From contig NZ_JAUSWJ010000001.1 of the NCBI RefSeq assembly GCF_030815145.1, positions 372,001-436,000 of the forward strand: a stretch of 64,000 bases of DNA, in the 5' to 3' direction. The notes under the pieces are model-generated. The model saw only the letters and a program-made list of their open reading frames with translations, had not been told where the DNA came from and did no database searches. Below are positions 1 to 64,000 of the stretch, in pieces. This DNA comes from Kaistia geumhonensis (GTDB taxonomy: Bacteria; Pseudomonadota; Alphaproteobacteria; Rhizobiales; Kaistiaceae). The translations under genes were made by a program, and so were the position numbers. How positions within the stretch are numbered: position 1 is the stretch's first letter; every line of letters starts with the position of its first letter.

Positions 1-23
1 CGGAACGTCCTGGGAATTCACTG

Positions 24-722
24 ATGCGCTCGACATCCCGAACTGTCGCTGCGGACTGGGCCGCGAGGATGGCGGCCTTGTGTTGGCTCGGCACGGCGTT
101 TTCCTACTTCATCCCGGAAACGATCGCGGCCTTGGCGTTCCGGGGCTACAGCTTCTCGACGCATATGATCAGCGATCTCGGAATCCCCTACCCGACCGTC
201 ATAGACGGCCGGAGCATCGACTCCCCTTTGGCGTCGGTGATGAATGCCGGCTTCGTGGTGCAAGCGCTCTTCTTTGCTTCGGCGGCGGTGATCGTGGGAC
301 GGGCGCTGCCGAGGCGAGGTCCGGCCTACGCGGTGTTTCTCGGCGCGGCGCTCGCCGATGCGCTGGGGCTGGTGCTCATCGCGCTCTTTCATAGCGGCAC
401 ACGCGAGATCGCCGACGGGACCATCATCTGGCACATGGTCGGCGCCAGCCTGTCGATCCTCGGCGGCAACATCGTCGCGATTTCGTCGGGCTTCGCGCTG
501 GCGCCGCTCGGGATGCCGCGCGTCTATCGTCCGGCCGGCATCGTCCTCGGGCTTTTCGGGATCGGCAGCATCCTTTTCCTCGTGGCCGGCCCAGGCTGGT
601 TTCCGGCCGGTGCGGTCGAGCGGGCGAGCGTCTACACGATCACGGTTTGGGAACTCATGACAGCCGCGTTCCTGCTGTCGCGTCGCGGCGGCCTGAACTC
701 CTTGGCGAAGGGCAGGGCCTAG
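24..722 (+). CDS. DUF998 family integral membrane protein
   Basis: A 232-residue polytopic membrane protein. About six hydrophobic segments are visible (roughly residues 17-40, 75-95, 103-122, 136-157, 168-190 and 203-220), joined by short loops. The motif around residues 40-50 (YSFSTHMISDLG) is the kind of N-terminal signature I associate with DUF998 proteins, whose biochemical role is unknown. The ATG at 24 lies 23 bases into the window, so the upstream promoter and any partner are not fully visible; GGGAA 8-12 bases before it is a modest ribosome-binding site. Its stop codon overlaps that of the convergent gene at 719-1342 within the sequence CTAG. Family assignment is moderately sure; no function is offered. 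Confidence 0.7.
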   Translation: MRSTSRTVAADWAARMAALCWLGTAFSYFIPETIAALAFRGYSFSTHMISDLGIPYPTVIDGRSIDSPLASVMNAGFVVQALFFASAAVIVGRALPRRGPAYAVFLGAALADALGLVLIALFHSGTREIADGTIIWHMVGASLSILGGNIVAISSGFALAPLGMPRVYRPAGIVLGLFGIGSILFLVAGPGWFPAGAVERASVYTITVWELMTAAFLLSRRGGLNSLAKGRA

Positions 723-1342
723 AACGACAGTTCGCGCACACCCTGCACGAGGCCGCCGACGGCCGCGCCAGACAGCGACCAGGCCGAACCGACCAGCGCG
801 GTACTTCCCTGGACCACGGCCTGGCCGCCACGCACCAGGAGCCCGGGACGACCTCCCTCGCCTGCCCCGACCGGCATCGGCGGCACAGGACCTTCGGCTT
901 CGATCGACGCCAGCATCACCGGCGCTTCGTCCGCGGCGATGGAGGCTGCCGCTGGCGGTGCCGGCTCGGCGGGAATGGCCGCGAGCTTGCGCGGCATGCA
1001 TTCGAGGCACGGCCGCGGCTGCGGCTTCGGCGGGATCGGAGCGGCGACCGCGAGCGGCGGCGCGACGGCCGGAGCCGTCTGTATCATCGTTGCCGGGCGC
1101 GCCGCGACGGGCACGGCCGGGATCGCCGGCTCGATGATGCCGGCGATGCGGTCTGGCATTGTGATCGGCCGCGCCCCGAAGGAGACGACGAGCGTCGGCT
1201 CCTCGGCGCTTCCCGAAAAGACCTCCGGCGCGAGGATGGCGCTGCCGAGCGCAGCGGCCCCGAGGGCGACGGCCACGGCGGCGCCGTAGAGGGCGATGGT
1301 CGCCGGTCGCGTAGCGCCGCGAGTTCTCGTACCAGGTTTCAT
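719..1342 (-). CDS. Proline/alanine-rich single-pass envelope protein, unknown function
   Basis: A 207-residue protein I do not recognise. The N-terminus is basic (about residues 1-13) and is followed by a single hydrophobic stretch (about 16-42), so it is either membrane-anchored or secreted. The rest is a low-complexity Pro/Ala-rich region with a CLECM (CxxC) pair near residue 115 and a Gly/Val-rich C-terminal segment. It is transcribed away from the GH2 gene, sharing a 231-bp divergent promoter region. The reading frame has the strong third-position GC bias of its neighbours, which is the main reason to believe it is real. Confidence 0.55.
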   Translation of the reverse strand: MKPGTRTRGATRPATIALYGAAVAVALGAAALGSAILAPEVFSGSAEEPTLVVSFGARPITMPDRIAGIIEPAIPAVPVAARPATMIQTAPAVAPPLAVAAPIPPKPQPRPCLECMPRKLAAIPAEPAPPAAASIAADEAPVMLASIEAEGPVPPMPVGAGEGGRPGLLVRGGQAVVQGSTALVGSAWSLSGAAVGGLVQGVRELSF

Positions 1343-1420
1343 GATTCACCCCGAATCCAGATCGATGTTGGCACGATCACAGGTCTTTCGGGCCGCTTGC
1401 GGCCGCCAAGACGGCGCGAT

Positions 1421-1505
1421 TGCGTCATTTGTAACGCTTGATTGCGGCGCCGAGTGCGACCGGACGCCCAAGATTCCGACTGTCGCAAAGTGCGTCATAT
1501 GGTAA
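1421..1505. repeat. Two direct copies of a TGCGTCAT box, 70 bp apart, in a divergent promoter region
   Basis: TGCGTCATTTGTAA at 1421-1434 is repeated as TGCGTCATATGGTAA at 1491-1505, exactly 70 bases later, in the space between the divergent genes at 719-1342 and 1574-3400. The second copy runs into the palindrome at 1499-1511. Spaced copies of one box in a shared promoter region suggest a regulator binding pair, but no regulator is assigned. Confidence 0.4.
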
Positions 1506-1511
1506 TACCAT
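1499..1511. promoter_or_regulatory. Palindrome ATGGTAATACCAT, GntR-type operator candidate
   Basis: A perfect 6+1+6 inverted repeat (ATGGTA-A-TACCAT) 62 bases before the GH2 start. It fits the TNGTNNNACNA pattern described for FadR-subfamily GntR regulators. It lies where a repressor would block transcription toward the GH2 gene. No GntR gene is adjacent; the only one in the window is at 36167. Confidence 0.4.
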
Positions 1512-1573
1512 TGGCGCATTCCGGGAGGCGGGCCGCCTCACCGGAAAAGACCCTGCCCTTCGGAGGAAACGCC

Positions 1574-3400
1574 TTGGCCTATAGTGAACATCCGCGCCCG
1601 CAATTCGAGCGCGAACGCTGGCTCTCGCTCGACGGTGCCTGGCAGTTCGCCCATGACGACGAAGCGCGCTGGACCGGCCCGGCCGACGCACGCTTCGACC
1701 GCACCATCACCGTCCCCTATGCGCCTGAAGCGCCGCGCAGTGGCATTCACGACGAGGGCTTCCATCCGGTCGTCTGGTATCGCCGTGAACTGGAGCTGCC
1801 GGCGGATCTCGCGCCGGATGCCGAACACGATGCGATCCTCCACTTCGGCGCCATCGACTACAAGAGCGACATCTGGATCAACGGCCAGCATGCCGCGAGC
1901 CATGTCGGCGGGCACACGCCGGTGCGCGTTCGCCTCGGCGCCTATGTGACCGACGGCAAGATCGACATCGTTGTCCGTGCCGAGGACGATCCGGCCGACA
2001 TGATGAAGCCGCGCGGCAAGCAGGATTGGCTCGCCGAGCCGCATGGCATCTGGTACCCGCGCACCACCGGTATCTGGCAGACTGTTTTCGTCGAGCGTGT
2101 CGGCCGCAGCCATCTCGAGCGGCTTCAGTGGACGCCCGATTTCGCCCGTTTCGAGATCCGCCTCGATACGCGCGTGACGGCGCCGGTCGGCTGCCGGCTG
2201 CGGGTAGCGCTTTCGCTCAACGGCCGCATCCTCGTCGAGGACGACTATGCACTGAAGGGAAGGGACACGAGCCGTGTCATCGCCCTCCCCGACCCCGGCA
2301 TCGACGATGCGCGGGCGGAATTCGTCTGGTCGCCGGAGCACCCGCAAGTCATCGACGCCACGGTCGAACTTGTCGATGCCTCGGGCAAGGTCGTCGACAG
2401 CGTGAAGAGCTATACCGCGCTCCGCGCCGTCTCCACCGCCAATGGCCGCTTCGTGATGAACGGGCGGTCCTACTTCCTGCGCCTCGTCCTCGATCAAGGC
2501 TATTGGCGCGAGGGCGTCATGACCGCGAGCGACGAGGAGCTGCGGCGCGATGTCGAGCTCACCAAGCAGCTCGGTTTCAATGGCGTTCGCAAGCACCAGA
2601 AGATCGAGAATCCTCGGTTCCTCTATTGGGCCGACATGCTAGGCCTGCTGGTCTGGGAGGAGATGCCGAGCGCCTACGGCTATTCGACCGAGTCGGTGAC
2701 CCGCCTCGCCGCCGAATGGCAGGAGGCGATCGAGCGCGACTATTCGCACCCCTGCATCGTCACCTGGGTACCGTTCAACGAATCCTGGGGCATTCCGGAG
2801 CTGCCGCACAGCACGGTGCAGCGCAGCTACCAGCAGGCGCTCTACCACCTCACCAAGACGCTCGATCCGACGCGTCCGGTCAGCGGTAATGACGGTTGGG
2901 AGCAGCTCGCGACCGACATCTTCGCCGTGCACGATTACCACCACAGCGGCGCCGTCCTGCACGACCGCTACGGCTCCGAAGTGGCATTCCACGACACGCT
3001 GACGACCTTCCGCTCGGCCGGCCGGGCGCTGGCGCTCGACGGTCATCCGTGGGTGGGCCAGCCGGTCATGCTGACCGAATTCGGCGGCATCGCCTATTTC
3101 ATGGGGACCGAAGCCGGCTGGGGCTACAGCACGGCGAAGGACACCGATGATTTCGTCGCGCGCTATGGCGACGTGCTCTCCGGCGCAACCGATTCCGAGC
3201 TTCTGGCGGGATACTGCTACACGCAGCTCACCGACACCTATCAGGAGCAGAACGGTGTCCTGACCATGGATCGCACGCCCAAGGCCGACATCGCCCTGAT
3301 CCGCGCCGCCAATCTTGGCGTCCCGGTCGAGCGGCTGCCGGAAAATCCGATGGGCTACAACAAGCGCTGGGAGAAGACGCTCGCCGCGCGCGGCGGCTGA
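1574..3400 (+). CDS. Glycoside hydrolase family 2 protein
   Basis: Retaining beta-glycosidase of family GH2 (beta-galactosidase, -glucuronidase or -mannosidase type), 608 residues. An N-terminal jelly-roll sugar-binding domain (about residues 10-185, with the typical DGAWQF start and WINGQ motif) precedes an immunoglobulin-like domain (about 190-285) and a TIM barrel (about 290-600). The acid/base Glu is E403 in FNESW and the nucleophile is E502 in LTEFGG. I choose the TTG at 1574 because GGAGG sits seven bases ahead (1562-1566) and the protein then begins just before the sugar-binding domain; the frame is open back to 1442 but without such a site. No signal peptide is apparent, so it is probably cytoplasmic and acts on imported oligosaccharides. 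Sugar specificity cannot be read. A strong terminator follows. Confidence 0.9.
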   Translation: MAYSEHPRPQFERERWLSLDGAWQFAHDDEARWTGPADARFDRTITVPYAPEAPRSGIHDEGFHPVVWYRRELELPADLAPDAEHDAILHFGAIDYKSDIWINGQHAASHVGGHTPVRVRLGAYVTDGKIDIVVRAEDDPADMMKPRGKQDWLAEPHGIWYPRTTGIWQTVFVERVGRSHLERLQWTPDFARFEIRLDTRVTAPVGCRLRVALSLNGRILVEDDYALKGRDTSRVIALPDPGIDDARAEFVWSPEHPQVIDATVELVDASGKVVDSVKSYTALRAVSTANGRFVMNGRSYFLRLVLDQGYWREGVMTASDEELRRDVELTKQLGFNGVRKHQKIENPRFLYWADMLGLLVWEEMPSAYGYSTESVTRLAAEWQEAIERDYSHPCIVTWVPFNESWGIPELPHSTVQRSYQQALYHLTKTLDPTRPVSGNDGWEQLATDIFAVHDYHHSGAVLHDRYGSEVAFHDTLTTFRSAGRALALDGHPWVGQPVMLTEFGGIAYFMGTEAGWGYSTAKDTDDFVARYGDVLSGATDSELLAGYCYTQLTDTYQEQNGVLTMDRTPKADIALIRAANLGVPVERLPENPMGYNKRWEKTLAARGG

Positions 3401-3425
3401 CTGTTCCCATGTCGACGACACCGGA

Positions 3426-3457
3426 GGGCAGGGGCTGGTCCCCTGCCCTTTTCGTTT
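3426..3457 (+). terminator. Rho-independent terminator of the GH2 gene
   Basis: A perfect 9-bp stem (GGGCAGGGG at 3426-3434 pairing with CCCCTGCCC at 3440-3448) with loop CTGGT, followed by TTTTCGTTT. It ends 25 bases after the GH2 stop codon and lies between convergent genes. Confidence 0.85.
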
Positions 3458-3466
3458 GGCATACCC

Positions 3467-4399
3467 TCAGAGGTCGCGGCGTCCGAACTGCATCTTCTCG
3501 AAGATGAGCACGATGACGAGCGACATCGCGAAGGGAATGAGCAGATAGAGCAGGCGGAAGACGATCAGCGCCGCCAGGACGTCGTTCGGGTTCATCTCCG
3601 GCAGCGCGGCGAGGAATGTCACCTCGAGCACGCCAAGCCCGCCCGGCGCATGGGAAAGCAGCGCCAGCGTGAAGGAAGCGAGGAAGATGCCGAGGATGAT
3701 CAGGTAGCCTGGATTTCCCGTCGCAGGCAGGGCGAAATAGATGATCGCCGCCGCACCGCAGAGCTCGAGCGGCCCCGCCAGCAGCTGGCGCGCGACGATC
3801 GGAAGCCGCGGATACTGGACCTGGAACTTGCGAAAGGTCCAAGGCGGCAGGTGGCGCCACGAGCCGAAGACATAGAGCGCGACGAGGCCAAGCAGCGCGA
3901 GGCCGAGGGCGAGGCCGACCCATTGCGGAACATCGACGAAACGCCGGATCAGGGAAGGCTCGATCACCAGAACGCCGCCGCTGGTGAGAACCGTGCCGAG
4001 GCCAAAGGTGAAAGAGCAGAAGACGATCAGCAGGCCGATTTCCTGCGCCGTGAGCCCGCGGGTCGAATAGGCGCGATAGCGGACGACGGCGCCGGAGATC
4101 ACCGAGGCGCCGATATTGTGGGATAGCGCGTAGGTCGTGAACGAGCAGAGCGAAATGAACAGCCAAGAGATCTTCTTGCCGCCGATATGGGCGATCGCGA
4201 TGCGGTCATACCAGGCGAGCGCGCCATAGGCGCAGAGCGTTGCGAGTACTGCCAGGACCCAGTTGTGCACGCTGATGGCGGCGAGGCTGTCGGCGACAGC
4301 CGCGAAGGAGATGCGGCGGAACTCGCGATAGAGAATGAAGACCGAGACGACGACCGCCACCAGTCCGAAAATCGACCAGGCCGCATTGCGGAGCTTCAT
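3467..4399 (-). CDS. YbhN/UPF0104 (LPG-synthase transmembrane region) family protein
   Basis: A 310-residue polytopic inner-membrane protein with about eight hydrophobic segments. The order of conserved features is that of the UPF0104/YbhN family (the flippase-like transmembrane region also found in MprF): an early membrane span with a YREFRRI loop, a conserved SHNIGASVISGAVVRYRAY stretch near residue 90, and a SHAPGGLGVLE motif near residue 240. Members are thought to move or modify lipids across the membrane; the substrate here is unknown. The ATG at 4399 has AGAGGG upstream. An in-frame ATG at 4435 with GGGGGAGG before it would add 12 residues and is a real alternative. It appears monocistronic. 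Confidence 0.8.
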   Translation of the reverse strand: MKLRNAAWSIFGLVAVVVSVFILYREFRRISFAAVADSLAAISVHNWVLAVLATLCAYGALAWYDRIAIAHIGGKKISWLFISLCSFTTYALSHNIGASVISGAVVRYRAYSTRGLTAQEIGLLIVFCSFTFGLGTVLTSGGVLVIEPSLIRRFVDVPQWVGLALGLALLGLVALYVFGSWRHLPPWTFRKFQVQYPRLPIVARQLLAGPLELCGAAAIIYFALPATGNPGYLIILGIFLASFTLALLSHAPGGLGVLEVTFLAALPEMNPNDVLAALIVFRLLYLLIPFAMSLVIVLIFEKMQFGRRDL

Positions 4400-4532
4400 G
4401 TACCCTCTGCTTTCGTGATTGCGGCCGATGTTCATCGACCTCCCCCGAACCGGCGACAGATTGGCATGGCATGCCCGAAGCGGCCAAGGCCTAACCACCC
4501 TCATGCAACCGATCGCTCGACGACCCCTCCCC

Positions 4533-5387
4533 CTATTTCCAGGCCCTTGGAAGCGGGAGCTCGAGCACCATGCCGTCATGCGCGGGTTCGACGCCGGACG
4601 GCACCTCCGCCGCCAGCGTCCGATAGTCCAGATCGCCATGCATATGTGTGAAGAGCGTGCGGCGCGGCTGCAGGCGCTCGTGCCACGCAATCGATTCGCC
4701 GACGCTGAAATGGCTGGGATGCGGCCGGTAGCGCAGCGCATCGACGATCCACAGCGACAGTCCCTCGAGATGCGGAAGCGTCTCCTCCGGGAGGGCGCTG
4801 ACATCGCTCGAATAGGCGAAATCGCCGATTCGGAAGCCGAGGCTGTCGATGTCGCCATGGACCTGACGGAACGGCAGGATGTCCAGCCTGCCCCCAGGCC
4901 CGTCGATGACGAAGCGTGTGCCTGCCTCGATACGCTGCCGCCCCAGGATCGGCGGATAGCTCCCGCCTGCCGGTGTGCGGAAGCAGTAGCCGAAGGCCTC
5001 CTCGAGGCGCTCCTGCGTGGCGTCGTCGCTATAGACGGGGACGAGGCGGCGCGTGTCGAGCCAGAAGGCTCTCAGGTCGTCGATGCCGTGCGTGTGGTCG
5101 GCATGCGCATGCGTGTAGAGGACGGCGTCCAGCCGGTCGACGCGAGCCTCAAGCAGCTGCGCGCGCAGGTCGGGGCCCGTGTCGACCAGGACCCGGGTCG
5201 GATAGGGGCTGCGGCCCGAAAAGCCGTCGATCAGGATCGAAGACCGTGTCCGGCGATTGCGCGGCTCCGAGGGATCGCACGCGCCCCAATCATTGCCGAT
5301 GCGGGGAACGCCCGGCGAGGCTCCGCAGCCGAGGATCGTGATGCGGATCCGATCGGCGGCCCCCCCTGTTCCGACCGCCTCAGACAT
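4533..5387 (-). CDS. MBL-fold metallo-hydrolase, PhnP-like
   Basis: A 284-residue metallo-beta-lactamase-fold hydrolase. The metal-binding motif THAHADHTHGID (HxHxDH) is near residues 80-90, and further conserved residues follow: SDV near 190, and a His in the terminal TLFTHMHGDLD. The N-terminal ILGCGASPGVPRIG is typical of PhnP-type phosphodiesterases (cyclic phosphate or nucleotide hydrolysis). The start at 5387 overlaps the tatD stop by eight bases, so the two genes are translationally coupled. This pairing with tatD downstream of metG is common in Hyphomicrobiales, to my knowledge. There is no C-P lyase cluster here, so the substrate need not be a phosphonate intermediate. Confidence 0.85.
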   Translation of the reverse strand: MSEAVGTGGAADRIRITILGCGASPGVPRIGNDWGACDPSEPRNRRTRSSILIDGFSGRSPYPTRVLVDTGPDLRAQLLEARVDRLDAVLYTHAHADHTHGIDDLRAFWLDTRRLVPVYSDDATQERLEEAFGYCFRTPAGGSYPPILGRQRIEAGTRFVIDGPGGRLDILPFRQVHGDIDSLGFRIGDFAYSSDVSALPEETLPHLEGLSLWIVDALRYRPHPSHFSVGESIAWHERLQPRRTLFTHMHGDLDYRTLAAEVPSGVEPAHDGMVLELPLPRAWK

Positions 5388-6186
5388 CCGCGTCCGCCTC
5401 TTCAAAGGCGGATGCCGGGATCTTCGTGAAGAGGCGGCGGACATTCTCGGTCGTCACACGTGCGATCTCGTCCAGCGAGACGCCGCGGACGTCCGCCAGC
5501 ACCGCCGCCGTCTCGCGCACGAAGGCCGGCTGGTTGCGCTGGCCGCGATGCGGCACCGGCGCGAGATAGGGCGCGTCGGTCTCGACGAGCAGCCGGTCGG
5601 CCGGTAGGTCGCGGGCGATATCCCGCAGCGACTCGGCGCTCCGGAAGGTCAAGATGCCAGAGAAGGATACATAGAAGCCGAGCGCGATGCCGACCTCGGC
5701 CAGCCGTCTGCCAGAAGAGAAGCAGTGCAGGATCGCCGGGAAGGCACCGGAGCGGCTTTCCTCCTCGATGATCGCAATCATGTCGTCGTCGGCATCGCGG
5801 GCATGGATGACGAGCGGCAGGCCCGTGATGCGGGCAGCAGCGATATGCCGGCGGAGCCCCTCGGCCTGGAGCGCCTTGTGCTCGGCCCCATAGACATAAT
5901 CGAGACCCGCCTCCCCGATCGCCACAACCTTCGGATGTTGCGACAGGGCGACGAGTTCCCCGGTCGTCACATCCGGCTCCTCATGCGCGCTGTTCGGATG
6001 GGTGCCGATGGAGCAAAAGACGGAAGGGTAGCGCTCCGCGATGGCGCGGATCTGGTCGAAACGGCGCACGCGCGTCGAGATCGTCACCATGAGGCCGACG
6101 CCGGCCGCGTGTGCGTCGGCGATCAGGCGGTCACGGTCCTGGTCGAAATCGGAAAAATCGAGATGGCAGTGGCTGTCGACGAGCAT
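5380..6186 (-). CDS. tatD: TatD family metal-dependent hydrolase (deoxyribonuclease)
   Basis: 268 residues, the usual length of TatD nucleases. It starts directly at the family signature MLVDSHCHLDF, which supplies the HxH metal ligands. Others are visible in order: E in IGEAGLDY, H in VIHARDAD, H in ILHCFSSG and D in VETDAPYLAP. TatD proteins are cytoplasmic 3'-5' exonucleases or endonucleases linked to DNA repair and RNA quality control. The frame is open 49 codons further upstream, but that extension lacks family features and would run toward the divergent GT90 gene. It overlaps the MBL hydrolase start by eight bases. Confidence 0.92.
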   Translation of the reverse strand: MLVDSHCHLDFSDFDQDRDRLIADAHAAGVGLMVTISTRVRRFDQIRAIAERYPSVFCSIGTHPNSAHEEPDVTTGELVALSQHPKVVAIGEAGLDYVYGAEHKALQAEGLRRHIAAARITGLPLVIHARDADDDMIAIIEEESRSGAFPAILHCFSSGRRLAEVGIALGFYVSFSGILTFRSAESLRDIARDLPADRLLVETDAPYLAPVPHRGQRNQPAFVRETAAVLADVRGVSLDEIARVTTENVRRLFTKIPASAFEEADADV

Positions 6187-6301
6187 GGGATCCGGTGGCG
6201 CGCGAAGCGCTGGGTCAGGCTGAAACGTCGGGAGTGAGTAGCGTCTTCCGCCCGGCCTGTCGACCGTTCTGGACAGGCTCCCGCCCGCGCTTCTACATAG
6301 C

Positions 6302-7387
6302 ATGCAAGGGCCGTTCCGAACGGGATTCGACATATTGGCGATTGTGATGGAGCGCTCGCTCTTCGGCCTCGTTCCGAAGAGGCTGAAGGAAGAGGTGATG
6401 CTGCGCCGACTGGCGACCGGTATCGCCGAAATGGCGCTCTCTCCGCCGAGCCTGGCCTTCGAGCATGGCGGCGAGCGCAGCCGCCACCGCTACAAGGTCG
6501 GCTTCGAGCGCGTGAACAACCAGTTCCGCATCGTGCTCGACCGCGACCGCCTCGCCTCGGACTGGCCGCTCTACCAGATGATGTGGCGCCGTCTGCCGAC
6601 GCTGGTGCGCCTCATCTCGCGCACTTCTCCAGACGTCATCAGCCTTTCGGGCAACATCTCGGACGGCGGAGACAACGAGCCCGGCGAGCTCAGCTTCTGC
6701 AGCGACGAGCCGCAGGCTGTGCTGGTGCCCGATCCTGCCTTCATGACGGCGCGCCTCTACCAGCCATTCAGGGAGCTTGCCGACAGCAAGCCCGGCCAAT
6801 GGGCGTCCCGCCGCGAAACGCTGCTCTGGCGCGGTGCCATCACGGGGCCCGGACACGCCGCCACCGAGCAGATGGACATGGACGATCCGAGCCTCAAGCT
6901 CCGCGTTCGCCTCTGCATCGCGCTGCGTGGACTCGCCGATGTCGATGTAAAGCTGACGGCCAGCGACCGGGAATCCGACCCGCAGCCGCATCACACACGC
7001 GACGCGCTCCGTGCCCACGGACTGCTGGGCGACTTCATCGCACCGTCGCGATGGATGAATGTCAAGTTTGCGCTGGATATCGACGGCCCCACAAATAGTT
7101 GGGGCAATTTCTTCACGCGGCTTCTCATGGGGTGCTGCGTGCTGAAGGTGGCGTCGTCGCACGGCTTCCGTCAGTGGTACTACGACGACATCATCCCATG
7201 GACGCATTATGTCCCGGTCGCCGCCGATCTCTCCGACCTGATGGAGAAGCTCGAATGGTGCCGCAGCCATGACCAGGCCTGCCGCGAAATCGCCGCGGCA
7301 GGTCAGGATTTCGCGCTGCGGCGGACGGTCGAATCGGAGACCGTCGCCACGGTGCAGAAGCTCAACGAGCTGTTCGGCGCCGGCTAG
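6302..7387 (+). CDS. Glycosyltransferase family 90 (CAP10-like) protein
   Basis: A 361-residue protein with the GT90/CAP10 signature: [11 protein letters not shown] near residue 175, a SDRESDPQ region near 220, and the nucleotide-sugar-binding [19 protein letters not shown] around 260-278, followed by a CCVLKV strand. Bacterial GT90 enzymes add sugars to lipopolysaccharide or other glycans. There is no signal peptide. Three starts are possible: ATG 6302, ATG 6347, or ATG 6398 preceded by GGAAGAGG; the longest is listed with limited confidence. The gene is divergent from tatD, and its stop overlaps the metG stop within CTAG. It sits inside an otherwise conserved housekeeping block. Confidence 0.85.
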
Positions 7388-8940
7388 TTTCCGGCGACCT
7401 CCTCGCCGACATAGCGCGGGAAGACGCCCGTCGGGGCCGGGAGGGCCGTGCCGCCCTCGAGACGACCTGCCGGGCCGAGCGAGGCGAAGAGACGCTTCTC
7501 CTCAGGCACGGCGAGAAGATCGAGCAGCTTCCCCGCCGATCCCGGCATCACCGGCTGCGACAACACCGCGATCTGGCGGACCAGCTCGGCCGTCACATAG
7601 AGGACCGTCGCCATCCGGGCCGGGTCGGTCTTGCGAAGCTGCCAAGGCGCCTCGTTCGCGAAATAGCGGTTGGCCTCGGCGACGAGGGTCCAGACCGCGT
7701 TCAGCGCCTGGTGGATCTGCTGGCTTTCGAAGGCCTGGCGGCAGACCGGCAGCAGCGCATCGGCGCTGGCGAGGATCGCCTCGTCGGCGGCCGAAAAGGC
7801 GCCCGGCTCGGGAAGGCGGCCGTCGCAGTTCTTGGCGATCATCGACAGCGAACGCTGGGCGAGATTGCCGAGGTCGTTCGCGAGGTCGGCGTTGATGCGG
7901 GTTACGATCGCCTCGTGGCTGTAGCTGCCGTCCTGTCCGAACGGGACCTCGCGCAGGAAGAAGAAGCGGACGGGATCGACACCGTACTGTTCCACGAGCG
8001 CGAACGGATCGACGACATTGCCGACAGATTTCGACATTTTCTCGCCGCGATTGAACAAAAATCCATGCGCGAAAACACGCTTCGGCGGCGCGATGCCGGC
8101 GGAGAAGAGGAAGGCCGGCCAGTAGACGGTGTGGAAGCGGACGATGTCCTTGCCGATCACGTGCAGGTCGGCCGGCCAGTAGCGGCGGAAGCTCTCGCTG
8201 TCGGTGTCCGGGTAGCCGACGCCGGTAATGTAGTTCGTGAGAGCGTCGACCCATACATACATGACATGCTTCGGGTCTCCCGGAACCGGGATGCCCCAGT
8301 CGAAGGTGGTGCGCGAGATCGAGAGATCGCGCAGTCCGCCCTTCACGAAGCTCACCACCTCGTTGCGCCGCTCGTCGGGACCGATGAATTCCGGATGCGC
8401 CTCGTAATGGGCGAGTAGCCGGTCCTGATAGGCGGAGAGGCGGAAGAAGTAGCTCTCCTCCTCCACCCACTCGACGGGGGAGCCGAGAGGCTCGCGGCGA
8501 ACGCCGTCCGTCCCGACCGTCGTTTCCTTCTCGTCGAAGAACTGCTCCTGCCGCACCGAGTACCAGCCGGAATACTTGTCGAGATAGATGTCGCCGTTCT
8601 CGGTCATCCGCCGCCAGATTTCCTCGCTCGAGCGATGATGGCGGGGTTCGGTCGTACGGATGAAATCGCTCGGCTCGGCGCCGAGGGCGGCATCGAGCCT
8701 CCGGAACACGGCGGAGTTCTGATCGGCGAGGGCCAGCGGCGTCAGGCCGGCCTTCTCGGCCGTCTGCTGCATCTTCAAGCCATGCTCATCGGTGCCCGTC
8801 AGGAAGAACACGTCCTTGCCGTCGAGCCGCTGAAAGCGTGCCAGCGTGTCGGACGCTATGATCGTATAGGCATGGCCGATATGCGGCACGCCGTTGGGGT
8901 AGAAAATCGGGGTGGTGATGTAGAATTTCGATGCCGTCAT
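7384..8940 (-). CDS. metG: Methionyl-tRNA synthetase
   Basis: Class I aminoacyl-tRNA synthetase charging tRNA-Met, 518 residues. The N-terminus [17 protein letters not shown] carries the HIGH motif, and KMSKSVGN lies near residue 300. The connective-peptide insert (about 120-165) contains [11 protein letters not shown] and no cysteines, so this is the form without a zinc knuckle. The protein ends shortly after the anticodon-binding helices and lacks the C-terminal tRNA-binding (Trbp111-like) domain of the E. coli enzyme. The start at 8940 places the first motif at residue 9; a longer open frame upstream is not protein-like. It is probably cotranscribed with holB, 67 bases upstream. Confidence 0.97.
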
Positions 8941-8978
8941 GGCTCCGCCTCTTCTTCGAACTGCGACATGGCGATGGT

Positions 8979-8997
8979 CCCGGCTCGCTGAGCCGGG
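8979..8997. other. 8-bp perfect stem-loop between holB and metG
   Basis: CCCGGCTC (8979-8986), loop GCT, GAGCCGGG (8990-8997). It lies in the 67-base gap between the holB stop and the metG start. No U-tract follows on either strand, so it is more likely a transcript-stability or processing element than a terminator. Confidence 0.45.
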
Positions 8998-9007
8998 GGC
9001 GGATACG

Positions 9008-10084
9008 TCACATTCGGGCAGCGCGGGCGAGCATGTCGATGGTCGAAAGGACGAATTGCTTGCGGTCGAGATTGTAGGCTTCGACTTCGGCCGAAAACCG
9101 GCGGACCTTGTCCCACACCTCCGCCCACTGCGCAAGCGGAACGGCGGCGACGGCGGGCGGGAGCGGCGCCATCATCGCCGGCTCCGGCTCGCCGCGCGCG
9201 CGCCGCGCCAGCCAGTCAAAGACGAGGTCCTGGAAGCTCTCGAAAGCATCGTCCGCGCCACGCTGCGCAACGATGTCGCCGAGGCGGTGCGCCGCGGCGG
9301 CGTCGAAATCGGGGAAGCGGCTTACGGCCCTGCCGAAGGTCGCGGCGATGGCGGCGACGTCCTCGTCGAGAAAGCGCACAGCCCGTCGGATGCTCCCCTG
9401 CCCCGCCAGAGCCGCGAAGCGGCGCTCTTCGGGCGCTGCGTCGGTGTGCTCGGCCAGCGCGGCCTCGATCGCCTCGGGCGTCAGTGGGGAGAGATCGAGC
9501 CGCCGGCAGCGGGAGCGGATCGTCGGCAGCAGCCTCCCGGGCGCATGCGAGAGTACCAGGAAGAGCGCGCCGCGCGGCGGCTCCTCGAGGATCTTGAGCA
9601 GGGCGTTGGCGGCGCTGGTGTTGAGGTCGTCGGCCGCGTCGACGATCGCGATGCGCCAGCCCGCCTCGCCGGCCGTCGAGCCGAAGAAGGCCATCGTCCG
9701 GCGGATCTCGTCGACGGTCACCGATTCCTTGAAGCGCTTGTTCTTGTCGTCATAGGGCCGCGCCAGCGTCAGAAGGTTCGGATGCGCGTGAGCGGCGATC
9801 TTGCGCGCCGCCGGATGGGCGGGATCGACGGCGAGGCTGTCCGCCGCCGGCGCCCGTTCGGGCACGGGATGGGCGAGCGCGAAGCGGGCAAAGCGGTGGG
9901 CGAGCGTCGCCTTGCCGCTGCCGCGCGGGCCGGTGATCAGCCAGGCGTGATGCATGCGGCCGCCGCGATAGGCATCGAGAAGAACCAACTCGTCGGCGCT
10001 CGCGCCATACCACGCGGTCTGTTCGGCAGGCGGGGGCCAGCCTTCCAGCGCGTCGAGTTCCGGCATGATGTCGGCAGCGGCCAT
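9008..10084 (-). CDS. holB: DNA polymerase III subunit delta'
   Basis: Clamp-loader subunit, 358 residues. AAA+ features in order: [10 protein letters not shown] near residue 53 (a Walker A in which the Ser/Thr after Lys is Ala, fitting a subunit that does not hydrolyse ATP), the conserved [24 protein letters not shown] stretch around 150-175, and the arginine-finger SRCRR near 198. A helical C-terminal collar domain follows. It is preceded by tmk with a 16-base gap, the standard tmk-holB arrangement. It loads the beta sliding clamp in the cytoplasm. Confidence 0.95.
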
Positions 10085-10100
10085 CGCAGTTCCGGCGGGA

Positions 10101-10769
10101 TCAGGGCGTCGGCTTCAGAAGCCGCTCGGATACGACCTGCCAGATTTCCGCTGCCACGTCATCCACGTCGCGCGTCGCATCGATCACCACGCAGCGGCCG
10201 GGCTCGCTCCGGGCGATCTCGATGAAGATGCGGCGCCTCGCCTCGTGCCGCGCGATCGTCTCGCTCTCGAAACGATCGGCATCGCCCGCCCCCCGGCGGG
10301 CGGCGGCCCGGGCGAGGCCCGTTTCGGCCGGCAGGTCGAGGATCAGTGTGAGGTCCGGGCGCGTGTCGCCGATCGCGAGGGACTCGAGGCTCCCGATCAG
10401 CGCGGAATCGACACCGTCGGCACCTTGATAGGCGCGCGTCGAATCGATGAAGCGGTCGCACAGCACGAACGCGCCTCGCTCGAGCGCAGGGCGGATGACG
10501 CGATCGACATGATCCGCCCGCGCCGCCGCGAAGAGCACGGCCTCGCCGCCTCCGCCGAGCGGGCGCGCGCGTCCCGAGAGAATGAAGGAGCGGATCGCCT
10601 CCGCATCCGGCGTGCCGCCGGGCTCGCGCGTCTCGACGACGGCGATGCCGCGCCCGGCAAGCGAGGCGGCGAGGCGCTTCATCTGCGTCGACTTGCCGGC
10701 CCCCTCCCCGCCTTCGAAGGTGATGAAGCGGCCCCCGCCAGCGGCCGGTTGCCCCGCTGCCAGCTCCAT
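10101..10769 (-). CDS. tmk: Thymidylate kinase
   Basis: Phosphorylates dTMP to dTDP. 222 residues from the ATG at 10769. The P-loop FEGGEGAGKST is near residue 20, the DRF motif is in LCDRFIDSTRAYQG, and an Arg-rich lid follows around residues 145-160. The ATG shares one base with the stop of the upstream PBP5-like gene (TGATG), indicating translational coupling. A GTG nine bases earlier is possible but less likely. It is part of the rlpA-PBP-tmk-holB-metG run. Confidence 0.95.
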   Translation of the reverse strand: MELAAGQPAAGGGRFITFEGGEGAGKSTQMKRLAASLAGRGIAVVETREPGGTPDAEAIRSFILSGRARPLGGGGEAVLFAAARADHVDRVIRPALERGAFVLCDRFIDSTRAYQGADGVDSALIGSLESLAIGDTRPDLTLILDLPAETGLARAAARRGAGDADRFESETIARHEARRRIFIEIARSEPGRCVVIDATRDVDDVAAEIWQVVSERLLKPTP

Positions 10770-11917
10770 CAAAGCCACCCGATCAGCAGTTCGCCGACCG
10801 CGTCCAGCGCACGCTGCTGCATGCTGCCGGTGGCGATATCGGCCATGGTCACGACGGGCTTTTCGACGAGCAGTTCCTCGCCGACATAGACGCGTACCAC
10901 GCCGACCGTCTCCCCCTTCTTCACCGGCGCGACCAGAGGACCGTCATAGACGATGCGGGCGCGAATCCGATCCCGTGCACCGCGTTCCAGCAGCACGTCG
11001 AGCGGCATGGTCGTCGCGAGCGGCACGGCGGATGCCGCGCCGCCAAATACCTTCGCTTCGGCGATCGTCTCCCCGGCATCGAAGAAGCGCAGCCGCTCGA
11101 AGGCGCTGTTCGCCCAGTCGAAGAGCCGCGTGACCTCCTCCGCGCGCGCCTTGTCGGTCGGCAGGCCGCTCACGACCACTGTCACACGATGGCCGCTGCG
11201 CAGCGCCGACGCGGCATAGCCGAAGCCAGCCGTCTCGCTGTAGCCCGTCGAGAGCCCGTCGACGCCGATGCCGGCTGCGAGCAGCGGGTTGCGGTTGCGC
11301 TGGAAGATCTTGTTCCAGGTGAAGTCCGGTTCCGCATAGATCCGGTAGAGTTCGGGATGCGTCGTCGCGAGAGAGTCGGCGACGATCGCGAGATCGCCGA
11401 CTGTCGAGAGCTGCTCCGGATCGGCGAGCCCGGTGACGTTGCGGAACGTGGTCGCCGTGAGACCGAGCGCGCGGGCCTTGTCGTTCATGCGGGTCACGAA
11501 GGCAGCTTCGGAACCCGCGATACCCTCGGCGAGGATGATGCAGGCGTCGTTGCCCGCCTGCACAATGGCGCCGCGCAGGAGGTCCGAAACAGCTATCTCG
11601 GACTTGAGGGCCGCGAACATCGTGGCGCCGCGCGAAGGCGCACCGCCTTTGCGCCAGGCGTTCTCGCTGACCTTGAAGGTCTGGTCCAGCCGGATCTCGC
11701 CGGCCTTCAGCGCATCGAACACGACCGCCATGGTCATCATCTTGGCCATGGCAGCGGGATCGAAGCGCTGGTTGGCCGCCTTGCGATAGAGCGTGCCGCC
11801 GCTGTCGACATCGACAAGGATCGCTCGCGGCGCCTTGCTCTCAAACGCGGTTTGTGCGGCCGCCGGCTGGGCGAGCGCGAGCAGCGCAGCGAGGGAGAGC
11901 GAGGCGCATGACCGCAT
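10769..11917 (-). CDS. PBP5-like D-alanyl-D-alanine carboxypeptidase homologue with all three catalytic motifs changed (probable pseudoenzyme)
   Basis: A 382-residue periplasmic protein of peptidase family S11. It has a signal peptide (about residues 1-21, ending in AAA) and then the S11 fold, with C-terminal beta-domain segments around 290-350 (VPLATTMPLDVLLERG). The three active-site motifs of the family are all altered. SxxK reads A56-M-A-K59, SxN reads A121-G-N123, and KTG reads S223-T-G225. I checked these codons on the minus strand: GCC, GCG and TCG replace the expected Ser, Ser and Lys codons. The flanking sequence (FDPAAMAKMMT, IVQAGNDA, VDGLSTGY) is otherwise well conserved, and the frame is intact. 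It occupies the usual place of the carboxypeptidase gene between rlpA and tmk. It should be unable to acylate; a binding or scaffolding role is inference. Confidence 0.9.
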   Translation of the reverse strand: MRSCASLSLAALLALAQPAAAQTAFESKAPRAILVDVDSGGTLYRKAANQRFDPAAMAKMMTMAVVFDALKAGEIRLDQTFKVSENAWRKGGAPSRGATMFAALKSEIAVSDLLRGAIVQAGNDACIILAEGIAGSEAAFVTRMNDKARALGLTATTFRNVTGLADPEQLSTVGDLAIVADSLATTHPELYRIYAEPDFTWNKIFQRNRNPLLAAGIGVDGLSTGYSETAGFGYAASALRSGHRVTVVVSGLPTDKARAEEVTRLFDWANSAFERLRFFDAGETIAEAKVFGGAASAVPLATTMPLDVLLERGARDRIRARIVYDGPLVAPVKKGETVGVVRVYVGEELLVEKPVVTMADIATGSMQQRALDAVGELLIGWL

Positions 11918-11989
11918 CCCGGATCATCCGTTCGAATTCGCCAAAGGCAGGCTCCGGCGTCCGCCGACTGCCGGGCCCCGCCTGCGGTC

Positions 11990-13507
11990 TCAGCGCGTCA
12001 CGACGAAGGCGTCGCGCGCGCCGGCCGCGGCCACGGCCGCCAGCGCATCCCGCTCCGAAACGCTGTTGTCGGCGACCACGATGCGCAGCTGGTGCAGCGT
12101 GCGCCCGCCGACCGCGACATCGCTCATCGCCGGGCGGCCGAGCCAGGCGAGCTTCGTCGCCATGGCCTTGGCATTGGCCGCATCGGCGAAGACGCCGACG
12201 GCAATTTCGGTCGCATCGGCGCTGCGCTCGGCAGCCGCTCGGGCGACCGCCACGTGCAGGGCCTCCTCGAGCCTGGCATGTCCGGAATTCCGGGCCATCC
12301 CGTCGATCGCGCGCTGCGCGTCCGTGAAATCGGGATCGGCCGCATAGGACGAACGGGCCGAACGATAGACCGGCTGCTGGTACTCGGCCTCGAAGGCGGC
12401 CGGGTTCTGGACGGTGAACGAGCCGAGCGTGCGCTCGCCATAGGTCGTGCCGCCGACTGTCGAGGCCTGCACGACCTCCGGTGCCGCGACGACCTCCGGC
12501 TCGGCGATCGCCATGGCCTGGACCGGGTCGGCGACAGGAGCCGCGACCGGCGCGACGTTCTGCGCCGCGAGGATCTCGTAGTTGTACGGGTCGATCGCCG
12601 TGCCGCCGTCGACCATCGTCGCCGGCCTCGCCCGGGGAACGGGCGCCATCGCCAGCACGATCTGCGGGCTCGAAGCCGGGGCGCGCATCGCGACGGCCAT
12701 GCTCGGCGCGGGTGCCGGCTGACGGGCAGCGACGGCGATGGTCGGCGCCGGAGCGCTGCGCGTGGCCGGCTGCTGGCGCATCGCGACCGCGACGGCCGAC
12801 TCCTTCTTCACCCGCGCCATGGCGACCATGACGCTGGGATTCCCGATCTCGGTATTGTCGGGCGCCACATAGGTCGCCATGAGCATCTGCTTGTCATGGC
12901 CCTGCATGCGGGCCGGGCCGATATATTCGACCTTCACCTTCGCGGCGCCGTGGCGCTTCACCTGGAGCAGCTCCGCCGTCTTCGACGAAAGGTCGATCAG
13001 ACGGTTCCGCTCATAGGGACCGCGATCATTGACGCGCACGACGACCGAGGCGCCGTTCTTCAGATTGGTGACGCGCGCATAGCTCGGCAGCGGCATCGTG
13101 GGATGCGCGGCCGACAGCGTGTCCATGTCGTAGACTTCGCCATTCGCCGTGTAGCGGCCATGGAAGGCCGAGCCGTACCACGACGCATAGCCGACGGCGG
13201 TATAGCGCTTGTGCTCGAAGGGTTTGTAGACCTTGCCCTTCACCGTGTAGGGCTTTCCGACCATGTAGCGTCCGCCGCCCTGAGGCACCGGCTGGCCGTA
13301 TTCGACCACGCGCGGGCTGGCCTTCACGCCATACTTGCTCTCGGGGAAATATTCGGAGGAGCGCTTCTTGGCCTTCGGCGGCGGCGCCGACGCACAGGAC
13401 GCGACGATCGACGCTGCTGCGACGATCAAAAGTGTGGTCAGGACCGGTCGCGAAACCGATCCATCGAGGTGCGAAGCACGCGGGTTCTTGATACGCAACG
13501 TCCCCAT
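11990..13507 (-). CDS. rlpA: Septal ring lytic transglycosylase RlpA family lipoprotein
   Basis: A 505-residue lipoprotein. The N-terminus has a hydrophobic segment (about residues 21-38) ending in a lipobox VASC, with Cys about residue 39, so it is probably anchored in the outer membrane. The double-psi beta-barrel domain lies at about 105-200 (GYASWYGSAFHG, then VNDRGPY with the catalytic Asp). A long Pro/Ala/Val-rich linker follows (about 220-400), and the C-terminal 75 residues resemble a SPOR peptidoglycan-binding domain. RlpA cleaves denuded glycan strands at the septum. A CtrA-like box lies about 125 bases upstream. A 72-base gap separates it from the PBP5-like gene. Confidence 0.9.
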   Translation of the reverse strand: MGTLRIKNPRASHLDGSVSRPVLTTLLIVAAASIVASCASAPPPKAKKRSSEYFPESKYGVKASPRVVEYGQPVPQGGGRYMVGKPYTVKGKVYKPFEHKRYTAVGYASWYGSAFHGRYTANGEVYDMDTLSAAHPTMPLPSYARVTNLKNGASVVVRVNDRGPYERNRLIDLSSKTAELLQVKRHGAAKVKVEYIGPARMQGHDKQMLMATYVAPDNTEIGNPSVMVAMARVKKESAVAVAMRQQPATRSAPAPTIAVAARQPAPAPSMAVAMRAPASSPQIVLAMAPVPRARPATMVDGGTAIDPYNYEILAAQNVAPVAAPVADPVQAMAIAEPEVVAAPEVVQASTVGGTTYGERTLGSFTVQNPAAFEAEYQQPVYRSARSSYAADPDFTDAQRAIDGMARNSGHARLEEALHVAVARAAAERSADATEIAVGVFADAANAKAMATKLAWLGRPAMSDVAVGGRTLHQLRIVVADNSVSERDALAAVAAAGARDAFVVTR

Positions 13508-13629
13508 CCTGCCTCTTTCCTACCAGCAAACGCCCGCATTGTCGACAAAGCGGCGGCAACTCGCGCATGGCGTATGCAGAGGGCGCCGTGCGAACGCGCC
13601 ACCCCCCGTCCCCATAGACGACCACGGCC

Positions 13630-13645
13630 GTTGACGAGTGGTTAA
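13630..13645 (-). promoter_or_regulatory. CtrA-box-like sequence upstream of rlpA
   Basis: On the minus strand, TTAA-CCACTCG-TCAAC, one base away from the alphaproteobacterial CtrA consensus TTAA-N7-TTAAC. It lies about 125 bases before the start of rlpA, a septal gene that would be a sensible cell-cycle target. It overlaps the end of the ybaK terminator. Confidence 0.35.
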
Positions 13646-13664
13646 GAAGGGGTGGTTTCACCCC
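13642..13664 (-). terminator. Probable terminator of ybaK
   Basis: On the minus strand, GGGGTG-AAAC-CACCCC followed by TTCTTAA, starting 49 bases after the ybaK stop codon. Confidence 0.6.
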
Positions 13665-13712
13665 GGCAAATTCTCGCCGGCAGGGTGAACAACGGGTAAC
13701 CATCCGCGCCAG

Positions 13713-14186
13713 TCAGGCGGTGATCGGCGCGCTCGATGCATCGGCGGCGCGCAGGAGATCGCTCGGCGCCAGCCGGATCTGCAGCCCGCGCTGGCCGCCA
13801 TTCACATAGACATAAGCCTCGGCGAGGGCTGCGTCGTCGACGACGGTGCGCAGCTTCTTCTTCTGGCCGAACGGGCTGACGCCGCCGACCTTGTAGCCCG
13901 TGATCCGTTCGGCATCCGGAATGGCCGCCATGGCAGCCGACTTGCCGGAGAAGGCGGTCGCGACCTTCCTCATGCTGGCCTCGCGGTCGGAGGCGAGGAC
14001 GACGCAGACGGGCTTGCCGTCCACTTCGGCGATGAGCGTCTTGAGGACGCGATGCGGCTCTTCGCCGAGCGCCTCCGCCGCTTGCAGCCCTACCCGCTCG
14101 GCATTGGGGTCGTAGTCGTAGGAAACGACTTCGAAGGCGATGCCGAGCTTGCGCAGAGCGAGCGTGGCGGGGGTAGTCTGAGCCAT
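13713..14186 (-). CDS. ybaK: Cys-tRNA(Pro)/Cys-tRNA(Cys) deacylase, YbaK/EbsC family
   Basis: A 157-residue trans-editing protein that hydrolyses mischarged Cys-tRNA(Pro). Family features are the LKTLIAEVDG strand near residue 50, VVLASDREASMRKVA near 65-80, and the GGVSPFGQKKKL loop near 105-117 that carries the substrate-contacting Lys. The ATG at 14186 (MAQTTPATLAL) has GGAG upstream and fits the family length; an ATG 12 codons earlier is unlikely. It is a single gene ending in a terminator. Confidence 0.92.
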   Translation of the reverse strand: MAQTTPATLALRKLGIAFEVVSYDYDPNAERVGLQAAEALGEEPHRVLKTLIAEVDGKPVCVVLASDREASMRKVATAFSGKSAAMAAIPDAERITGYKVGGVSPFGQKKKLRTVVDDAALAEAYVYVNGGQRGLQIRLAPSDLLRAADASSAPITA

Positions 14187-14258
14187 GAAATCCACTCCGG
14201 TGTCACCCGGGTGATGCGCCATCGCCGGGGACGCCGCAAGGCCCGGGCCTCAAGAGCC

Positions 14259-15212
14259 TCACGAGGCGGGGCGATCGGCGACCAGCGCCGCCGCGCCGAC
14301 AAGGCCGGCATTTTCCGCGAGCGCGGCGCGCACCACGACGACATCGCGGAAGGCGGCCATGAGGTTGGCGCGCATGACCCGATGGATGGTCTCTTCCATG
14401 AGGTCGAACGCGGCCGAGACGCCGCCGCCCATGACGACCCGCTCGGGGCTGTAGAGATGGACGAGGCTCGCGAAGCCGCGCCCGAGCAGCGCCGCCTCGT
14501 CATCGATCAGGGCGAGGGCGACCTCGTCGCCCGCTCGCGCCGCCTCGACGACATGGCGGGCGTCGACGGCGCCTGTTGTGGCCGCCCGCCCGAGCGCGGA
14601 AAGCGGATGCGCTGCGGCAGCGGCGCGGGCGCGGCGGCCGAGCGCCGAACCGGACGCGAAGGCTTCGAAACAGCCGATCGTGCCGCAGGGGCAGCGCGGA
14701 CCGTCCGGCGCCATGGTAAAATGGCCGATATGGCCCGCCATACCGCGCCTGCCATGCATGATGCGGCCATCGACGATGACCCCGCCGCCGAGCCCGGTCG
14801 ATACCGTCGCATAGACGAGATGCGACAGGCCGCGCCCGGCGCCGTGGCGCCATTCGCCATAGGCGGCCGAAATTCCGTCATTCTCGAGCAGCACGGAGAG
14901 CCCGGTCGCAGCGGCGAGCCGGTCGCGCAGCGGGAAATCGGTCCAGCCCGGCAGGGTGGGGATCTCGAGCACCACGCCGGCCTCACTGTCGAGGGGACCG
15001 GGCGCCGAGATGCCGATGCCCCCGATTGCTTCCGGCGGGGAGCCAGCCGAGACCGCGCCTATCAGCCGCTGCATCTGTGCCAGCACGGCCTCCGGCCCTC
15101 CGGCGACATCGGTCGGCTCGGCCGCGCGCGCCTCGACCCGGGCGCCCGCGACGAGCGCCGCGCGCAGCTGCGTGCCTCCGAGGTCGATCGCGATGGCGAG
15201 CGGCGCGCTCAT
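14259..15212 (-). CDS. ROK family sugar kinase (AlsK/glucokinase-like)
   Basis: A 317-residue ROK kinase. The ATP-binding AIDLGGTQLR is at residues 8-17, the catalytic-base region is LENDGISAAYGE near 110, and the zinc-binding ROK signature is GHIGHFTMAPDG with CPCGTIGCFE near 160-182. There is no HTH domain, so it is an enzyme rather than a repressor. It is the last gene of the operon, three bases after the AlsE-like epimerase. In the E. coli als operon the epimerase AlsE and the ROK kinase AlsK are also paired, which suggests a hexose such as allose or allulose as substrate. That assignment is inference. Confidence 0.85.
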   Translation of the reverse strand: MSAPLAIAIDLGGTQLRAALVAGARVEARAAEPTDVAGGPEAVLAQMQRLIGAVSAGSPPEAIGGIGISAPGPLDSEAGVVLEIPTLPGWTDFPLRDRLAAATGLSVLLENDGISAAYGEWRHGAGRGLSHLVYATVSTGLGGGVIVDGRIMHGRRGMAGHIGHFTMAPDGPRCPCGTIGCFEAFASGSALGRRARAAAAAHPLSALGRAATTGAVDARHVVEAARAGDEVALALIDDEAALLGRGFASLVHLYSPERVVMGGGVSAAFDLMEETIHRVMRANLMAAFRDVVVVRAALAENAGLVGAAALVADRPAS

Positions 15213-15215
15213 GCC

Positions 15216-15917
15216 TCAGCCGCTATAGGGCTGCGCATGGACCCAGCCGATGCGGGCGGCGAGATCCGGGGCGCCGAAGGCGAGCGAGCCCATCACGATC
15301 GTTTCGGCGCCGCTCGCGCGAAGCTGCGGCACGGTATGCTCGCGGATGCCGCCATCGGCGGCGACGCGCACGGAGAATCCGCTCGTGGCGACGAGGCGTC
15401 GTGCCGCGGCGATGCGTCCGGGAGCCTCGGGATCGAGGCCCTGCCCTTTGACGCCAATGCGCGTGCCGAGCAGCGTCAGGAGGCTGATCCGGGGCAGCAG
15501 GTCTTCGGCCGCCTCGACGGGCGTTCCGAGCTGGAGCACGACGCCGGCGGGCAGGTCGAGCGAATGAATGAGATCGAGTCCGGCGCCGACATTGTCGTTT
15601 TCGGCGTGGATGCTGATGAGATCGGCGCCCGCCTCGGCGAACTGCTCGATCTGTGCGAGCAGGATGCGGTCGTCGACCATCAGATGGACGTGCAGCGGCT
15701 TCTTCGTCAGTTTGCGGACCGCGGCCAACAGGTCGGGGAAATAGAGCAGCGCTGGCGAGAAATGGCCGTCGGCGACGTCGACATGATAAATGTCGACATG
15801 CGCATCGACCCGCGCGACGTCGTCCGCGACGCGGGCGAGATCGGCCGACCACAGCGAGAACTCGGCGAGAAGGCGGTCCTTCGGCAGAGCGTCGAACCAG
15901 CCGCTAGCGGGCTTCAT
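15216..15917 (-). CDS. Ribulose-phosphate 3-epimerase family protein (AlsE-like)
   Basis: A 233-residue TIM barrel of the RPE family. Metal and acid/base residues are visible in HVDVADGHF (residues about 45-53), HVHLMVD (about 76-82) and VAADGGI (about 190). The family includes pentose-5-phosphate epimerase and D-allulose-6-phosphate 3-epimerase. Pairing with a ROK kinase and a location outside any Calvin or pentose cluster favour the AlsE-type role. Its start overlaps the preceding hydrolase stop by four bases (ATGA). Confidence 0.85.
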   Translation of the reverse strand: MKPASGWFDALPKDRLLAEFSLWSADLARVADDVARVDAHVDIYHVDVADGHFSPALLYFPDLLAAVRKLTKKPLHVHLMVDDRILLAQIEQFAEAGADLISIHAENDNVGAGLDLIHSLDLPAGVVLQLGTPVEAAEDLLPRISLLTLLGTRIGVKGQGLDPEAPGRIAAARRLVATSGFSVRVAADGGIREHTVPQLRASGAETIVMGSLAFGAPDLAARIGWVHAQPYSG

Positions 15918-16726
15918 TGCGGAATCTCCTTCAGGAAATCGGATAGCGCGGCGCGCGCCTCATGGACATAGCGCTCTCGGCTCACGGCTTTCGGCGTGAT
16001 GCGGACGAGCGTCGCCTTGGGGATCGCCGCGGCGAGGGCCTCGGCATGGGCGATCGGATGGATGAAATCCTCGCCATGACCGATGACGACAGTGGGGACG
16101 GCGATGCCGGCAAGGGCGTCGCGCGTCACGCCGGGGCCGTCCGGCGCGATGGCGCGGAGCAGCGCGGCGGTCGTCTCGATCGGGGCTCGGGTAAAGAAGC
16201 CGCGTAGCGAGGCGAGATTGTCCGGCGCCTCACGCGCCAGCATCGCCGCTGTTGGCGAGGCTTCGAACAGGGCGCGGGCCTTGTCGAGCTCGTGGTTGGC
16301 GAGCAGGTTTCCAACCTCGGCGTTCGGCGCCATGTTGGCCGGGGCGCTGTCGACGAACCAGGCAGGCCGGACGAGCACCAGGCCGGACACGAGATCGGGG
16401 CGCTGCACGGCGAGGCGGAGCGCGATGGCCGCACCCATCGAAACACCGCCGATCACGACCGGCCCCCCGCCCCTCGCTTTGGCAAGCGCAGCCACGTCGT
16501 CGGCGAAGGTCGCGATCGAGAAGGCTTCCGGCGGGCCCGCCTCCGAGGCGCCGTGACCGCGGCATTCGAGCGTCAGGCAGGACCAGCCGGCATCGCCGGG
16601 AAAGAGTTCCTGAGGCTGGGCCGCGTCTCCGCAGAGCCCATGCTGGAAGATCATGCGCCGGCCGCTGCCGCTTTCCACCACGGAGAGCGAAAGCCCGGCG
16701 CGCGCGAAGGTCCCGCGCCGGCTCAT
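15914..16726 (-). CDS. Alpha/beta hydrolase
   Basis: A 270-residue alpha/beta-hydrolase fold protein. The oxyanion region is IFQHGLCGD, the nucleophile elbow is GGVSMGAAIA (Ser near residue 95), the acid is likely in VIGHGEDFIHP near 220, and the final His is not obvious: VRITPKAVSRERYVHE near 250 holds one candidate. No signal peptide is seen. It overlaps its neighbours by ATGA on both sides, so it belongs firmly to the sugar operon; a lactonase acting after the Gfo/Idh dehydrogenase is a reasonable guess. Confidence 0.8.
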   Translation of the reverse strand: MSRRGTFARAGLSLSVVESGSGRRMIFQHGLCGDAAQPQELFPGDAGWSCLTLECRGHGASEAGPPEAFSIATFADDVAALAKARGGGPVVIGGVSMGAAIALRLAVQRPDLVSGLVLVRPAWFVDSAPANMAPNAEVGNLLANHELDKARALFEASPTAAMLAREAPDNLASLRGFFTRAPIETTAALLRAIAPDGPGVTRDALAGIAVPTVVIGHGEDFIHPIAHAEALAAAIPKATLVRITPKAVSRERYVHEARAALSDFLKEIPQ

Positions 16727-17553
16727 GCGGCCGCCGCGCCCGAGGCGCGGAGGAAGGCTGACACGCGCGCGGCATCCTTCGCATCGAGGCCGTGCGTCAC
16801 GAGCGGTCCGTCGAAGCCGGCGGACCGAAGGTCGGCGATGAAGCGGGGAAAATCGACGACGCCGTCGCCGGCCGTGGCGAAGCTGCCGTCGGGATGGCGG
16901 TCCTTGGCATGGGCGAGCACGATCTCGGGGCCGAGCAGCGCGATCGCCTCGCGGATGCGCCGCTCGCGCTCCTGCTCCGGTTCGGCCTCGAAGAGATTGG
17001 CCGGGTCGAGCACGATGCCGATGCGGTCGCTGGCGAAGAGGTCGAGGAGCGCCCGGGCCTTGGCCGCGGAAGAGACGACATTGCCGAGTTCGGGCTCGAC
17101 GCCGATGACGATGCCGTGCCGCTCGGCGACCGGCAGGAGATGGCGGAACTCGGCGACGAGATCCTGCCACGCGCCGGGGCTGGCATTCTCAGGGTGGTGG
17201 CGCCACTGGTCGGCCGCATCGCGGCTGCCGGTGCAGACGGTGAGCAGCCGCGTTCCCATCGCCGGCGCGGCGGCGGCGAGCGCAGCGAAGGCGCGCCGGC
17301 CGGCCTCGCGGACCGTCAGGTCGGGGTGGATCATGTTGTAGGTCGCCGAGAGAGCCGCGATCGAAACGCCGCTGACGCGCGTTGCGCTGCTGACGGCATC
17401 GATGACGGGCGGGGCGATCGTCTCAGGCAGTGATGGCAGGCCGGAACAGGCCATGTTGTACTGAACGGTCTCGTAGCCGGCGTTGCGCGCCGCGCAGAGG
17501 ACCTCGCCGGGCGTGATCCCGGGAAAGGTCTTGGCGAAGATGCCGAGCTGCAT
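16723..17553 (-). CDS. Sugar phosphate isomerase/epimerase (xylose isomerase-like TIM barrel)
   Basis: A 276-residue AP-endonuclease-2/xylose-isomerase-like barrel. Metal-ligand positions are visible in VIGVEPELGN (Glu near residue 150), VLDPANLFE (Asp near 183) and LAHAKDRH (His near 213). The usual last Glu ligand appears replaced in the segment GPLVTHGL, as in some relatives I recall. Its start shares a base with the Gfo/Idh stop (TGATG). In this operon it probably interconverts or isomerises a keto- or inosose-like sugar; the exact step is unknown. Confidence 0.82.
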   Translation of the reverse strand: MQLGIFAKTFPGITPGEVLCAARNAGYETVQYNMACSGLPSLPETIAPPVIDAVSSATRVSGVSIAALSATYNMIHPDLTVREAGRRAFAALAAAAPAMGTRLLTVCTGSRDAADQWRHHPENASPGAWQDLVAEFRHLLPVAERHGIVIGVEPELGNVVSSAAKARALLDLFASDRIGIVLDPANLFEAEPEQERERRIREAIALLGPEIVLAHAKDRHPDGSFATAGDGVVDFPRFIADLRSAGFDGPLVTHGLDAKDAARVSAFLRASGAAAA

Positions 17554-18632
17554 CAGACGGCTCCCGTCACGTCGGCGAGGCGGACCGGCTTGCCGGTCTT
17601 CACAGACTCCGCGATCGCCACCATGCCGCGCACGCAGGCGAGCCCGTCCTCGATATCGGCGCCGCGCATCGGCGCGCCGTCGAGGATCGTCCGCGCGAAG
17701 CCTTCGAGCTGGCGCCGGTAGAAGTGCCCGTCGGCGCCGAGGACGCGCGAGGTCGCGCCGGTCGATTCACGGAAGATGTCGACGTCGCTGGTCTTGTAGT
17801 ACCAGGGATTGTAGGTCTTGCCGACGACGCTGCCCTTCTCGCCATAGATCTGGAAGCCTTCGTGCCAGTCCATGCGGACCGGGATCGTCAGGTCTAGATG
17901 GCCGAAGGCGCCATTCTCGAAGGCGATGTCGACGAACCAGCAGTAGGCGTTGAAGCGGTTGAGAAACCGGGCGTCGACCTCGGCGATCGGACCGCCGAAA
18001 TAGCGCGCGGTGTCGAGCAGGTGGCTGCCGTGCGCCAGCATGAAATAGCGCTGCCGGTCGGCCTTCGGATCACCTGCCGGACGCTTCGAGCCGGCGCTCG
18101 TCACGATGAGCGGCTGCACGGCGTCGGTCATCGCATAGCGGTGGGTCGAGTCGCAGTACCAGGCCTTGATGGCGAGCAGTTCGCCCATCTCCCCATCGAT
18201 GAAGTCCTTCGCGCTTTCGAGGCCCGCGTCGAAGCGCTTCATGTGGCCGACCTGCAGCACCTTGCCCGAGGCGGCGACCTCCCCCTTCAGGAGTTCGATC
18301 TCCTCGACCGAGATGCCGGCCGGCTTCTCGGTCAGGACGTGCTTTCCGGCAGAGAGCGCGGCCCGCGCCGCTGGAACGTGAAAGGCGTCGGCGGTGGCGA
18401 TGATGACGGCGTCGATCTCGGGATCGGCCAGCATGGCGTCATAGCTGGAATAGGTCTTCGACGGCGCATGCATGGCGGCCATCCGGGCGAGCAGATCCGG
18501 CGCGACGTCGCAGATGGCGGTCAGCTCGGCGTTCACCGCCTTGTTGGCGCTCTCGAAATGGGCGGCCTGGGCAATCTGCCCGCAGCCGAGCACGCCCACC
18601 CTCAGCCGTCGCTCGTCTTTCGCCACCATCAT
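17553..18632 (-). CDS. Gfo/Idh/MocA family oxidoreductase
   Basis: A 359-residue NAD(P)-dependent sugar dehydrogenase. The Rossmann motif GVLGCGQIAQAAH is at about residues 12-24, the EKPAGIS motif that carries the catalytic Lys is near 95, and the C-terminal alpha/beta domain includes GHMKRFD near 125. It is the first gene of a five-gene operon. ATG 18632 is preceded by the operator-like sequence 18656-18678 and follows the ROK repressor gene by 74 bases. It likely oxidises a hydroxyl of the imported sugar. Confidence 0.9.
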   Translation of the reverse strand: MMVAKDERRLRVGVLGCGQIAQAAHFESANKAVNAELTAICDVAPDLLARMAAMHAPSKTYSSYDAMLADPEIDAVIIATADAFHVPAARAALSAGKHVLTEKPAGISVEEIELLKGEVAASGKVLQVGHMKRFDAGLESAKDFIDGEMGELLAIKAWYCDSTHRYAMTDAVQPLIVTSAGSKRPAGDPKADRQRYFMLAHGSHLLDTARYFGGPIAEVDARFLNRFNAYCWFVDIAFENGAFGHLDLTIPVRMDWHEGFQIYGEKGSVVGKTYNPWYYKTSDVDIFRESTGATSRVLGADGHFYRRQLEGFARTILDGAPMRGADIEDGLACVRGMVAIAESVKTGKPVRLADVTGAV

Positions 18633-18655
18633 GTTCTCCAGAGCTGTTCCATTTC

Positions 18656-18678
18656 GTTTCTTTACTAAAGTAACAAAC
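18656..18678 (-). promoter_or_regulatory. AT-rich palindrome, probable ROK repressor operator
   Basis: The core TTACT-AA-AGTAA is a perfect inverted repeat. It is flanked by GTTTC on one side and CAAAC on the other, extending the symmetry over about 23 bases. It lies 24 bases ahead of the Gfo/Idh start, in a locally AT-rich stretch, immediately downstream of the ROK repressor gene. Position and composition fit a ROK/XylR-type operator controlling the five-gene operon. Confidence 0.55.
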
Positions 18679-18706
18679 AAATCGCAAGCGTATGCCCGGC
18701 TTTTCG

Positions 18707-19906
18707 TCAGCTTTCGCCCTCGCCCGTTCCAAGCTCCGGCAGGCCGAAGGCACGCTGGTGGGCCAGCGTCGCCGCGCCGATGGCGCATTCGAAGATGCCG
18801 AGCGAGGACAGGCGAAACTCGGGCATCCGCATGCCGGGCACGATATGCTCCGCCACGTCGCGCTCGACGAGAGGCAGCACCAGCGGCAGGATCGGCCGCA
18901 TCACGCCGCCGAGCACCACCGTCGTCGGATTGAAGATGTTGACGAGGACGACGATGCCTCGCGCGAGGTGGCGGGCGAGTGTTTCGATCGCCGCCAGCGC
19001 CCTCGCCTCCCCCGCAGCCGCCGCGCCTGCGACCGCCGCCGGAAGCGCGACGAGGTCGGCGAGGCCCGCGCCCTGGTCGTCTCCGGTCTCGCGGGCGAGC
19101 GCCGCGAGATTGACGAAGGTCTCGAGGCAACCCGATTGCCCGCAGCTGCAACGGATTCCGTCTTCCGCGATGCGGATATGGCCGAACTCGCCGCCGGTCC
19201 CATAGGCGCCCCGCATGAGGCGTCCATTGATGATCGCGGCACCGCCGAGGCCGGTGCCGAGCTTCAGGAAGATCGTGCAGAGGCTCGGAAGCCGGGGCTC
19301 GGTATAGACCGCGCCGAAAGCCGCGGCGGCGGCGTTGTTCTCGACGAGGACCGGAAGGTCGGTCGCGGCCGACAGCAGCTCCGACAGGTTGACCGACTTC
19401 CAGCCGAGGATCGGCAAATGGACTACGAAGCCGTCCAGCGTCACCAGTCCCGGCACCGTGACGCCGACGCCGCGGATGCGCCCCTGATAGGCCGGGTCGG
19501 CGGAGAGGGCCGCCAGCTCGGCAGCGATGATGGCGACCACCGCCGCCGGCGACGTGGCGCTCGAGACCTTCCGCTCAGAGGACGAGACGATTTGCGCTGC
19601 CAGGTCGATCAGCGCGAAGCGCAGGACCCCGACGCCGATTTCCACGCCGAGGAAACAGGCGCCATCCGGCGCGAGCGCCACGGCGACGCCCGGCCGTCCC
19701 GGCTCGCGTCCGGCCTCCGTGGCAGCGGGACGGGCGACCTCGCGCAACAGCCCGCGCTCCGCCATTTCCGCCACCAGCCGCGTTACTGTGGCCGGCGTCA
19801 GCTTGAGCTGGCGGGCCATGTCGGCCCGCGTCGTCGCGCCCTCGACACGCAGCAGGCGGAGCAGGCTGCGTTCGTTCACATAGCGGGCAAGGGTCTGGTC
19901 GGCCAT
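18707..19906 (-). CDS. ROK family transcriptional repressor (NagC/XylR type)
   Basis: A 399-residue regulator. An N-terminal winged HTH (about residues 10-60; RADMARQLKLTPATVTRLVAEM) is joined to a ROK sugar-binding domain (about 75-390) with the zinc signature CSCGQSGCLE near 250. Such proteins release DNA on binding their sugar inducer. It lies upstream of and in line with the sugar operon, which it presumably represses through the palindrome at 18656-18678. Start at 19906 with MADQTLARYVNE immediately before the HTH. Confidence 0.9.
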   Translation of the reverse strand: MADQTLARYVNERSLLRLLRVEGATTRADMARQLKLTPATVTRLVAEMAERGLLREVARPAATEAGREPGRPGVAVALAPDGACFLGVEIGVGVLRFALIDLAAQIVSSSERKVSSATSPAAVVAIIAAELAALSADPAYQGRIRGVGVTVPGLVTLDGFVVHLPILGWKSVNLSELLSAATDLPVLVENNAAAAAFGAVYTEPRLPSLCTIFLKLGTGLGGAAIINGRLMRGAYGTGGEFGHIRIAEDGIRCSCGQSGCLETFVNLAALARETGDDQGAGLADLVALPAAVAGAAAAGEARALAAIETLARHLARGIVVLVNIFNPTTVVLGGVMRPILPLVLPLVERDVAEHIVPGMRMPEFRLSSLGIFECAIGAATLAHQRAFGLPELGTGEGES

Positions 19907-19941
19907 GCGTGGGCGGCTCCTTCGCGCCTCCCTCCTTAGAG

Positions 19942-19972
19942 CCTATCCCGGCTTTCTGGAAAGCGGGATAGG
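19942..19972. other. Long imperfect hairpin between the SDR gene and the ROK repressor
   Basis: CCTATCCCGGCTTTC (19942-19956) faces GAAAGCGGGATAGG (19959-19972) with a two-base loop and one unpaired base, so 14 pairs form. It lies downstream of the SDR-like gene and upstream of the ROK repressor on the same strand. No T-run follows, so it could be a terminator-like structure, an RNA-processing site or an operator. Confidence 0.5.
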
Positions 19973-20002
19973 ACCTTGCCGATGGCCGCCGTCAGACGGA
20001 GG

Positions 20003-20788
20003 TCAGATGATCGAGCGGCGCGAGGCGATGCCGCCGTCTACCGTCACGATGGTGCCGGTGATGTATCCAGCACGGTAGGACGAGAGAAAGACGATGAGGT
20101 CGGTCACTTCGCTGACATGGGCGGGCCGGCCGAGCGGATAGGTGCTCTCGAGCTCGCCATAGCGGTTCTCGTCGCCAAACAGGTCCTTCGCCCGCTTCCG
20201 GAGCATGTTGTAGATGCGGTCGGTGTTCACCGGGCCCGGATTGACGCCGACGACGCGGATCTTGTCGTCGAGGCTCGAACCGCCGAGCGCACGGGTGAAG
20301 TGCATCAGGCTGGCATTGCCGACCGCGCCGGCGATGTAGCGCGGATCCGTGACCTCGCCGCCATTGCCGATATTGTTGATGATGACGCCGCCGCCGGCCG
20401 CCTTCATGCGCGGGTAGTAGAGCCGGCAGAGATTGATATAGCCGAAGACCTTCAGCTCCCATCCGGCGCGCCACTTGGCCTCGTCGATGTCGAAGAGCGA
20501 GCCCGAAGGAATGACGCCGGCATTGTTGACGAGGATGTCGACATCGCCGGCCGCATCCAAGAGCCGCTCGGCAGCGCCCGGCTCCGTCAGATCGAGCGGC
20601 ACCATAGTGACGCTGCGCTCCGGCATTTCGTCGGTGATCCCGGCCTTGAGGGCGGTGAGCTTTTCGACGCTGCGCGCAGTCAGCACCAGTTCGCAGCCCT
20701 CCTCGGCGAATGCCTTGGCAAGCCCGGCGCCGATCCCCTGAGAGGCGCCGGTGATCAGTACCTTCTTGCCGGTCAAACGCAGATCCAT
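20003..20788 (-). CDS. SDR family oxidoreductase with atypical active site
   Basis: A 261-residue Rossmann protein. The cofactor motif TGASQGIG is at residues 14-21 and NNAG near 90. At the expected YxxxK position it reads Y-I-A-G-A, so the catalytic Lys is absent, and the preceding Ser position is INNIGNGG without a clear Ser. It may use a different mechanism or not be a dehydrogenase. It is the last gene of the long minus-strand run that begins with the amidase at 31632, separated by 74 bases from the binding-protein gene. Confidence 0.82.
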   Translation of the reverse strand: MDLRLTGKKVLITGASQGIGAGLAKAFAEEGCELVLTARSVEKLTALKAGITDEMPERSVTMVPLDLTEPGAAERLLDAAGDVDILVNNAGVIPSGSLFDIDEAKWRAGWELKVFGYINLCRLYYPRMKAAGGGVIINNIGNGGEVTDPRYIAGAVGNASLMHFTRALGGSSLDDKIRVVGVNPGPVNTDRIYNMLRKRAKDLFGDENRYGELESTYPLGRPAHVSEVTDLIVFLSSYRAGYITGTIVTVDGGIASRRSII

Positions 20789-20862
20789 TGGGGGCTCCTC
20801 ATTAGTTTCGAACGGTCATCGCGACCGGGTGTTGAAAGGTCTGCCGCGCTCGCGTGGCGAAT

Positions 20863-21771
20863 TCAGTCTGTCGGCCAAAGATCCATTCTGATGGCAGTCT
20901 CGGGAGTGACGTCAGGAGGCAACTGGCCGTTTCGGACGAGAAAGTCATTCGTGAAGCGGAGGGCGTCGTTCGACAGATATCCAAGGCCGATCGCCGTTCC
21001 GTCGCCCCAGAGCGCCAGCTTCGCGATCTCGGCGATCATCACCTTCTGGAGGCCTGCATCCAGCGATGGATCGCGCCGGAGCACGCTTTCGACGGCCTGG
21101 TCCTGATGATCGAACGCATGCTGCCAGCCGCGGAGGCTCGCCTCCACGAAACGACCAACGAGCTTGGGCTCCCGATCGGCCAGCCGCTCCGACGTTATGA
21201 TGGGATCGCGCGGGATGACGACGCCATGGTCGGCCGGATCGAACAGGACCAGATCGTCGATGCCCGCGGCGCGCAGCTTCGGCAGCTGATTGTAGAAGGT
21301 CGCCGCGGCGATATCGACGTCGCCATCAAGGAAGGGCTGCATGTCGCCGCCCTGAACGACTTCCTCGATCGCGGCCGGATCAATGCCGGCCTCCTTCAGC
21401 ATCGCCCGAAGGATCAGATGGATGCCGGTATACCATGTGCTGACGCGCCGTCCGGCGAAGTCCGCCAGGGAACGGATACCCGACCGCTGACGGGCGATGT
21501 AGACGACGTCGGTCTTCTGGAAGACGGTCGCTACCGCGACGACCGGAAGGCCTTCGGCCCGCCCTGCGAGCACACTTTCGAGCCCGCCGCCCTGCGCGAA
21601 ATCGGCTTCGCCGCTGGCGACGGCCCGCTCGGGATCGACGCCTGGCCCGCCGACCCGGATCTCGACGTCGAGACCGGCAGCTTCATAGACGCCAGCATCG
21701 GCCGCCACATAGTAGCCGGCGAACTGCGCCTGATGCAGCCATTTGAGTTGCAGGGATAAGCGGTTCTTCAT
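20863..21771 (-). CDS. Leaderless THI5/NMT1-like (NitT/TauT-type) binding protein
   Basis: A 302-residue type 2 periplasmic-binding fold of the THI5/NMT1 family. The N-terminal LQLKWLHQAQFAGYYVA is the start of the mature domain in this family and closely matches the binding protein at 31862. The ATG overlaps the upstream stop by four bases (ATGA), so there is no room for a signal peptide and the protein should stay in the cytoplasm. The CCCFC iron motif of yeast Thi5 is absent, so an HMP-phosphate synthase role is not supported. It may be a cytoplasmic ligand-binding protein or an enzyme. Confidence 0.82.
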   Translation of the reverse strand: MKNRLSLQLKWLHQAQFAGYYVAADAGVYEAAGLDVEIRVGGPGVDPERAVASGEADFAQGGGLESVLAGRAEGLPVVAVATVFQKTDVVYIARQRSGIRSLADFAGRRVSTWYTGIHLILRAMLKEAGIDPAAIEEVVQGGDMQPFLDGDVDIAAATFYNQLPKLRAAGIDDLVLFDPADHGVVIPRDPIITSERLADREPKLVGRFVEASLRGWQHAFDHQDQAVESVLRRDPSLDAGLQKVMIAEIAKLALWGDGTAIGLGYLSNDALRFTNDFLVRNGQLPPDVTPETAIRMDLWPTD

Positions 21772-23159
21772 GGCGCGGACCCACGGGTCGCTTCCAGTAT
21801 GACGTCGAGCGGGACCGGACGGAGCGGGATGCGCGGCGGGTTGAAGCCGGCCGCCGCTGGCGAAGTCCCTGTCTCGGCTGCGGCGATCTCGGCCACGGCC
21901 GAGCCGCAGATGCGGCCCTGGCAGCGTCCCATTCCGGCGCGGGTCCACATCTTGGCACCGGCGACGGCGCGCGTGCCTTCGGCCAGCGCGGCGACGATCT
22001 CGCCCCTCGTCACTTCCTCGCAGCGGCAGACGATCGTGTCGTCCCGCGCGAGATCGGCGATGCCGTCCGGCGGCGGCGCAAGGCGGCCCAGCGCATGGCC
22101 GAAAGCCCGCGCCGACGCCAGAGCCCTGACGAGACCCTTGCGACGCTCTTCCATTCCGGCAGATTCGAAACCGAGCGCTGCGGCGGCCGAAAGTCCGGCC
22201 AGCGTGCCCGAGAGCCGCGCCGGCCGCGATCCGGCGATCCCCGTCACTTCTCCGGCCGCATAGACGCCTTCGACGGAGGTGAGACCGGTCGAGGGCGAGG
22301 CGACGCAGTACCAGCCGCCAAGAGCCCGATCATAGGCATGGCGGCAACGCAGCAGTGCCGTCAGCTCAATCATCGGCCGGAAGCCCCAGCCGACGAGCAG
22401 CGCGTCGATTCCGTCGATCCGTTCCGATCTCGCTGTATCGACCGTGCCGCGCTCGTCGATCGGCGCGATACGGACCGCTTCGACGCGTTCCTCGCCGAGG
22501 GCCTCGGTCACGACATGGCCACGGCGCCAGTCGGGTACGGCGCGGGCAGCGGCGATGAGGCTCACCGCCTCGGCGATGCGCGCCGGATGGCGGGCGAGAA
22601 GACCGAGCATGGCGGCGCGCGCCCGGCCCGATTCGACCAGAAGCGCCGGCGTCGCGTCGATCGAGGCGAGTGTCGCCGCGACCGCGTAGAGGAACGGGCC
22701 GTTGCCGGCGAGCGCGATGCGCCTGCCAGGCGCGGTCTTGCCGAGCTTGGCGAGACGCTGGCCGGCACCGGGCGTCATCACGCCCGGCAGCGTCCAGCCC
22801 GGAAAGGGATAGACGCGGTCCTGCGCGCCGCTCGCCACGACGATGCTGCGCGCCTGAAACGTGATCGGTCCTTCGGCGTCGTTTGCCATGATCTCGCCGC
22901 CCGGAAAGGCGGCCCAGACCTCGGCGCCGGAGTGGATTGCGACGCCGGCGGCTCGGGCCGAGGCGATCGCCGTACTGCCCTCCGCGGCTTGCTGGCTCGT
23001 GGCCCCGGCGACGGGATCCTGCATCCAGTACTGCCCGCCTGGCGCCGCGCCGGCATCGACGAGGTCGACACGGGCACCGGCCCCGGCCGCGGCGATGGCC
23101 GCGGAGAGACCGGCGGGACCGCCGCCGACGACGAGAATGTCGGTTTCGACGCGCCTCAT
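21768..23159 (-). CDS. FAD-dependent oxidoreductase with BFD-like [2Fe-2S] domain (HcnB/opine oxidase subunit A-like)
   Basis: A 463-residue flavoprotein. An FAD/NAD Rossmann domain starts at the N-terminus (LVVGGGPAGLSAA). A second nucleotide motif lies near residue 145, and a C-terminal BFD-like cluster domain (about 375-440) has Cys in CRCEE and in GRCQGRICGSAV. This is the alpha subunit layout of HcnB, of opine oxidase A and of dye-linked amino-acid dehydrogenases. Three genes in a row with ATGA overlaps (21768-24561) make up the complete heterotrimer. It acts on a secondary amine or amino acid. Confidence 0.88.
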   Translation of the reverse strand: MRRVETDILVVGGGPAGLSAAIAAAGAGARVDLVDAGAAPGGQYWMQDPVAGATSQQAAEGSTAIASARAAGVAIHSGAEVWAAFPGGEIMANDAEGPITFQARSIVVASGAQDRVYPFPGWTLPGVMTPGAGQRLAKLGKTAPGRRIALAGNGPFLYAVAATLASIDATPALLVESGRARAAMLGLLARHPARIAEAVSLIAAARAVPDWRRGHVVTEALGEERVEAVRIAPIDERGTVDTARSERIDGIDALLVGWGFRPMIELTALLRCRHAYDRALGGWYCVASPSTGLTSVEGVYAAGEVTGIAGSRPARLSGTLAGLSAAAALGFESAGMEERRKGLVRALASARAFGHALGRLAPPPDGIADLARDDTIVCRCEEVTRGEIVAALAEGTRAVAGAKMWTRAGMGRCQGRICGSAVAEIAAAETGTSPAAAGFNPPRIPLRPVPLDVILEATRGSAP

Positions 23160-23416
23160 GACGGATTGCCCGATGCAAGGCTCGTCTCGATGCGCATGCC
23201 GTCGCGGATCGGCGTCATGCAGGCACGTCGATCAGCAACGCCGTCGACGGTCACGAGGCAGTCGAAGCAGACGCCCATCCCGCAGAAGAGCCCGCGCGGC
23301 GCGCCTTCCCGCGTGCGCCGCATCGCCGGGCCGAGGCGGTGCATGAGCGCGCCGAGCGGCCGGCCGGCTTCGGCAACGACCGCCACGCCATCGACGAAGA
23401 TGGTCACCTCGGTCAT
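23156..23416 (-). CDS. (2Fe-2S)-binding small subunit (HcnA-like)
   Basis: An 86-residue ferredoxin-like subunit. Cysteines are spaced as C-x4-C-x2-C-x11-C (FCGMGVCFDC followed by RRACMTP), matching the [2Fe-2S] subunit of HcnA and of heterotrimeric opine or proline oxidases. It lies between, and overlaps by four bases, both flavoprotein genes. It shuttles electrons between the two flavin sites or to the respiratory chain. Confidence 0.88.
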   Translation of the reverse strand: MTEVTIFVDGVAVVAEAGRPLGALMHRLGPAMRRTREGAPRGLFCGMGVCFDCLVTVDGVADRRACMTPIRDGMRIETSLASGNPS

Positions 23417-24561
23417 GCGGCGGCCCTCTCGACGAAGCGGTCGGGCCGATAGATGTCGTCGCGGAACGGCGATTCCTTGCCGGCGATCCGGTCGGCGACG
23501 ATCCTGGCCATGCCGAGCGAGCGGACGAAGCCGGTGCCGCCGTCGCCGGCCGCCACGAAGAGGCCGTCCGGTCCGGCCGGTCCCGTCAGGAAGCGGTCGT
23601 CCGGCGTGACCGCCTCGTAGCGGACCCAGGAGCGCAGGAGATCGAGCGCCGCGAGGCGCGGGAAGAGGAAGAGCAGCGTATCGACGGAATCATGGACGAA
23701 GGCGCGGTCGACTTCCGGCACCGAGTCGCGGCCGCCGGCCGCCGTCACGCCGCCTTCGAGAACCGTGTTGAAGAGGACCTGCCCGCTCGCCGCCTGCTGG
23801 ATCTGCGTATAGCCGGCATCGACGCCGCCCTCGGCCTTGCAGGCGCCGACGACCGTGCGGATGACGGGACGCGTCGCCACCGTGGCGAGGCACTGCGCCT
23901 TGCGCGGCACGATGGGGAGGTCGACGCCCGCCGTGGCCGCGAGGTCCTGCGTCCACGGCCCGCCGGCGATCACCACAAGCGGCGCCTCGAAGCGTCCGAC
24001 CGCGGTCTCGACGCCGGCGACCCGTCCGCCGGCCGTCAGGATCCGGGTCGCGGCGGCGCCGGCGACGATCCCGGCGCCACCGGAGCGCGCGGCATCGAGG
24101 AGCGTTCGGACCGCGAGGAAGGGATTGACCACGGCGGAGTTCGGCGACCAGGTCGCGGCAACGATCGGGCCGGTCAGTTCGGGCTCGATGCGGCGCACCG
24201 CGTCGGGTTCCAGCAGTTCCGGCGCGAGGCCCGCGGCGCGCTCGATGCCGATCCAGGTTTCCGCCGACCGACGCTCGCCGTCATGCTTCAGGAAGCGAAG
24301 CTGGCCGCAGCGGCTGTATTCGAAGCGCGGCGCCTGTGCGTCCAGCGCGGCCCAGGCGTCGCAGCACCATGCGAGGAGCGGCAGTTCCTCCTCGTCCATC
24401 ATATGCGTGCCGATGCAGGCGAGGCTGGCGCCCGAGACGGCGCCGCCCGGCACGCCCTGCTCCAGCACCGTGACCCGGCGGCCGGCGGCCGAGAGCGCGG
24501 CCGCGACCGCAGCGCCGACGACTCCCGCGCCGACGACGATCGCGTCCGCCCGATTCACCAT
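23413..24561 (-). CDS. FAD-dependent amine/D-amino-acid oxidoreductase (HcnC/opine oxidase subunit B-like, DAO family)
   Basis: A 382-residue DAO-fold flavoprotein with the Rossmann motif VVGAGVVGAAVAAAL at residues 9-23 and a C-terminal GLFVAAGDGGTGF flavin motif near 345. It is the likely catalytic subunit of the HcnABC-like complex and would oxidise a C-N bond in an amino acid or an N-substituted amine. It overlaps the preceding binding-protein gene by seven bases. Neighbouring aldehyde dehydrogenase and binding-protein genes suggest the amine is a pathway intermediate. Confidence 0.88.
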   Translation of the reverse strand: MVNRADAIVVGAGVVGAAVAAALSAAGRRVTVLEQGVPGGAVSGASLACIGTHMMDEEELPLLAWCCDAWAALDAQAPRFEYSRCGQLRFLKHDGERRSAETWIGIERAAGLAPELLEPDAVRRIEPELTGPIVAATWSPNSAVVNPFLAVRTLLDAARSGGAGIVAGAAATRILTAGGRVAGVETAVGRFEAPLVVIAGGPWTQDLAATAGVDLPIVPRKAQCLATVATRPVIRTVVGACKAEGGVDAGYTQIQQAASGQVLFNTVLEGGVTAAGGRDSVPEVDRAFVHDSVDTLLFLFPRLAALDLLRSWVRYEAVTPDDRFLTGPAGPDGLFVAAGDGGTGFVRSLGMARIVADRIAGKESPFRDDIYRPDRFVERAAA

Positions 24562-25484
24562 GAGCGGCTCCTCACGGCCTCGGGCGCCTTCTCCCAGAAG
24601 CGGGTATCGACGAGGCCCTTGATGGACCCCGGCGCATGGCCCTCGACCTCCGCCATCGCCTTCAGCGCCTGTTCCATATGGCGCGGCTCCGGATAGCCGA
24701 GCCCGTCCGTCAGCGTGGCGCCGGTCAGCGCGAGGGCGCGGATGTCGGCGAGCTGTCCCTCCTGCTCCAGCCGGCTCATGTCGGGCCGCAGCCGCGTCGA
24801 GAGCGAGAGCGCGGCTTCGAGATCGTGGAAGGCCTTGGTCCAGCCGGCGAGCACGGCAGTCACGACAGCCTGCGTCGCCTCCGGATAGGTCTCGACGAAG
24901 TCGCGGCGGGCCACCAGCCCGTCCTTGATGAGCGATGCTCCGTAGTCGGCGGCGCGGAAACAGATGAAGTCGTCGAGCGAGCCGGCCGAGTGCTCCAGAT
25001 GGTGGATCTCGTGATAGGTCGTCATCTGCGCCGCGTCGACGCTGCCCTCGATCATCGCCGCGACGGTGTCGGAGACCGGGACACGCTCATAGGCATCGGA
25101 CGGAACGCCGGCGCGATGCAGCATCCAGGTGAGTTCGAGGTCCTCGCGGCCCGGCCAGACGCCGATGCGGCGACCGACGAGATCGCGCGGCCGTTCGATG
25201 CCGCGGCTGCGGCGTGCCGGGTAGACCAGCGCGCTCGCCTGCTGGATCGCCAGCAGGAAGACGAGCTCTTCGGCGCGGCCGCTTTCCATCATATGGGCCG
25301 GGCTCGCAACGGCGAAGGCGACGTCGCCGTCGAGCACGGCGGCGATCGGTCCCTTGGCGAAATCGAGCGGCACGCAGCGGATGTCGACCCCGGCATCGAG
25401 GCCGAGGCCCTCATGCTCGGCGATGAGATAGCCGGCGAATTGCGGCTGCGGATGCCAGAGAAGGCGAATGCGGATCGTCTGCAT
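24555..25484 (-). CDS. Second leaderless THI5/NMT1-like binding protein
   Basis: A 309-residue protein of the THI5/NMT1 fold. It begins MQTIRIRLLWHPQPQFAGYLIA, again directly at the first strand of the mature domain, without any signal peptide. Twelve bases separate it from the aldehyde dehydrogenase stop, so no upstream exported extension is possible. It is a diverged paralogue of 20863-21771 and 31862-32872. No CCCFC motif. It is probably a cytoplasmic ligand-binding protein or an enzyme derived from one. Confidence 0.8.
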   Translation of the reverse strand: MQTIRIRLLWHPQPQFAGYLIAEHEGLGLDAGVDIRCVPLDFAKGPIAAVLDGDVAFAVASPAHMMESGRAEELVFLLAIQQASALVYPARRSRGIERPRDLVGRRIGVWPGREDLELTWMLHRAGVPSDAYERVPVSDTVAAMIEGSVDAAQMTTYHEIHHLEHSAGSLDDFICFRAADYGASLIKDGLVARRDFVETYPEATQAVVTAVLAGWTKAFHDLEAALSLSTRLRPDMSRLEQEGQLADIRALALTGATLTDGLGYPEPRHMEQALKAMAEVEGHAPGSIKGLVDTRFWEKAPEAVRSRSW

Positions 25485-25496
25485 GAATAATCTCTC

Positions 25497-27017
25497 TCAG
25501 CCGTAGCGCTTGCCGCCGGCGAACCAGTCGTCGAAGCCCGGTGCCGTCGAGACGACCACGTTGCGCTTCTTCTGATAGGTCTTCAGGGCGTCCCAGCCGT
25601 TTTCCTTGCCGTAGCCGCTGTCGCCGAAGCCTCCCCAGATCGAGCGGGGGTCATTCTTGTGGTGGTCGTTGATCCAGACCATGCCGGCGCGGATGCGGCC
25701 CGCGACGCGGTGAGCCCGGGCCACGTCGCGCGTCCACACGGACGCGCCGAGCGCGTAGGGGCTGTCATTGGCGAGCAGCAACGCCTCCGTCTCGTCGGCG
25801 AAGGGCGTCACGGCGGCGACCGGGCCGAACACCTCCTCGCGGAAGAGCGCCATCTCCGGAGTGACACCGTCGAAGACCGTCGGCTCGACGTAGAAGCCCT
25901 GCGCGAAAGGCTCGGGCAGCTCGGGGACGCCGCCGCCCGCGACACAGCGCGCACCGGCTTTCGCCGCGGCCTCGATATGGGCCAGCGAGCGGGCCTGCGA
26001 GGCCGCCGAGATCACCGGCCCCATATCGGTCACCGGATCTGCGGGATCACCGACGCGGAGCATGCGTGCTCGCCGCGCCAGAGCCTCGACGAAGGCGTCG
26101 TGCACCGAGGCCTCGACGAGGAAGCGGCTGGCGGAAACGCAGGTCTGTCCCGAGGCGACGAAGGCGGCGAAGGCGGCGCCGGCCGCGGCTTCCTCGATGT
26201 CCGTGTCGGCGAAGACGACGACCGGCGTCTTGCCGCCGAGTTCGAGCGTGCAGGGCACCAGCCGCGCGGCCGCGGCGGCCGCGACGCGCTTGCCGGTCGC
26301 GGTGCCGCCTGTGAGATCGATATGGCGCACGGCCGGCGCGGCGCAGAGCAGCGCCCCCGTCGTTCCATCGCCGGTGACGACATTGACGACGCCCGGGGGC
26401 AGGCCGGCCTCGCGACACCAGTCGGCGAAGAGCAGCGGCGTCGCCGGCGCCAGTTCCGACGGCTTGATGACGACGGTGTTGCCGGCCGCGAGCGCCGCGG
26501 CGAGCTTCTTCACCAGGATGAGGATCGGATGGTTCCAGGGGGTCAGCAGCGCGCAGACGCCGTGCGGCTCCCAAGCCGTGTAAGCGAGGAAGCCGCCGCG
26601 CAGGCGGTTCGATTCGCCCTCAAGCCCGGCCGCGATGCCGCCAAAATAGTCGAGCCATTCCGGGATGCGGCTCATCTGCGCGCGCATCTCGCGGACCGCG
26701 CGGCCGGTGATCGCCGATTCGAGGCTCGCCAGCGTTCCGATGCGTGCGCGGACGATCTCCGCTATGGCGCGAAGATGCCGCCCGCGATCGAGCGGATCGA
26801 GCGCCGCCCAGGCCGGGAAAGCCGCCTCGGCAGCCGCCACGGCGGCGTCGACATCGGCAGCATCGGCGATCGGCACGGACCCGTAGACGTGACGGTTCGC
26901 GGGGCTGGCGACATCGATGCGGCCGCTGCCGGACGCCTCACGCCACGCGCCGCCGATATGCAGCAGATTGCCTGATAGAAAGGCTGGATCGACGCCGTCG
27001 AAGGCGGAAGTCATCAC
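25497..27017 (-). CDS. Aldehyde dehydrogenase family protein
   Basis: A 506-residue NAD(P)-dependent aldehyde dehydrogenase of normal length. The motif for the general base is LELGGKTPVV (Glu near residue 262) and the nucleophile is in SGQTCVSASRF (Cys near 296). The C-terminus has the conserved GGFGDSGYGKENG. Its ATG overlaps the LLM monooxygenase stop by four bases. It probably oxidises the aldehyde released by the monooxygenase or by the HcnABC-like amine dehydrogenase. Confidence 0.92.
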   Translation of the reverse strand: MMTSAFDGVDPAFLSGNLLHIGGAWREASGSGRIDVASPANRHVYGSVPIADAADVDAAVAAAEAAFPAWAALDPLDRGRHLRAIAEIVRARIGTLASLESAITGRAVREMRAQMSRIPEWLDYFGGIAAGLEGESNRLRGGFLAYTAWEPHGVCALLTPWNHPILILVKKLAAALAAGNTVVIKPSELAPATPLLFADWCREAGLPPGVVNVVTGDGTTGALLCAAPAVRHIDLTGGTATGKRVAAAAAARLVPCTLELGGKTPVVVFADTDIEEAAAGAAFAAFVASGQTCVSASRFLVEASVHDAFVEALARRARMLRVGDPADPVTDMGPVISAASQARSLAHIEAAAKAGARCVAGGGVPELPEPFAQGFYVEPTVFDGVTPEMALFREEVFGPVAAVTPFADETEALLLANDSPYALGASVWTRDVARAHRVAGRIRAGMVWINDHHKNDPRSIWGGFGDSGYGKENGWDALKTYQKKRNVVVSTAPGFDDWFAGGKRYG

Positions 27018-28309
27018 ATGCGCTCCGGTCTTTCGAGTCCGAGATGGTCGCGCAGTGTGGTGCCTTCATAGTCGGCGCGGAAGAGGCCGCGCTCCTGCAG
27101 GATCGGCACGACGAGGTCGACGAAATCGTCGAGCCCGGCCGGGAAATAGGGCGGCATCACGTTGAAGCCGTCGGCGGCGCCGTTCTCGAACCAGTGCTGC
27201 AGCGTGTCGGCCACGGTCTCGGCCGAGCCGCACAGAACCCAGTGGCCGCGTGCCGCAGCGGTCAGGTTATAGAGATCGCGCAGCGTCATGTTCTCGCGCC
27301 GCGCCTTGGCCAGCATCACCTTGGCGAAGGCGTGATAGGCGTCGTTCTCGCCGAGATCGGGCACCGGGCCGTCGAGGTCATAGGCGCTCATGTCGGTGCC
27401 GAAGCGATCCGACAGGATCTGAAGCGCATTAGTGCCGGAGACGAAGCTCTGCAGAAGCTTCAGCTTGTCGAAGGCCTCGCGGTCGGTGCGCCCGACCACC
27501 GGCATGACGCCGGGGAGCATGGTGACCTCGCTCGGCGAGCGACCGAACGCCGGCAGCAGCGCCTTGAAGCCGTCATACTGCGCCTTGGCCTCGGCGAAGT
27601 CCTGGACGACCGAGAAGACGACATCGGCGGTGCGCGCGGCGAGCCGCTGGCCCGGGGCCGAGCCGCCCGCCTGCAACACGATCGGCCGGCCCTGTGGGGC
27701 TCGCCCGATATTGAGCGGGCCCTTCACCTTGAACCATTTGCCGTCATGATCGAGCGCGCGGACCTTGGCCGGATCGATATAGAGTCCGCTGGCGCGGTCT
27801 GCGACGATGGCGTCGTCCGCCCAGCAGTCCCAGAGGCCCTTCACGACATCGACGAACTCTTCCGCGATCTCGTAGCGAAGCGAGTGATCGGGATGCTCGC
27901 GGCCGAAATTCGCACCCGAGGTGGCATTCGAGGTGGTGACCGCGTTCCATGCCGCGCGCCCGTTCGAGATGTGATCGAGCGAGGCGAAGGCCCGCGCGGT
28001 CGAGAACGGATCGCCATAGGTCGTCGATGCGGTCGCGCCGAGGCCGATACGGCTGGTCGTCACCGCCAGCGCCGACAGCATGGTCAGCGGCTCGAGACGC
28101 AGCGTGTAGGACGGGTGGGCGGCCGGGTCGGCGTAGAGGTTGTCGCCCATGAAGATCAGGTCGAACTTGCCCCGCTCGGCGATGCGGCCGATCTCCTGGA
28201 TGCTGGCGAGGTCCTGGAAGCTGTCGAATGCGCCCGGATAGCGCCAGCCGGCCACATGGCTGCCTGTGCCGAGAATGAAGAGCCCGAGATGGATCTGTCG
28301 TTTCGTCAT
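27014..28309 (-). CDS. LLM-class flavin-dependent monooxygenase (NtaA/SnaA/DszA family)
   Basis: A 431-residue FMNH2-dependent monooxygenase of the two-component NtaA/SnaA/DszA/SoxA type. The N-terminus KRQIHLGLFILGTGSH, the LDHISNGRAAWNAVTT motif near residue 135 and a VLQAGGSAPGQ phosphate-binding loop near 225 are characteristic. Relatives cleave C-N or C-S bonds (nitrilotriacetate, EDTA, dibenzothiophene sulfone, riboflavin). It needs a flavin reductase; none is adjacent, and the only one in the window is at 46137. It is coupled by ATGA overlap to the nucleoside hydrolase upstream and to the aldehyde dehydrogenase downstream. Confidence 0.92.
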   Translation of the reverse strand: MTKRQIHLGLFILGTGSHVAGWRYPGAFDSFQDLASIQEIGRIAERGKFDLIFMGDNLYADPAAHPSYTLRLEPLTMLSALAVTTSRIGLGATASTTYGDPFSTARAFASLDHISNGRAAWNAVTTSNATSGANFGREHPDHSLRYEIAEEFVDVVKGLWDCWADDAIVADRASGLYIDPAKVRALDHDGKWFKVKGPLNIGRAPQGRPIVLQAGGSAPGQRLAARTADVVFSVVQDFAEAKAQYDGFKALLPAFGRSPSEVTMLPGVMPVVGRTDREAFDKLKLLQSFVSGTNALQILSDRFGTDMSAYDLDGPVPDLGENDAYHAFAKVMLAKARRENMTLRDLYNLTAAARGHWVLCGSAETVADTLQHWFENGAADGFNVMPPYFPAGLDDFVDLVVPILQERGLFRADYEGTTLRDHLGLERPERM

Positions 28310-29250
28310 TTCAGCACCGAGATCAGCATGTCCGTGAAGGCGGCCGTATCGGCGCGGCGCACGATGCGGGCATTGGCGTCGCGATCCTCCCAGCGCTCGA
28401 CGAGACGGGGGGGATGAACGCTCGACCAGCCGCGCGTCGTCTCTCCTCCTACCTCGACATCGACGACGACATCCGCGCTTTCGAGGATGAGGCTTTCGTC
28501 GATCGCCATGGCGCAGGTGAGGGAATCGGGATGGGTGGAGATAGTTTCGCCATAGCGCGCAAAGGCGACCTTCCGCGGGGTCTCCGTCACGTCCATGAAG
28601 AACTGCGACAAGGGCGTCCCGAGAGCCTCGATCCGCCCGACCGCTTCGGCGTCGATCGAGCCCGAGGTCAGCGTCAGCGTCCATGTCGAGAGCGTGATGG
28701 CGAAACCGGCGCCGAACACGATCTTGGCCGCTTCCGGATCCACGAAGAAGTTGAACTCCGCCGCGGGCGTCACATTGCCGACGGCGTTGTCGGTGCCGCC
28801 CATGATCCAGAGATGCTTGAGCGCCCCGGCGATGCGCGGCTCCTTGAGATAGGCCAGCGCGATATTGGTGAGCGGCGCCTGGGCGATGATCGAGATCTCG
28901 CCGGGATTGGCCATCACGAGGTCGATGATCGCGTCGATGGCGTGACTGGATTCCGGCCGCTGGCGCGCGGGCGGAAACACCATTTCGCTCATGCCGTTCG
29001 AGCCATGGAAGCTGGCCGCTTCCCAGCGGCCCATCAACGGCCGTGCGCTGCCGAGATAGACCGGGACCTCCCCGCCCCTCCCCGCCACCTCGATCGTGTG
29101 CAGCGCGTTCTCGACCTGCTGATCGAAGGCGACATTGCCGTTGCAGATCGTGACGGCCTCGAGCTGCGCGGCGGGATGGCGGAGTCCGAGCAGCAGCGAG
29201 AAGCAATCGTCGCCGGCGGTGTCGGTATCGATGATCAGGCGGGTAGGCAT
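28306..29250 (-). CDS. Inosine/uridine-preferring nucleoside hydrolase family protein
   Basis: A 314-residue calcium-dependent N-ribohydrolase. The signature DTDTAGDD at residues 8-15 supplies the metal-binding Asp residues. An IMGGTDNAVGN-type loop near 150-160 and AEFNFFVDPEAA near 167 are also conserved. It splits a ribonucleoside into base and ribose. The start at 29250 puts the Asp cluster at the usual N-terminal position. Thirteen bases separate it from the bicupin gene and it overlaps the LLM monooxygenase. Its presence is the strongest hint that the pathway substrate is a nucleoside. Confidence 0.9.
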   Translation of the reverse strand: MPTRLIIDTDTAGDDCFSLLLGLRHPAAQLEAVTICNGNVAFDQQVENALHTIEVAGRGGEVPVYLGSARPLMGRWEAASFHGSNGMSEMVFPPARQRPESSHAIDAIIDLVMANPGEISIIAQAPLTNIALAYLKEPRIAGALKHLWIMGGTDNAVGNVTPAAEFNFFVDPEAAKIVFGAGFAITLSTWTLTLTSGSIDAEAVGRIEALGTPLSQFFMDVTETPRKVAFARYGETISTHPDSLTCAMAIDESLILESADVVVDVEVGGETTRGWSSVHPPRLVERWEDRDANARIVRRADTAAFTDMLISVLK

Positions 29251-29263
29251 GTGGGCGAAGAAC

Positions 29264-30217
29264 TCAATCGAGGAAGGCGAAGCCCATGGTGCGGGCGTGG
29301 TAGTGCAGCCCGCCATCCTGGACGATCAGGAACATCGCGCGCTCGGCGCTGTCGTTGTGGTGCGAATGCGGCTCGGTGGCCGGCGTGACGAGGGTCGCGA
29401 AGGGCGACCAGTCGCACTTCTCGCCGCCGACCATGGAGTGGCAGCGGTCGCCCTTGAGAATGAGCGTGATCGCCGCCGAATTGTGCCGATGCGCGCGCTG
29501 CTGCTCGCCGGGCGGAACGGTGTTCAACGACAGCGTCAGCGTTGGCAGGATGTTGCGGGCCTTTTCCTGCCGATCGGACGAGAAGATCAGCGCAATGCCT
29601 GAGGTCGTCGCGTTCTGCGAGGCAGCGACGACGCGCTGAAGCTGCGCCGCGATCTCGGCGGCCGGATAGTGCACCACCTCGACCGGCGCCTCGCCGGCCG
29701 CCGCCGGACGGAGGCTGTCGAAGGCGAGCTGCGGTTCGTTGGTGACGACCCAGAGCACCGCGCCGCCATCCTTCGCGGTCAGCGCCGTGGGAACGCCGCC
29801 GGGCGCCAGGAACACGTCACCCGGACCGAAACCGACCTTGTCGCTCCCGATCACGGCCGTCCCCGAGCCTCGGATGACATACCAGATGGCGCCGGTCGCC
29901 AGGAAATCCACGGTGAGGGTGGCCCGCGGGGCGATCGCGGCGTAGCGCGCCAGCATCAGCGGCGTCGTGGCGGCGAAGGGAGCGCCGATGGATTCCGACT
30001 GGTCGCAGGCGAAGAAGCCGGTCTCGCCCGAGGCCAGCGCCGCATCGACCTCTTCCGTGAAGCGTGCGGCCGGGACCTTGGGCAGCTTGACGTTGAAGGC
30101 ATTGCCCGAATTGAAGAATCTCGCCCTGGCCTCGGCCGCGCTCGACGGCGATGCGGGAAGCTGGACCGGCATGTCCGCCATGTCGATCGGCGGAGCGTTG
30201 GTCGCGGCGTTCGTCAT
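29264..30217 (-). CDS. Bicupin protein (gentisate dioxygenase/ureidoglycine-aminohydrolase-like fold)
   Basis: A 317-residue protein with two cupin domains. The first (about residues 70-150) has GSGTAVIG and GPGDVFLAPGG. The second (about 230-315) carries the metal-binding set HRHNSAAITLILKG with further His residues in TEPHSHHNDSAE, so the C-terminal site is likely the functional one. The start at 30217 has GGAG eight bases upstream; an ATG seven codons earlier lies inside that ribosome-binding region. Bicupins include ring-cleaving dioxygenases and (S)-ureidoglycine aminohydrolase, either of which would fit N-heterocycle catabolism. Confidence 0.8.
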   Translation of the reverse strand: MTNAATNAPPIDMADMPVQLPASPSSAAEARARFFNSGNAFNVKLPKVPAARFTEEVDAALASGETGFFACDQSESIGAPFAATTPLMLARYAAIAPRATLTVDFLATGAIWYVIRGSGTAVIGSDKVGFGPGDVFLAPGGVPTALTAKDGGAVLWVVTNEPQLAFDSLRPAAAGEAPVEVVHYPAAEIAAQLQRVVAASQNATTSGIALIFSSDRQEKARNILPTLTLSLNTVPPGEQQRAHRHNSAAITLILKGDRCHSMVGGEKCDWSPFATLVTPATEPHSHHNDSAERAMFLIVQDGGLHYHARTMGFAFLD

Positions 30218-30234
30218 GTCCACGTCTCCTCGTT

Positions 30235-31632
30235 TCAAAGTTCAGGCCGGCGGCGATGCCAGTCGGTGACGCCCTGCCACGCATGCGCCGCACGGCAGAG
30301 CAGCGCTTCCGAAAACGGCTTTCCGGCCAACTGGAAGGCGATCGGGATGCCCGCCCCGTTTGCGCCGCACGGCACGGTGATCGTCGGATAGCCGCAGATG
30401 TCGAACGGCGCATTGAACGGTCCCACGGCCAGGATGCCGTCCGGATCGGGCCCGAGCGTCGCCATATGCGCGAGCGTCGGCCCGGCCACGGGCAGCGCGG
30501 GCACGAGGAAGAGGTCGATCGGCGCGAACATCGCCGCCACGGCGCCGTTGAAAGCCCGCCTAGCCCGCTGCGCCTCGGCGAGTTCGAAGGCCGTCACCTG
30601 GGCGCCATGATCGAGCAGGGCCGAGAGACGCTCGCCATACTCGGCACGGCGCCCGGGGAACGTCGCGCGATGCGCGAGCGCCGCCTCGACCGAGCACTCG
30701 GTGTGCCAGCCATAAAGGATCTCCCGAGTCTCGGGGAAGGTCGCCGGCACGAAACGCGCCCCGAGTTGTTCGAGGATCGGGATGACCGTCTCGATCGACG
30801 CGGCGACCTCGGGAGTCGCCTTCGCGGCGATGAAGTCGCGATCGATTCCGATCGTCACGCCGGCGATGCCGGCGTCGATTTGGGCGAGATAGTCGTGAAC
30901 GGGGACGGAAGCCGCCGTGGGATCGTCCGGATCGGCGCCCGCGATCGCACCGAGAAGTGCGGCGGCATCCCTGGCCGATCGCGCCATCGGGCCGACATGA
31001 TCGAGCGACTCGGCGAGCGGGAACACGCCGTGCCGGCTGACGCGCCCCCAGGTCGGCTTGATGCCGGTCAGGCCGCAGCAGGCCGAGGGAAGACGGATCG
31101 AGCCGCCGGTATCGGTGCCGAGCGTGCCATAGGCGAGGCCCGAGGTGACGGCAACGCCCGAGCCGCTGGACGAATTGCCGGTCCAGTGCTCGTCGCCGAA
31201 CGGGTTCACCGGCTCGGTGATCGAGGGATGATAGCCGGCATAGACGCCCTCGGTGGCCGTCAGCTTGCCGAGCATGACGGCGCCGGCGGCGCGCAGCCGC
31301 GCCGTGGCGGTCGACTCATAGGGCGCCTCGAAGTCGTCATAGATCGACGAGCCGAAGCCGGTACGGATATCCTTCGTGTAGAAGACGTCCTTCACGGCCA
31401 TCGGCACGCCGTGCAGCGGGCCGCGCCAGTGGCCTTGCGCGATCTCCGCATCCGCGGCCCTTGCCGCCGCGCGGGCAAGATCGGGCGCGACGGCGATGTA
31501 GGAGTGGAGCCGCCCGTCGAACGCGGCGATGCGCGCGAGCATCAGTTCGGTGAGCTCCGTCGACGTCACCCGTCCGGAGCGGATCGCATCGGCAAGCGAC
31601 GTGAATTCCACGCTCCAGAGATCCTGCTCCAT
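30235..31632 (-). CDS. Amidase (amidase signature family)
   Basis: A 465-residue amidase with the Ser-cisSer-Lys triad: Lys in GVPMAVKDVFY (about residue 77), the glycine/serine stretch GNSSSGSG near 152, and the nucleophile in GTDTGGSIRLP near 175. The usual length and a full set of motifs suggest an active enzyme. It is the first gene of the long minus-strand run (31632 down to 20003) and is divergent from the ABC importer; the 229-base gap between them holds a perfect palindrome at 31712-31726. Confidence 0.93.
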   Translation of the reverse strand: MEQDLWSVEFTSLADAIRSGRVTSTELTELMLARIAAFDGRLHSYIAVAPDLARAAARAADAEIAQGHWRGPLHGVPMAVKDVFYTKDIRTGFGSSIYDDFEAPYESTATARLRAAGAVMLGKLTATEGVYAGYHPSITEPVNPFGDEHWTGNSSSGSGVAVTSGLAYGTLGTDTGGSIRLPSACCGLTGIKPTWGRVSRHGVFPLAESLDHVGPMARSARDAAALLGAIAGADPDDPTAASVPVHDYLAQIDAGIAGVTIGIDRDFIAAKATPEVAASIETVIPILEQLGARFVPATFPETREILYGWHTECSVEAALAHRATFPGRRAEYGERLSALLDHGAQVTAFELAEAQRARRAFNGAVAAMFAPIDLFLVPALPVAGPTLAHMATLGPDPDGILAVGPFNAPFDICGYPTITVPCGANGAGIPIAFQLAGKPFSEALLCRAAHAWQGVTDWHRRRPEL

Positions 31633-31711
31633 CTCTCATGCCACCTTGCTGACGCCGGCCCCGAAGCAGCCGTTTCGACGTATACAATAATGAATGATCT
31701 GGATAACGGAT

Positions 31712-31726
31712 GCTCATATTATGAGC
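31712..31726. promoter_or_regulatory. Perfect 15-bp palindrome between divergent amidase and ABC-importer operons
   Basis: GCTCATA-T-TATGAGC, seven paired bases each side of a central T, in the middle of a locally AT-rich stretch about 80 bases before the amidase start and 136 before the binding-protein start. It is well placed as the common operator of the divergon. The GntR/FCD regulator encoded at the end of the importer operon is the natural candidate to bind it. Confidence 0.55.
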
Positions 31727-31861
31727 GCGGACCGCACAGATTGGCGCCGTCTTCCGGGGCTCTCTCGGCTCGATCCGCCCAGTAACCCGCATTTGCCCGT
31801 CTTGCTTGCTTGGCATGCATATTGCTGATCGCTTCCTGCATACATCGACGGAGGGTTTCAC

Positions 31862-32872
31862 ATGTCGAGTACCATAAGGCAGGGCGTGGCAGCGGCACTC
31901 TTCGCCGCGGTTGCCGGACTTTCGGCGACCGGTAGCGCGGCGGCGGCCGATCCGGTTTCCGTGCGTCTCAAATGGGTGGCACAGGCGCAGTTCGCGGGCG
32001 TCTACGTCGCCAAGGCCAAGGGCTTCTACGAAGCGGGCGGCCTCGACGTCACCATCAATCCGGGTGGTCCCAACGTCAATGTCGAGACGCTGGTCGCCTC
32101 CGGCGCCGACACGTTCGGCGTTGCCTCGGGCACCGAGGGCGTCCTCTATGCCCGCGAGAAGGGGCTGCCGCTCGTCGCGATCGGCATGTCGCAGCAGATC
32201 ACGCCCTTCGCCTATGTAACCTACAACGAAACCGGCATCAATTCGGTCAAGGATTTCAAGGGCAAGCGCGTCGCCACCTGGATGGTCGGCCCGCAATACA
32301 CGCTCTATTCGGTGCTCGCGGCCGAGGGCCTGAAGCAGGACGAGGTCAATATCGTCTCGCAGCCCTTCTCGATGCAGCCCTTCATCGACAAGCAGTTCGA
32401 TGTCGCGACGGTCACGCTCTACAATGAGCTGAACACGCTCAAGGAGCAGGGCATCACCGACATCAAGATCTTCATGCCCGACGATTCCGGCGTCACCACC
32501 CAGCAGGACGCCATCGTCACCTCGGAGAAGATGATCAAGGAGAAGCCTGAGCAGGTTCAGGCCTTCCTTGACGCGACGCTAAAGGGCTGGAAATACGCCT
32601 TCGAGCACAAGGCCGAGGCAGTCGACATCGTGATGGCCGCCGGCTCCGGTCTCGAGCGCAAGCACCAGGAGCTGATGCTCGACGAGATCCAGCGCGTGAT
32701 GACGGCCAAGGCCGGCACAACAGAAGGCCTGGGCTATATCGACATGAAGTCGATCGAGACCGTCCAGGCGGACCTCATCAAGTTCGGCGCCATGAAGACG
32801 CCGGTCGATCTCAAGGCCGCCTTCGACAGCGCGTTCTGGGCCAAGGTTCCGGACGCCGACAAGAAGATGTGA
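31862..32872 (+). CDS. ABC transporter substrate-binding protein, THI5/NMT1-like
   Basis: A 336-residue periplasmic binding protein with a clear signal peptide (about residues 1-29, cleavage near GSAAAA-DP). The mature domain begins VRLKWVAQAQFAGVYVAKAKGFY, typical of binding proteins for thiamine-pyrimidine or riboflavin-like ligands (THI5/ThiY group of the NitT/TauT class). GGAGGG precedes the ATG. It is the first gene of the importer operon, followed by a stable hairpin. The ligand is unknown; the family and the neighbouring nucleoside hydrolase suggest a heterocycle. Confidence 0.92.
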   Translation: MSSTIRQGVAAALFAAVAGLSATGSAAAADPVSVRLKWVAQAQFAGVYVAKAKGFYEAGGLDVTINPGGPNVNVETLVASGADTFGVASGTEGVLYAREKGLPLVAIGMSQQITPFAYVTYNETGINSVKDFKGKRVATWMVGPQYTLYSVLAAEGLKQDEVNIVSQPFSMQPFIDKQFDVATVTLYNELNTLKEQGITDIKIFMPDDSGVTTQQDAIVTSEKMIKEKPEQVQAFLDATLKGWKYAFEHKAEAVDIVMAAGSGLERKHQELMLDEIQRVMTAKAGTTEGLGYIDMKSIETVQADLIKFGAMKTPVDLKAAFDSAFWAKVPDADKKM

Positions 32873-32880
32873 CGTAGCGG

Positions 32881-32904
32881 GCGGGAGGTCCTCCACCCTC
32901 CCGC
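32881..32904 (+). other. Intercistronic hairpin after the binding-protein gene
   Basis: GCGGGAGG (32881-32888) pairs perfectly with CCTCCCGC (32897-32904) across an eight-base loop, starting nine bases after the stop. No T-run follows. Such hairpins after binding-protein genes protect that part of the transcript and give higher binding-protein than ATPase/permease levels. Confidence 0.6.
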
Positions 32905-32964
32905 ATCGCCTTCGCCAATCGCGCTGCCGGACCCGCCGGCAGCGCCTGCCAGAAGGACCGACCC

Positions 32965-33795
32965 TTGTCCGATCCCCAAGCAGACGCCTCCAGCAGCGCG
33001 CCCCTGCCCCATCTCCAGATGGTCAATGTCTGGAAACGCTTCGGCGAGGGCGAACGGCAGACCGTCGCGGTCCGCAACGTCGATCTCTCGATCGCGCCGG
33101 GCGAGTTCGTCACCCTGATCGGGCCGTCGGGCTGCGGAAAATCCACGCTGTTCAGCATGATCGCCGGACTGCTGCCGCCCGATGACGACGGCTCGGTGCT
33201 GCTTGGCGGTAAGGTCCAGCAGGACGGCCAGCTGCTCGGCAAGGTCTCCTTCATGCCGCAGAAGGACCTGCTCTTTCCCTGGCGCACCGTGCTCGACAAC
33301 GCCACGCTGGCGCTTGAGGTCGAGGGCATCCCGAAGAACAAGGCGCGCGCGCGGGCAGAGGCGCTGTTTCCGGAATTCGGCCTCAAGGGTTTCGAGCGCC
33401 ACTATCCGCACCAGCTCTCGGGCGGGATGCGCCAGCGCGTGGCGCTGATGCGGACGTTCCTCTTCGAGCGCGACCTCATCCTGCTCGACGAGCCCTTCGG
33501 CGCGCTCGACGCGCTGACGCGCGCAATGATGCAGCGCTGGCTGCTCGACATCTGGGCCAAGCATCGCCGCACCGTGCTCTTCATCACACACGACATCGAC
33601 GAGGCGATCTTCCTCGGCGACAAGGTGGTCGTCATGACGGCGCGGCCTGGCACCGTCAAATGCGAGGAGCGGATCACGCTTCCGCGGCCGCGCGACGGCG
33701 ACATCGTGACGACGCCGGAATTCACGGCCATCAAGCGCAAGCTCCTCGCCATCGTCGAGGAGGAGAGCATGAAGACCTTCGCGGCGGCGTCATGA
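32965..33795 (+). CDS. ABC transporter ATP-binding protein (NitT/TauT type)
   Basis: A 276-residue ATPase. Walker A GPSGCGKST is near residue 56, the Q-loop in FMPQKDLLFPW near 100, the signature LSGGMRQR near 152, Walker B LILLDEPFGALD near 174, and the switch His in ITHDIDEA near 208. The DLLFPW Q-loop is typical of NitT/TauT/SsuB ATPases. The start is TTG at 32965 with AAGGA upstream. Its stop overlaps the first permease start (ATGA). Confidence 0.93.
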   Translation: MSDPQADASSSAPLPHLQMVNVWKRFGEGERQTVAVRNVDLSIAPGEFVTLIGPSGCGKSTLFSMIAGLLPPDDDGSVLLGGKVQQDGQLLGKVSFMPQKDLLFPWRTVLDNATLALEVEGIPKNKARARAEALFPEFGLKGFERHYPHQLSGGMRQRVALMRTFLFERDLILLDEPFGALDALTRAMMQRWLLDIWAKHRRTVLFITHDIDEAIFLGDKVVVMTARPGTVKCEERITLPRPRDGDIVTTPEFTAIKRKLLAIVEEESMKTFAAAS

Positions 33796-34541
33796 ACCTC
33801 GCCGCGCTCGCCCGCTCGCCCTATGCCAGCATCGTCTATGTGGCGGTCGCCTGGCTGGTGCTCGTTCCGCTCTTCTCGATCAATCCGCGCTATCTGCCGC
33901 CCCTCGGAACCGTGATCGCCGATGCGCGGTCCGTCTGGCCGGATCTCGTCGCAGGCTTCTGGCGAACGCTGGTCGAGACGGTGCTCGGCTTCGTCGCCGG
34001 TACGATCCTCGGCGTCGGGTTCGGCATCGCCTTCGCCTATTCGCGGCTGCTGGAGAGGGCCCTGTTTCCGATCTTCGTCGCGCTGCAGACCGTGCCGGTC
34101 ATCGCCTTCGGCGCGATCGTCGTCATCTGGTTCGGCAACACGATCATGGCGAAGGTGGTCATCGCACTTTACCTCGCCTTCTTCCCGGTCGCCGTGAACA
34201 CGCTGAGGGGCCTAGAACTCGCCGATCCGCAGCGCATCGCGCTCATGCGCAGCTTCGGCGCCAGCCGCCTGCAGCTCTTCCTCAAGCTGTCGCTGCCGAC
34301 GGCGCTGCCCAACATCCTGATCGGCATGAAGCTGGCCGTCGCCCTGTCCATTGCGGGGGCGGTGGTGGGCGAGTGGTTCGGCGATACGGTCGGGCTCGGC
34401 GTGATGCTGCTGCAGGCACTTTATTTCGAGCAGATCCCGCGCGTCTGGGTGTTGATCATCGCCTGCGGCCTGCTCGGCACGCTGCTTTACGGCGTCCTCG
34501 CCATTCTCGAGCGGAGATATGTCTGGTGGCGTCCCGATTGA
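33792..34541 (+). CDS. ABC transporter permease (NitT/TauT type)
   Basis: A 249-residue BPD-type permease with about six membrane segments. The EAA-loop equivalent that contacts the ATPase is around residues 145-165 (ELADPQRIALMRSFGAS). Translation is coupled to the ATPase by ATGA overlap. It pairs with the permease at 34526 to form a heterodimeric channel. Confidence 0.92.
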   Translation: MNLAALARSPYASIVYVAVAWLVLVPLFSINPRYLPPLGTVIADARSVWPDLVAGFWRTLVETVLGFVAGTILGVGFGIAFAYSRLLERALFPIFVALQTVPVIAFGAIVVIWFGNTIMAKVVIALYLAFFPVAVNTLRGLELADPQRIALMRSFGASRLQLFLKLSLPTALPNILIGMKLAVALSIAGAVVGEWFGDTVGLGVMLLQALYFEQIPRVWVLIIACGLLGTLLYGVLAILERRYVWWRPD

Positions 34542-35281
34542 GCCTTCTCCACAGTGCCCTGCCCGTCCTCGCGGCGCTGGCGATCCTGCTGCTCGCCTGG
34601 CAGTTCGGCGCCGCGCTGCTGGGAATCCCGACCTATATCCTGCCGCGTCCGGCCGAAATCGTGGCGACGGCGATCACCAAGTCGGGGCTGCTCGGCGACG
34701 CGCTCTACGTCACGCTCGTGGAGGCCGTCGCGGGCTTCCTGATCGGCGCAGCCGCCGGCATTCTCCTCGCCGTGGTGATGATGCTCGCGCCGCCGGTCGA
34801 GGCCGTGCTGATGCCGGTCGCGATCGTCGTCAACGCAGTCCCTTCCGTCGCCTTCGTGCCGCTCGTCCTGCTGTGGTTCGGTCTCGGCATGGCGTCCAAG
34901 ATCGCGATCGGCGCGCTGGCCGTCGTCTTCGTCGTCCTGCTCAACCTGCTCGCCGGCCTGAAGCGGCCCGAGGCGGAGGCGATCAACCTGATGCGCTCCT
35001 TCGGGGCCGGTCCGGTCGGCATCCTGTTCCGCCTGCGCTTCCCCGCCGCCATGCCGCAGCTCGTCACCGGGCTGCGCGTCGGACTCGCGCGCAGCACCAT
35101 CGCGGTGATCGTCGCCGAGATGATGGGGGCCTATAGCGGCATCGGCCAGGTGATCTATCAGGCGACCGGACAGGTCGATTATCTTACGGTCTGGGCGGCG
35201 GTTTTCGTCGCCATGCTCGGCAGTCTCGCCCTCTATGGCGTGCTCGTCGCGATCGACCGCAAACTCGTATGGTGGAGATGA
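34526..35281 (+). CDS. ABC transporter permease (NitT/TauT type), second subunit
   Basis: A 251-residue BPD-type permease with about six membrane segments and an EAA-type loop around residues 145-165 (KRPEAEAINLMRSFGAG). I choose the GTG at 34526, overlapping the first permease by 16 bases, with GGAG about nine bases ahead; a TTG at 34538 (TTGA overlap) is the alternative. It is the last transport component of the operon. Confidence 0.9.
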   Translation: MASRLSLLHSALPVLAALAILLLAWQFGAALLGIPTYILPRPAEIVATAITKSGLLGDALYVTLVEAVAGFLIGAAAGILLAVVMMLAPPVEAVLMPVAIVVNAVPSVAFVPLVLLWFGLGMASKIAIGALAVVFVVLLNLLAGLKRPEAEAINLMRSFGAGPVGILFRLRFPAAMPQLVTGLRVGLARSTIAVIVAEMMGAYSGIGQVIYQATGQVDYLTVWAAVFVAMLGSLALYGVLVAIDRKLVWWR

Positions 35282-36072
35282 CGATGGCGCCCTTCCCGGC
35301 CAACAACGATCCGGCGCTCGAGATCGGGACGACGAGCGAAGCGGCGCTGCGCATCCAACTCGCCGCCTGCTTTCGCCTCATCGCCCATTTCAACATGGAC
35401 GACCTCATCTACAACCACATCTCGGTCCGCCTGCCCGGTCCGGAGCATCACTTCCTGATCAACCCCTACGGTTTGCTCTTCTCCGAGATCGACGCGTCGT
35501 GCTTCGTGAAGATCGACCTCGACGGCAACAAGATCGAGCCGAGCCACTACGAGGTGAACCGCGCCGGCTTTGTCATCCACAGCGCGGTCCATTCGGGCCG
35601 GGAGGATGCGCTCTGCGTGCTGCACACCCATTCCGAAGCGGCGACCGCGATCTCGGCGCTCGCCGAAGGGCTGCTGCCGGTCAGCCAGTTCGCCATGCGC
35701 TATCAGGGCCATATGGGCGTCCACGACTACGAGGGCGTCGCGATCGATACCGACGAGCGGCAGCGGCTCATCGACGATATCGGGCCGCACAACACGCTCA
35801 TCCTGCGCAATCACGGCGTCCTCACCTGCGGGCGGACGATCCAGGAGGCGTTCATCCTCATGTATTACTTCGAGAAGGCCGCGCGGGTGCAGCTCATGGC
35901 GCAGACAGGCGTCGCGGGCGGCGCGCATCTGGCGCTGCCTGCGGACGCGATCACCGACAAGGCCGCGCGCCAGTTCAACGACCATCACGGCGACATCCTC
36001 GCGCCCGGCACGCGCGAATGGCCTGCCTTCATCCGCATGCTCGACCGGATCGATCCGGGCTATCGCAACTGA
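35278..36072 (+). CDS. Class II aldolase/adducin family protein
   Basis: A 264-residue zinc-dependent class II aldolase-like protein. The zinc ligands are in VLHTHSEAATA (two His near residue 118) and LRNHGVLTCG near 183. The family covers fuculose-1-phosphate aldolase, ribulose-5-phosphate epimerase and decarboxylating enzymes. The ATG at 35278 overlaps the permease stop (ATGA); the ATG at 35284 has better spacing from GGAG and is also plausible. As the only non-transport enzyme on this arm, it may process the sugar part released by the nucleoside hydrolase. Confidence 0.88.
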   Translation: MTMAPFPANNDPALEIGTTSEAALRIQLAACFRLIAHFNMDDLIYNHISVRLPGPEHHFLINPYGLLFSEIDASCFVKIDLDGNKIEPSHYEVNRAGFVIHSAVHSGREDALCVLHTHSEAATAISALAEGLLPVSQFAMRYQGHMGVHDYEGVAIDTDERQRLIDDIGPHNTLILRNHGVLTCGRTIQEAFILMYYFEKAARVQLMAQTGVAGGAHLALPADAITDKAARQFNDHHGDILAPGTREWPAFIRMLDRIDPGYRN

Positions 36073-36166
36073 GGTGGCAGGCGTTGAATGCAACCGGGCA
36101 TCGTGCCAATACAACTTCTTCCGGCCTGACCTCCTCCACCGGCTCACCAGACCAGCGACGGACATC

Positions 36167-36895
36167 ATGACAGCGCGCGAAACCACTGCCGGCCATGACG
36201 AGGAACCGTCAGCCGTTCGCGGCCGCGGCAGCACGCTGTCCGAGGATCTTCGCAGCGCGCTGGAAGAGATGATCGTTTCCGGCCAGTTGCAGCCGGGCGA
36301 GCGGCTCGACGAGGCGGAGATCGCGGCGAAGTTCAAGGTGTCGCGCACGCCGGTTCGCGAGGCGCTGAAGGCGCTGATCGCCACCGGCCTCGTCGAAGTA
36401 AAGAGCCGTCAGGGCGTGACGGTCGCGACCATCTCCATCCCGATCCTGCTCGAGATGTTCGAGATGATGGCGGCCCTTGAAGGGCTCTGCGCCAAGCTCG
36501 CTGCAAGGCGCGCGACGTCGACGGAGAAGGCCAATCTCCGGGCCATCCACTCCCGGCTGGTCGAGGCGCTCGACGCCAGCGAGCCGGAGCTGTTCTACGC
36601 CATCAACCAGCAGTTCCACGACGCCCTCTACGACGCCGCCCACACGCATTTTCTCGCCGGGCAGACCCGCGCGCTTCGCCGCCGCGTCGCCGCCTATCGG
36701 CGGCATGTCACCCACCAGCCCGGCCGCATGGCGGCAACCATCGGCGAGCATCAGCGCATTCTCGACGCCATCGAGCGCGCCGATGCCGAGGCGGCTTTCC
36801 GCGCCGCCAGCGAGCATGTGAATCTGCTCGGCGACGACATGGCCGATTTCATCTCGTCGCTGCCGCCGGCCCTGACGCAGGCGTCCTCAGGCTGA
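36167..36895 (+). CDS. GntR family transcriptional regulator with FCD domain
   Basis: A 242-residue regulator. The winged HTH lies at about residues 25-95 (LDEAEIAAKFKVSRTPVREALKAL), and an all-helical FCD ligand-binding domain at about 105-230 contains the metal-contacting Asp/His positions (EHQRILDAIERAD). It is the last gene of the importer operon, 94 bases after the aldolase. It probably controls both arms of the divergon in response to a carboxylic-acid or heterocycle ligand. Confidence 0.92.
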   Translation: MTARETTAGHDEEPSAVRGRGSTLSEDLRSALEEMIVSGQLQPGERLDEAEIAAKFKVSRTPVREALKALIATGLVEVKSRQGVTVATISIPILLEMFEMMAALEGLCAKLAARRATSTEKANLRAIHSRLVEALDASEPELFYAINQQFHDALYDAAHTHFLAGQTRALRRRVAAYRRHVTHQPGRMAATIGEHQRILDAIERADAEAAFRAASEHVNLLGDDMADFISSLPPALTQASSG

Positions 36896-36941
36896 AACCC
36901 GGCCGCGAAAAAGGCCTTCTCCCCTTGGGAGCGGGTCAGGG

Positions 36942-37790
36942 CTAAGGACTTGGCCCGCCAAAGCCTTCCTGCTCCAGAACACCGAGCAGAAGCCCGTTGA
37001 ACGCGTCGGGTGCCTCCATCATCGGGAAATGGCCCGGACCTTCCATGAGAACGATCTCGAGATGTTCGAGGTCGAGCAGTTCGTTACGGCGGGCCAGCAT
37101 CGCGGAATTGATCGCGACGGCGCGGACGCCGGGTAGAGGCCAGACCGCGGCGATGTCCCAGCCAAGCAGTGCCTCAAGGACGCCGAGCGCGGCCGCGGGA
37201 TCGGTCGCTGCCATGGCTTCCGCGATCATGGCCTGCAAGGCGGGATCGACCTCATCGCCGGTGATCGCGCCGATCATGCCCCGCATGCGGCCGGCGAAGT
37301 CCTCCCTGAAACCGCCGACCCGGGCGGCGATCTCCTCCCGAGACCGAACGGCGTAGAACATCGCTTCCGTGAAGGTGTCGACCCCGACGAGCAGGCGGCA
37401 GCGGTCGCCGAGCAGTCTCGCTGCCTCGATCGCGACGGCGCCACCCATGGAATGGCCGACCAGCACGACCTCACCTGCCTCGAGCGCGTCGGCGACCGCG
37501 ACGATATCCGCGCCGAAAGTTTCGATGGACCAAGCACCTGAGGGGCGCTGCGGATCGGCATCGCCATGGCCGGGGAGATCGGGCGCCGCCACCCGGAAAT
37601 GGCGCGAAAGCGGGCCGATCTGCGCCGACCAGAAATCCTGCCGGCAGGACCAGCCATGGACGAGGATGACGAGCGGTTCGCCTTCGCCGGCAACGAGCAC
37701 AGGGATGCGGGCGCCATCGAGCGCGGCGATTGTTATCGACGATGGTTTTTCAACGTTCTTCAACAAACGAGGACGTTCTGCGCGTGACAT
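36942..37790 (-). CDS. Alpha/beta hydrolase
   Basis: A 282-residue alpha/beta-hydrolase. The oxyanion motif is LVHGWSCRQDFW near residue 45, the nucleophile is LVGHSMGGAVA (Ser near 113), and the acid/His region ends GPGHFPMMEAPDAF near 262. No signal peptide. It is convergent with the GntR gene, with 46 bases between them containing GGCC...GGCC and TCCC-CTT-GGGA pairings but no clear terminator. It is divergent from the PPC-domain gene and so may share its control. Substrate unknown. Confidence 0.85.
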   Translation of the reverse strand: MSRAERPRLLKNVEKPSSITIAALDGARIPVLVAGEGEPLVILVHGWSCRQDFWSAQIGPLSRHFRVAAPDLPGHGDADPQRPSGAWSIETFGADIVAVADALEAGEVVLVGHSMGGAVAIEAARLLGDRCRLLVGVDTFTEAMFYAVRSREEIAARVGGFREDFAGRMRGMIGAITGDEVDPALQAMIAEAMAATDPAAALGVLEALLGWDIAAVWPLPGVRAVAINSAMLARRNELLDLEHLEIVLMEGPGHFPMMEAPDAFNGLLLGVLEQEGFGGPSP

Positions 37791-37897
37791 CGCCTTGCCG
37801 GACTGGTTGCATGGACCTCGACATTAGGACGCGCGCATGCGGCCTTCCTGCCCAAAGCATCGGCACGCGAAGGCTGCAATTTCCGCATGGAGCGGCC

Positions 37898-37926
37898 TTG
37901 ACCGTCCTTATCCACGAGACGGATAG
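37898..37926 (+). promoter_or_regulatory. Candidate sigma-70-type promoter of the PPC/ECF operon
   Basis: TTGACC (37898-37903) followed after 17 bases by GGATAG (37921-37926). A transcript would begin near 37933, about 15 bases before the ATG at 37948. A TTGCATACAG motif at 37927-37936, similar to sites upstream of other operons here, overlaps the expected start. Confidence 0.35.
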
Positions 37927-37947
37927 TTGCATACAGAAATTGCTGAA

Positions 37948-38400
37948 ATGGACACGATCGAAATGACCGCAGCCCAGCTTCCCGCCCCGCTCGTCAGTGG
38001 CGGTCGCTTCTATGCGATGCGCCTGAAGCCGGGCGAGGATGTGCTGGACACGCTGCAAGCCTTCGTCGCCGCCAACGACATGAAGGCAGCCGCGATCGTC
38101 ACCGTCGTCGGCAGCCTCACCCATGCGATGATCCGCTACGCGGCGCAGCCGGTCGGCGCGCTTCGCGAAGGGCTGTTCGAGATCGTCTCCATGATCGGGA
38201 CCGTCGAGGCGACGGGTAATCACGTCCACATCTCCTGCTCCGACGAAAAGGGCGACATGTTCGGCGGCCACATGCTCTCCGGCTGCCTCACCCGCACGAC
38301 CTGCGAGATCGTGCTGGTCGAACTGACGGACTTCGCCTTCTCGCGCGAATACTGCCCGATCTCGACCTGGGACGAACTCGTCGTCTCCGCGCGCAGCTGA
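37948..38400 (+). CDS. PPC (DUF296) domain protein
   Basis: A 150-residue protein made almost entirely of one PPC domain. Conserved features are GEDVLDTLQAFVAAND (about residues 30-45), VVGSLTHAMIRYA, and the closing NHVHISCSDEKG with GGHMLSG (about 95-115). In plants this domain sits in AT-hook proteins; bacterial stand-alone versions are trimeric and of unknown function. ATG 37948 is chosen because it lies just downstream of the candidate promoter; a TTG at 37927 and an ATG at 37963 are alternatives. It precedes the ECF genes by 58 bases. Confidence 0.8.
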   Translation: MDTIEMTAAQLPAPLVSGGRFYAMRLKPGEDVLDTLQAFVAANDMKAAAIVTVVGSLTHAMIRYAAQPVGALREGLFEIVSMIGTVEATGNHVHISCSDEKGDMFGGHMLSGCLTRTTCEIVLVELTDFAFSREYCPISTWDELVVSARS

Positions 38401-38458
38401 GGGCGGATCGCGCCATGGCCGCTCTCCTCGCCTTCCACCTCGCGACGGGCTTTCGCCG

Positions 38459-39241
38459 ATGAGCGCCGGCAAGGCCGGGCAGCCAAGCCTGCTCTTCACG
38501 CCGGGCGAAAGCCTGCTGCACAGGGCGAACCCGATCACCTCGCTGGCCCTGATGCTTTGGATGATCTCCGCGGCGGCGGTGTTGCCGACGATCGGCACCA
38601 CGATGCTGACGGCCGCGGCGATCATCGTCAGCCTCGTGACCGGGGTCGGCAAGCGGGCGGTGAAGCGGCTCCTGCTCACCATGACGCCCATCGGCGTCGC
38701 GCTCGTCGTCGTCCATGGCCTTCTCATCGAGCGGCCGGATTTCTACGATCACGGGCTCATCTCCATCAGTCCGAGCGGGCTCGACTATGCGCTGAAGGTC
38801 TTCATGCGCGTCGCCGCGATGCTGATGGCGACGCTGCTCTTCGTGACGACGACCCACCCGGCCGACATGCTGAAGGCCCTCGACCAGCGCGGCGTACCGC
38901 CCGGCGTCGGCTATCTGGTCGCCAGCCCGCTGTTGCTCATCGAACCGTTCTCCGACCGGGCGAAGGCGATCCGCGATGCGCAGCGCGTGCGCGGGCTCGA
39001 CATGACCGGATCTTGGAAAGCGCGCATCAAGGCGCTGCCTGTGCTCCTCATCCCGCTCATCACGCTCGCCCTGTCGGATCTCGACCAGCGCGCCTCGGTG
39101 CTCTCCGGCCGCGCCTTCCGCGCGCTGCCGCGCCGGACCGTGATCAACGCGCCGCACGATTCGACCTTCCAGCTCTGGCTCCGCCGCCTGCTCTTCGCGC
39201 TCGCCGTGCTCCAACTCGGGATTCCGCTGCTGTGGCGCTGA
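38459..39241 (+). CDS. ECF transporter T component (EcfT/CbiQ-like transmembrane protein)
   Basis: A 260-residue membrane coupling protein with about five to six hydrophobic segments. The two cytoplasmic ATPase-contacting motifs of EcfT are visible as DAQRVRGLD near residue 178 and SGRAFRA near 218. The T component links the two ATPases to a substrate-binding S component. No S component is found next to it or elsewhere in the window. It overlaps the first ATPase by ten bases. Confidence 0.88.
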   Translation: MSAGKAGQPSLLFTPGESLLHRANPITSLALMLWMISAAAVLPTIGTTMLTAAAIIVSLVTGVGKRAVKRLLLTMTPIGVALVVVHGLLIERPDFYDHGLISISPSGLDYALKVFMRVAAMLMATLLFVTTTHPADMLKALDQRGVPPGVGYLVASPLLLIEPFSDRAKAIRDAQRVRGLDMTGSWKARIKALPVLLIPLITLALSDLDQRASVLSGRAFRALPRRTVINAPHDSTFQLWLRRLLFALAVLQLGIPLLWR

Positions 39242-40083
39242 TCGACGTCGCCGACCTCGCCTTCCGCTTCCCGCGCGCGGAAAAGCTCGTGCTCGACGGG
39301 ATCACCCTGTCGATCGAGGCCGGGGAGCGGGTCGCGATCCTCGCCCCGAACGCCGCCGGAAAGACAACCCTCGCCCGCTGGCTCTCGGGCCTGCTGCCCG
39401 AGGGCGTGCTGACCGCGGAGCGCGGCCATGTCGCGATGGCCGGGAAACCCTTCGCGGAATGGTCGGTCGCCGATCGCGCCACGGCGATCCAGTTCGTCGG
39501 CCAGGTGCCGTCGCAGCAGCTTACCGGCTGCGCCTTCACCGTCTACGAGGAGATCGCCTTCGGCCCCTGCAATCTCGCTCTGCCGGAAGCGGAGGTGCGG
39601 GCACGGGTCGACGAGGCGCTGACGATCTGCAATCTCCGCCATCTCGCATCGCGCGATCCCTTCACCCTTTCGGGCGGCGAGACGCAGCGGCTGTCGATCG
39701 CGGCGGCGCTCGCCATGAAGCCGCGTGTCTTGGTGCTCGACGAGCCGACGTCGAACCTCGACCCGGAATCGCGCGACGATCTCCTGGCGCAGCTCGATCT
39801 CCTGCCGGGCGGCCTGACGATCATCGTGCTCGAGGTCGCGCTCAGGCCGTCGCTGGCGCTGGCGAAGCGCTTCCTGCTTCTCGACGAGGGCCGGATCGTC
39901 GCCGACGGCACCGCCTCGGAAGTGCTCAACGATCCGCGCTGCATCGAGACGCTCGGCATGACGGCCGTCACCGAGGCCGCTTACCGCCTTCGCGACGCGG
40001 GCCGCTGGCCGGAGGCGACGCCGCTGCCGCTCACCCTCGACCAGGCCCTCGACAGTTTCGGAGCGCCCCGTGCTCACGGTTGA
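39232..40083 (+). CDS. ECF transporter ATPase, first subunit (degenerate Walker A and switch position)
   Basis: A 283-residue ABC ATPase starting at a GTG that overlaps the T-component gene. Walker A reads A38-P-N-A-A-G-K44-T-T, with Ala in place of the first Gly. The signature LSGGETQR near residue 145 and Walker B LVLDEPTSNLD near 167 are canonical. The segment after Walker B reads IIVLEVALRP where the switch His would be expected. The changed elements lie in the nucleotide site formed by this subunit's own P-loop. Confidence 0.9.
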   Translation: MALIDVADLAFRFPRAEKLVLDGITLSIEAGERVAILAPNAAGKTTLARWLSGLLPEGVLTAERGHVAMAGKPFAEWSVADRATAIQFVGQVPSQQLTGCAFTVYEEIAFGPCNLALPEAEVRARVDEALTICNLRHLASRDPFTLSGGETQRLSIAAALAMKPRVLVLDEPTSNLDPESRDDLLAQLDLLPGGLTIIVLEVALRPSLALAKRFLLLDEGRIVADGTASEVLNDPRCIETLGMTAVTEAAYRLRDAGRWPEATPLPLTLDQALDSFGAPRAHG

Positions 40084-40873
40084 CGACGTCACCTTCGCCT
40101 ACGCCCCCGGCGCGCCGGTTCTCTCCGATGTCACCTTCCACGTGCCGCCCGGCCAAGTGGTCGCCATCGTCGGCCGCAACGGCGCCGGCAAGAGCACGCT
40201 GCTGCGGCTCCTGAACGGGCTCTACCAGCCGGAGAGCGGCGCCATCGTCGTCAACGGCAACGCGACCTCGGATACCCCGGTCCATCTTCTCGCCCGGTCG
40301 ATCGGCACCGTGTTCCAGGCGCCGGAGCAGCAGATCTTCAACGCCAAGGTCATCGACGAGATCGCCTTCGGGCCGAAGCAGCTCGGCCTCACCGGCAAGG
40401 CGCTCGACGAGCGCGTCGCGGATGTTCTCCAGCGGATCGGGCTCGCCGGAGAGGCGGAGACGCATCCCCTCGACATCGACGCCTCGGCGCGCCGCATGGT
40501 GGCCATCGGCTCTGTGCTCGCCATGCAGCCGCCGGTGCTGCTGCTCGACGAGGCGCAGCGCGGCCTCGACAAGGTGGCCATCGACCGGCTCGCCACGATC
40601 ATCGCCGACGAGAAGGCGCGCGGGACCACGGTGCTGCTCGTCTGCCACGACATGGATTTCGTCGCGCGCAATGCCGACCGCGTGCTCGGCCTCGCCAAGG
40701 GGCGGCTCGCCGCCGACCGTCCGACGGAGGCGTTCTTTACCGATGCGGCGCTGACCGCGGAGGTCGGCGTCGAGGTTCCGGACATGGTTTCGCTGTCCGC
40801 CGCGCTGGGTCTTGCGCCGACACTGTCGCCGGAGCGCTTCGCGGCGGCGTGGATGGCGCGAAACGAGGCTTGA
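40070..40873 (+). CDS. ECF transporter ATPase, second subunit (degenerate ABC signature)
   Basis: A 267-residue ABC ATPase. Walker A GRNGAGKST (about residues 35-43) and the switch His in VCHDM are canonical. The ABC signature, expected as LSGGQ, reads I-D-A-S-A (about residues 136-140), and Walker B is LLLDEAQRGLD. It starts at a GTG overlapping the first ATPase by 14 bases. With its partner it forms a heterodimer with one consensus and one degenerate nucleotide site. Confidence 0.9.
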   Translation: MLTVDDVTFAYAPGAPVLSDVTFHVPPGQVVAIVGRNGAGKSTLLRLLNGLYQPESGAIVVNGNATSDTPVHLLARSIGTVFQAPEQQIFNAKVIDEIAFGPKQLGLTGKALDERVADVLQRIGLAGEAETHPLDIDASARRMVAIGSVLAMQPPVLLLDEAQRGLDKVAIDRLATIIADEKARGTTVLLVCHDMDFVARNADRVLGLAKGRLAADRPTEAFFTDAALTAEVGVEVPDMVSLSAALGLAPTLSPERFAAAWMARNEA

Positions 40874-41034
40874 CGGTACGTGCGGGCCCCGCTTAGCTAT
40901 CGCAGTGCAGCATCGGACCCGAAAACGGGAGAGGCTGTGCCGCGGGAAGAGACCAGCTTCGTTCTCATTCGTTCCCCGATTGCGAAGGGCAGCAAGCCTG
41001 GCGTCGGCATCCAGCTCGGAAAGCAGGATCCGCC

Positions 41035-42513
41035 ATGGTGAAAGACGGCAAGCGCCACCTCGTCAGCCTTCGTGACAGCCGCACGATCTATATCGACGGC
41101 CGCAAGGTCTCCGACGTCACGACCGACAACGCCTTTGCGAACGCCGTCGCGACCTCGGCGCGCTTCTACGACTACCAGGCGGATGCCGCGAATATCGAGG
41201 CGATGACCTTCCGCTCGCCCAAGACGGGCGACGCGGTCAGCCGCGCCTGGCAGCTGCCGCGCAATCACCGCGAGCTCGTCGAGCGGCGCGAGGCGCTGAC
41301 GCGCTGGGCGGCGATGACCTGCGGCATGGTCGGCCGCTCGCCGGATCACGTCGCCTCGACGCTGGTCGGCTTCCGCATGGGCCTGCCCGCCTTCCGCGAC
41401 AACGACCCGGCCCGCGCCGCTGCCGTCGAATCCTATTTCGACTACGCCCGCGACAACGACCTCTACCTCTCCTACGTCATCATCAATCCGCAGTCGGACA
41501 AGGCGAAATCGGCGAGCGGCCAGCCCGACGCGCATCTCGTCGCCTCGGTCGTCGACGAGGATTCCGAGGGCATCACCATCCGCGGCGCCAAGATGCTGGC
41601 GACAAGCGGCATCATGGCCAACGAGATCCTGGTCTCGGGCTTCAACGCCCTGCAGGCCGGCGACGAGGCCTATGCCTTCACCGCCGTGACGCCGGTCGGC
41701 ACCAAGGGCCTCACGCTCATGTCGCGCCGCAGCTACGAGCAGGCGGCGACCTCGACCTTCGACTATCCGCTCTCCAGCCAGTTCGACGAGAACGACGCCG
41801 TCGTCTATTTCGACGACGTGAAGATCCCCTGGGACCGCGTGTTCGTCTTCAAGGACCTGAAGATGGCGCAGGCGCAGTGGCACGACACGCGCGCCCATGT
41901 CATTCAGAACTACCAGTGCATGATCCGCCTGATGGTGAAGCTGAAATTCCTGCTCGGCCTCGCCCGCAAGATCGCCGAGATCAACAACATCATCAACTTC
42001 CCGCAGGTGCGCGAGACGCTCGGCCTCGTCGCCGCCAAGGTCAACAATATCGAGGCGCTGATCGTCGCGATGGAGGCGGCCGGCGAGAGCTTCAACGGCT
42101 TCTACGTCCCGAACCGCACCATGCTCTGCACGGCGCAGGTCATCGCGCAGACCACCTATCCCGAGATCGTCGAGGCGATCCGTACGCTTTCCGGCGGCGG
42201 CATGATCATGGTGCCCTCGTCGGAAGCGGATTTCGAGACGCCCGAGACCCGCGCGATCATCGAGAAGACGCAGCGTTCGGTCGTCACCACGTCGGAAGGC
42301 CGCGTCAAGCTGATGAAGCTCGCCTGGGACGCGGTCGGCTCCGAGTTCGGCTCGCGCCACCTGCAATACGAGATGTTCTATTCGGGCCCGACCTTCGTCA
42401 CGCGCGGCAACTCGTTCCGCTTCTTCGACTGGGACGGCGTGAAGGGATTCGTCGACGGCTTCATGGACACCTATGCGCTGCCGGGCGAAGCGCTGCGTCC
42501 GGCGGCGGAGTGA
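41035..42513 (+). CDS. HpaB-family reduced-flavin monooxygenase (4-hydroxyphenylacetate 3-hydroxylase-like)
   Basis: A 492-residue protein of the HpaB/PvcC/TftD acyl-CoA-dehydrogenase-like fold, the usual length. It uses FADH2 supplied by a partner reductase to hydroxylate a ring. Recognisable segments are SLRDSRTIYIDGRKVSDV at residues 10-27, AAMTCGMVGRSPDH near 98, DEDSEGITIRGAKMLATS near 178 and YFDDVKIPWDRVFV near 262. An HpaC-like reductase lies five genes downstream (46137). Phenols are the classic substrates, but the neighbouring enzymes suggest a hydroxylated N-heterocycle. A 161-base gap upstream could hold a promoter. Confidence 0.92.
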   Translation: MVKDGKRHLVSLRDSRTIYIDGRKVSDVTTDNAFANAVATSARFYDYQADAANIEAMTFRSPKTGDAVSRAWQLPRNHRELVERREALTRWAAMTCGMVGRSPDHVASTLVGFRMGLPAFRDNDPARAAAVESYFDYARDNDLYLSYVIINPQSDKAKSASGQPDAHLVASVVDEDSEGITIRGAKMLATSGIMANEILVSGFNALQAGDEAYAFTAVTPVGTKGLTLMSRRSYEQAATSTFDYPLSSQFDENDAVVYFDDVKIPWDRVFVFKDLKMAQAQWHDTRAHVIQNYQCMIRLMVKLKFLLGLARKIAEINNIINFPQVRETLGLVAAKVNNIEALIVAMEAAGESFNGFYVPNRTMLCTAQVIAQTTYPEIVEAIRTLSGGGMIMVPSSEADFETPETRAIIEKTQRSVVTTSEGRVKLMKLAWDAVGSEFGSRHLQYEMFYSGPTFVTRGNSFRFFDWDGVKGFVDGFMDTYALPGEALRPAAE

Positions 42514-42518
42514 GCGAG

Positions 42519-43718
42519 ATGCATCAGGCCGGCCCGGCCACGCTCGCGGAGATCGAGCGCCTCGCCTTCATGGAGCATGGCCGCAGCGGCCTCCGCCTTC
42601 GTGACGATGGGGTGCTCGCCGATCTCACCTTCGCCGTGAAGGACCTTTTCGACGTCGCCGGTTATCGCTCGTCATGGGGCAATCCCGACCAGCTGCGTGA
42701 TGGCGATGTCGCGGTCGCGACGGCGCCGGCTGTGCTCGCGCCGCTGATGGCGGGTGCGCGGATGGCGGGCAAGACCGCGACCGACGAACTCGCCTGTGGC
42801 ATGTTCGGCATGAACCCGCATTTCGGCATCCCGATCAATCCGGCCGCGCCCGACCGCGCGCCGGGCGGTTCGTCGAGCGGCTCGGCCTCGGCTGTGGCGG
42901 CGGGCCTCGTCGATTTCGGACTTGGAACCGACACCGGCGGTTCGATCCGTGTGCCGGCCAGCTTCTGCGGCCTCTATGGGCTGCGCACCACGCATGGCCG
43001 GGTTTCGGTCGCCGGCGTCATGCCGATGGCGCCGAGTTTCGACACGGTCGGCTGGCTGACGCGCGACATCGCGACCATGCGAAGGGTGACCGAGGTCTAT
43101 TTCGGGCCGGCCGCCGCCGCTTCGTCGCCGCGGCTGATGATCGCCCGCGACGCCTTCGACATTCCCGAGCCGAAGATCGGCGGCGCTTTGCTGCCGATCG
43201 CCCTGAGCCTCGGCGAAGCCGCCGACGTCACGCTTTATCCGGACGGCGTCGGCGCGGTGCTCGACATCTTCCGGCCGTTGCAGCTGCACGATCTCTACGC
43301 GACGCTGGGGGGCTGGGCGACGCGGCCCGGTCGCCGCCTGTCGCAGGCGGTGGAAGAGCGCATCGCTCTCGCCTCGCGGACCGATCCGGCGCAGGTCGCG
43401 GCGGCGATGCCGAGGCGCGAGGCGCTGACCGCGCGGCTCGTCGATCTCCTCGGCGACGACGGCATTCTCGTGATCCCGACCGCGCATGACCTTCCGCCGC
43501 TCCGCGACGCGCCCGTCTCGGCGCAGGTCGCCTTCCGCGAGAAGACGCTGGCCCTGACCTCGATCGCGAGCCTCACCCGCCTGCCACAGCTCGCCATTCC
43601 GGCGACGACGGTGGCGGGTTGCCCCGTTGGCCTCTCGCTGATCGCGGGGCCGCGCGGCGAAGGCCGGCTCATCGCCTTCGCCGAGACGCTCGGCGATCTT
43701 GCGGCGCGCGACACATGA
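42519..43718 (+). CDS. Amidase (amidase signature family, AtzE-like length)
   Basis: A 399-residue amidase with Lys in TFAVKDLFDV (about residue 40), PGGSSSGSASA near 115 and the nucleophile Ser in GTDTGGSIRVP near 140. It is shorter than the amidase at 30235. The ATG at 42519 is preceded by GGAG; a GTG at 42510 overlapping the monooxygenase stop is an alternative. It overlaps the allantoinase-like gene by ATGA. It would hydrolyse an amide produced after ring opening. Confidence 0.9.
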   Translation: MHQAGPATLAEIERLAFMEHGRSGLRLRDDGVLADLTFAVKDLFDVAGYRSSWGNPDQLRDGDVAVATAPAVLAPLMAGARMAGKTATDELACGMFGMNPHFGIPINPAAPDRAPGGSSSGSASAVAAGLVDFGLGTDTGGSIRVPASFCGLYGLRTTHGRVSVAGVMPMAPSFDTVGWLTRDIATMRRVTEVYFGPAAAASSPRLMIARDAFDIPEPKIGGALLPIALSLGEAADVTLYPDGVGAVLDIFRPLQLHDLYATLGGWATRPGRRLSQAVEERIALASRTDPAQVAAAMPRREALTARLVDLLGDDGILVIPTAHDLPPLRDAPVSAQVAFREKTLALTSIASLTRLPQLAIPATTVAGCPVGLSLIAGPRGEGRLIAFAETLGDLAARDT

Positions 43719-44638
43719 CGCTTTTCCGCGACGGCGAGCGCGACTTCACCGGTTATGGCCGCAACCCGCCCGACCCAAGGTGGCCGGGCGGGGCGCGGCT
43801 GGCGCTGGTCGTCGTCCTCAATCTCGAGGAGGGCGCCGAACCGTCGATCCCCGATGGCGACGAAGCCAGCGAAGCGGCGCTCACCGACGCCATTCCCGGC
43901 GAGGTGCCGGCCGGCCGGCGCGATTTCGTCGCCGAGACGCTGTTCGAATATGGCTCGCGTCTCGGCTTCTGGCGCATCGCCGAACTCTTCGAGGAGCGGG
44001 GTGTCCGCCTCACCGTCAATGCCTGTGCGCAGGCCCTCGCCCGCAACGCGGAGATCGCGGCCTATCTCCGCGACGGCGATGCCGATCTCTGCGCCCATGG
44101 CGACCGCTTCGTGCGGCATTACCGGATGGACGAGAGCGAGGAGCGCCGAGCCATCGCGCGCGCCTATGATGGGATCGAGGCCGCCGTCGGCCGGCCGCCG
44201 CAGGGCTGGCAGAGCCGCTATTCTTCCAGCGAAGCCACCCGCCGCCTCCTGGCGGATCATGGTGGTTTCGTTTATGATTCCGACAGTTATGCCGATGATC
44301 TCCCCTACTGGATGAAGGTCGGTGATCGCCCTTGGCTCGTCGTGCCGCACAGCTTCACGCATAACGACAACCGCCTCGCCACCGCCAAGCTCGGCACGGC
44401 GACCGACTTCTACGAGCATCTCGCCGCCGCCTTTCGCGTGCTCCATGCGGAGAGCGCGAAGCGGCCTCGGATGATGACGGTCAGCCTGCACGGGCGGATC
44501 TCCGGCCAGCCCTCGCGCTTCGAGGCCGTGCAGCGTTTCCTCGATCTCGTCGGATCAACCGAAGGCGTCTGGTGTGCCGGCCGCTCCGAGATCGCGCGGC
44601 ACTGGATGGCGACGCATCCGCCGGAGACCGCGCCGTGA
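43715..44638 (+). CDS. PuuE-like allantoinase/polysaccharide-deacetylase family protein
   Basis: A 307-residue NodB-fold protein of the PuuE type. The diagnostic start is YGRNPPDPRWPGGARLAL followed by VVLNLEEGAEPS, then SRYSSSEATRRLLAD with YDSDSYADDLPYW near residue 190. The terminal region has LHGRISGQPSRF and a final SEIARHW. PuuE opens the five-membered ring of allantoin without added metal. The substrate here may be another cyclic ureide or amide. The start ATGA overlap couples it to the amidase, and a GTGA overlap couples it to the next gene. Confidence 0.86.
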   Translation: MTLFRDGERDFTGYGRNPPDPRWPGGARLALVVVLNLEEGAEPSIPDGDEASEAALTDAIPGEVPAGRRDFVAETLFEYGSRLGFWRIAELFEERGVRLTVNACAQALARNAEIAAYLRDGDADLCAHGDRFVRHYRMDESEERRAIARAYDGIEAAVGRPPQGWQSRYSSSEATRRLLADHGGFVYDSDSYADDLPYWMKVGDRPWLVVPHSFTHNDNRLATAKLGTATDFYEHLAAAFRVLHAESAKRPRMMTVSLHGRISGQPSRFEAVQRFLDLVGSTEGVWCAGRSEIARHWMATHPPETAP

Positions 44639-46140
44639 CCCGGCTCGTCATCACGGGCGCGCTGGTCGCCGATCTCGCGGGCGGAACGGCGGAGCCGCGC
44701 GACCTCGTCGTCGAGGACGGCCGCATCGCCGCGATCCTTCCTCCCGGCAACGCCGCGCGCGAGGGGGCCCGCCATCACGACGCGCGCGACCGGCTGATCC
44801 TGCCCGGCCTCGTGAACAGCCATACTCATGGCCATGCAAATCTGGTGAAGGGCGTCGCCGACCGCTGGACGCTGGAAGCGTCGCTGACCAACGGCCCCTG
44901 GATGGGCGGCGCGCGCGACCCGGAGACGATCTATCTCTCGACGCTGGTCGGCGCGCTCGACATGGTCTCCAAGGGCTGCACAGCCTGCTTCGATCTCGTC
45001 TACGAATTTCCGCGCCCGACCGTCGACGGCTTCATGGCCGTCGCGCGCGCCTATGCCGATGCCGGGATGCGCGCCGTGCTGGCGCCGATGGTGGCTGACC
45101 GGACGCTGTTCGCCGCCATTCCGGGGCTCGCCGACAGCCTGCCGGACGATCTCCGCGCCGAGGTCGGACGCTTTTCGCTCGGCCCTGGCGAGGCGACCGT
45201 CGAGTCGCTCGAGGCGATCGCGGCCGCCCGCGCCGATCTCCCGCCCGGCATCACGCTGGCGATGGCGCCGACCATCCCGCATCACTGTTCCGAGCCCTTC
45301 CTGATGCGGATGGCGGCCATCGCCGAGCAGCACGGCCTGCCGCTTCACATGCATATCGCGGAGTCGCGGCTGCAGGCGGTCACGGCCCGCAAGCTCTGGG
45401 GCCAATCGCCCGTCGCATGGCTCGCCGGGCGTGGGCTCCTCTCGCCGCGCTTCATCGCCGCGCACGCGGTCTGGCTCGGGCTCGACGATCTCGATCTCCT
45501 GGCCGAGGCCGGGGCGTCGGTCGCGCATGTTCCGGCGTCCAATTTCCGCCTCGGGGCCGGCATCGCGCATGTGCGGCCGATGCTGGAGCGGGGCATCCGC
45601 GTCGGCCTCGCCACCGACGGCGCCAACTCCTCGGACGCTCTCTCGATGCTGCAGGCGATCCGCCTCGCGAGCCTCGCGTCGCACGCCTTCGAGGGCCCGC
45701 GCGAAGGCTGGCTCTCCGCTACCGAAACGCTGCGGCTCGCGACCGAGGGCGGCGCGGGAATTCTCGGCCTTTCGGGTGGCGGGCGCACCGCGGTGGGCGC
45801 GCTCGCCGATCTCACCTTCTACGATCTCGGCCATATCGATTTCATGCCGCTCAACGATCCGCTCAACCAGGTCGTGACGGCCGCCGGCCCGGACGCGGTG
45901 AGCGACGTCATGGTCGGCGGCTGCTTCGTGATGGCGGATCGCCGCCTGACGCGCATCGATCCGGCGACGCTGCGCGAGCGGGTCGCCGAGGCGGTCGCCC
46001 GCCTCTCGGCCGCGCTCGCCGGCCCGCGCGCGCTGGCAGCAAGGCTCGAGCCGCATGTCGTCGCCTTCGCAGAACGCGAGCGCGCGTTCCCGCTTCCCAT
46101 AAGCCGCCTCGTGCCCGTCGAAGGGGAAAGGACATCATGA
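44635..46140 (+). CDS. Amidohydrolase, TrzA/guanine-deaminase-like (chlorohydrolase superfamily)
   Basis: A 501-residue metal-dependent amidohydrolase. Metal ligands are HxH in VNSHTHGHANL (about residue 62), His in LHMHIAESR (about 240), His in AAHAVWL (about 282) and Asp in ATDGANSSD (about 327). These are the features of nucleobase and triazine deaminases. The GTG start overlaps the PuuE-like stop. It is a diverged relative of 58457-59797. It probably deaminates or dehalogenates a heterocyclic ring ahead of ring opening. Confidence 0.88.
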   Translation: MTRLVITGALVADLAGGTAEPRDLVVEDGRIAAILPPGNAAREGARHHDARDRLILPGLVNSHTHGHANLVKGVADRWTLEASLTNGPWMGGARDPETIYLSTLVGALDMVSKGCTACFDLVYEFPRPTVDGFMAVARAYADAGMRAVLAPMVADRTLFAAIPGLADSLPDDLRAEVGRFSLGPGEATVESLEAIAAARADLPPGITLAMAPTIPHHCSEPFLMRMAAIAEQHGLPLHMHIAESRLQAVTARKLWGQSPVAWLAGRGLLSPRFIAAHAVWLGLDDLDLLAEAGASVAHVPASNFRLGAGIAHVRPMLERGIRVGLATDGANSSDALSMLQAIRLASLASHAFEGPREGWLSATETLRLATEGGAGILGLSGGGRTAVGALADLTFYDLGHIDFMPLNDPLNQVVTAAGPDAVSDVMVGGCFVMADRRLTRIDPATLRERVAEAVARLSAALAGPRALAARLEPHVVAFAERERAFPLPISRLVPVEGERTS

Positions 46141-46640
46141 CCGCGCCCGTCGACCCGATGGAGTTCCGCCGCGCCTGCTCGCTGTTCGCGACCGGCGTCG
46201 CCGTCGTCACCACGCACCACGGCGACGTTTTCGCCGGGATGACGATCAATTCCTTTGCGTCCGTCTCGCTGGAGCCTTCGCTGGTGCTGTGGAGCATCCG
46301 CGACAATGCCCGCTCGCGTGCCATCTTCGAGGCCGCCGGCCGCTTCGCGATCAATATCCTCGCCAGCGAGCAGATCGGCGAGGCGCGGCATTTCTCGAAG
46401 CACACGCTGGAGGCCTTCGACGGCGAGCCGATGAGCATCTCGGCCCGCGGCCTGCCGCTCCTTCCCGGCGCCCTCGCCCATCTCGAATGCGAGACGCGCG
46501 CCATCCATGACGGCGGCGACCACCGCATCATCGTCGGCGAGGTCGTCGCGCTCTCGGCCCGCGACGGCGACCCGCTGCTCTTCTTCCGTGGCCGCCTCGC
46601 GGCCGGTTTCGGCGCCTTCGAACAGAGCGGACACGCATGA
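46137..46640 (+). CDS. Flavin reductase (HpaC-like), partner of the HpaB-type monooxygenase
   Basis: A 167-residue NAD(P)H:flavin oxidoreductase. It has the family pattern FATGVAVVTTHHG (residues 17-29), GMTINSFASVSLEPSLVL (34-51) and FAINILASEQ near 75. It supplies reduced flavin to the monooxygenase at 41035 and possibly to the LLM enzyme at 27014, which has no local partner. ATGA overlaps on both sides. Confidence 0.93.
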   Translation: MTAPVDPMEFRRACSLFATGVAVVTTHHGDVFAGMTINSFASVSLEPSLVLWSIRDNARSRAIFEAAGRFAINILASEQIGEARHFSKHTLEAFDGEPMSISARGLPLLPGALAHLECETRAIHDGGDHRIIVGEVVALSARDGDPLLFFRGRLAAGFGAFEQSGHA

Positions 46641-47377
46641 GCATGAAACGCATCGGCCATATCACGCCCTCCTCCAACACCTGGCTGGAGCCGCTCACCT
46701 ATGCGATGAACGAGCCCTTGACCGGGCGCCTGACGCATCACTTCTCGCGCATCCGCGTCACGCATCTGGCGCTCGAGGCGACCTCAGAGGCGCAGTTCCA
46801 GCAGGAGCCGATGCTGGCCGGCGCGCGCCTCCTCGCCGACGCGCCGCTCGACGGCATCGTCTGGAACGGCACCTCGGCCAGCTGGCGCGGGCTCGAGAAC
46901 GACCTCGCGCTCTGCGCCGCCATCACGCGCGAGACGGGACTGCCGGCGTCGACCTCGACGATCGCCTTCTATCGCGCCTTCCGCACATTCGGCTGGCAAA
47001 AGATCGCGCTCGCGGTTCCCTATACCGAGGACATCACCGCCGACATCGCGACCGAATATGCTCGGCAGGGCCTCTCGATTACCGGCACCGCGTGCCTCGG
47101 CATCCGCGAGAATGTCGGGATCGGCGCCGCGACGCCCGACGAGATCCGCGACGTGCTGCGCCGCGCCGCGGCGAGCCAGCCGGACTGCATCGCCGTCGTC
47201 TGCACGAATTTCAACGCGACCGCGCTGGTGGCCGAGATGGAGGCCGAACTCGGCATTCCCATCGCCGATTCCATCGCCGTGACCTTCTGGGAAGCGCTGC
47301 GCCTCGCCGGCATGGAGATGCCGGTCGAGGGCTGGGGCAGGCTCCTTGCATCACCCGCCGCGGCGGTCGCCGCCTGA
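46637..47377 (+). CDS. Asp/Glu racemase superfamily protein resembling arylmalonate decarboxylase
   Basis: A 246-residue protein of the maleate isomerase/arylmalonate decarboxylase (AMDase) group. Maleate isomerases and racemases use two Cys residues. Here the first position is Gly in NGTSASWRG (G78-T79-S80) and only the second Cys remains (C189 in AVVCTNFN). Y129 is also present. Bordetella AMDase has Gly74, Thr75, Ser76, Tyr126 and Cys188, an almost identical set and spacing. A cofactor-free decarboxylase of a malonate-type acid, rather than an isomerase, is therefore favoured. It overlaps the flavin reductase by ATGA. Confidence 0.82.
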   Translation: MSMKRIGHITPSSNTWLEPLTYAMNEPLTGRLTHHFSRIRVTHLALEATSEAQFQQEPMLAGARLLADAPLDGIVWNGTSASWRGLENDLALCAAITRETGLPASTSTIAFYRAFRTFGWQKIALAVPYTEDITADIATEYARQGLSITGTACLGIRENVGIGAATPDEIRDVLRRAAASQPDCIAVVCTNFNATALVAEMEAELGIPIADSIAVTFWEALRLAGMEMPVEGWGRLLASPAAAVAA

Positions 47378-47401
47378 TCAAGCAGAGGGAGCACGAACGG
47401 C

Positions 47402-48298
47402 ATGAGCAAGGATATCTTCGTCGCCTATGGCATCGACGTGGACGCGGTGGCCGGCTGGCTCGGCTCATACGGTGGCGAGGACAGCCCCTGCGATATCTCG
47501 CGCGGCGTCTTTGCCGGCGAGGTGGGCACGCCGCGCCTGCTCCGGATGTTCGACCGCTTCGGAATCAAGACCACCTGGTTCATCCCCGGACACTCGATCG
47601 AGACCTTCCCTGACGAGATGGCCGCCGTCGCCGCCGCCGGCCACGAGATCGGCATGCATGGCTACAGCCATGAGAACCCGCTGATGATGTCGCGCGAGCA
47701 GGAAGCGGCGGTTCTCGACAAGTCGATCGCCCTCATCGAGACGCTGCAGGGCCGCAAGCCCGCCGGCTATGTCGCGCCATGGTGGGAGTTCTCCGCGACG
47801 ACCATCGACATGCTGATCGAGCGCGGCATCATCTACGACCACTCGTTGATGCATAACGACTTTTTCCCCTATTACGCCCGCACGGGCGAGAGCTGGTCGA
47901 AGATCGACTACGGCAAGCCGGCATCGAGCTGGATGACGCCGATGGACCGCGGCCGCGAGACGCCGCTCGTCGAGATTCCCGCGTCCTGGTACATCGACGA
48001 CCTGCCGCCCATGATGTTCATGAAGGCGGCGCCGAACAGCCACGGCTTCGTGAACCCGCGCGACATCGAGGAACTGTGGCGCGACCAGTTCGATTGGGTC
48101 TATCGCGAATACGACTATGCCGTGTTCCCGATCACCATCCATCCCGACGTCTCCGGCCGCCCGCAGGTGCTCTCCATGCATGAGCGGCTGTTCGCGCATA
48201 TGGCCAAGCATCCGGGCGTGAAATTCGTGACCTTCGAGGAGATCGCGAAGGACTTCCTGAAGCGCCATCCGCAGGGCACGCCCGGCCCGAAGCCCTAA
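47402..48298 (+). CDS. Polysaccharide-deacetylase family protein, PgdA/cyclic-imidase-like
   Basis: A 298-residue NodB-fold protein. The start [19 protein letters not shown] with [18 protein letters not shown] and the motif [10 protein letters not shown] (HxxxH metal ligands near residue 85) match the Helicobacter PgdA (HP0310) type, which is also close to bacterial cyclic imide hydrolases. No signal peptide is present, which argues against peptidoglycan and for a cytoplasmic cyclic imide or amide substrate. It is distinct from the PuuE-like protein at 43715. A 24-base gap precedes it. Confidence 0.88.
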
Positions 48299-48305
48299 GC
48301 CGAAG

Positions 48306-48575
48306 ATGTGCGGGCTCTGCGGCAGCTTCACCGACCTTTCCTGGAGCGCGGTGCCGACGTTGGCGGCAAGGCCGGCGCTCGGCCGCGCGCAGCTCGCCGA
48401 GGCCGCATCGAAAATGGCCGCCGGCAGCGGCGTGCGCGTGACGGCATGGGGTCTGGGGTTCCGCGTCACCGGCCCGACCGGCCGGACGGAACTCGTCGCC
48501 GATCTCGCTCAGCTCTGGGCGGCGGTCGACCGGCTCGGCCGTGCGCCGCCCGATCCGCTGGAGGCGCGGCCGTGA
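48306..48575 (+). CDS. Small MCGLCG protein beside a CobW-type GTPase
   Basis: An 89-residue protein starting MCGLCGSFTD, with Cys at positions 2 and 5 and no other Cys. The C-terminal half has GFRVTGPTGRTELV and AQLWAAVDRL, suggesting a small alpha/beta domain. The stop overlaps the GTPase start by GTGA, so the two products are made together. I cannot name a family; I have the impression of similar short proteins next to CobW GTPases elsewhere but cannot verify it. The N-terminal CxxC could hold a metal delivered by the GTPase. The N-terminal Cys also recalls Ntn-type amidotransferases, but the protein is too short. Confidence 0.7.
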   Translation: MCGLCGSFTDLSWSAVPTLAARPALGRAQLAEAASKMAAGSGVRVTAWGLGFRVTGPTGRTELVADLAQLWAAVDRLGRAPPDPLEARP

Positions 48576-49576
48576 GCGGTTACGAGCGCTGTCCGGTCGA
48601 CGTGCTCACCGGCTTTCTCGGCGCCGGCAAGACGAGCCTTCTGCGTCGCCTCATCGCCGTGGATGCGCTGCGCGACACGGCCGTCCTCGTCAACGAGTTC
48701 GCCGCGCTTCCGGTCGATGACCGTCTCGTCTCGATCGCTGGCGCGCCGGTCGGGCTGATCGGCGAGGGCTGCATCTGCTGCGTGAGCGACGGCAATCTGC
48801 GCGCCGCGCTGATCTCGCTGCTCGACGCGCGCGAGAGCGGCGCGATGCCGCCCTTCCAGCGCGTCCTGATCGAAACCTCGGGCCTTGCCGATCCCGGCGC
48901 CATCCTGGCGGCGCTCGCGGCGGACCCGATGCTGAAGCCGCGCCTTCGCCCTGGCCGCGTCGTGACGCTCGTCGACCTCGTCCATGGCGAGGCGACCCTC
49001 GGCGACAGCGCGGAGGCCGTCGCCCAGATCGTCTGCGCCGATGCCGTCTTCTTCACCAAGAGGGACAGCGCCGGCGGACTGGAGGCGGCGCGCCTTGCCG
49101 CGACGATCAACGCCCTGAACCCGCTCGCCACGATTGTGCCGGAGGATGTCGCGGACCCGTTCGCCTGGCCGCTGCCGGGCTCGGGCGATGTCGTGCGCAG
49201 CCGGGCGCTGCGGCGCTTCCATGCCGTGCCGGTCGAGCCGCGGCACCTCGAGATCGCCGCCGGGCTTCTGACGGCGGAGGCGCCGATCGAATGGTCGCAT
49301 TTCGCGGCCTGGCTGTCGCTGCTGCTGCACCGGCATGGGACCGCCATCCTGCGCATGAAGGGCGAGGTCGCCATCCGCGGCGACGGCGCCGTTTCCGCCG
49401 TGATGGTCCAGTCCGTCAGGCATGTCGTGCACGCCCCGGAACATCTCGATCGCGCCGAGGGTACGGCGCTGGTCGTGATCGCGAGGGGCCTCGACCCGGC
49501 GGCGATCGAGGCCTCGTTCCGCCGTCACGTGACCGGCGAGGCGACCTCGGGCGGACAGGAGCGCGTGGCCGTCTGA
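48572..49576 (+). CDS. CobW/COG0523-type GTP-binding metallochaperone
   Basis: A 334-residue G3E GTPase. P-loop TGFLGAGKTS at about residues 12-21, metal-binding GCICC near 68-72, switch Glu in LIETSGLADP near 100, and TKRD as the guanine-specificity motif near 165. A CobW C-terminal domain follows (about 210-320). COG0523 proteins deliver zinc, cobalt or iron to target enzymes. The metal-dependent amidohydrolases and NodB-fold hydrolases of the same operon are likely clients. A terminator-like hairpin follows, closing the operon. Confidence 0.9.
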   Translation: MSGYERCPVDVLTGFLGAGKTSLLRRLIAVDALRDTAVLVNEFAALPVDDRLVSIAGAPVGLIGEGCICCVSDGNLRAALISLLDARESGAMPPFQRVLIETSGLADPGAILAALAADPMLKPRLRPGRVVTLVDLVHGEATLGDSAEAVAQIVCADAVFFTKRDSAGGLEAARLAATINALNPLATIVPEDVADPFAWPLPGSGDVVRSRALRRFHAVPVEPRHLEIAAGLLTAEAPIEWSHFAAWLSLLLHRHGTAILRMKGEVAIRGDGAVSAVMVQSVRHVVHAPEHLDRAEGTALVVIARGLDPAAIEASFRRHVTGEATSGGQERVAV

Positions 49577-49580
49577 TTGA

Positions 49581-49604
49581 TGGGCAGCGCCTGCCCAGCC
49601 TTTC
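49581..49604 (+). terminator. Probable terminator after the CobW-type gene
   Basis: TGGGCAG (49581-49587), loop CGC, CTGCCCA (49591-49597), then GCCTTTC. The stem begins four bases after the stop codon. The short T-run makes it a moderate terminator. It separates the operon ending here from the one starting at 49789. Confidence 0.55.
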
Positions 49605-49788
49605 GGCAATGCCTTTCGGGAGCGGCGCGTATGCAAGGGTCTGAGATTGGTATGCAGATTGCTTTGACTGTCATCGACCGATCGACCGGAAATCCGGGTC
49701 GGGCATCAACCGGCAGCGCCGTTCGCGGCGCGCGATCGAGAGGACGGACATGCGCGGGCGCCCTGCCCGCCGGTCCGGTGCAGGACGA

Positions 49789-51237
49789 ATGACGATGAAC
49801 GGCCTCGACGAGCTCGCCGAACGGGTGCGCTTCGAGCTCGACTGTGTCGCCTATCCGGCGCGCGAATGGGTCAAGCCCCGCTTTCACGACGGCGAGAAGC
49901 TCCTCGACGTCCTGATCGTCGGTGGCGGACAGAACGGGATATCCCTGGCCTTTCGCCTGCTGCGCGAGCGCGTGACGAATATTCGCGTGCTCGACCGGAG
50001 CAAGCCAGGCCTCGCGGGGCCGTGGGCGACCTATGCCCGCATGCACACGCTGAGGACGCCGAAGCACGTCTCCGGGCCGGAGATGGGCATCGCCGGGCTC
50101 TCGGTGCGGGCGTGGTACGAGGCGAAGTTCGGCGCCGAAGCGTGGGCGCGCCTGACCAAGATCCCGCGCGCCGAATGGCACGACTATCTCGGCTGGCTGC
50201 AGCGGACGGTCGGGATCGACGTCACGCATGACGCCGGGGTGTTCGACATCGAGCCGCTGGCGGACGACCTGTTCGCGGTCCATGCGACCATCGGCGGGCG
50301 GCGCGAACGGCTCCTCGCCCGCCATGTCGTCCTCGCAACCGGGATCGAGGGCGCCGGCCGGTGGCTGGTGCCGCCCGCCATCGCCGCGGCCCTGCCGAGG
50401 GAGCGCTATGCCCATACGGCGGAGGCGATCGACTTTGCGGCGCTGGCCGGCAAGCGTGTCGCCGTGATCGGCGCGGGCGCCTCCGCCTTCGACAATGCCG
50501 CCGAGGCACTGGAAGCGGGGGCGGCCGAGGTCGCGCTCTATGCCCGGCGGCGCTCGCTGCCGAAGGCCAATCCCAATCGCTACATCGAATTCTCGGGCTA
50601 TATCCGCCACTTCGCCGATCTCGACGACGCCGTGAAATGGCGGTTCATGTCGACCTTCTTCGCGAGGAACCAGCCGCCGCCGCAGGATACGTTCGAGCGC
50701 TGCGCGCGGTTCGACGGCTTCACGCTCAATCTCGGCTCGCCGGTCGACGAGGTGTCCTTCGATGGCGGCGGCATCACGATTGAGGGGCCAGCCGGCCGCG
50801 CGACATTCGACTTCCTGATCGTCGGAACCGGCTTCTCGGTCGATCTCGCGTCGCGTCCGGAGCTCGCACGCTTCGCCGGCGAGATCGCGCTCTGGCAGGA
50901 CCGCTTCACGCCGCCGCCGGGCGAGGAGAACGCGCTGCTCGCCCGCTACCCATATCTCACCGGCGCCTTCCAGTTCACCGGGAAGCAGCCGGACGCCGCG
51001 CCGTTCCTCTCCCGCCTCTATTGCCACTCCTATGGCGCGATGCTGAGCCTCGGCGCCACGGCGGGGATCTCGCAGCTCAAATTCTCCACCGAGCGCATCG
51101 CCTTCGGCATCACGCGCAGCCTCTTTCGCGACGACGCGGCGGCGCTGCTCGCCGGGCTAGAAGCCTATGACGAACCGGAACTCGACATTTCGGCCTATGA
51201 GACGCGGCGCTCCGGGCGCGCGGCCAAGGTCGCCTGA
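49789..51237 (+). CDS. FAD/NAD(P)-binding monooxygenase-like oxidoreductase
   Basis: A 482-residue two-dinucleotide-binding flavoprotein. The FAD motif VGGGQNGISLA is near residue 44 and the NAD(P) motif IGAGASAFDNA near 225, as in flavin-containing monooxygenases and the SidA/lysine-N-hydroxylase group. Conserved WATYARMHTLRTPKH follows the first motif. The start at 49789 has AGGA; an ATG two codons later is equally possible. It is first in its operon, with two GTATGCA sites upstream. It probably hydroxylates nitrogen or carbon of the imported compound. Confidence 0.85.
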   Translation: MTMNGLDELAERVRFELDCVAYPAREWVKPRFHDGEKLLDVLIVGGGQNGISLAFRLLRERVTNIRVLDRSKPGLAGPWATYARMHTLRTPKHVSGPEMGIAGLSVRAWYEAKFGAEAWARLTKIPRAEWHDYLGWLQRTVGIDVTHDAGVFDIEPLADDLFAVHATIGGRRERLLARHVVLATGIEGAGRWLVPPAIAAALPRERYAHTAEAIDFAALAGKRVAVIGAGASAFDNAAEALEAGAAEVALYARRRSLPKANPNRYIEFSGYIRHFADLDDAVKWRFMSTFFARNQPPPQDTFERCARFDGFTLNLGSPVDEVSFDGGGITIEGPAGRATFDFLIVGTGFSVDLASRPELARFAGEIALWQDRFTPPPGEENALLARYPYLTGAFQFTGKQPDAAPFLSRLYCHSYGAMLSLGATAGISQLKFSTERIAFGITRSLFRDDAAALLAGLEAYDEPELDISAYETRRSGRAAKVA

Positions 51238-51245
51238 GGAACATC

Positions 51246-52268
51246 ATGGTCACAGTCACGAACCGCGCCCAGCGCATCACCGAATCCGCCGAGAAGATCG
51301 AGAGCCCCTTCGTTCTCGATCCGACGCTGTGCCTCTACAGCCCGCAGGACAATGTCGACAGCCTCCAGCATCCGCGCATCGCGGCCTGGCTGGTTTTCAT
51401 GCGCGACAGCTACGAGCCGAAGCTGCCGGATGCGAAGCGGCGCGTGCTGCTCTTCATGCCCTGCACCAAGACGAAGCCCTATCCGTTCTCGTCCGAGCAC
51501 AAGGCGATCAACCAGCGCCTCGCCGACGAGGGCTTCCGGCCGACCGCGCGCCTCGACCTGCCGCAGGAATTGCAGGCGCGTCTGGAGCCTTCCTTCTCGC
51601 AGGACGTGCTCAATCTCTCGCCGCTCATCGACGACGCGGGGACGCTCGTGCATCGCATGGTCATCTCGGAGCCGATGGCGGTCGTGCCCTATGAGCATAT
51701 CGTCGACTATCCCGGCGGCGCCTCGCCGGCGACGGCCTATGACGATCCCGGCCTCTTCGAGAAGCGCGGCAACGCGGTCTCGCCCTGGCGCGAGGATTCG
51801 ACCGCCGTCGCCGTTTCCAGCACGCGCTGGAAATGGGGCGACGAGGAGCGGCGCAGCTATGCGGTCATGCACAATGCGATGGCCGAGGGCGTCGCCGGCG
51901 TCGTGGCGCGGATCGGCCACCACTATGACGATATCGTCGCCTGGGTCGCGCCGGGACTGACGCACCGGTCCTTCGTCATCGGCAAGGGCGAGCGGTCCGC
52001 CAACAACGTCCCCTCGAGCCGCAAGGTCGGCGCCGGCCGCGTGGATCTCGTCGGCGCCAACGACCATCTCCCGGCCGGCTCGCGCATCGCGGCGCTGCCG
52101 ACGCTCGCCGAATGCCAGGACGCCGTCGAGCGGCTGGCGCGGCGCCTCGGCGTCGACATGCAGCAGGCGACCGGAATCTATGCCCGCGGCGGCGCCAACG
52201 CCACGCCGCTCGCCCTGCCGGAGCTGCTCGACACCCTCGTCGCGCGGCTGAAGCGAAACGGAGCCTGA
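51246..52268 (+). CDS. DUF5591-like protein carrying the ArcS (archaeosine synthase) active-site motif
   Basis: A 340-residue protein. Residues 42-90 read like the C-terminal catalytic region of archaeal ArcS/TgtA2: HPRIAAWLVFM, then VLLFMPCTKTKPY and FSSEHK. P72-C73, K77-P78-Y79, S82 and H85 fit the PCxxKPYxxSxxH motif. The downstream ISEPMAVVPYEHIVDYPGG near residue 150 and a YDDP segment also match. ArcS adds lysine to preQ0 in archaeal tRNA. Here there are no TGT catalytic or PUA domains, and the gene lies eight bases after a monooxygenase gene in a bacterial catabolic operon, so the substrate must differ. Assignment rests on motif recognition. Confidence 0.72.
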   Translation: MVTVTNRAQRITESAEKIESPFVLDPTLCLYSPQDNVDSLQHPRIAAWLVFMRDSYEPKLPDAKRRVLLFMPCTKTKPYPFSSEHKAINQRLADEGFRPTARLDLPQELQARLEPSFSQDVLNLSPLIDDAGTLVHRMVISEPMAVVPYEHIVDYPGGASPATAYDDPGLFEKRGNAVSPWREDSTAVAVSSTRWKWGDEERRSYAVMHNAMAEGVAGVVARIGHHYDDIVAWVAPGLTHRSFVIGKGERSANNVPSSRKVGAGRVDLVGANDHLPAGSRIAALPTLAECQDAVERLARRLGVDMQQATGIYARGGANATPLALPELLDTLVARLKRNGA

Positions 52269-52272
52269 GACG

Positions 52273-53247
52273 ATGCCCGGATTGAAACTGACCATCGGCG
52301 CCAGCGACAGCGACCGCACGAGGCCGATCGCCAGCGGCGAGGTGACGATCGCCGGCGTCGAGCCCGAGGTGACGCTGATGGGCGTGCAGGCGCTGTTCAA
52401 CAAGCAGCTCGGCAGCCACGTCTTCGACGCCTGCGAATTCCCGCTCGCCACCTATCTGCGCACGCTGGAGCGCCCCGACAGGCCCTATCTCGCCATCCCG
52501 ATCTTCCCGTCGCGGCATTTCCGCTTCTCGAGCGTGTTCGTGAACAAGGCGAGCGGCATCACGAAACCGGCCGATCTCGCCGGCAAGCGCATCGGCCTCA
52601 TGGTGTTCGACATGGCCGCGGCCGTCTGGCAGCGCGGCATCTTCGAGGAGTTTCACGGCCTCGACCGGACGGCGCCGATCTATGTGACGGGCGGCCTCGA
52701 GGCGCCGCGGACGGGCGACGAGCATCCGCAGCTCTATCCCGCGAAGTTTAAGGTCGAGCGCACCGACAAGCCGCTGGCCAAGATGCTGGCGGATGGCGAG
52801 ATCGACGCGCTCTATACCGCGCGGGCGCCGAGCACCTGGCCGTCCGAGACGGTCGGCCGCCTGTTCGAGGACCCGAAGACGGTCGAGCTCGACTATTTCC
52901 GCAAGACCGGCATCTTCCCGCCGATGCACATCCTCGCCATCAAGCGGCCGATCGTCGAAGCCAATCCCTGGCTGCCGCGCGCGCTCTTCGACGCTTTCGT
53001 CGAGGCCCACAAGGTGGCGCGGGCCCGCATGTTCGACCAGGTCGCCCTCTCCACCATCCTTCCCTGGGCGCTGGAATCGCTCCTGGAAGCGGAGAGCGAA
53101 CTCGGCGCCGACTATTGGCCCGCCGGTTTCGCGAAGAACCGTGCCATGCTGGCGACGGTCATCCGCTACCTGCAGGAGGATGACCTGATCAAGACCGATT
53201 TCACGCCCGAGGATCTCTTCGAGGGCGCGGATATCCTGGGCACCTGA
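52273..53247 (+). CDS. 4,5-dihydroxyphthalate decarboxylase-like protein (leaderless periplasmic-binding fold)
   Basis: A 324-residue protein of the Pht5/4,5-dihydroxyphthalate decarboxylase group, whose fold resembles ABC binding proteins. It begins LKLTIGASDSDRTRPIASGEV, continues with FDACEFPLATYLRTLERPD near residue 55 and ends VIRYLQEDDLIKTDFTPEDLF, all characteristic. No signal peptide, so an enzymatic role in the cytoplasm is more likely than transport. Four bases separate it from the ArcS-like gene. It may decarboxylate an aromatic or heteroaromatic acid. Confidence 0.8.
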   Translation: MPGLKLTIGASDSDRTRPIASGEVTIAGVEPEVTLMGVQALFNKQLGSHVFDACEFPLATYLRTLERPDRPYLAIPIFPSRHFRFSSVFVNKASGITKPADLAGKRIGLMVFDMAAAVWQRGIFEEFHGLDRTAPIYVTGGLEAPRTGDEHPQLYPAKFKVERTDKPLAKMLADGEIDALYTARAPSTWPSETVGRLFEDPKTVELDYFRKTGIFPPMHILAIKRPIVEANPWLPRALFDAFVEAHKVARARMFDQVALSTILPWALESLLEAESELGADYWPAGFAKNRAMLATVIRYLQEDDLIKTDFTPEDLFEGADILGT

Positions 53248-53257
53248 GGGGGACAAC

Positions 53258-54214
53258 ATGACCGTTTCGGGCTTCGGCTGGCGCGATCTTTCGACCGACG
53301 CGGTTCCCGCAGCCGAACGGCTCGAATACTGGCGCGACGCGACCAACAGCCTGTTTCCGCCGACGCGGCTTCGGCGGGACGGGGTCGAGGGCTTCTACGG
53401 CCATGTCGCCTGGCTCGGCCTCGGCGAGGTCACCATCGCCGACATCGTCTCGACGAGCCTCGACGTCTTTCGGACCGAGCGGGAAATCCATGGCGGCGAC
53501 GATCGCTGGTACGAGCTGACGATCCAGATCGAGGGCGAATGCGGCTTCTCGCAGGATGGCCGCGACACGGTGATCGGTCCGCGCGCCATGGTCCTCTACG
53601 ACAGCCGTCGGCCCTATACGATGCGCTTCCGCGGCCCCTACCGGCAGGTCTCGCTGAAGGTGCCGCGCCGCGCGCTGCGCGAGCGTGTGCCCTCGGTCGA
53701 CCTCATGGTCGCGCAGCGGCTTCTCGCCGACCGCATGCCGGGCCGCTTCATCTACGACCTCGCGGCCGGGCTCTGCGCCCGCGACAGCGATCTGCCGCCC
53801 GATCTCTGCGGCCGGCTGGAGCAGCATGTGCTGGAACTGACGGCGACGGCGCTCCTCGGCCGCGACACGGGGTCGGCCGCAGGCCTCTCGCAGCTCGACC
53901 GCATCAAGGCGCATATCCTCGCAAATCTCGACGATGCCGACCTCTCGCCGCGCGCGATCGCCGAGGCGCATGGCATTTCGCTCAGGCGGCTCTACGAGCT
54001 GTTCGAAGCGGAGGAGCAGCAGGTCGCCCGCTTCGTCCAGTTGCAGCGGCTCGACCGCATCCGCCGCGAACTTGCCGATCCCCTGATGAAGGGCCTCCCC
54101 ATCACCACCATCGCGCTCCGCCGCGGCTTCAAGGATTTCTCGCATTTCTCCCGCGCCTTCCGGCGGCAGTTCGGTGTCTCGCCGGGCGCCTACCGGGCCG
54201 GAGCCTTTTCGTGA
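53258..54214 (+). CDS. AraC family transcriptional regulator
   Basis: A 318-residue regulator with an N-terminal AraC-binding-like (cupin) sensor domain (about residues 60-190) and a C-terminal double HTH (about 215-312; SPRAIAEAHGISLRRLYELF and ITTIALRRGFKDFSHFSRAFRRQFG). It is embedded in the operon, ten bases after the decarboxylase-like gene, and probably activates it. The following gene starts 145 bases later, a gap that could hold a further promoter. Confidence 0.92.
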   Translation: MTVSGFGWRDLSTDAVPAAERLEYWRDATNSLFPPTRLRRDGVEGFYGHVAWLGLGEVTIADIVSTSLDVFRTEREIHGGDDRWYELTIQIEGECGFSQDGRDTVIGPRAMVLYDSRRPYTMRFRGPYRQVSLKVPRRALRERVPSVDLMVAQRLLADRMPGRFIYDLAAGLCARDSDLPPDLCGRLEQHVLELTATALLGRDTGSAAGLSQLDRIKAHILANLDDADLSPRAIAEAHGISLRRLYELFEAEEQQVARFVQLQRLDRIRRELADPLMKGLPITTIALRRGFKDFSHFSRAFRRQFGVSPGAYRAGAFS

Positions 54215-54359
54215 GGCACGCGCACGCAGGTGCATGTTTCTGCGCCAGCGCAGCACTGTGCCGGAACGGGTCGATCGGGTCTCATGGCGCCATGGAGTCC
54301 CGCCCGCTCCGTCCCTCGCGACCCGAGGGGCGCGGCCGGGGCGGGCGGAACGGGAGCGA

Positions 54360-55745
54360 ATGACGATGGCCGAAGGGGATCTCGATACGCAGGGCTGGCA
54401 GGTCCTGGACCGGGCGCACTACCTGCATCCCTTCACGGACCATGCCGGCCTCCGGCAGACCGGCTCGCGAGTCGCGGTGCGCGGCGAAGGCATCTATGTC
54501 TGGGACACCGAGGGCAAGCGGATCATCGACGGCCTTTCGGGCCTCGGCTGCGTCAATATCGGCTATGGCCGGCGCGAACTGGTGACCGCCGCCGCCGAGC
54601 AGATGCTCGAACTTTCCTACTGCCAATCCTTCTTCAAGACGACGCACCGCACCGCCGTGCGGCTCGCCGAGAAGCTCACCAGCATGCTTCCCGGGCACCT
54701 CAACCATGTCTTCTTCCAGTCCTCCGGCTCGGAGGCGAACGAGACCGCGACCCGTCTTGCGCGGCGTTACTGGGATCTTGAGGGCAAGCCCGGCAAGAAG
54801 CTGTTCATCGCCCGAGAGCTCGCCTATCACGGCTCGACCCATATGGCGGCGAGCCTCTCCGGCATCCCGCCGATGCACTATGCCGGCGGCGATATCCCGC
54901 TCTCGAACGTCCACCATATCCGCACCGCCTACCAGTATCGCCATGGCGCCGGCATGGACGCTGCCGAATTCGGCGTCGTCGCGGCGGGCTGGCTCGAGGA
55001 GAAGATCCTGGAACTCGGCGCCGACAATGTCGCCGCCTTCATCGCCGAGCCGGCCCAGAGCGCCGGCGGCGCGCTCTGCCCGCCCGAGACCTATTGGCCG
55101 GAAATCCAGCGCATCTGCCGCAAATACGACGTTCTGCTCATCGCCGACGAGGTCGTGATGGGCTTCGGGCGCACCGGCAAGTGGTTCGGCCTCTACAAAT
55201 ACGGGATCGAGCCGGACATCATGCAGCTCGGCAAGGGCATTACGTCCGGCTATCTGCCGCTTTCGGCGACGGTCATCGGCGACCGCGTCGCCGACACGCT
55301 GATCGACAAGGGCGGCGAGTGGGCGCATGGCTACACCTATTCGGGCCATCCGACCTGCTGCGCCGTGGCGCTCGAGAACATCCGCATCCTCGACGAGGAG
55401 AAGATCATCGAGAACGCCGACGCGACGCTGGTGCCGCTCTTCAAGGCCGGCATCGAGAGCTTCGCCGATCATCCGCTCATCGGAGACGCGCGCTGTGTCG
55501 GCCTGATGGGCGGCCTCGAGATCGTGAAGGACAAGAAGACCCGCGAGTCCTACGCCTATGAGGCGCATATCGGCGACCATTGCAGCGCCGAGGCACTGAA
55601 GCGCGGCCTCGCCTTCCGCGCCAATGGCGACACGATGAGCCTGATGCCGCCGCTGATCACGACGCCGGACCAGCTTGCCGAGATCTTCGCCATCGCCCGC
55701 GAGGCGCTCGACGCGACCGCAAAGCATTTCGGCGTCACGGCATGA
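54360..55745 (+). CDS. Class III (omega) aminotransferase
   Basis: A 461-residue PLP-dependent aminotransferase. The phosphate-binding QSSGSEANETA is near residue 120, the Asp contacting pyridine N is in LIADEVVMGFGRTGKW near 263, and the Schiff-base Lys is in MQLGKGITSGYLP near 292. It resembles putrescine/beta-alanine:pyruvate transaminases acting on terminal amines. GGGAGCGA precedes the ATG. It overlaps the HDAC-like gene by ATGA, and an aldehyde dehydrogenase follows: a classic amine-to-acid pair. Confidence 0.93.
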   Translation: MTMAEGDLDTQGWQVLDRAHYLHPFTDHAGLRQTGSRVAVRGEGIYVWDTEGKRIIDGLSGLGCVNIGYGRRELVTAAAEQMLELSYCQSFFKTTHRTAVRLAEKLTSMLPGHLNHVFFQSSGSEANETATRLARRYWDLEGKPGKKLFIARELAYHGSTHMAASLSGIPPMHYAGGDIPLSNVHHIRTAYQYRHGAGMDAAEFGVVAAGWLEEKILELGADNVAAFIAEPAQSAGGALCPPETYWPEIQRICRKYDVLLIADEVVMGFGRTGKWFGLYKYGIEPDIMQLGKGITSGYLPLSATVIGDRVADTLIDKGGEWAHGYTYSGHPTCCAVALENIRILDEEKIIENADATLVPLFKAGIESFADHPLIGDARCVGLMGGLEIVKDKKTRESYAYEAHIGDHCSAEALKRGLAFRANGDTMSLMPPLITTPDQLAEIFAIAREALDATAKHFGVTA

Positions 55746-56878
55746 CGGAACGGACCGGCCTCGTCTGGCACGAATTGCTGATGTGGCATGACACGCATGC
55801 GCTCGCGGGGTTTCTCACCTCCGGGCGCGGCGTGATCGAGCCCGACGAGCCGGCCGAAGGCGCCGCCGGAAAGCGGCGGATCAAGAACCTTCTCGACGTC
55901 GCCGGGCTGACCGAACAACTGACGGTCATCAAGCCGCGGCCGGCCACCGACGACGAACTCGGCCGGGTCCATGCCGCCGACTATATTGCCGCGCTGAAGG
56001 CGATGAGTGCCGGCCCGGGCGGAGACGCCGCGCTCGGCGACGAGGTCGGCGCGACGCCCTTCGGGCCGGGCGGCTTCGACATCGCCGCGCTCGCCGCCGG
56101 CGGCATTCTGGAAGCGGTCGATGCGATTGTGGACGGGCGCGTCGCCAACGCCTATGCGCTGGTGCGGCCGCCGGGCCATCACGCCGAGGCTGCGAACGGC
56201 TTCGGCTTCTGCATCTTCAACCACGCGGCGCTGGCGGCGCGCCATGCCCAGCGGGCGCACGGGCTTCGCCGCATCGCCATTGTCGACTGGGACGTGCATC
56301 ACGGCAACGGCGCCGAGCACATCTTCTGGACCGACCCGAGCGTCCTGACGATCTCGATCCACCAGGACGGGCTCTATCCGCCGGCATCCGGCGCCGCGGA
56401 GGCCGTCGGCGCGGGGGCAGGCGAAGGATACAATCTCAACATCCCGCTGCCGCCGGGCTCTGGCAGCGGCGCCTACCTCGCCGCGATGGAGCGGGTGATC
56501 GTGCCGGCACTCGACGCCTTTGCGCCCGACATGATCGTCATCGCCTGCGGCCTCGACGCCGGGGCCTATGACCCGATGGCGCATATGATGCTCGACGGGG
56601 CGACCTTCGCGGCGATGACGCGCGCCGTGAAGGCCGTCGCCGATCGCCACTGCGGCGGCCGCCTTCTCATGACGCATGAGGGCGGCTATCACCGCCCCTC
56701 CGTTCCCTTCCTCGGCGCGGCGGTGATCGAGGCGCTGTCGGGCCTCCGCTCTGCGGTCGCCGACCCGTTCCAGCCGATCATCGCCGGCATGCCGGGCCAG
56801 GCGCTGCAACCGCACCAGGACGACGCCATCCACCGCGTCGAGAGGGTCCGGGCCCGCCTTTCGGAGATCTCGCGATGA
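55742..56878 (+). CDS. Histone-deacetylase-like amidohydrolase (acetylpolyamine amidohydrolase type)
   Basis: A 378-residue arginase/deacetylase-fold zinc enzyme. RPPGHHAEAANGFGFC (His pair near residue 142), VDWDVHHGNG (Asp/His zinc ligands near 180), CGLDAGAYDP (Asp near 268) and HEGGYH (transition-state Tyr) are all present, so it should be active. Bacterial relatives deacetylate acetylpolyamines or other N-acyl amines. Placed between an aminotransferase and an aldehyde dehydrogenase, it likely releases the amine that the aminotransferase then consumes. Confidence 0.9.
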   Translation: MTERTGLVWHELLMWHDTHALAGFLTSGRGVIEPDEPAEGAAGKRRIKNLLDVAGLTEQLTVIKPRPATDDELGRVHAADYIAALKAMSAGPGGDAALGDEVGATPFGPGGFDIAALAAGGILEAVDAIVDGRVANAYALVRPPGHHAEAANGFGFCIFNHAALAARHAQRAHGLRRIAIVDWDVHHGNGAEHIFWTDPSVLTISIHQDGLYPPASGAAEAVGAGAGEGYNLNIPLPPGSGSGAYLAAMERVIVPALDAFAPDMIVIACGLDAGAYDPMAHMMLDGATFAAMTRAVKAVADRHCGGRLLMTHEGGYHRPSVPFLGAAVIEALSGLRSAVADPFQPIIAGMPGQALQPHQDDAIHRVERVRARLSEISR

Positions 56879-58314
56879 GCCTGACCGAACGCTTCTATAT
56901 CGATGGCGCCTTCGTCGCCCCGCTCTCTGACGAGCGGTCGGCCGTCATCAACCCGGCGACCGAGGAACCGATCGCCAGCATCGCGCTCGGAAGCGTCGCC
57001 GATGTCGACAAGGCGGTCGCCGCCGCGCGCCGCGCCTTTCCGGCCTTCGCCGCGACCAGCGTCGCCGAGCGGCTGGCCCTGTTCGAGCGCATCGTCGCCG
57101 CCTTCACGCGCCGCCGCGAGGATCTCGCCCGCGCGATCACCGCCGAGATGGGCTCGCCGCGCTGGCTCTCCTGGGACATCCAGACGGCGTCGAGCATCGT
57201 CTATTTCGAAAGCGCGGCGCGGGTGCTCTCGACGTTCCGCTTCGACGAGCCGCATGGCCAGTCGCTGATCACGCATGAGCCGATCGGCGTCGCGGGCCTC
57301 ATCACGCCCTGGAACTGGCCGCTCAACCAGATCGTGACCAAGCTCGCCCCCGCGCTCGCGGCCGGCTGCACCGTCGTGCTGAAGCCGTCCGAGCTTTCGC
57401 CGCTCTCGGCGCTGATCCTCGCCGAGGTGATGCACGAGGCCGGAACGCCGGCAGGCGTGTTCAACCTCGTCAACGGAACCGGGCCGGTCGTCGGCGCGGC
57501 CATCGCGTCCCATCCCGACATCGACATGGTGTCGTTCACCGGCTCGACGCGCGCGGGCATCGCAGTCGCGAAGGCGGCTGCCGATACGGTGAAGCGCGTC
57601 CATCAGGAACTCGGCGGCAAGTCGGCCAATATTGTGCTGCCCGATGCCGATCTCGACCTCGCCATCACCGACGGCGTGAAGCGCTGCTTCATCAATTCCG
57701 GCCAGTCCTGCATCGCGCCGACGCGCATGCTGGTGCCTGCCGCGATGCTCGACGAGGTCGTGGACCGCGCGCGCGCCGTCGCGGCGGAGGTGGTGGTCGG
57801 CGATCCGACGCGGGCCGAGACGACCATGGGGCCGGTCGCCGGAGCTGCGCAGTTCGCGAAGGTCCAGGGCATGATCGAGACCGGGATCGCCGAGGGCGCC
57901 CGCCTCGTCGAGGGCGGGCCCGGACGGCCGCAGGATCTCAACCGCGGCTTCTTTGTCCGTCCGACGATCTTCGCGGATGTGGCGCCGGGCATGACGATCG
58001 CCCGGCAGGAGATCTTCGGGCCCGTGCTGTCGATCCTGACTTATCGCGACGAGGACGAGGCTGTCGCCATCGCCAATGACAGCCTCTACGGGCTCGCAGG
58101 CTATGTCTATTCGCGCGACGAGGACCACGCCCGCGCCACGGCCCGCCGCATCCGCGCCGGCCGCATCTTCATCAACAATCCCTGGTTCGACTTCGACGCG
58201 CCGTTCGGCGGCTACAAGCAGTCGGGCAACGGCCGCGAGCTCGGCGAGCACGGCATGCGCGAATTCCTCGAGGTGAAGGCGATCCTCGGCTGGGATCCGG
58301 AGGCTGAGAAGTGA
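56875..58314 (+). CDS. Aldehyde dehydrogenase family protein
   Basis: A 479-residue NAD(P)-dependent aldehyde dehydrogenase. The base Glu is in QELGGKSANIV near residue 245 and the nucleophile Cys in NSGQSCIAPTRM near 278; PWNWPLNQ is at about 144. It resembles gamma-aminobutyraldehyde or betaine-aldehyde type enzymes. ATGA overlap with the HDAC-like gene. It oxidises the aldehyde formed by the aminotransferase. A structured repeat follows its stop. Confidence 0.93.
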   Translation: MSLTERFYIDGAFVAPLSDERSAVINPATEEPIASIALGSVADVDKAVAAARRAFPAFAATSVAERLALFERIVAAFTRRREDLARAITAEMGSPRWLSWDIQTASSIVYFESAARVLSTFRFDEPHGQSLITHEPIGVAGLITPWNWPLNQIVTKLAPALAAGCTVVLKPSELSPLSALILAEVMHEAGTPAGVFNLVNGTGPVVGAAIASHPDIDMVSFTGSTRAGIAVAKAAADTVKRVHQELGGKSANIVLPDADLDLAITDGVKRCFINSGQSCIAPTRMLVPAAMLDEVVDRARAVAAEVVVGDPTRAETTMGPVAGAAQFAKVQGMIETGIAEGARLVEGGPGRPQDLNRGFFVRPTIFADVAPGMTIARQEIFGPVLSILTYRDEDEAVAIANDSLYGLAGYVYSRDEDHARATARRIRAGRIFINNPWFDFDAPFGGYKQSGNGRELGEHGMREFLEVKAILGWDPEAEK

Positions 58315-58322
58315 GGATCGAC

Positions 58323-58454
58323 AGGACTCCCCCTGCCCAACCCTTCCCCGCTTCGCGGGAGAGGGAGACCATCCCGCCGATGCACGGCGTCGATGAATGC
58401 CGCGGTGTGCCCTCTCTCCAGCGAAGCCGGGCAGAGATGGAGAGGGGAGTCCTT
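58323..58454. repeat. Two diverged inverted copies of a GC-rich palindromic intergenic repeat
   Basis: AGGACTCCCC at 58323-58332 is exactly inverted as GGGGAGTCCT at 58444-58453. Inside these ends each arm contains a related block of about 45 bases with CCCGCTTCGCGGGAGAGGG on the left and, inverted, CCCGGCTTCGCTGGAGAG on the right. The whole fills the 142-base gap between the aldehyde dehydrogenase and the deaminase. This looks like a small non-coding palindromic element of the kind scattered in Hyphomicrobiales chromosomes. Confidence 0.65.
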
Positions 58455-58456
58455 TG

Positions 58457-59797
58457 ATGCGTCTCTGGCTGCGTGATCCGATCGCCGTGCTGGCCGAGGG
58501 GGCCGAGCGGGGGATCGTCGTCGAGGACGGCGTGATCGTCGAACTCGTGGCTGCCGGGGCTCCGGACCCCTTGCACGATGCCGTCTTCGACGCGTCGCGG
58601 CATGTCGTGTTGCCGGGCCTCGTCAACACGCATCACCACTTCTTCCAGACGCTGACGCGCGCCCATCCGGACGCGATCAACAAGGAACTCTTTCCCTGGC
58701 TGAAGGCGCTCTATCCGCGCTGGGGAGACCATCTCAACCGCGACAGTTTCCGCCTCGCGACCCGCCTCGCGCTGACCGAACTGCTGATGTCCGGCTGCAC
58801 GACGGCCTCAGACCATCTCTTCGTCTTCCCGGCCGACATGCCGGACGCGGTGGACATCGAGGTCGAGGAAGCCGAGGCGCTCGGCATGCGCATCGCGCTC
58901 ACCCGCGGCGTCATCAACCAGGGCATGAAATCGGGCGGGATCGCCGACGAGCGGCTGATGCAGGACGATGATATCGTTCTCGCCGATTGCGAGCGGGTCA
59001 TCGCCCGCTATCACGACCCGCGTCCGGGTTCGTTCTCGACCGTCGCGCTCGCACCCTGCGCGCCGTTCAATGTCACGCGCGAGATGATGTGCGCAGCCGC
59101 GGAACTCGCGGAAAAGCACGATTGCCGGCTGCATACCCATCTCGGCGAGACGCATGACGAGAACGATTTCTGCCTCGCCCGCTTCGGCATGCGGCCGCTC
59201 GACTATCTCGAAAGCGTCGGCTGGCTGAACGACCGCGTCTGGCTCGCCCATGGCATCCATTTCGACGACGGCGAAGTGGAACGGCTCGGCCGCCATGGCG
59301 TCGGCATCTGCCATTGCCCGACCTCCAACATGGTGCTCGCCTCCGGCATCTGCCGTACCAAGGAGCTGGAGGCCGCCGGCGCGATCGTCGGGCTCGGGGT
59401 CGACGGCTCGGCCTCGAACGACTCGTCGAACATGATGGAGGCGGTGCGCCACGCGCTGATGATCGGGCGGCTCCGCTACAACGCCGAAACGGTGACGCAT
59501 CTCGACGCGCTGCGCTGGGCGAGCGAAGGCTCCGCCGCCTGCATAGGCCGCCGGGATATCGGGCGGATCGCGGTCGGGCGGCAGGCGGATCTCTCGCTCT
59601 TCACGCTGGACGAGCTGCGCTTTTCCGGCGGCGGCGATCCGATCGCGACGCTCGTTCTTTGCGGCGCGCACGCCGCCGACCGCGTGATGATCGGCGGCGC
59701 CTGGCGGGTCGAGGACGGCGCGCCGGTCGGTGTCGATCTTGCAAGGCTGCGCCGCGAGCATGGGGAGGCCGCGCGGGCCTTCCTCTCCGCACTCTGA
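58457..59797 (+). CDS. 8-oxoguanine deaminase-like amidohydrolase
   Basis: A 446-residue amidohydrolase. The sequence VNTHHHFFQTLTRA (HxH near residue 60) followed by LFPWLKALYPRW is what I associate with bacterial 8-oxoguanine and isoxanthopterin deaminases. Other ligands are His in HTHLGETHDEND (about 226), His in LAHGIHFDD and Asp in GVDGSASND (about 315). It would convert 8-oxoguanine to urate or deaminate a similar purine or pterin. GAGGGGAGTCC precedes the ATG, supplied by the end of the repeat. It is 22 bases ahead of the second ABC importer. Confidence 0.85.
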   Translation: MRLWLRDPIAVLAEGAERGIVVEDGVIVELVAAGAPDPLHDAVFDASRHVVLPGLVNTHHHFFQTLTRAHPDAINKELFPWLKALYPRWGDHLNRDSFRLATRLALTELLMSGCTTASDHLFVFPADMPDAVDIEVEEAEALGMRIALTRGVINQGMKSGGIADERLMQDDDIVLADCERVIARYHDPRPGSFSTVALAPCAPFNVTREMMCAAAELAEKHDCRLHTHLGETHDENDFCLARFGMRPLDYLESVGWLNDRVWLAHGIHFDDGEVERLGRHGVGICHCPTSNMVLASGICRTKELEAAGAIVGLGVDGSASNDSSNMMEAVRHALMIGRLRYNAETVTHLDALRWASEGSAACIGRRDIGRIAVGRQADLSLFTLDELRFSGGGDPIATLVLCGAHAADRVMIGGAWRVEDGAPVGVDLARLRREHGEAARAFLSAL

Positions 59798-59819
59798 TCG
59801 AAAGGCTTGCCGTCCGCCC

Positions 59820-60653
59820 ATGAACGCCCTGCCCGCCCGCGATTTCGACCTTCCGCCATCGCAAGGCGCCGATCGCACCGTCGACCTGATCGTCGACCGG
59901 GCGGGCAAGACCTTCGAGACGGCGCGAGGGCCGGTGCGCGCGCTCGAACCGATCGATCTCAAGGTGCCGCGCGGCGCCTTCGTCGCCCTGATCGGCCCGT
60001 CGGGATGCGGCAAGTCCACGCTGCTGCGCATGGTCGCCGGACTCGAACAGCCCGACGACGGCGGCGCGATCCTCGTGCGCGGCAAGCATCCCGAGCAGTT
60101 CCGCAAGGAGGGCGAACTCGGGATCGCCTTCCAGGATGCGGCGCTGCTGCCATGGCGCAGCGTCACCGAGAACATCTTCTTTCCGCTACAGATCCTCGGC
60201 CGGCCGGTGAGGCCGGAGGCGGCCCGCATCCAGTCGCTCGTCGAGCTCGTCGGCCTCAAGGGCTACGAGGCCGCGCGGCCGGGCCAGCTCTCGGGCGGGA
60301 TGCGCCAGCGCGTCGCGATCGCCCGCGCGCTGGTCACCGACCCGTCCGTCCTGCTGCTCGACGAACCCTTCGGCGCTCTCGACCAGATCCTCCGGCGCCA
60401 GATGAATGTCGAGCTGCAGCGCATCTGGGCGGCCCGCCAGACGACGACGCTTCTCGTCACGCATGGCATCGACGAAGCGGTGTTCCTGGCCGATACCGTC
60501 GTCGTGATGCAGGCGCAGCCGGGGCGCATCGCCGAGATCATCGACGTTCCCTTCGCGCGGCCGAGGCTCCCCTCGCTGTTTTCGGCCCCCGAGTTCCACG
60601 CGCTGTGCGACCGCCTCACGGTCAGCCTGCATAGTGAGGGCGGGCATCCATGA
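59820..60653 (+). CDS. ABC transporter ATP-binding protein (NitT/TauT type)
   Basis: A 277-residue ATPase with Walker A GPSGCGKST near residue 60, Q-loop FQDAALLPWRS near 105, signature LSGGMRQR near 157, Walker B LLLDEPFGALD near 178 and switch His in VTHGIDEA near 215. It has a slightly extended N-terminus before the first strand. Its stop overlaps the fused permease start (ATGA). It energises the importer whose binding protein is probably the one at 62992. Confidence 0.93.
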   Translation: MNALPARDFDLPPSQGADRTVDLIVDRAGKTFETARGPVRALEPIDLKVPRGAFVALIGPSGCGKSTLLRMVAGLEQPDDGGAILVRGKHPEQFRKEGELGIAFQDAALLPWRSVTENIFFPLQILGRPVRPEAARIQSLVELVGLKGYEAARPGQLSGGMRQRVAIARALVTDPSVLLLDEPFGALDQILRRQMNVELQRIWAARQTTTLLVTHGIDEAVFLADTVVVMQAQPGRIAEIIDVPFARPRLPSLFSAPEFHALCDRLTVSLHSEGGHP

Positions 60654-62200
60654 AGGCGCCGATCTACCGCGAGAATGCACGCATCCTGTTCGGAACGCTG
60701 GTGGCGCTCGCGGTCTGGGAACTGCTCGGCGCCTACACGTCCTGGGGCGTCGCGATGTTTCCGGCGCCGACCCGGATCCTCGCGCAGGCCTTCGTCGACC
60801 GTGAACTCTATGCGCTGCATGGGCTCGCGACGCTGAAGACATCGGTCTTCGGCTTCGCGATCGGCGTCAGCGTCGCCGTTCTCGCCGCGCTCGTCTTCTG
60901 CAGGCTGCCGGGCGTCGAACTCGCGTTCCGGGGCGTCAACATCACGCTCTTCGCGATGCCGGCGATCGTGATCGGCCCGCTGCTGGTCCTCTTTCTCAAG
61001 GGCGACTGGCCGCAGATCGTGCTCGCGGCGCTGATGGTCTATTTCCCGGCGATGTCGGCGACGCTGCTCGGCCTCCGCACGGTCGATCCGCGCATCGCCG
61101 ACCTGGTCGCGGCCTATGGCGGCGGCGAGGGCGCCCTGATGCGGCATGTCCGTCTGCGCGGCGCCCTGCCCGATCTCTTCGCGGGCTTCCGCGTCGCGGC
61201 GCCGCTCGCGGTGCTCGGCGCGGTGCTCGGCGAGTTCGGCTCGGGCACGCGCTGGGGCTTCGGCGCGTTCCTGCTCTCGGCCCTGCCGCAGGGCAATCCG
61301 GCCCGGCTCTGGGGCATCGGCCTTGCGGCGAGCGCCATCGCACTGGCCGGTTATGCCCTCTTCCTGCTGCCGGCTCGGCGGCTCTCGGCCTCCTCGTCCG
61401 CCGTGACGCTCGCCGCCGTGCAGCCCTCGGCCCGGCCGAAGGGCGGCGCGTCGACGCGGCGGATCGTGCTGACGCTGGTCGCGGTGGCGCTGCCCTTCGT
61501 CATCTGGTGGCTCGGCGTCACGCTCTCGCATGTCAGCCCGATCATCGCGCCGGGTCCCGGGCGGACGGTCATGTTCCTGATCGAAGGCAAGCAGGCCGCC
61601 GCCGCGCGCGCGGCGCTCGGCCATGCCCTCGGCGAGACGCTGCCCATCGCGGCGCTCGGCCTCCTCGCCGGCCTCGCCTTCGCCTTCGTGCTCGCCGCGC
61701 TGACGCTGCTGGCGCCGGCGCTGGCGCGGGGCCTGATGCCTGTGGCGCTGGTGGCGCAGAACATGCCGCTGGTCGCCGTCGTGCCCGTCGTCGTGCTCGT
61801 CTTCGGCCGCGGCACCGCATCGTCGGTCTTCATGGCGGTGCTGGTGGTGTTCTTCCCGGCCTATGTGCTGCTGCATCAGGGCTTCACCAGCGTGCCGAGG
61901 GCCGCGAGCGACCTCGTCGCCGCCTATGGCGGCGGCCGCTGGAAACAGCTCGTCCACATCGCCGTTCCCTGGTCGGTCTCCTATCTCTTCGCCGCCGCGC
62001 GGCTCGTCGCGCCGCAGGCGCTGCTCGGCGTCATGGTCGCGGAATGGCTCGTGACCGGCGTCGGGCTCGGCAACCTCCTCAACGTCTCCCGCGGCGGGCT
62101 CAATTACGACATGATCTGGGCCGGCGCGCTGGTCTCGATCCTCATCTCCGTCGCCGCCTATGAGGGCGTCGGCCTCATCGAAAGGAGGATCGCCCGATGA
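60650..62200 (+). CDS. Fused tandem ABC permease (two NitT/TauT-type membrane domains in one chain)
   Basis: A 516-residue protein with two complete BPD-type permease domains. Domain 1 covers about residues 1-245 and domain 2 about 270-516, joined by a Ser/Ala/Pro-rich linker. Each has its own ATPase-contacting loop: VDPRIADLVAAYGGGEGAL near 150 and VPRAASDLVAAYGGGRWKQL near 425, nearly the same core. The other importer in this window uses two separate permeases. The fusion fixes a 1:1 heterodimer. ATGA overlap with the VOC gene. Confidence 0.92.
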   Translation: MKAPIYRENARILFGTLVALAVWELLGAYTSWGVAMFPAPTRILAQAFVDRELYALHGLATLKTSVFGFAIGVSVAVLAALVFCRLPGVELAFRGVNITLFAMPAIVIGPLLVLFLKGDWPQIVLAALMVYFPAMSATLLGLRTVDPRIADLVAAYGGGEGALMRHVRLRGALPDLFAGFRVAAPLAVLGAVLGEFGSGTRWGFGAFLLSALPQGNPARLWGIGLAASAIALAGYALFLLPARRLSASSSAVTLAAVQPSARPKGGASTRRIVLTLVAVALPFVIWWLGVTLSHVSPIIAPGPGRTVMFLIEGKQAAAARAALGHALGETLPIAALGLLAGLAFAFVLAALTLLAPALARGLMPVALVAQNMPLVAVVPVVVLVFGRGTASSVFMAVLVVFFPAYVLLHQGFTSVPRAASDLVAAYGGGRWKQLVHIAVPWSVSYLFAAARLVAPQALLGVMVAEWLVTGVGLGNLLNVSRGGLNYDMIWAGALVSILISVAAYEGVGLIERRIAR

Positions 62201-62637
62201 CCGCGATCCGCTGGCACCATGCCTCGCTCACGGTCGCCGAAATCGACCCGGCCATCGCATTCTTCTCGGCGGTCTTCGGCTTCGAACCGTTGTTCATCGA
62301 GCGCGGCATGCGCGACGACATCATCGCGCTGACCGGACGGGACGGGCTCGCCTGCGACTTCACGCAGATGCGGTCCGAAGCCTATCCGCTGATCCTCGAG
62401 CTGATCGCCTTTACCAGCGACGACGGCGCGCGGCCCGATGCCGACCCCCTGCCCTGGCGTCCCGGCGCCGGTCATGTCGCCTTTCATGTCGACGATTTCG
62501 ACGGCGTCGTCGCGGCTGCCCTGGCGCATGGCGCCGAGGCGCTCGGCAAGGCGATCACCTTCCCCGGCGGCCGCTCGATCTATTTGCGCGCGCCGGGCGG
62601 CGCCTTCTTCGAAATCGAATATCTCGTGGAGGCGTAG
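62197..62637 (+). CDS. VOC (glyoxalase/dioxygenase) family protein
   Basis: A 146-residue vicinal-oxygen-chelate protein with two beta-alpha-beta-beta-beta modules. Four metal-ligand candidates are present: His in RWHHASL, Glu in LILELIAF, His in GHVAFHV and Glu in FFEIEYL. The family includes extradiol dioxygenases, glyalases and epimerases. It ends the importer operon and probably performs one catabolic step; the reaction cannot be named. Confidence 0.88.
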   Translation: MTAIRWHHASLTVAEIDPAIAFFSAVFGFEPLFIERGMRDDIIALTGRDGLACDFTQMRSEAYPLILELIAFTSDDGARPDADPLPWRPGAGHVAFHVDDFDGVVAAALAHGAEALGKAITFPGGRSIYLRAPGGAFFEIEYLVEA

Positions 62638-62991
62638 TGATGCCGTCTCCCGGTCGCCTGTCGATCGAAATGCGAACCGTGTCGAGCGACCGTTCTTTAG
62701 TTAGGCAGCCCGTGCCTATTCTTTGCACATCGCTTGACAACAAGATCGCGATGAAGCCGTTGCGCGATGCAATATTGGCATTATTATTACCGGATACGGT
62801 TCAGATCGACCGGAAAGACGGGTCGAACCGACAGTCGGAAACTGACAGCCGGCATCGTGGTGCCGCGGGCCTTGTCATTGCCGACGAAGCGTTGAGCGCC
62901 CCTTCAGGCCACGGCCATCCGCTCCGCCTCCCCGGAGCCCGGCCGGCCATGCGGGCATTCCCGAACCACTCCCGAGACTGAGGAGTTCGCC
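62638..62991. promoter_or_regulatory. 354-bp AT-enriched intergenic region upstream of the last binding-protein gene
   Basis: No gene is seen. The centre (about 62690-62800) is clearly richer in A+T than anything around it. It contains TTGACA (62734-62739) and a near-palindrome GATGCAATATTGGCATT around 62766-62782 followed by ATTATTATTACC. TTGCGC (62760-62765) with ATTATT 17 bases later is one possible promoter; no assignment is firm. The region probably drives the binding-protein gene independently of the permease operon. Confidence 0.4.
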
Positions 62992-63975
62992 ATGACGTTC
63001 AAGCAGACCCGCCGCGCCTTCGGCAAGACCGCCCTCGCCGGCCTCGCCGCCGCGGCCTTCGCGCCCATCGGCCTTGCCCGCGCCGCCGGCAGCCCGCTGG
63101 CCTTCCAGTCGATCTGGATCAACGATCCCGAGTTCATCGGCTATTTCATCGCCATCGACAAAGGCTGGTACACCGAGGAAGGCATCGACCTCACCTATAT
63201 CCCGGGCGGCCCCGACGTGATCCCGCAGGCGGCGCTGCTCACGGGGAAAGCCGATATCGCGCTGACCTCGCTGATCGAGACGGCCTCGGCGGTTTCCGAG
63301 AAGGGCGCCACCTTCAAGATCATCGGCGCACAGTTCCAGAAGAGCCCGGACAGCGTCATCAGCCTCGAGCAGTCGGGCATCAAGACGATCAAGGATCTCG
63401 TCGGCAAGACGGTCGCCTGCCCGCCGCTCAGCCTCGGCACCTTCAAGGTCCTGCTCGGCCTCAACGGCGTCACCGAGGACCAGCTCAAGATCGTCCCCTA
63501 CGCCTTCGATCCGACGCCGCTCGCGACGGGCCAGGTCGACGCGGTGGTCGACTTCATGACCTCGCTGCCCTTCATCGTCGAGCAGACCTCGGGGAAGAAG
63601 GCGAGCTACATGCTGTTCTACGATTTCGGCCTGCCCTTCGGACAGGACCTCGTGACGGTCAGCGAGGAGACGCTCAAGAACCGGCGCAAGGATATCGTCG
63701 GCTTCATGCGCGCCAGCCGGAAGGGATGGAACGAGGAGATCGCCCATCCCGACAAGTATGTGAAGGAGTACGAGAACACCTGGTTCAAGGGCAACGGCTA
63801 CACGCCCGAGGCGGCGCTCTTCCATGGCAAGGTGCAGCTGCCGCTGATGGAAAACCCGAACGGCATTTTCGCGATGGACGACGCCTGGATCGACAAGAAC
63901 CTCGCGACGCTCGACAAGGTGGGCGTCAAGGCCGACAAAAGCCTGTTCGACACCTCGATCCTCGCGGAACTCTGA
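62992..63975 (+). CDS. ABC transporter substrate-binding protein, THI5/NMT1-like, Tat-type leader
   Basis: A 327-residue periplasmic binding protein. The N-terminus has a twin-arginine-type signal (TRRAFGK near residues 6-12, then a hydrophobic Ala/Gly-rich stretch ending near LARAA). The mature domain begins LAFQSIWINDPEFIGYFIAIDKGWY, a THI5/NMT1 pattern somewhat different from the QAQFAG type at 31862. A GAGGAG ribosome-binding site precedes the ATG. It probably serves the ATPase and fused permease at 59820-62200. Tat export suggests folding or cofactor loading in the cytoplasm. Confidence 0.9.
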   Translation: MTFKQTRRAFGKTALAGLAAAAFAPIGLARAAGSPLAFQSIWINDPEFIGYFIAIDKGWYTEEGIDLTYIPGGPDVIPQAALLTGKADIALTSLIETASAVSEKGATFKIIGAQFQKSPDSVISLEQSGIKTIKDLVGKTVACPPLSLGTFKVLLGLNGVTEDQLKIVPYAFDPTPLATGQVDAVVDFMTSLPFIVEQTSGKKASYMLFYDFGLPFGQDLVTVSEETLKNRRKDIVGFMRASRKGWNEEIAHPDKYVKEYENTWFKGNGYTPEAALFHGKVQLPLMENPNGIFAMDDAWIDKNLATLDKVGVKADKSLFDTSILAEL

Positions 63976-63982
63976 CAAGGAC

Positions 63983-63999
63983 GGCCGCGGCGCGCGGCC
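63983..63999 (+). terminator. Stem-loop after the last binding-protein gene
   Basis: GGCCGCG (63983-63989), loop GCG, CGCGGCC (63993-63999), eight bases after the stop codon. The window ends before any T-run can be seen, so it may be a terminator or a binding-protein transcript stabiliser. Confidence 0.4.
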
Positions 64000-64000
64000 C

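Follow-up and report, generated by a model that had tools for sequence, protein, structure and literature searches.

What is a protein with the catalytic motif of an archaeal RNA-modifying enzyme doing among bacterial catabolic genes? The question is raised by an open reading frame (ORF) at 51246..52268 (+ strand) of the 64 kb stretch of DNA analysed here, hereafter the window. It encodes a protein of 340 amino acids that resembles the catalytic region of archaeosine synthase (ArcS), an assignment based on the ORF, Pfam, alignments and profile comparison. The ORF begins with an ATG codon, and a GAGG stretch is visible by eye 5′ of it.

Orthologues were collected from other genomes. Of 27 genome_contigs stretches retrieved by pattern, 15 contained one (loci L011–L025), as did one Rhizobium plasmid (L034), and a sample of the class added two more genomes, one apparently that of L022, the other giving L035. 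With the window, this makes 18 loci for comparison, all of which possess the ArcS-like gene by construction. The gene is rare: in samples that overlap and that each count the window's own genome, it is present in 9 of 101 genomes of relatives (at 75–100% identity), 7 of 397 genomes of the order and 3 of 385 genomes of the class. A further match, in genome G003 (E 4.5e-4, 32% over 76 residues), was dropped as chance. A search for DUF5591, the Pfam family discussed below, in 398 genomes of the phylum gave a match in the window's own genome only (E 9.5e-4); such a search is weak for a divergent subfamily, and was not used as a count of absences.

Motifs and family membership

Residues 72–85 of the protein read PCTKTKPYPFSSEH, and contain motif I, C73-x3-K77-P-Y-x2-S82-x2-H85. 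The earlier note had written this motif as PCxxKPYxxSxxH; the motif itself holds, and so does the numbering of Cys73, Lys77 and His85, but the spacing has to be corrected, with one more residue between the cysteine and KPY. Two further motifs follow, motif II (S141-E-P-M-x2-V-P148-x-E150) and motif III (P161-x3-Y165-D166). A six-frame scan of the whole window found the Cys-to-His motif once. Shuffling the protein 200,000 times never produced it, and the number expected analytically is ∼3e-7 per protein. Chance is excluded for motif I.

Searches of Pfam-A match the protein to DUF5591 (PF17884), the ArcS catalytic domain, with 32.1 bits against a gathering cut-off of 26, over residues 52–93. All 17 proteins of the main bacterial alignment (A2, composed of the window and 16 of the 17 other loci, with L014 omitted for its doubtful start) match this family at E-values up to 1, the best being 1.3e-8, and their start methionines are aligned. 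TGT-like and PUA domains are typical of ArcS. Neither was found in the bacterial protein, for which Pfam reports DUF5591 as the only family at E up to 1, in line with the suggestion that it lacks tRNA-binding domains. The NCBIfam equivalog models for ArcS are far from reached, with 25.1 and 24.8 bits against cut-offs of 600 (NF053620) and 440 (NF040592). By the equivalog yardstick the protein is therefore not an ArcS orthologue, yet it is related to ArcS in this domain.

The motif residues are strongly conserved. Cys73, Lys77, Ser82 and His85 are invariant in A2 (17/17), the conservation of Cys73, Lys77 and His85 being a check that the earlier note had called for, and the motif residues are retained in 16/16 sequences of a second alignment (A1), which includes L014.

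As a yardstick from outside this group, I scanned viral_contigs for degenerate versions of the motif. The resulting loci form three partly overlapping sets (of 3, 16 and 3), in which only L036 and L037 encode DUF5591 proteins, namely stand-alone proteins of the Sulfolobus viruses STSV2 and STSV1, respectively; the others (L038 and L041–L055) are chance matches. Using the STSV1 protein as a tblastn query, a third such virus protein (STSV4) was obtained, as well as a TGT protein of a haloarchaeal plasmid (E 2e-4) and a cyanophage protein (E 4e-4) that possesses the motif, the latter with no Pfam scan behind it. The first haloarchaeal protein in turn retrieved a second haloarchaeal relative, while a third, partial match on a haloarchaeal plasmid (Haloterrigena) was dropped. 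The bacterial alignment found no relatives in 21 stretches of viral_contigs, and tblastn against phages found none.

A mixed alignment (A4) was then generated from 11 sequences, of which 6 come from the 17 bacterial proteins and 5 from the 6 outside relatives. The cysteine, the Lys-Pro-Tyr, the serine and the histidine of motif I, a second serine, two prolines and a tyrosine are invariant in 11/11 sequences, and one valine, one glutamate and one aspartate are nearly so, with the motif glutamate and aspartate differing in single non-bacterial members. The bacterial protein thus keeps the DUF5591 motif order (C-x3-KPY-x2-S-x2-H, then VP-x-E, then YD), although insertions make the inter-motif spacing wider than in the domains from archaea and viruses, and shares SEPM-x2-VP-x-E with the virus proteins. 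An hhalign comparison of the 17 bacterial sequences to the 6 others (the archaeal-virus, haloarchaeal and cyanophage relatives) gave a probability of 96, an E-value of 3.7e-9 and a score of 65.9 over 127 columns. As controls, 200 column shuffles reached at most 26.8, and 10 unrelated protein families from the same loci at most 22.4. The region after motif I, taken alone, scores 24.6, a value equalled by 1 of 200 shuffles, so that it is collinear but weak on its own.

I next considered whether the motif could be coincidental, with an underlying fold that has nothing to do with ArcS. AlphaFold2 predicts an alpha/beta architecture (two confident models, pLDDT 85.6 and 86.1), and comparison of both models to the PDB with Foldseek yielded nothing at E <0.001, with all matches at E >0.05 and query-normalised TM-scores no higher than 0.24 among the matches listed; the same limits applied to the matches against viral models. 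The fold comparison thus pointed neither to 2q07 nor to another known fold. The solved family member AF0587 (PDB 2q07), which I take to be from Archaeoglobus, is absent among the Foldseek matches listed (best 50 of 247 and best 50 of 167 for the two models), and searching the PDB directly, with phmmer or with the bacterial profile, misses it as well. It is however reached from the STSV1 protein (E 8.8e-8) and from the haloarchaeal domain (E 3.6e-6). While the missing 2q07 would suit a chance resemblance, the hhalign score far above shuffles and control families, the three collinear motifs and the low chance expectation of motif I make it extremely improbable. Based on these sequence comparisons, the protein can with high confidence be assigned to the DUF5591 family, and the proposed kinship to the ArcS catalytic domain is upheld.

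A conserved catabolic gene cluster

The ArcS-like gene lies within a long series of genes on the + strand. As previously proposed, it is flanked by a monooxygenase-like flavoprotein and a decarboxylase homologue. The upstream gene (49789..51237, the longest ORF starting at 49750), ending 8 bp before it, encodes an FAD/NAD(P)-binding flavoprotein with Pyr_redox_3 and Lys_Orn_oxgnase (Pfam) over cut-off, an FMO-like match under cut-off and no solved relative at E 1e-8. The downstream gene (52273..53247), starting 4 bp after it, encodes a 4,5-dihydroxyphthalate decarboxylase homologue (PDB 9jp7, E 5.4e-59), with a weak match to Pfam NMT1.

Further upstream lies the oxygenase component of an HpaB-type two-component flavin monooxygenase (41035..42513), followed by an amidase (42513..43718, start approximate; NCBIfam PRK08310, 416.3 bits, cut-off 391) and a PuuE-allantoinase-like hydrolase of the polysaccharide-deacetylase fold (43715..44638; 313.7 bits, under the cut-off of 424.6). 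Next is a COG0402-type amidohydrolase, hereafter AH1 (44572..46140, the true start probably ∼60 bases after that of the ORF), with the deaminase-like residues HTH, HMHIAES, AHA and TDGAN. A flavin reductase (46137..46640), the likely partner of HpaB, an arylmalonate decarboxylase/EutA-like protein (46637..47377), a second PuuE-like hydrolase (47402..48298; 77.5 bits, under cut-off) and a CobW-type GTPase (48308..49576, matched from ∼48593 and thus probably starting later) follow. Both HpaB and the decarboxylase homologue would also fit carbocyclic or pyridine substrates.

Downstream of the decarboxylase homologue are an AraC-family regulator (53258..54214), a class III aminotransferase (54360..55745; PRK07480, 632.7 bits, cut-off 510), a histone-deacetylase-family protein resembling acetylpolyamine amidohydrolases (55742..56878) and an aldehyde dehydrogenase (56875..58314), the latter identified by eye from its translation, conserved in the cluster and annotated as such in L034. 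A second amidohydrolase, AH2 (58457..59797), belongs to the 8-oxoguanine deaminase/AtzB family (PRK08203, 607 bits, cut-off 532), and an ABC importer follows (59820..63975), consisting of an ATPase and a permease (both by eye), a small glyoxalase-like protein and an NMT1-type substrate-binding protein. All genes named are on the + strand. Among the cluster proteins scanned, I found no nitrilase or nitrile hydratase, and no nucleoside hydrolase or kinase. No riboswitch was found with Rfam in window positions 28000–64000 and 12 loci; a window match to RF04219 (30 bits, gathering cut-off 90) and a tRNA in L022 were set aside as irrelevant or chance.

A survey of the homologues' surroundings, which the earlier note had called for, revealed a catabolic rather than a tRNA setting: the cluster, with enzymes of the guanine-analogue deaminase, amidase, allantoinase, HpaB and dihydroxyphthalate decarboxylase types, is recognisable in 16 of the 18 loci. 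AH1 is found in 16/18, AH2 in 15/18 and HpaB in 14/18. The decarboxylase homologue is found in 15/18, and in L025 by tblastn. The flavoprotein is found in 15/18, the L015 copy being more distant (41%) and elsewhere in the cluster, a count that leaves out a CDS annotated at its place in L034. The amidase is present in 14 loci and the window, and the PuuE-like hydrolase in 13/18, with weak tblastn matches at its place in L023 and L024. These counts depend on a rough codon-position gene caller that overlooks genes, including the window amidase, the L025 decarboxylase, the L034 flavoprotein and probably the PuuE-like hydrolases of L023 and L024; in addition, L014 stops at a contig end, and the L017 stretch stops short of the HpaB position. 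The two remaining loci, L022 and L035, are devoid of the core partners, save for one PuuE in L035.

Close orthologues of HpaB (83–100% identity) and of the decarboxylase (74–100%) co-occur with the ArcS-like gene in the same 9 of the 101 genomes of relatives, the window's own included, and remoter relatives of both are present elsewhere. I also looked at relatives of HpaB with 51–57% identity, at five places in genomes G089, G046, G062 and G095 (a place in G064 was left out). The ArcS-like gene is absent beside these five, and their neighbourhoods differ: a PuuE-like gene (43% identity) is next to the HpaB relative in L064, a flavin reductase is near that in L061, and the gene caller yielded almost no genes around that in L065. 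As a clue to the substrate, these relatives were set aside.

Substrate and proposed role

Family kinship with ArcS raises the possibility that the protein modifies RNA, with tRNA as its substrate, in an ArcS-like role. However, it lacks the TGT and PUA domains, falls far under both equivalog cut-offs and is part of a catabolic cluster, and the single TGT-family gene found in the window genome is ∼690 kb away from it. The distribution of QueC, judged in the relatives by best E-value, also speaks against such a role. The window genome has no QueC over cut-off, and no full-length QueC was found in the 9 relatives that have the gene (best E no lower than 7e-5), nor in 28 genomes of the same family from that sample (best 1.1e-7). 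Its absence from all 28 indicates that the lineage as a whole has this trait, independently of the ArcS-like gene. Among 11 other host genomes, QueC is present in 4 (E <1e-60) and not in 7, one of the latter being apparently already among the 9 relatives and another a small MAG. Overall, a full-length match is found in 4 of the 19 host genomes checked and is missing from 15. A tRNA-modifying role is very unlikely.

It also follows from these 15 genomes that the enzyme is independent of preQ0 made by the cell, and that any preQ0 or archaeosine substrate would be external in most hosts. The ArcS of T. kodakarensis does not accept the preQ0 base, but accepts its nucleoside, and the 5′-phosphate of this better (in the parts of PMC11298593 consulted). 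Together with the missing QueC, this disfavours an ArcS-type reaction on self-made free preQ0.

The nature of the substrate can be approached through the partner enzymes. AH2 is related to a solved structure of the 8-oxoguanine deaminase/AtzB type (7ww2), and possesses Gln64, Glu231, His265 and Asp316 (numbered from the Met at 58457). These match, by motif and order, the Q74, E243, H275 and D326 machinery of an NdmH enzyme, and the NdmH/8-oxoguanine deaminase group is described as having guanine analogues as substrates (passages of PMC13054789). In L035, seven genes follow one another on one strand, separated by gaps of no more than ∼430 bp, and the ArcS-like gene closes the row. This series includes a PuuE-OHCU decarboxylase (allantoinase-OHCU decarboxylase) and an allantoicase, both over cut-off, a ureidoglycolate lyase, a xanthine-type permease and an alpha/beta hydrolase, identified by eye, and a PRK09237-kind amidohydrolase just below cut-off; a protein of the cyanuric-acid hydrolase/barbiturase type, over cut-off, is close by. 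HpaB, the decarboxylase and the flavoprotein are not known to take part in urate breakdown. A CMP/dCMP-type deaminase is encoded upstream of the ArcS-like gene in L022, and near the cluster in L015. In Bradyrhizobium, the cluster has a divergently oriented ABC importer next to it, with a binding protein of the BMP family (in L072 at 5155–6246), in all three genomes examined (four have the gene); BMP-family proteins from other systems bind purine nucleosides, in another bacterium (PMC7093131, in part), and thymidine (PMC13325309, in part). AH2, the urate/allantoin genes of L035 and the BMP importer favour a purine-like substrate of the guanine type, and the case from sequence for a guanine-like heterocycle is about evenly balanced.

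The pathway might instead degrade a pyridine or phenolic compound, such as a vitamin B6-like ring, with the purine-type enzymes representing recruited deaminases and cyclic amidases. HpaB and the dihydroxyphthalate decarboxylase homologue would suit such a compound; the best model for the Bradyrhizobium ABC ATPase is a putative B6 transporter, with 423 bits falling short of the cut-off of 670, and the L034 cluster has an annotated pyridoxal 4-dehydrogenase in its vicinity. This is nevertheless quite unlikely, given an AH2 that exceeds the 8-oxoguanine deaminase cut-off, the PuuE-like hydrolases (under cut-off), the urate genes of L035 and, close to the gene in L015 and L022, deaminases of the CMP/dCMP type.

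Three observations bear on the function of the gene, namely DUF5591 membership, the invariant motif residues and the conserved catabolic cluster. They support with good confidence a small-molecule catabolic role for the ArcS-like enzyme. More tentatively, at a little short of an even chance, I propose that the gene encodes a stand-alone small-molecule DUF5591 enzyme, which catalyses a single step as a purine-like heterocycle of the guanine type is broken down.

From sequence I infer the guanine-like substrate, a cysteine-based chemistry, the roles of individual residues and the order of steps, as follows. A base or nucleoside would bind at the site equivalent to the 7-deazaguanine site of ArcS, and Cys73 would attack an electrophilic carbon of a C–N group (nitrile or amidine), forming a thioimidate. 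Lys77, His85 and Tyr79/Ser82 may provide acid-base catalysis and the oxyanion site. The product would then be freed by an amine or water, as an amidine, an amide or an acid, for processing by AH1 (as a deaminase or deiminase), the amidase and the decarboxylase. On the ring itself, AH2 could remove an amino group and HpaB add a hydroxyl, with ring opening left to the PuuE-like hydrolases.

It is also conceivable, though somewhat unlikely, that the ArcS fold and active-site residues are kept for another reaction, such as hydrolysis or amine transfer at a ring C=N. The substrate would then be an ordinary purine, or a ureide whose ring is already open, and would carry neither a nitrile nor an amidine group. 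The same-strand pathway of L035 is indeed that of ordinary urate/allantoin breakdown, and the scanned cluster proteins include no enzyme of the nitrilase or nitrile hydratase type. On the other hand, all six residues of motif I are kept, which suggests that the chemistry is kept as well.

A more specific proposal is that the cluster constitutes the first bacterial catabolic pathway for 7-deazapurines (preQ0 or archaeosine), which on the present evidence is an unlikely one. Bacteria would import archaeosine or preQ0 originating from archaeal tRNA or from streptomycetes, which are a source of preQ0. The ArcS-like enzyme would open the route by acting on the nitrile or amidine at C7, 7-carboxy-7-deazaguanine would be reached through AH1 and the amidase, and the decarboxylase homologue would strip the carboxylate. 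AH2 would then deaminate C2, HpaB would hydroxylate the pyrrole, and the PuuE-like enzymes would open the ring. The archaeosine base decays readily to preQ0 (PMC5485725, in part).

Comparison with known systems

A search of PMC full text, a scope outside which most of the subscription literature lies, returned nothing on DUF5591 by name, and no assignment of catalytic roles to the ArcS motif residues was found in the literature covered. In that literature, the only DUF5591 enzyme with an experimental study seems to be archaeal ArcS, in RNA modification. No catabolic pathway for preQ0 or 7-deazaguanine is named in the titles and abstract openings of the best 20 of 86 matching PMC papers, and the matches listed (best 20 of 86, and best 15 of 2,762) include no paper on the fate of tRNA 7-deazaguanines in nature. 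Should the substrate be preQ0 or the archaeosine base, this pathway would offer a first answer to that fate. More generally, the ArcS-like family may also perform small-molecule chemistry, and the cluster hints at a route, so far undescribed, by which a purine-like heterocycle is degraded. With motif I intact, the small bacterial member could also be a simpler protein for studying ArcS chemistry.

The reaction of ArcS is the transfer of lysine onto the preQ0 of a tRNA (PMC11298593, in part). The bacterial protein resembles the ArcS of T. kodakarensis (Euryarchaeota) in the motif I region, which is matched by both the DUF5591 and the ArcS models. In contrast to ArcS, it is devoid of TGT and PUA domains, has insertions between the motifs and sits in a catabolic cluster. 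AF0587 (2q07) shares the family, with PCTARKPYLTSRTH and VPREFE...NYD visible in the alignments, but is linked to the bacterial protein only via the viral and haloarchaeal relatives. The proteins of STSV1 (ORF19), STSV2 and STSV4 are stand-alone DUF5591 proteins of 185–190 amino acids, those of STSV1 and STSV2 being over the Pfam cut-off, and possess SEPM-x2-VP-x-E and YD as does the bacterial protein. They differ in that ORF19 overlaps a gene annotated as queuine tRNA-ribosyltransferase, an annotation with no Pfam support at E 0.01; a role in nucleic-acid metabolism for these virus proteins is a guess.

QueF and QueF-L form a cysteine thioimide on the preQ0 nitrile, which absorbs at 376 nm. 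They are tunnelling-fold enzymes (PMC5485725, in part), and constitute a mechanistic analogue only; I do not claim kinship to the ArcS-like protein. Finally, the bacterial enzymes of urate and guanine-analogue breakdown, PuuE, allantoicase and 8-oxoguanine deaminase/NdmH, are the kinds of enzymes that are partners here, and the consulted passages of the literature on this catabolism (PMC13054789) make no mention of an ArcS-like step. What appears to be new in this cluster, judging from its genes, is a DUF5591 enzyme apparently working outside RNA modification.

Invariant residues and a possible metal site

Beyond the residues of the motif, six further positions of the ArcS-like protein (window 51246–52268), namely Cys29, Cys290, His136, His151, His209 and His240, are also invariant in the alignment of the bacterial ArcS-like proteins. 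None of these is kept in the mixed alignment, which combines 6 of the 17 bacterial sequences with 5 of the 6 other DUF5591-type sequences. The neighbourhood comparison found a CobW gene in 7 of the 18 loci. Because of these extra invariant cysteines and histidines, together with the CobW genes, it is possible that the bacterial protein binds a metal.

Transport and N-heterocycle genes

Upstream of the cluster, a PCC-domain gene is succeeded by one gene for a CbiQ-type transporter permease and two that encode ATPase-like proteins (window 37927–40873), with the HpaB gene directly downstream; no S component for this transporter was recognised. A second NMT1-type ABC importer lies with a class II aldolase-family gene a few kb upstream of the cluster (window 31862–36072).

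In L035, the locus carrying urate and allantoin genes alongside an ArcS-like gene, a protein of the cyanuric acid amidohydrolase/barbiturase type scores above its cut-off. Its gene is adjoined by isochorismatase-like and dihydropyrimidinase-like genes, identified by eye (L035:1–5153, minus strand), and the urate genes are found in the same region. From its gene content, this region is read as a broad N-heterocycle degradation island.

DUF5591-type relatives in viruses and plasmids

In Sulfolobus virus STSV1 (L058:3223–4564), a gene annotated as queuine tRNA-ribosyltransferase overlaps the stand-alone DUF5591 gene, and matches no Pfam family at E 0.01. In Synechococcus phage Ssp-JY38, a protein annotated as "acid phosphatase" has a DUF5591-like C-terminal part (L057:2544–5001); its gene is flanked by a class III aminotransferase on one side and an RpiB-like isomerase on the other, and the group could be a nucleotide-modification cassette. 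Haloarchaeal plasmids encode TGT proteins whose C-terminal domain is DUF5591-like, near genes for large AAA-domain proteins or DEAD/DEAH helicases (L056:1–7221 and L060:1022–5486). This plasmid setting resembles a DNA-modification or defence island.
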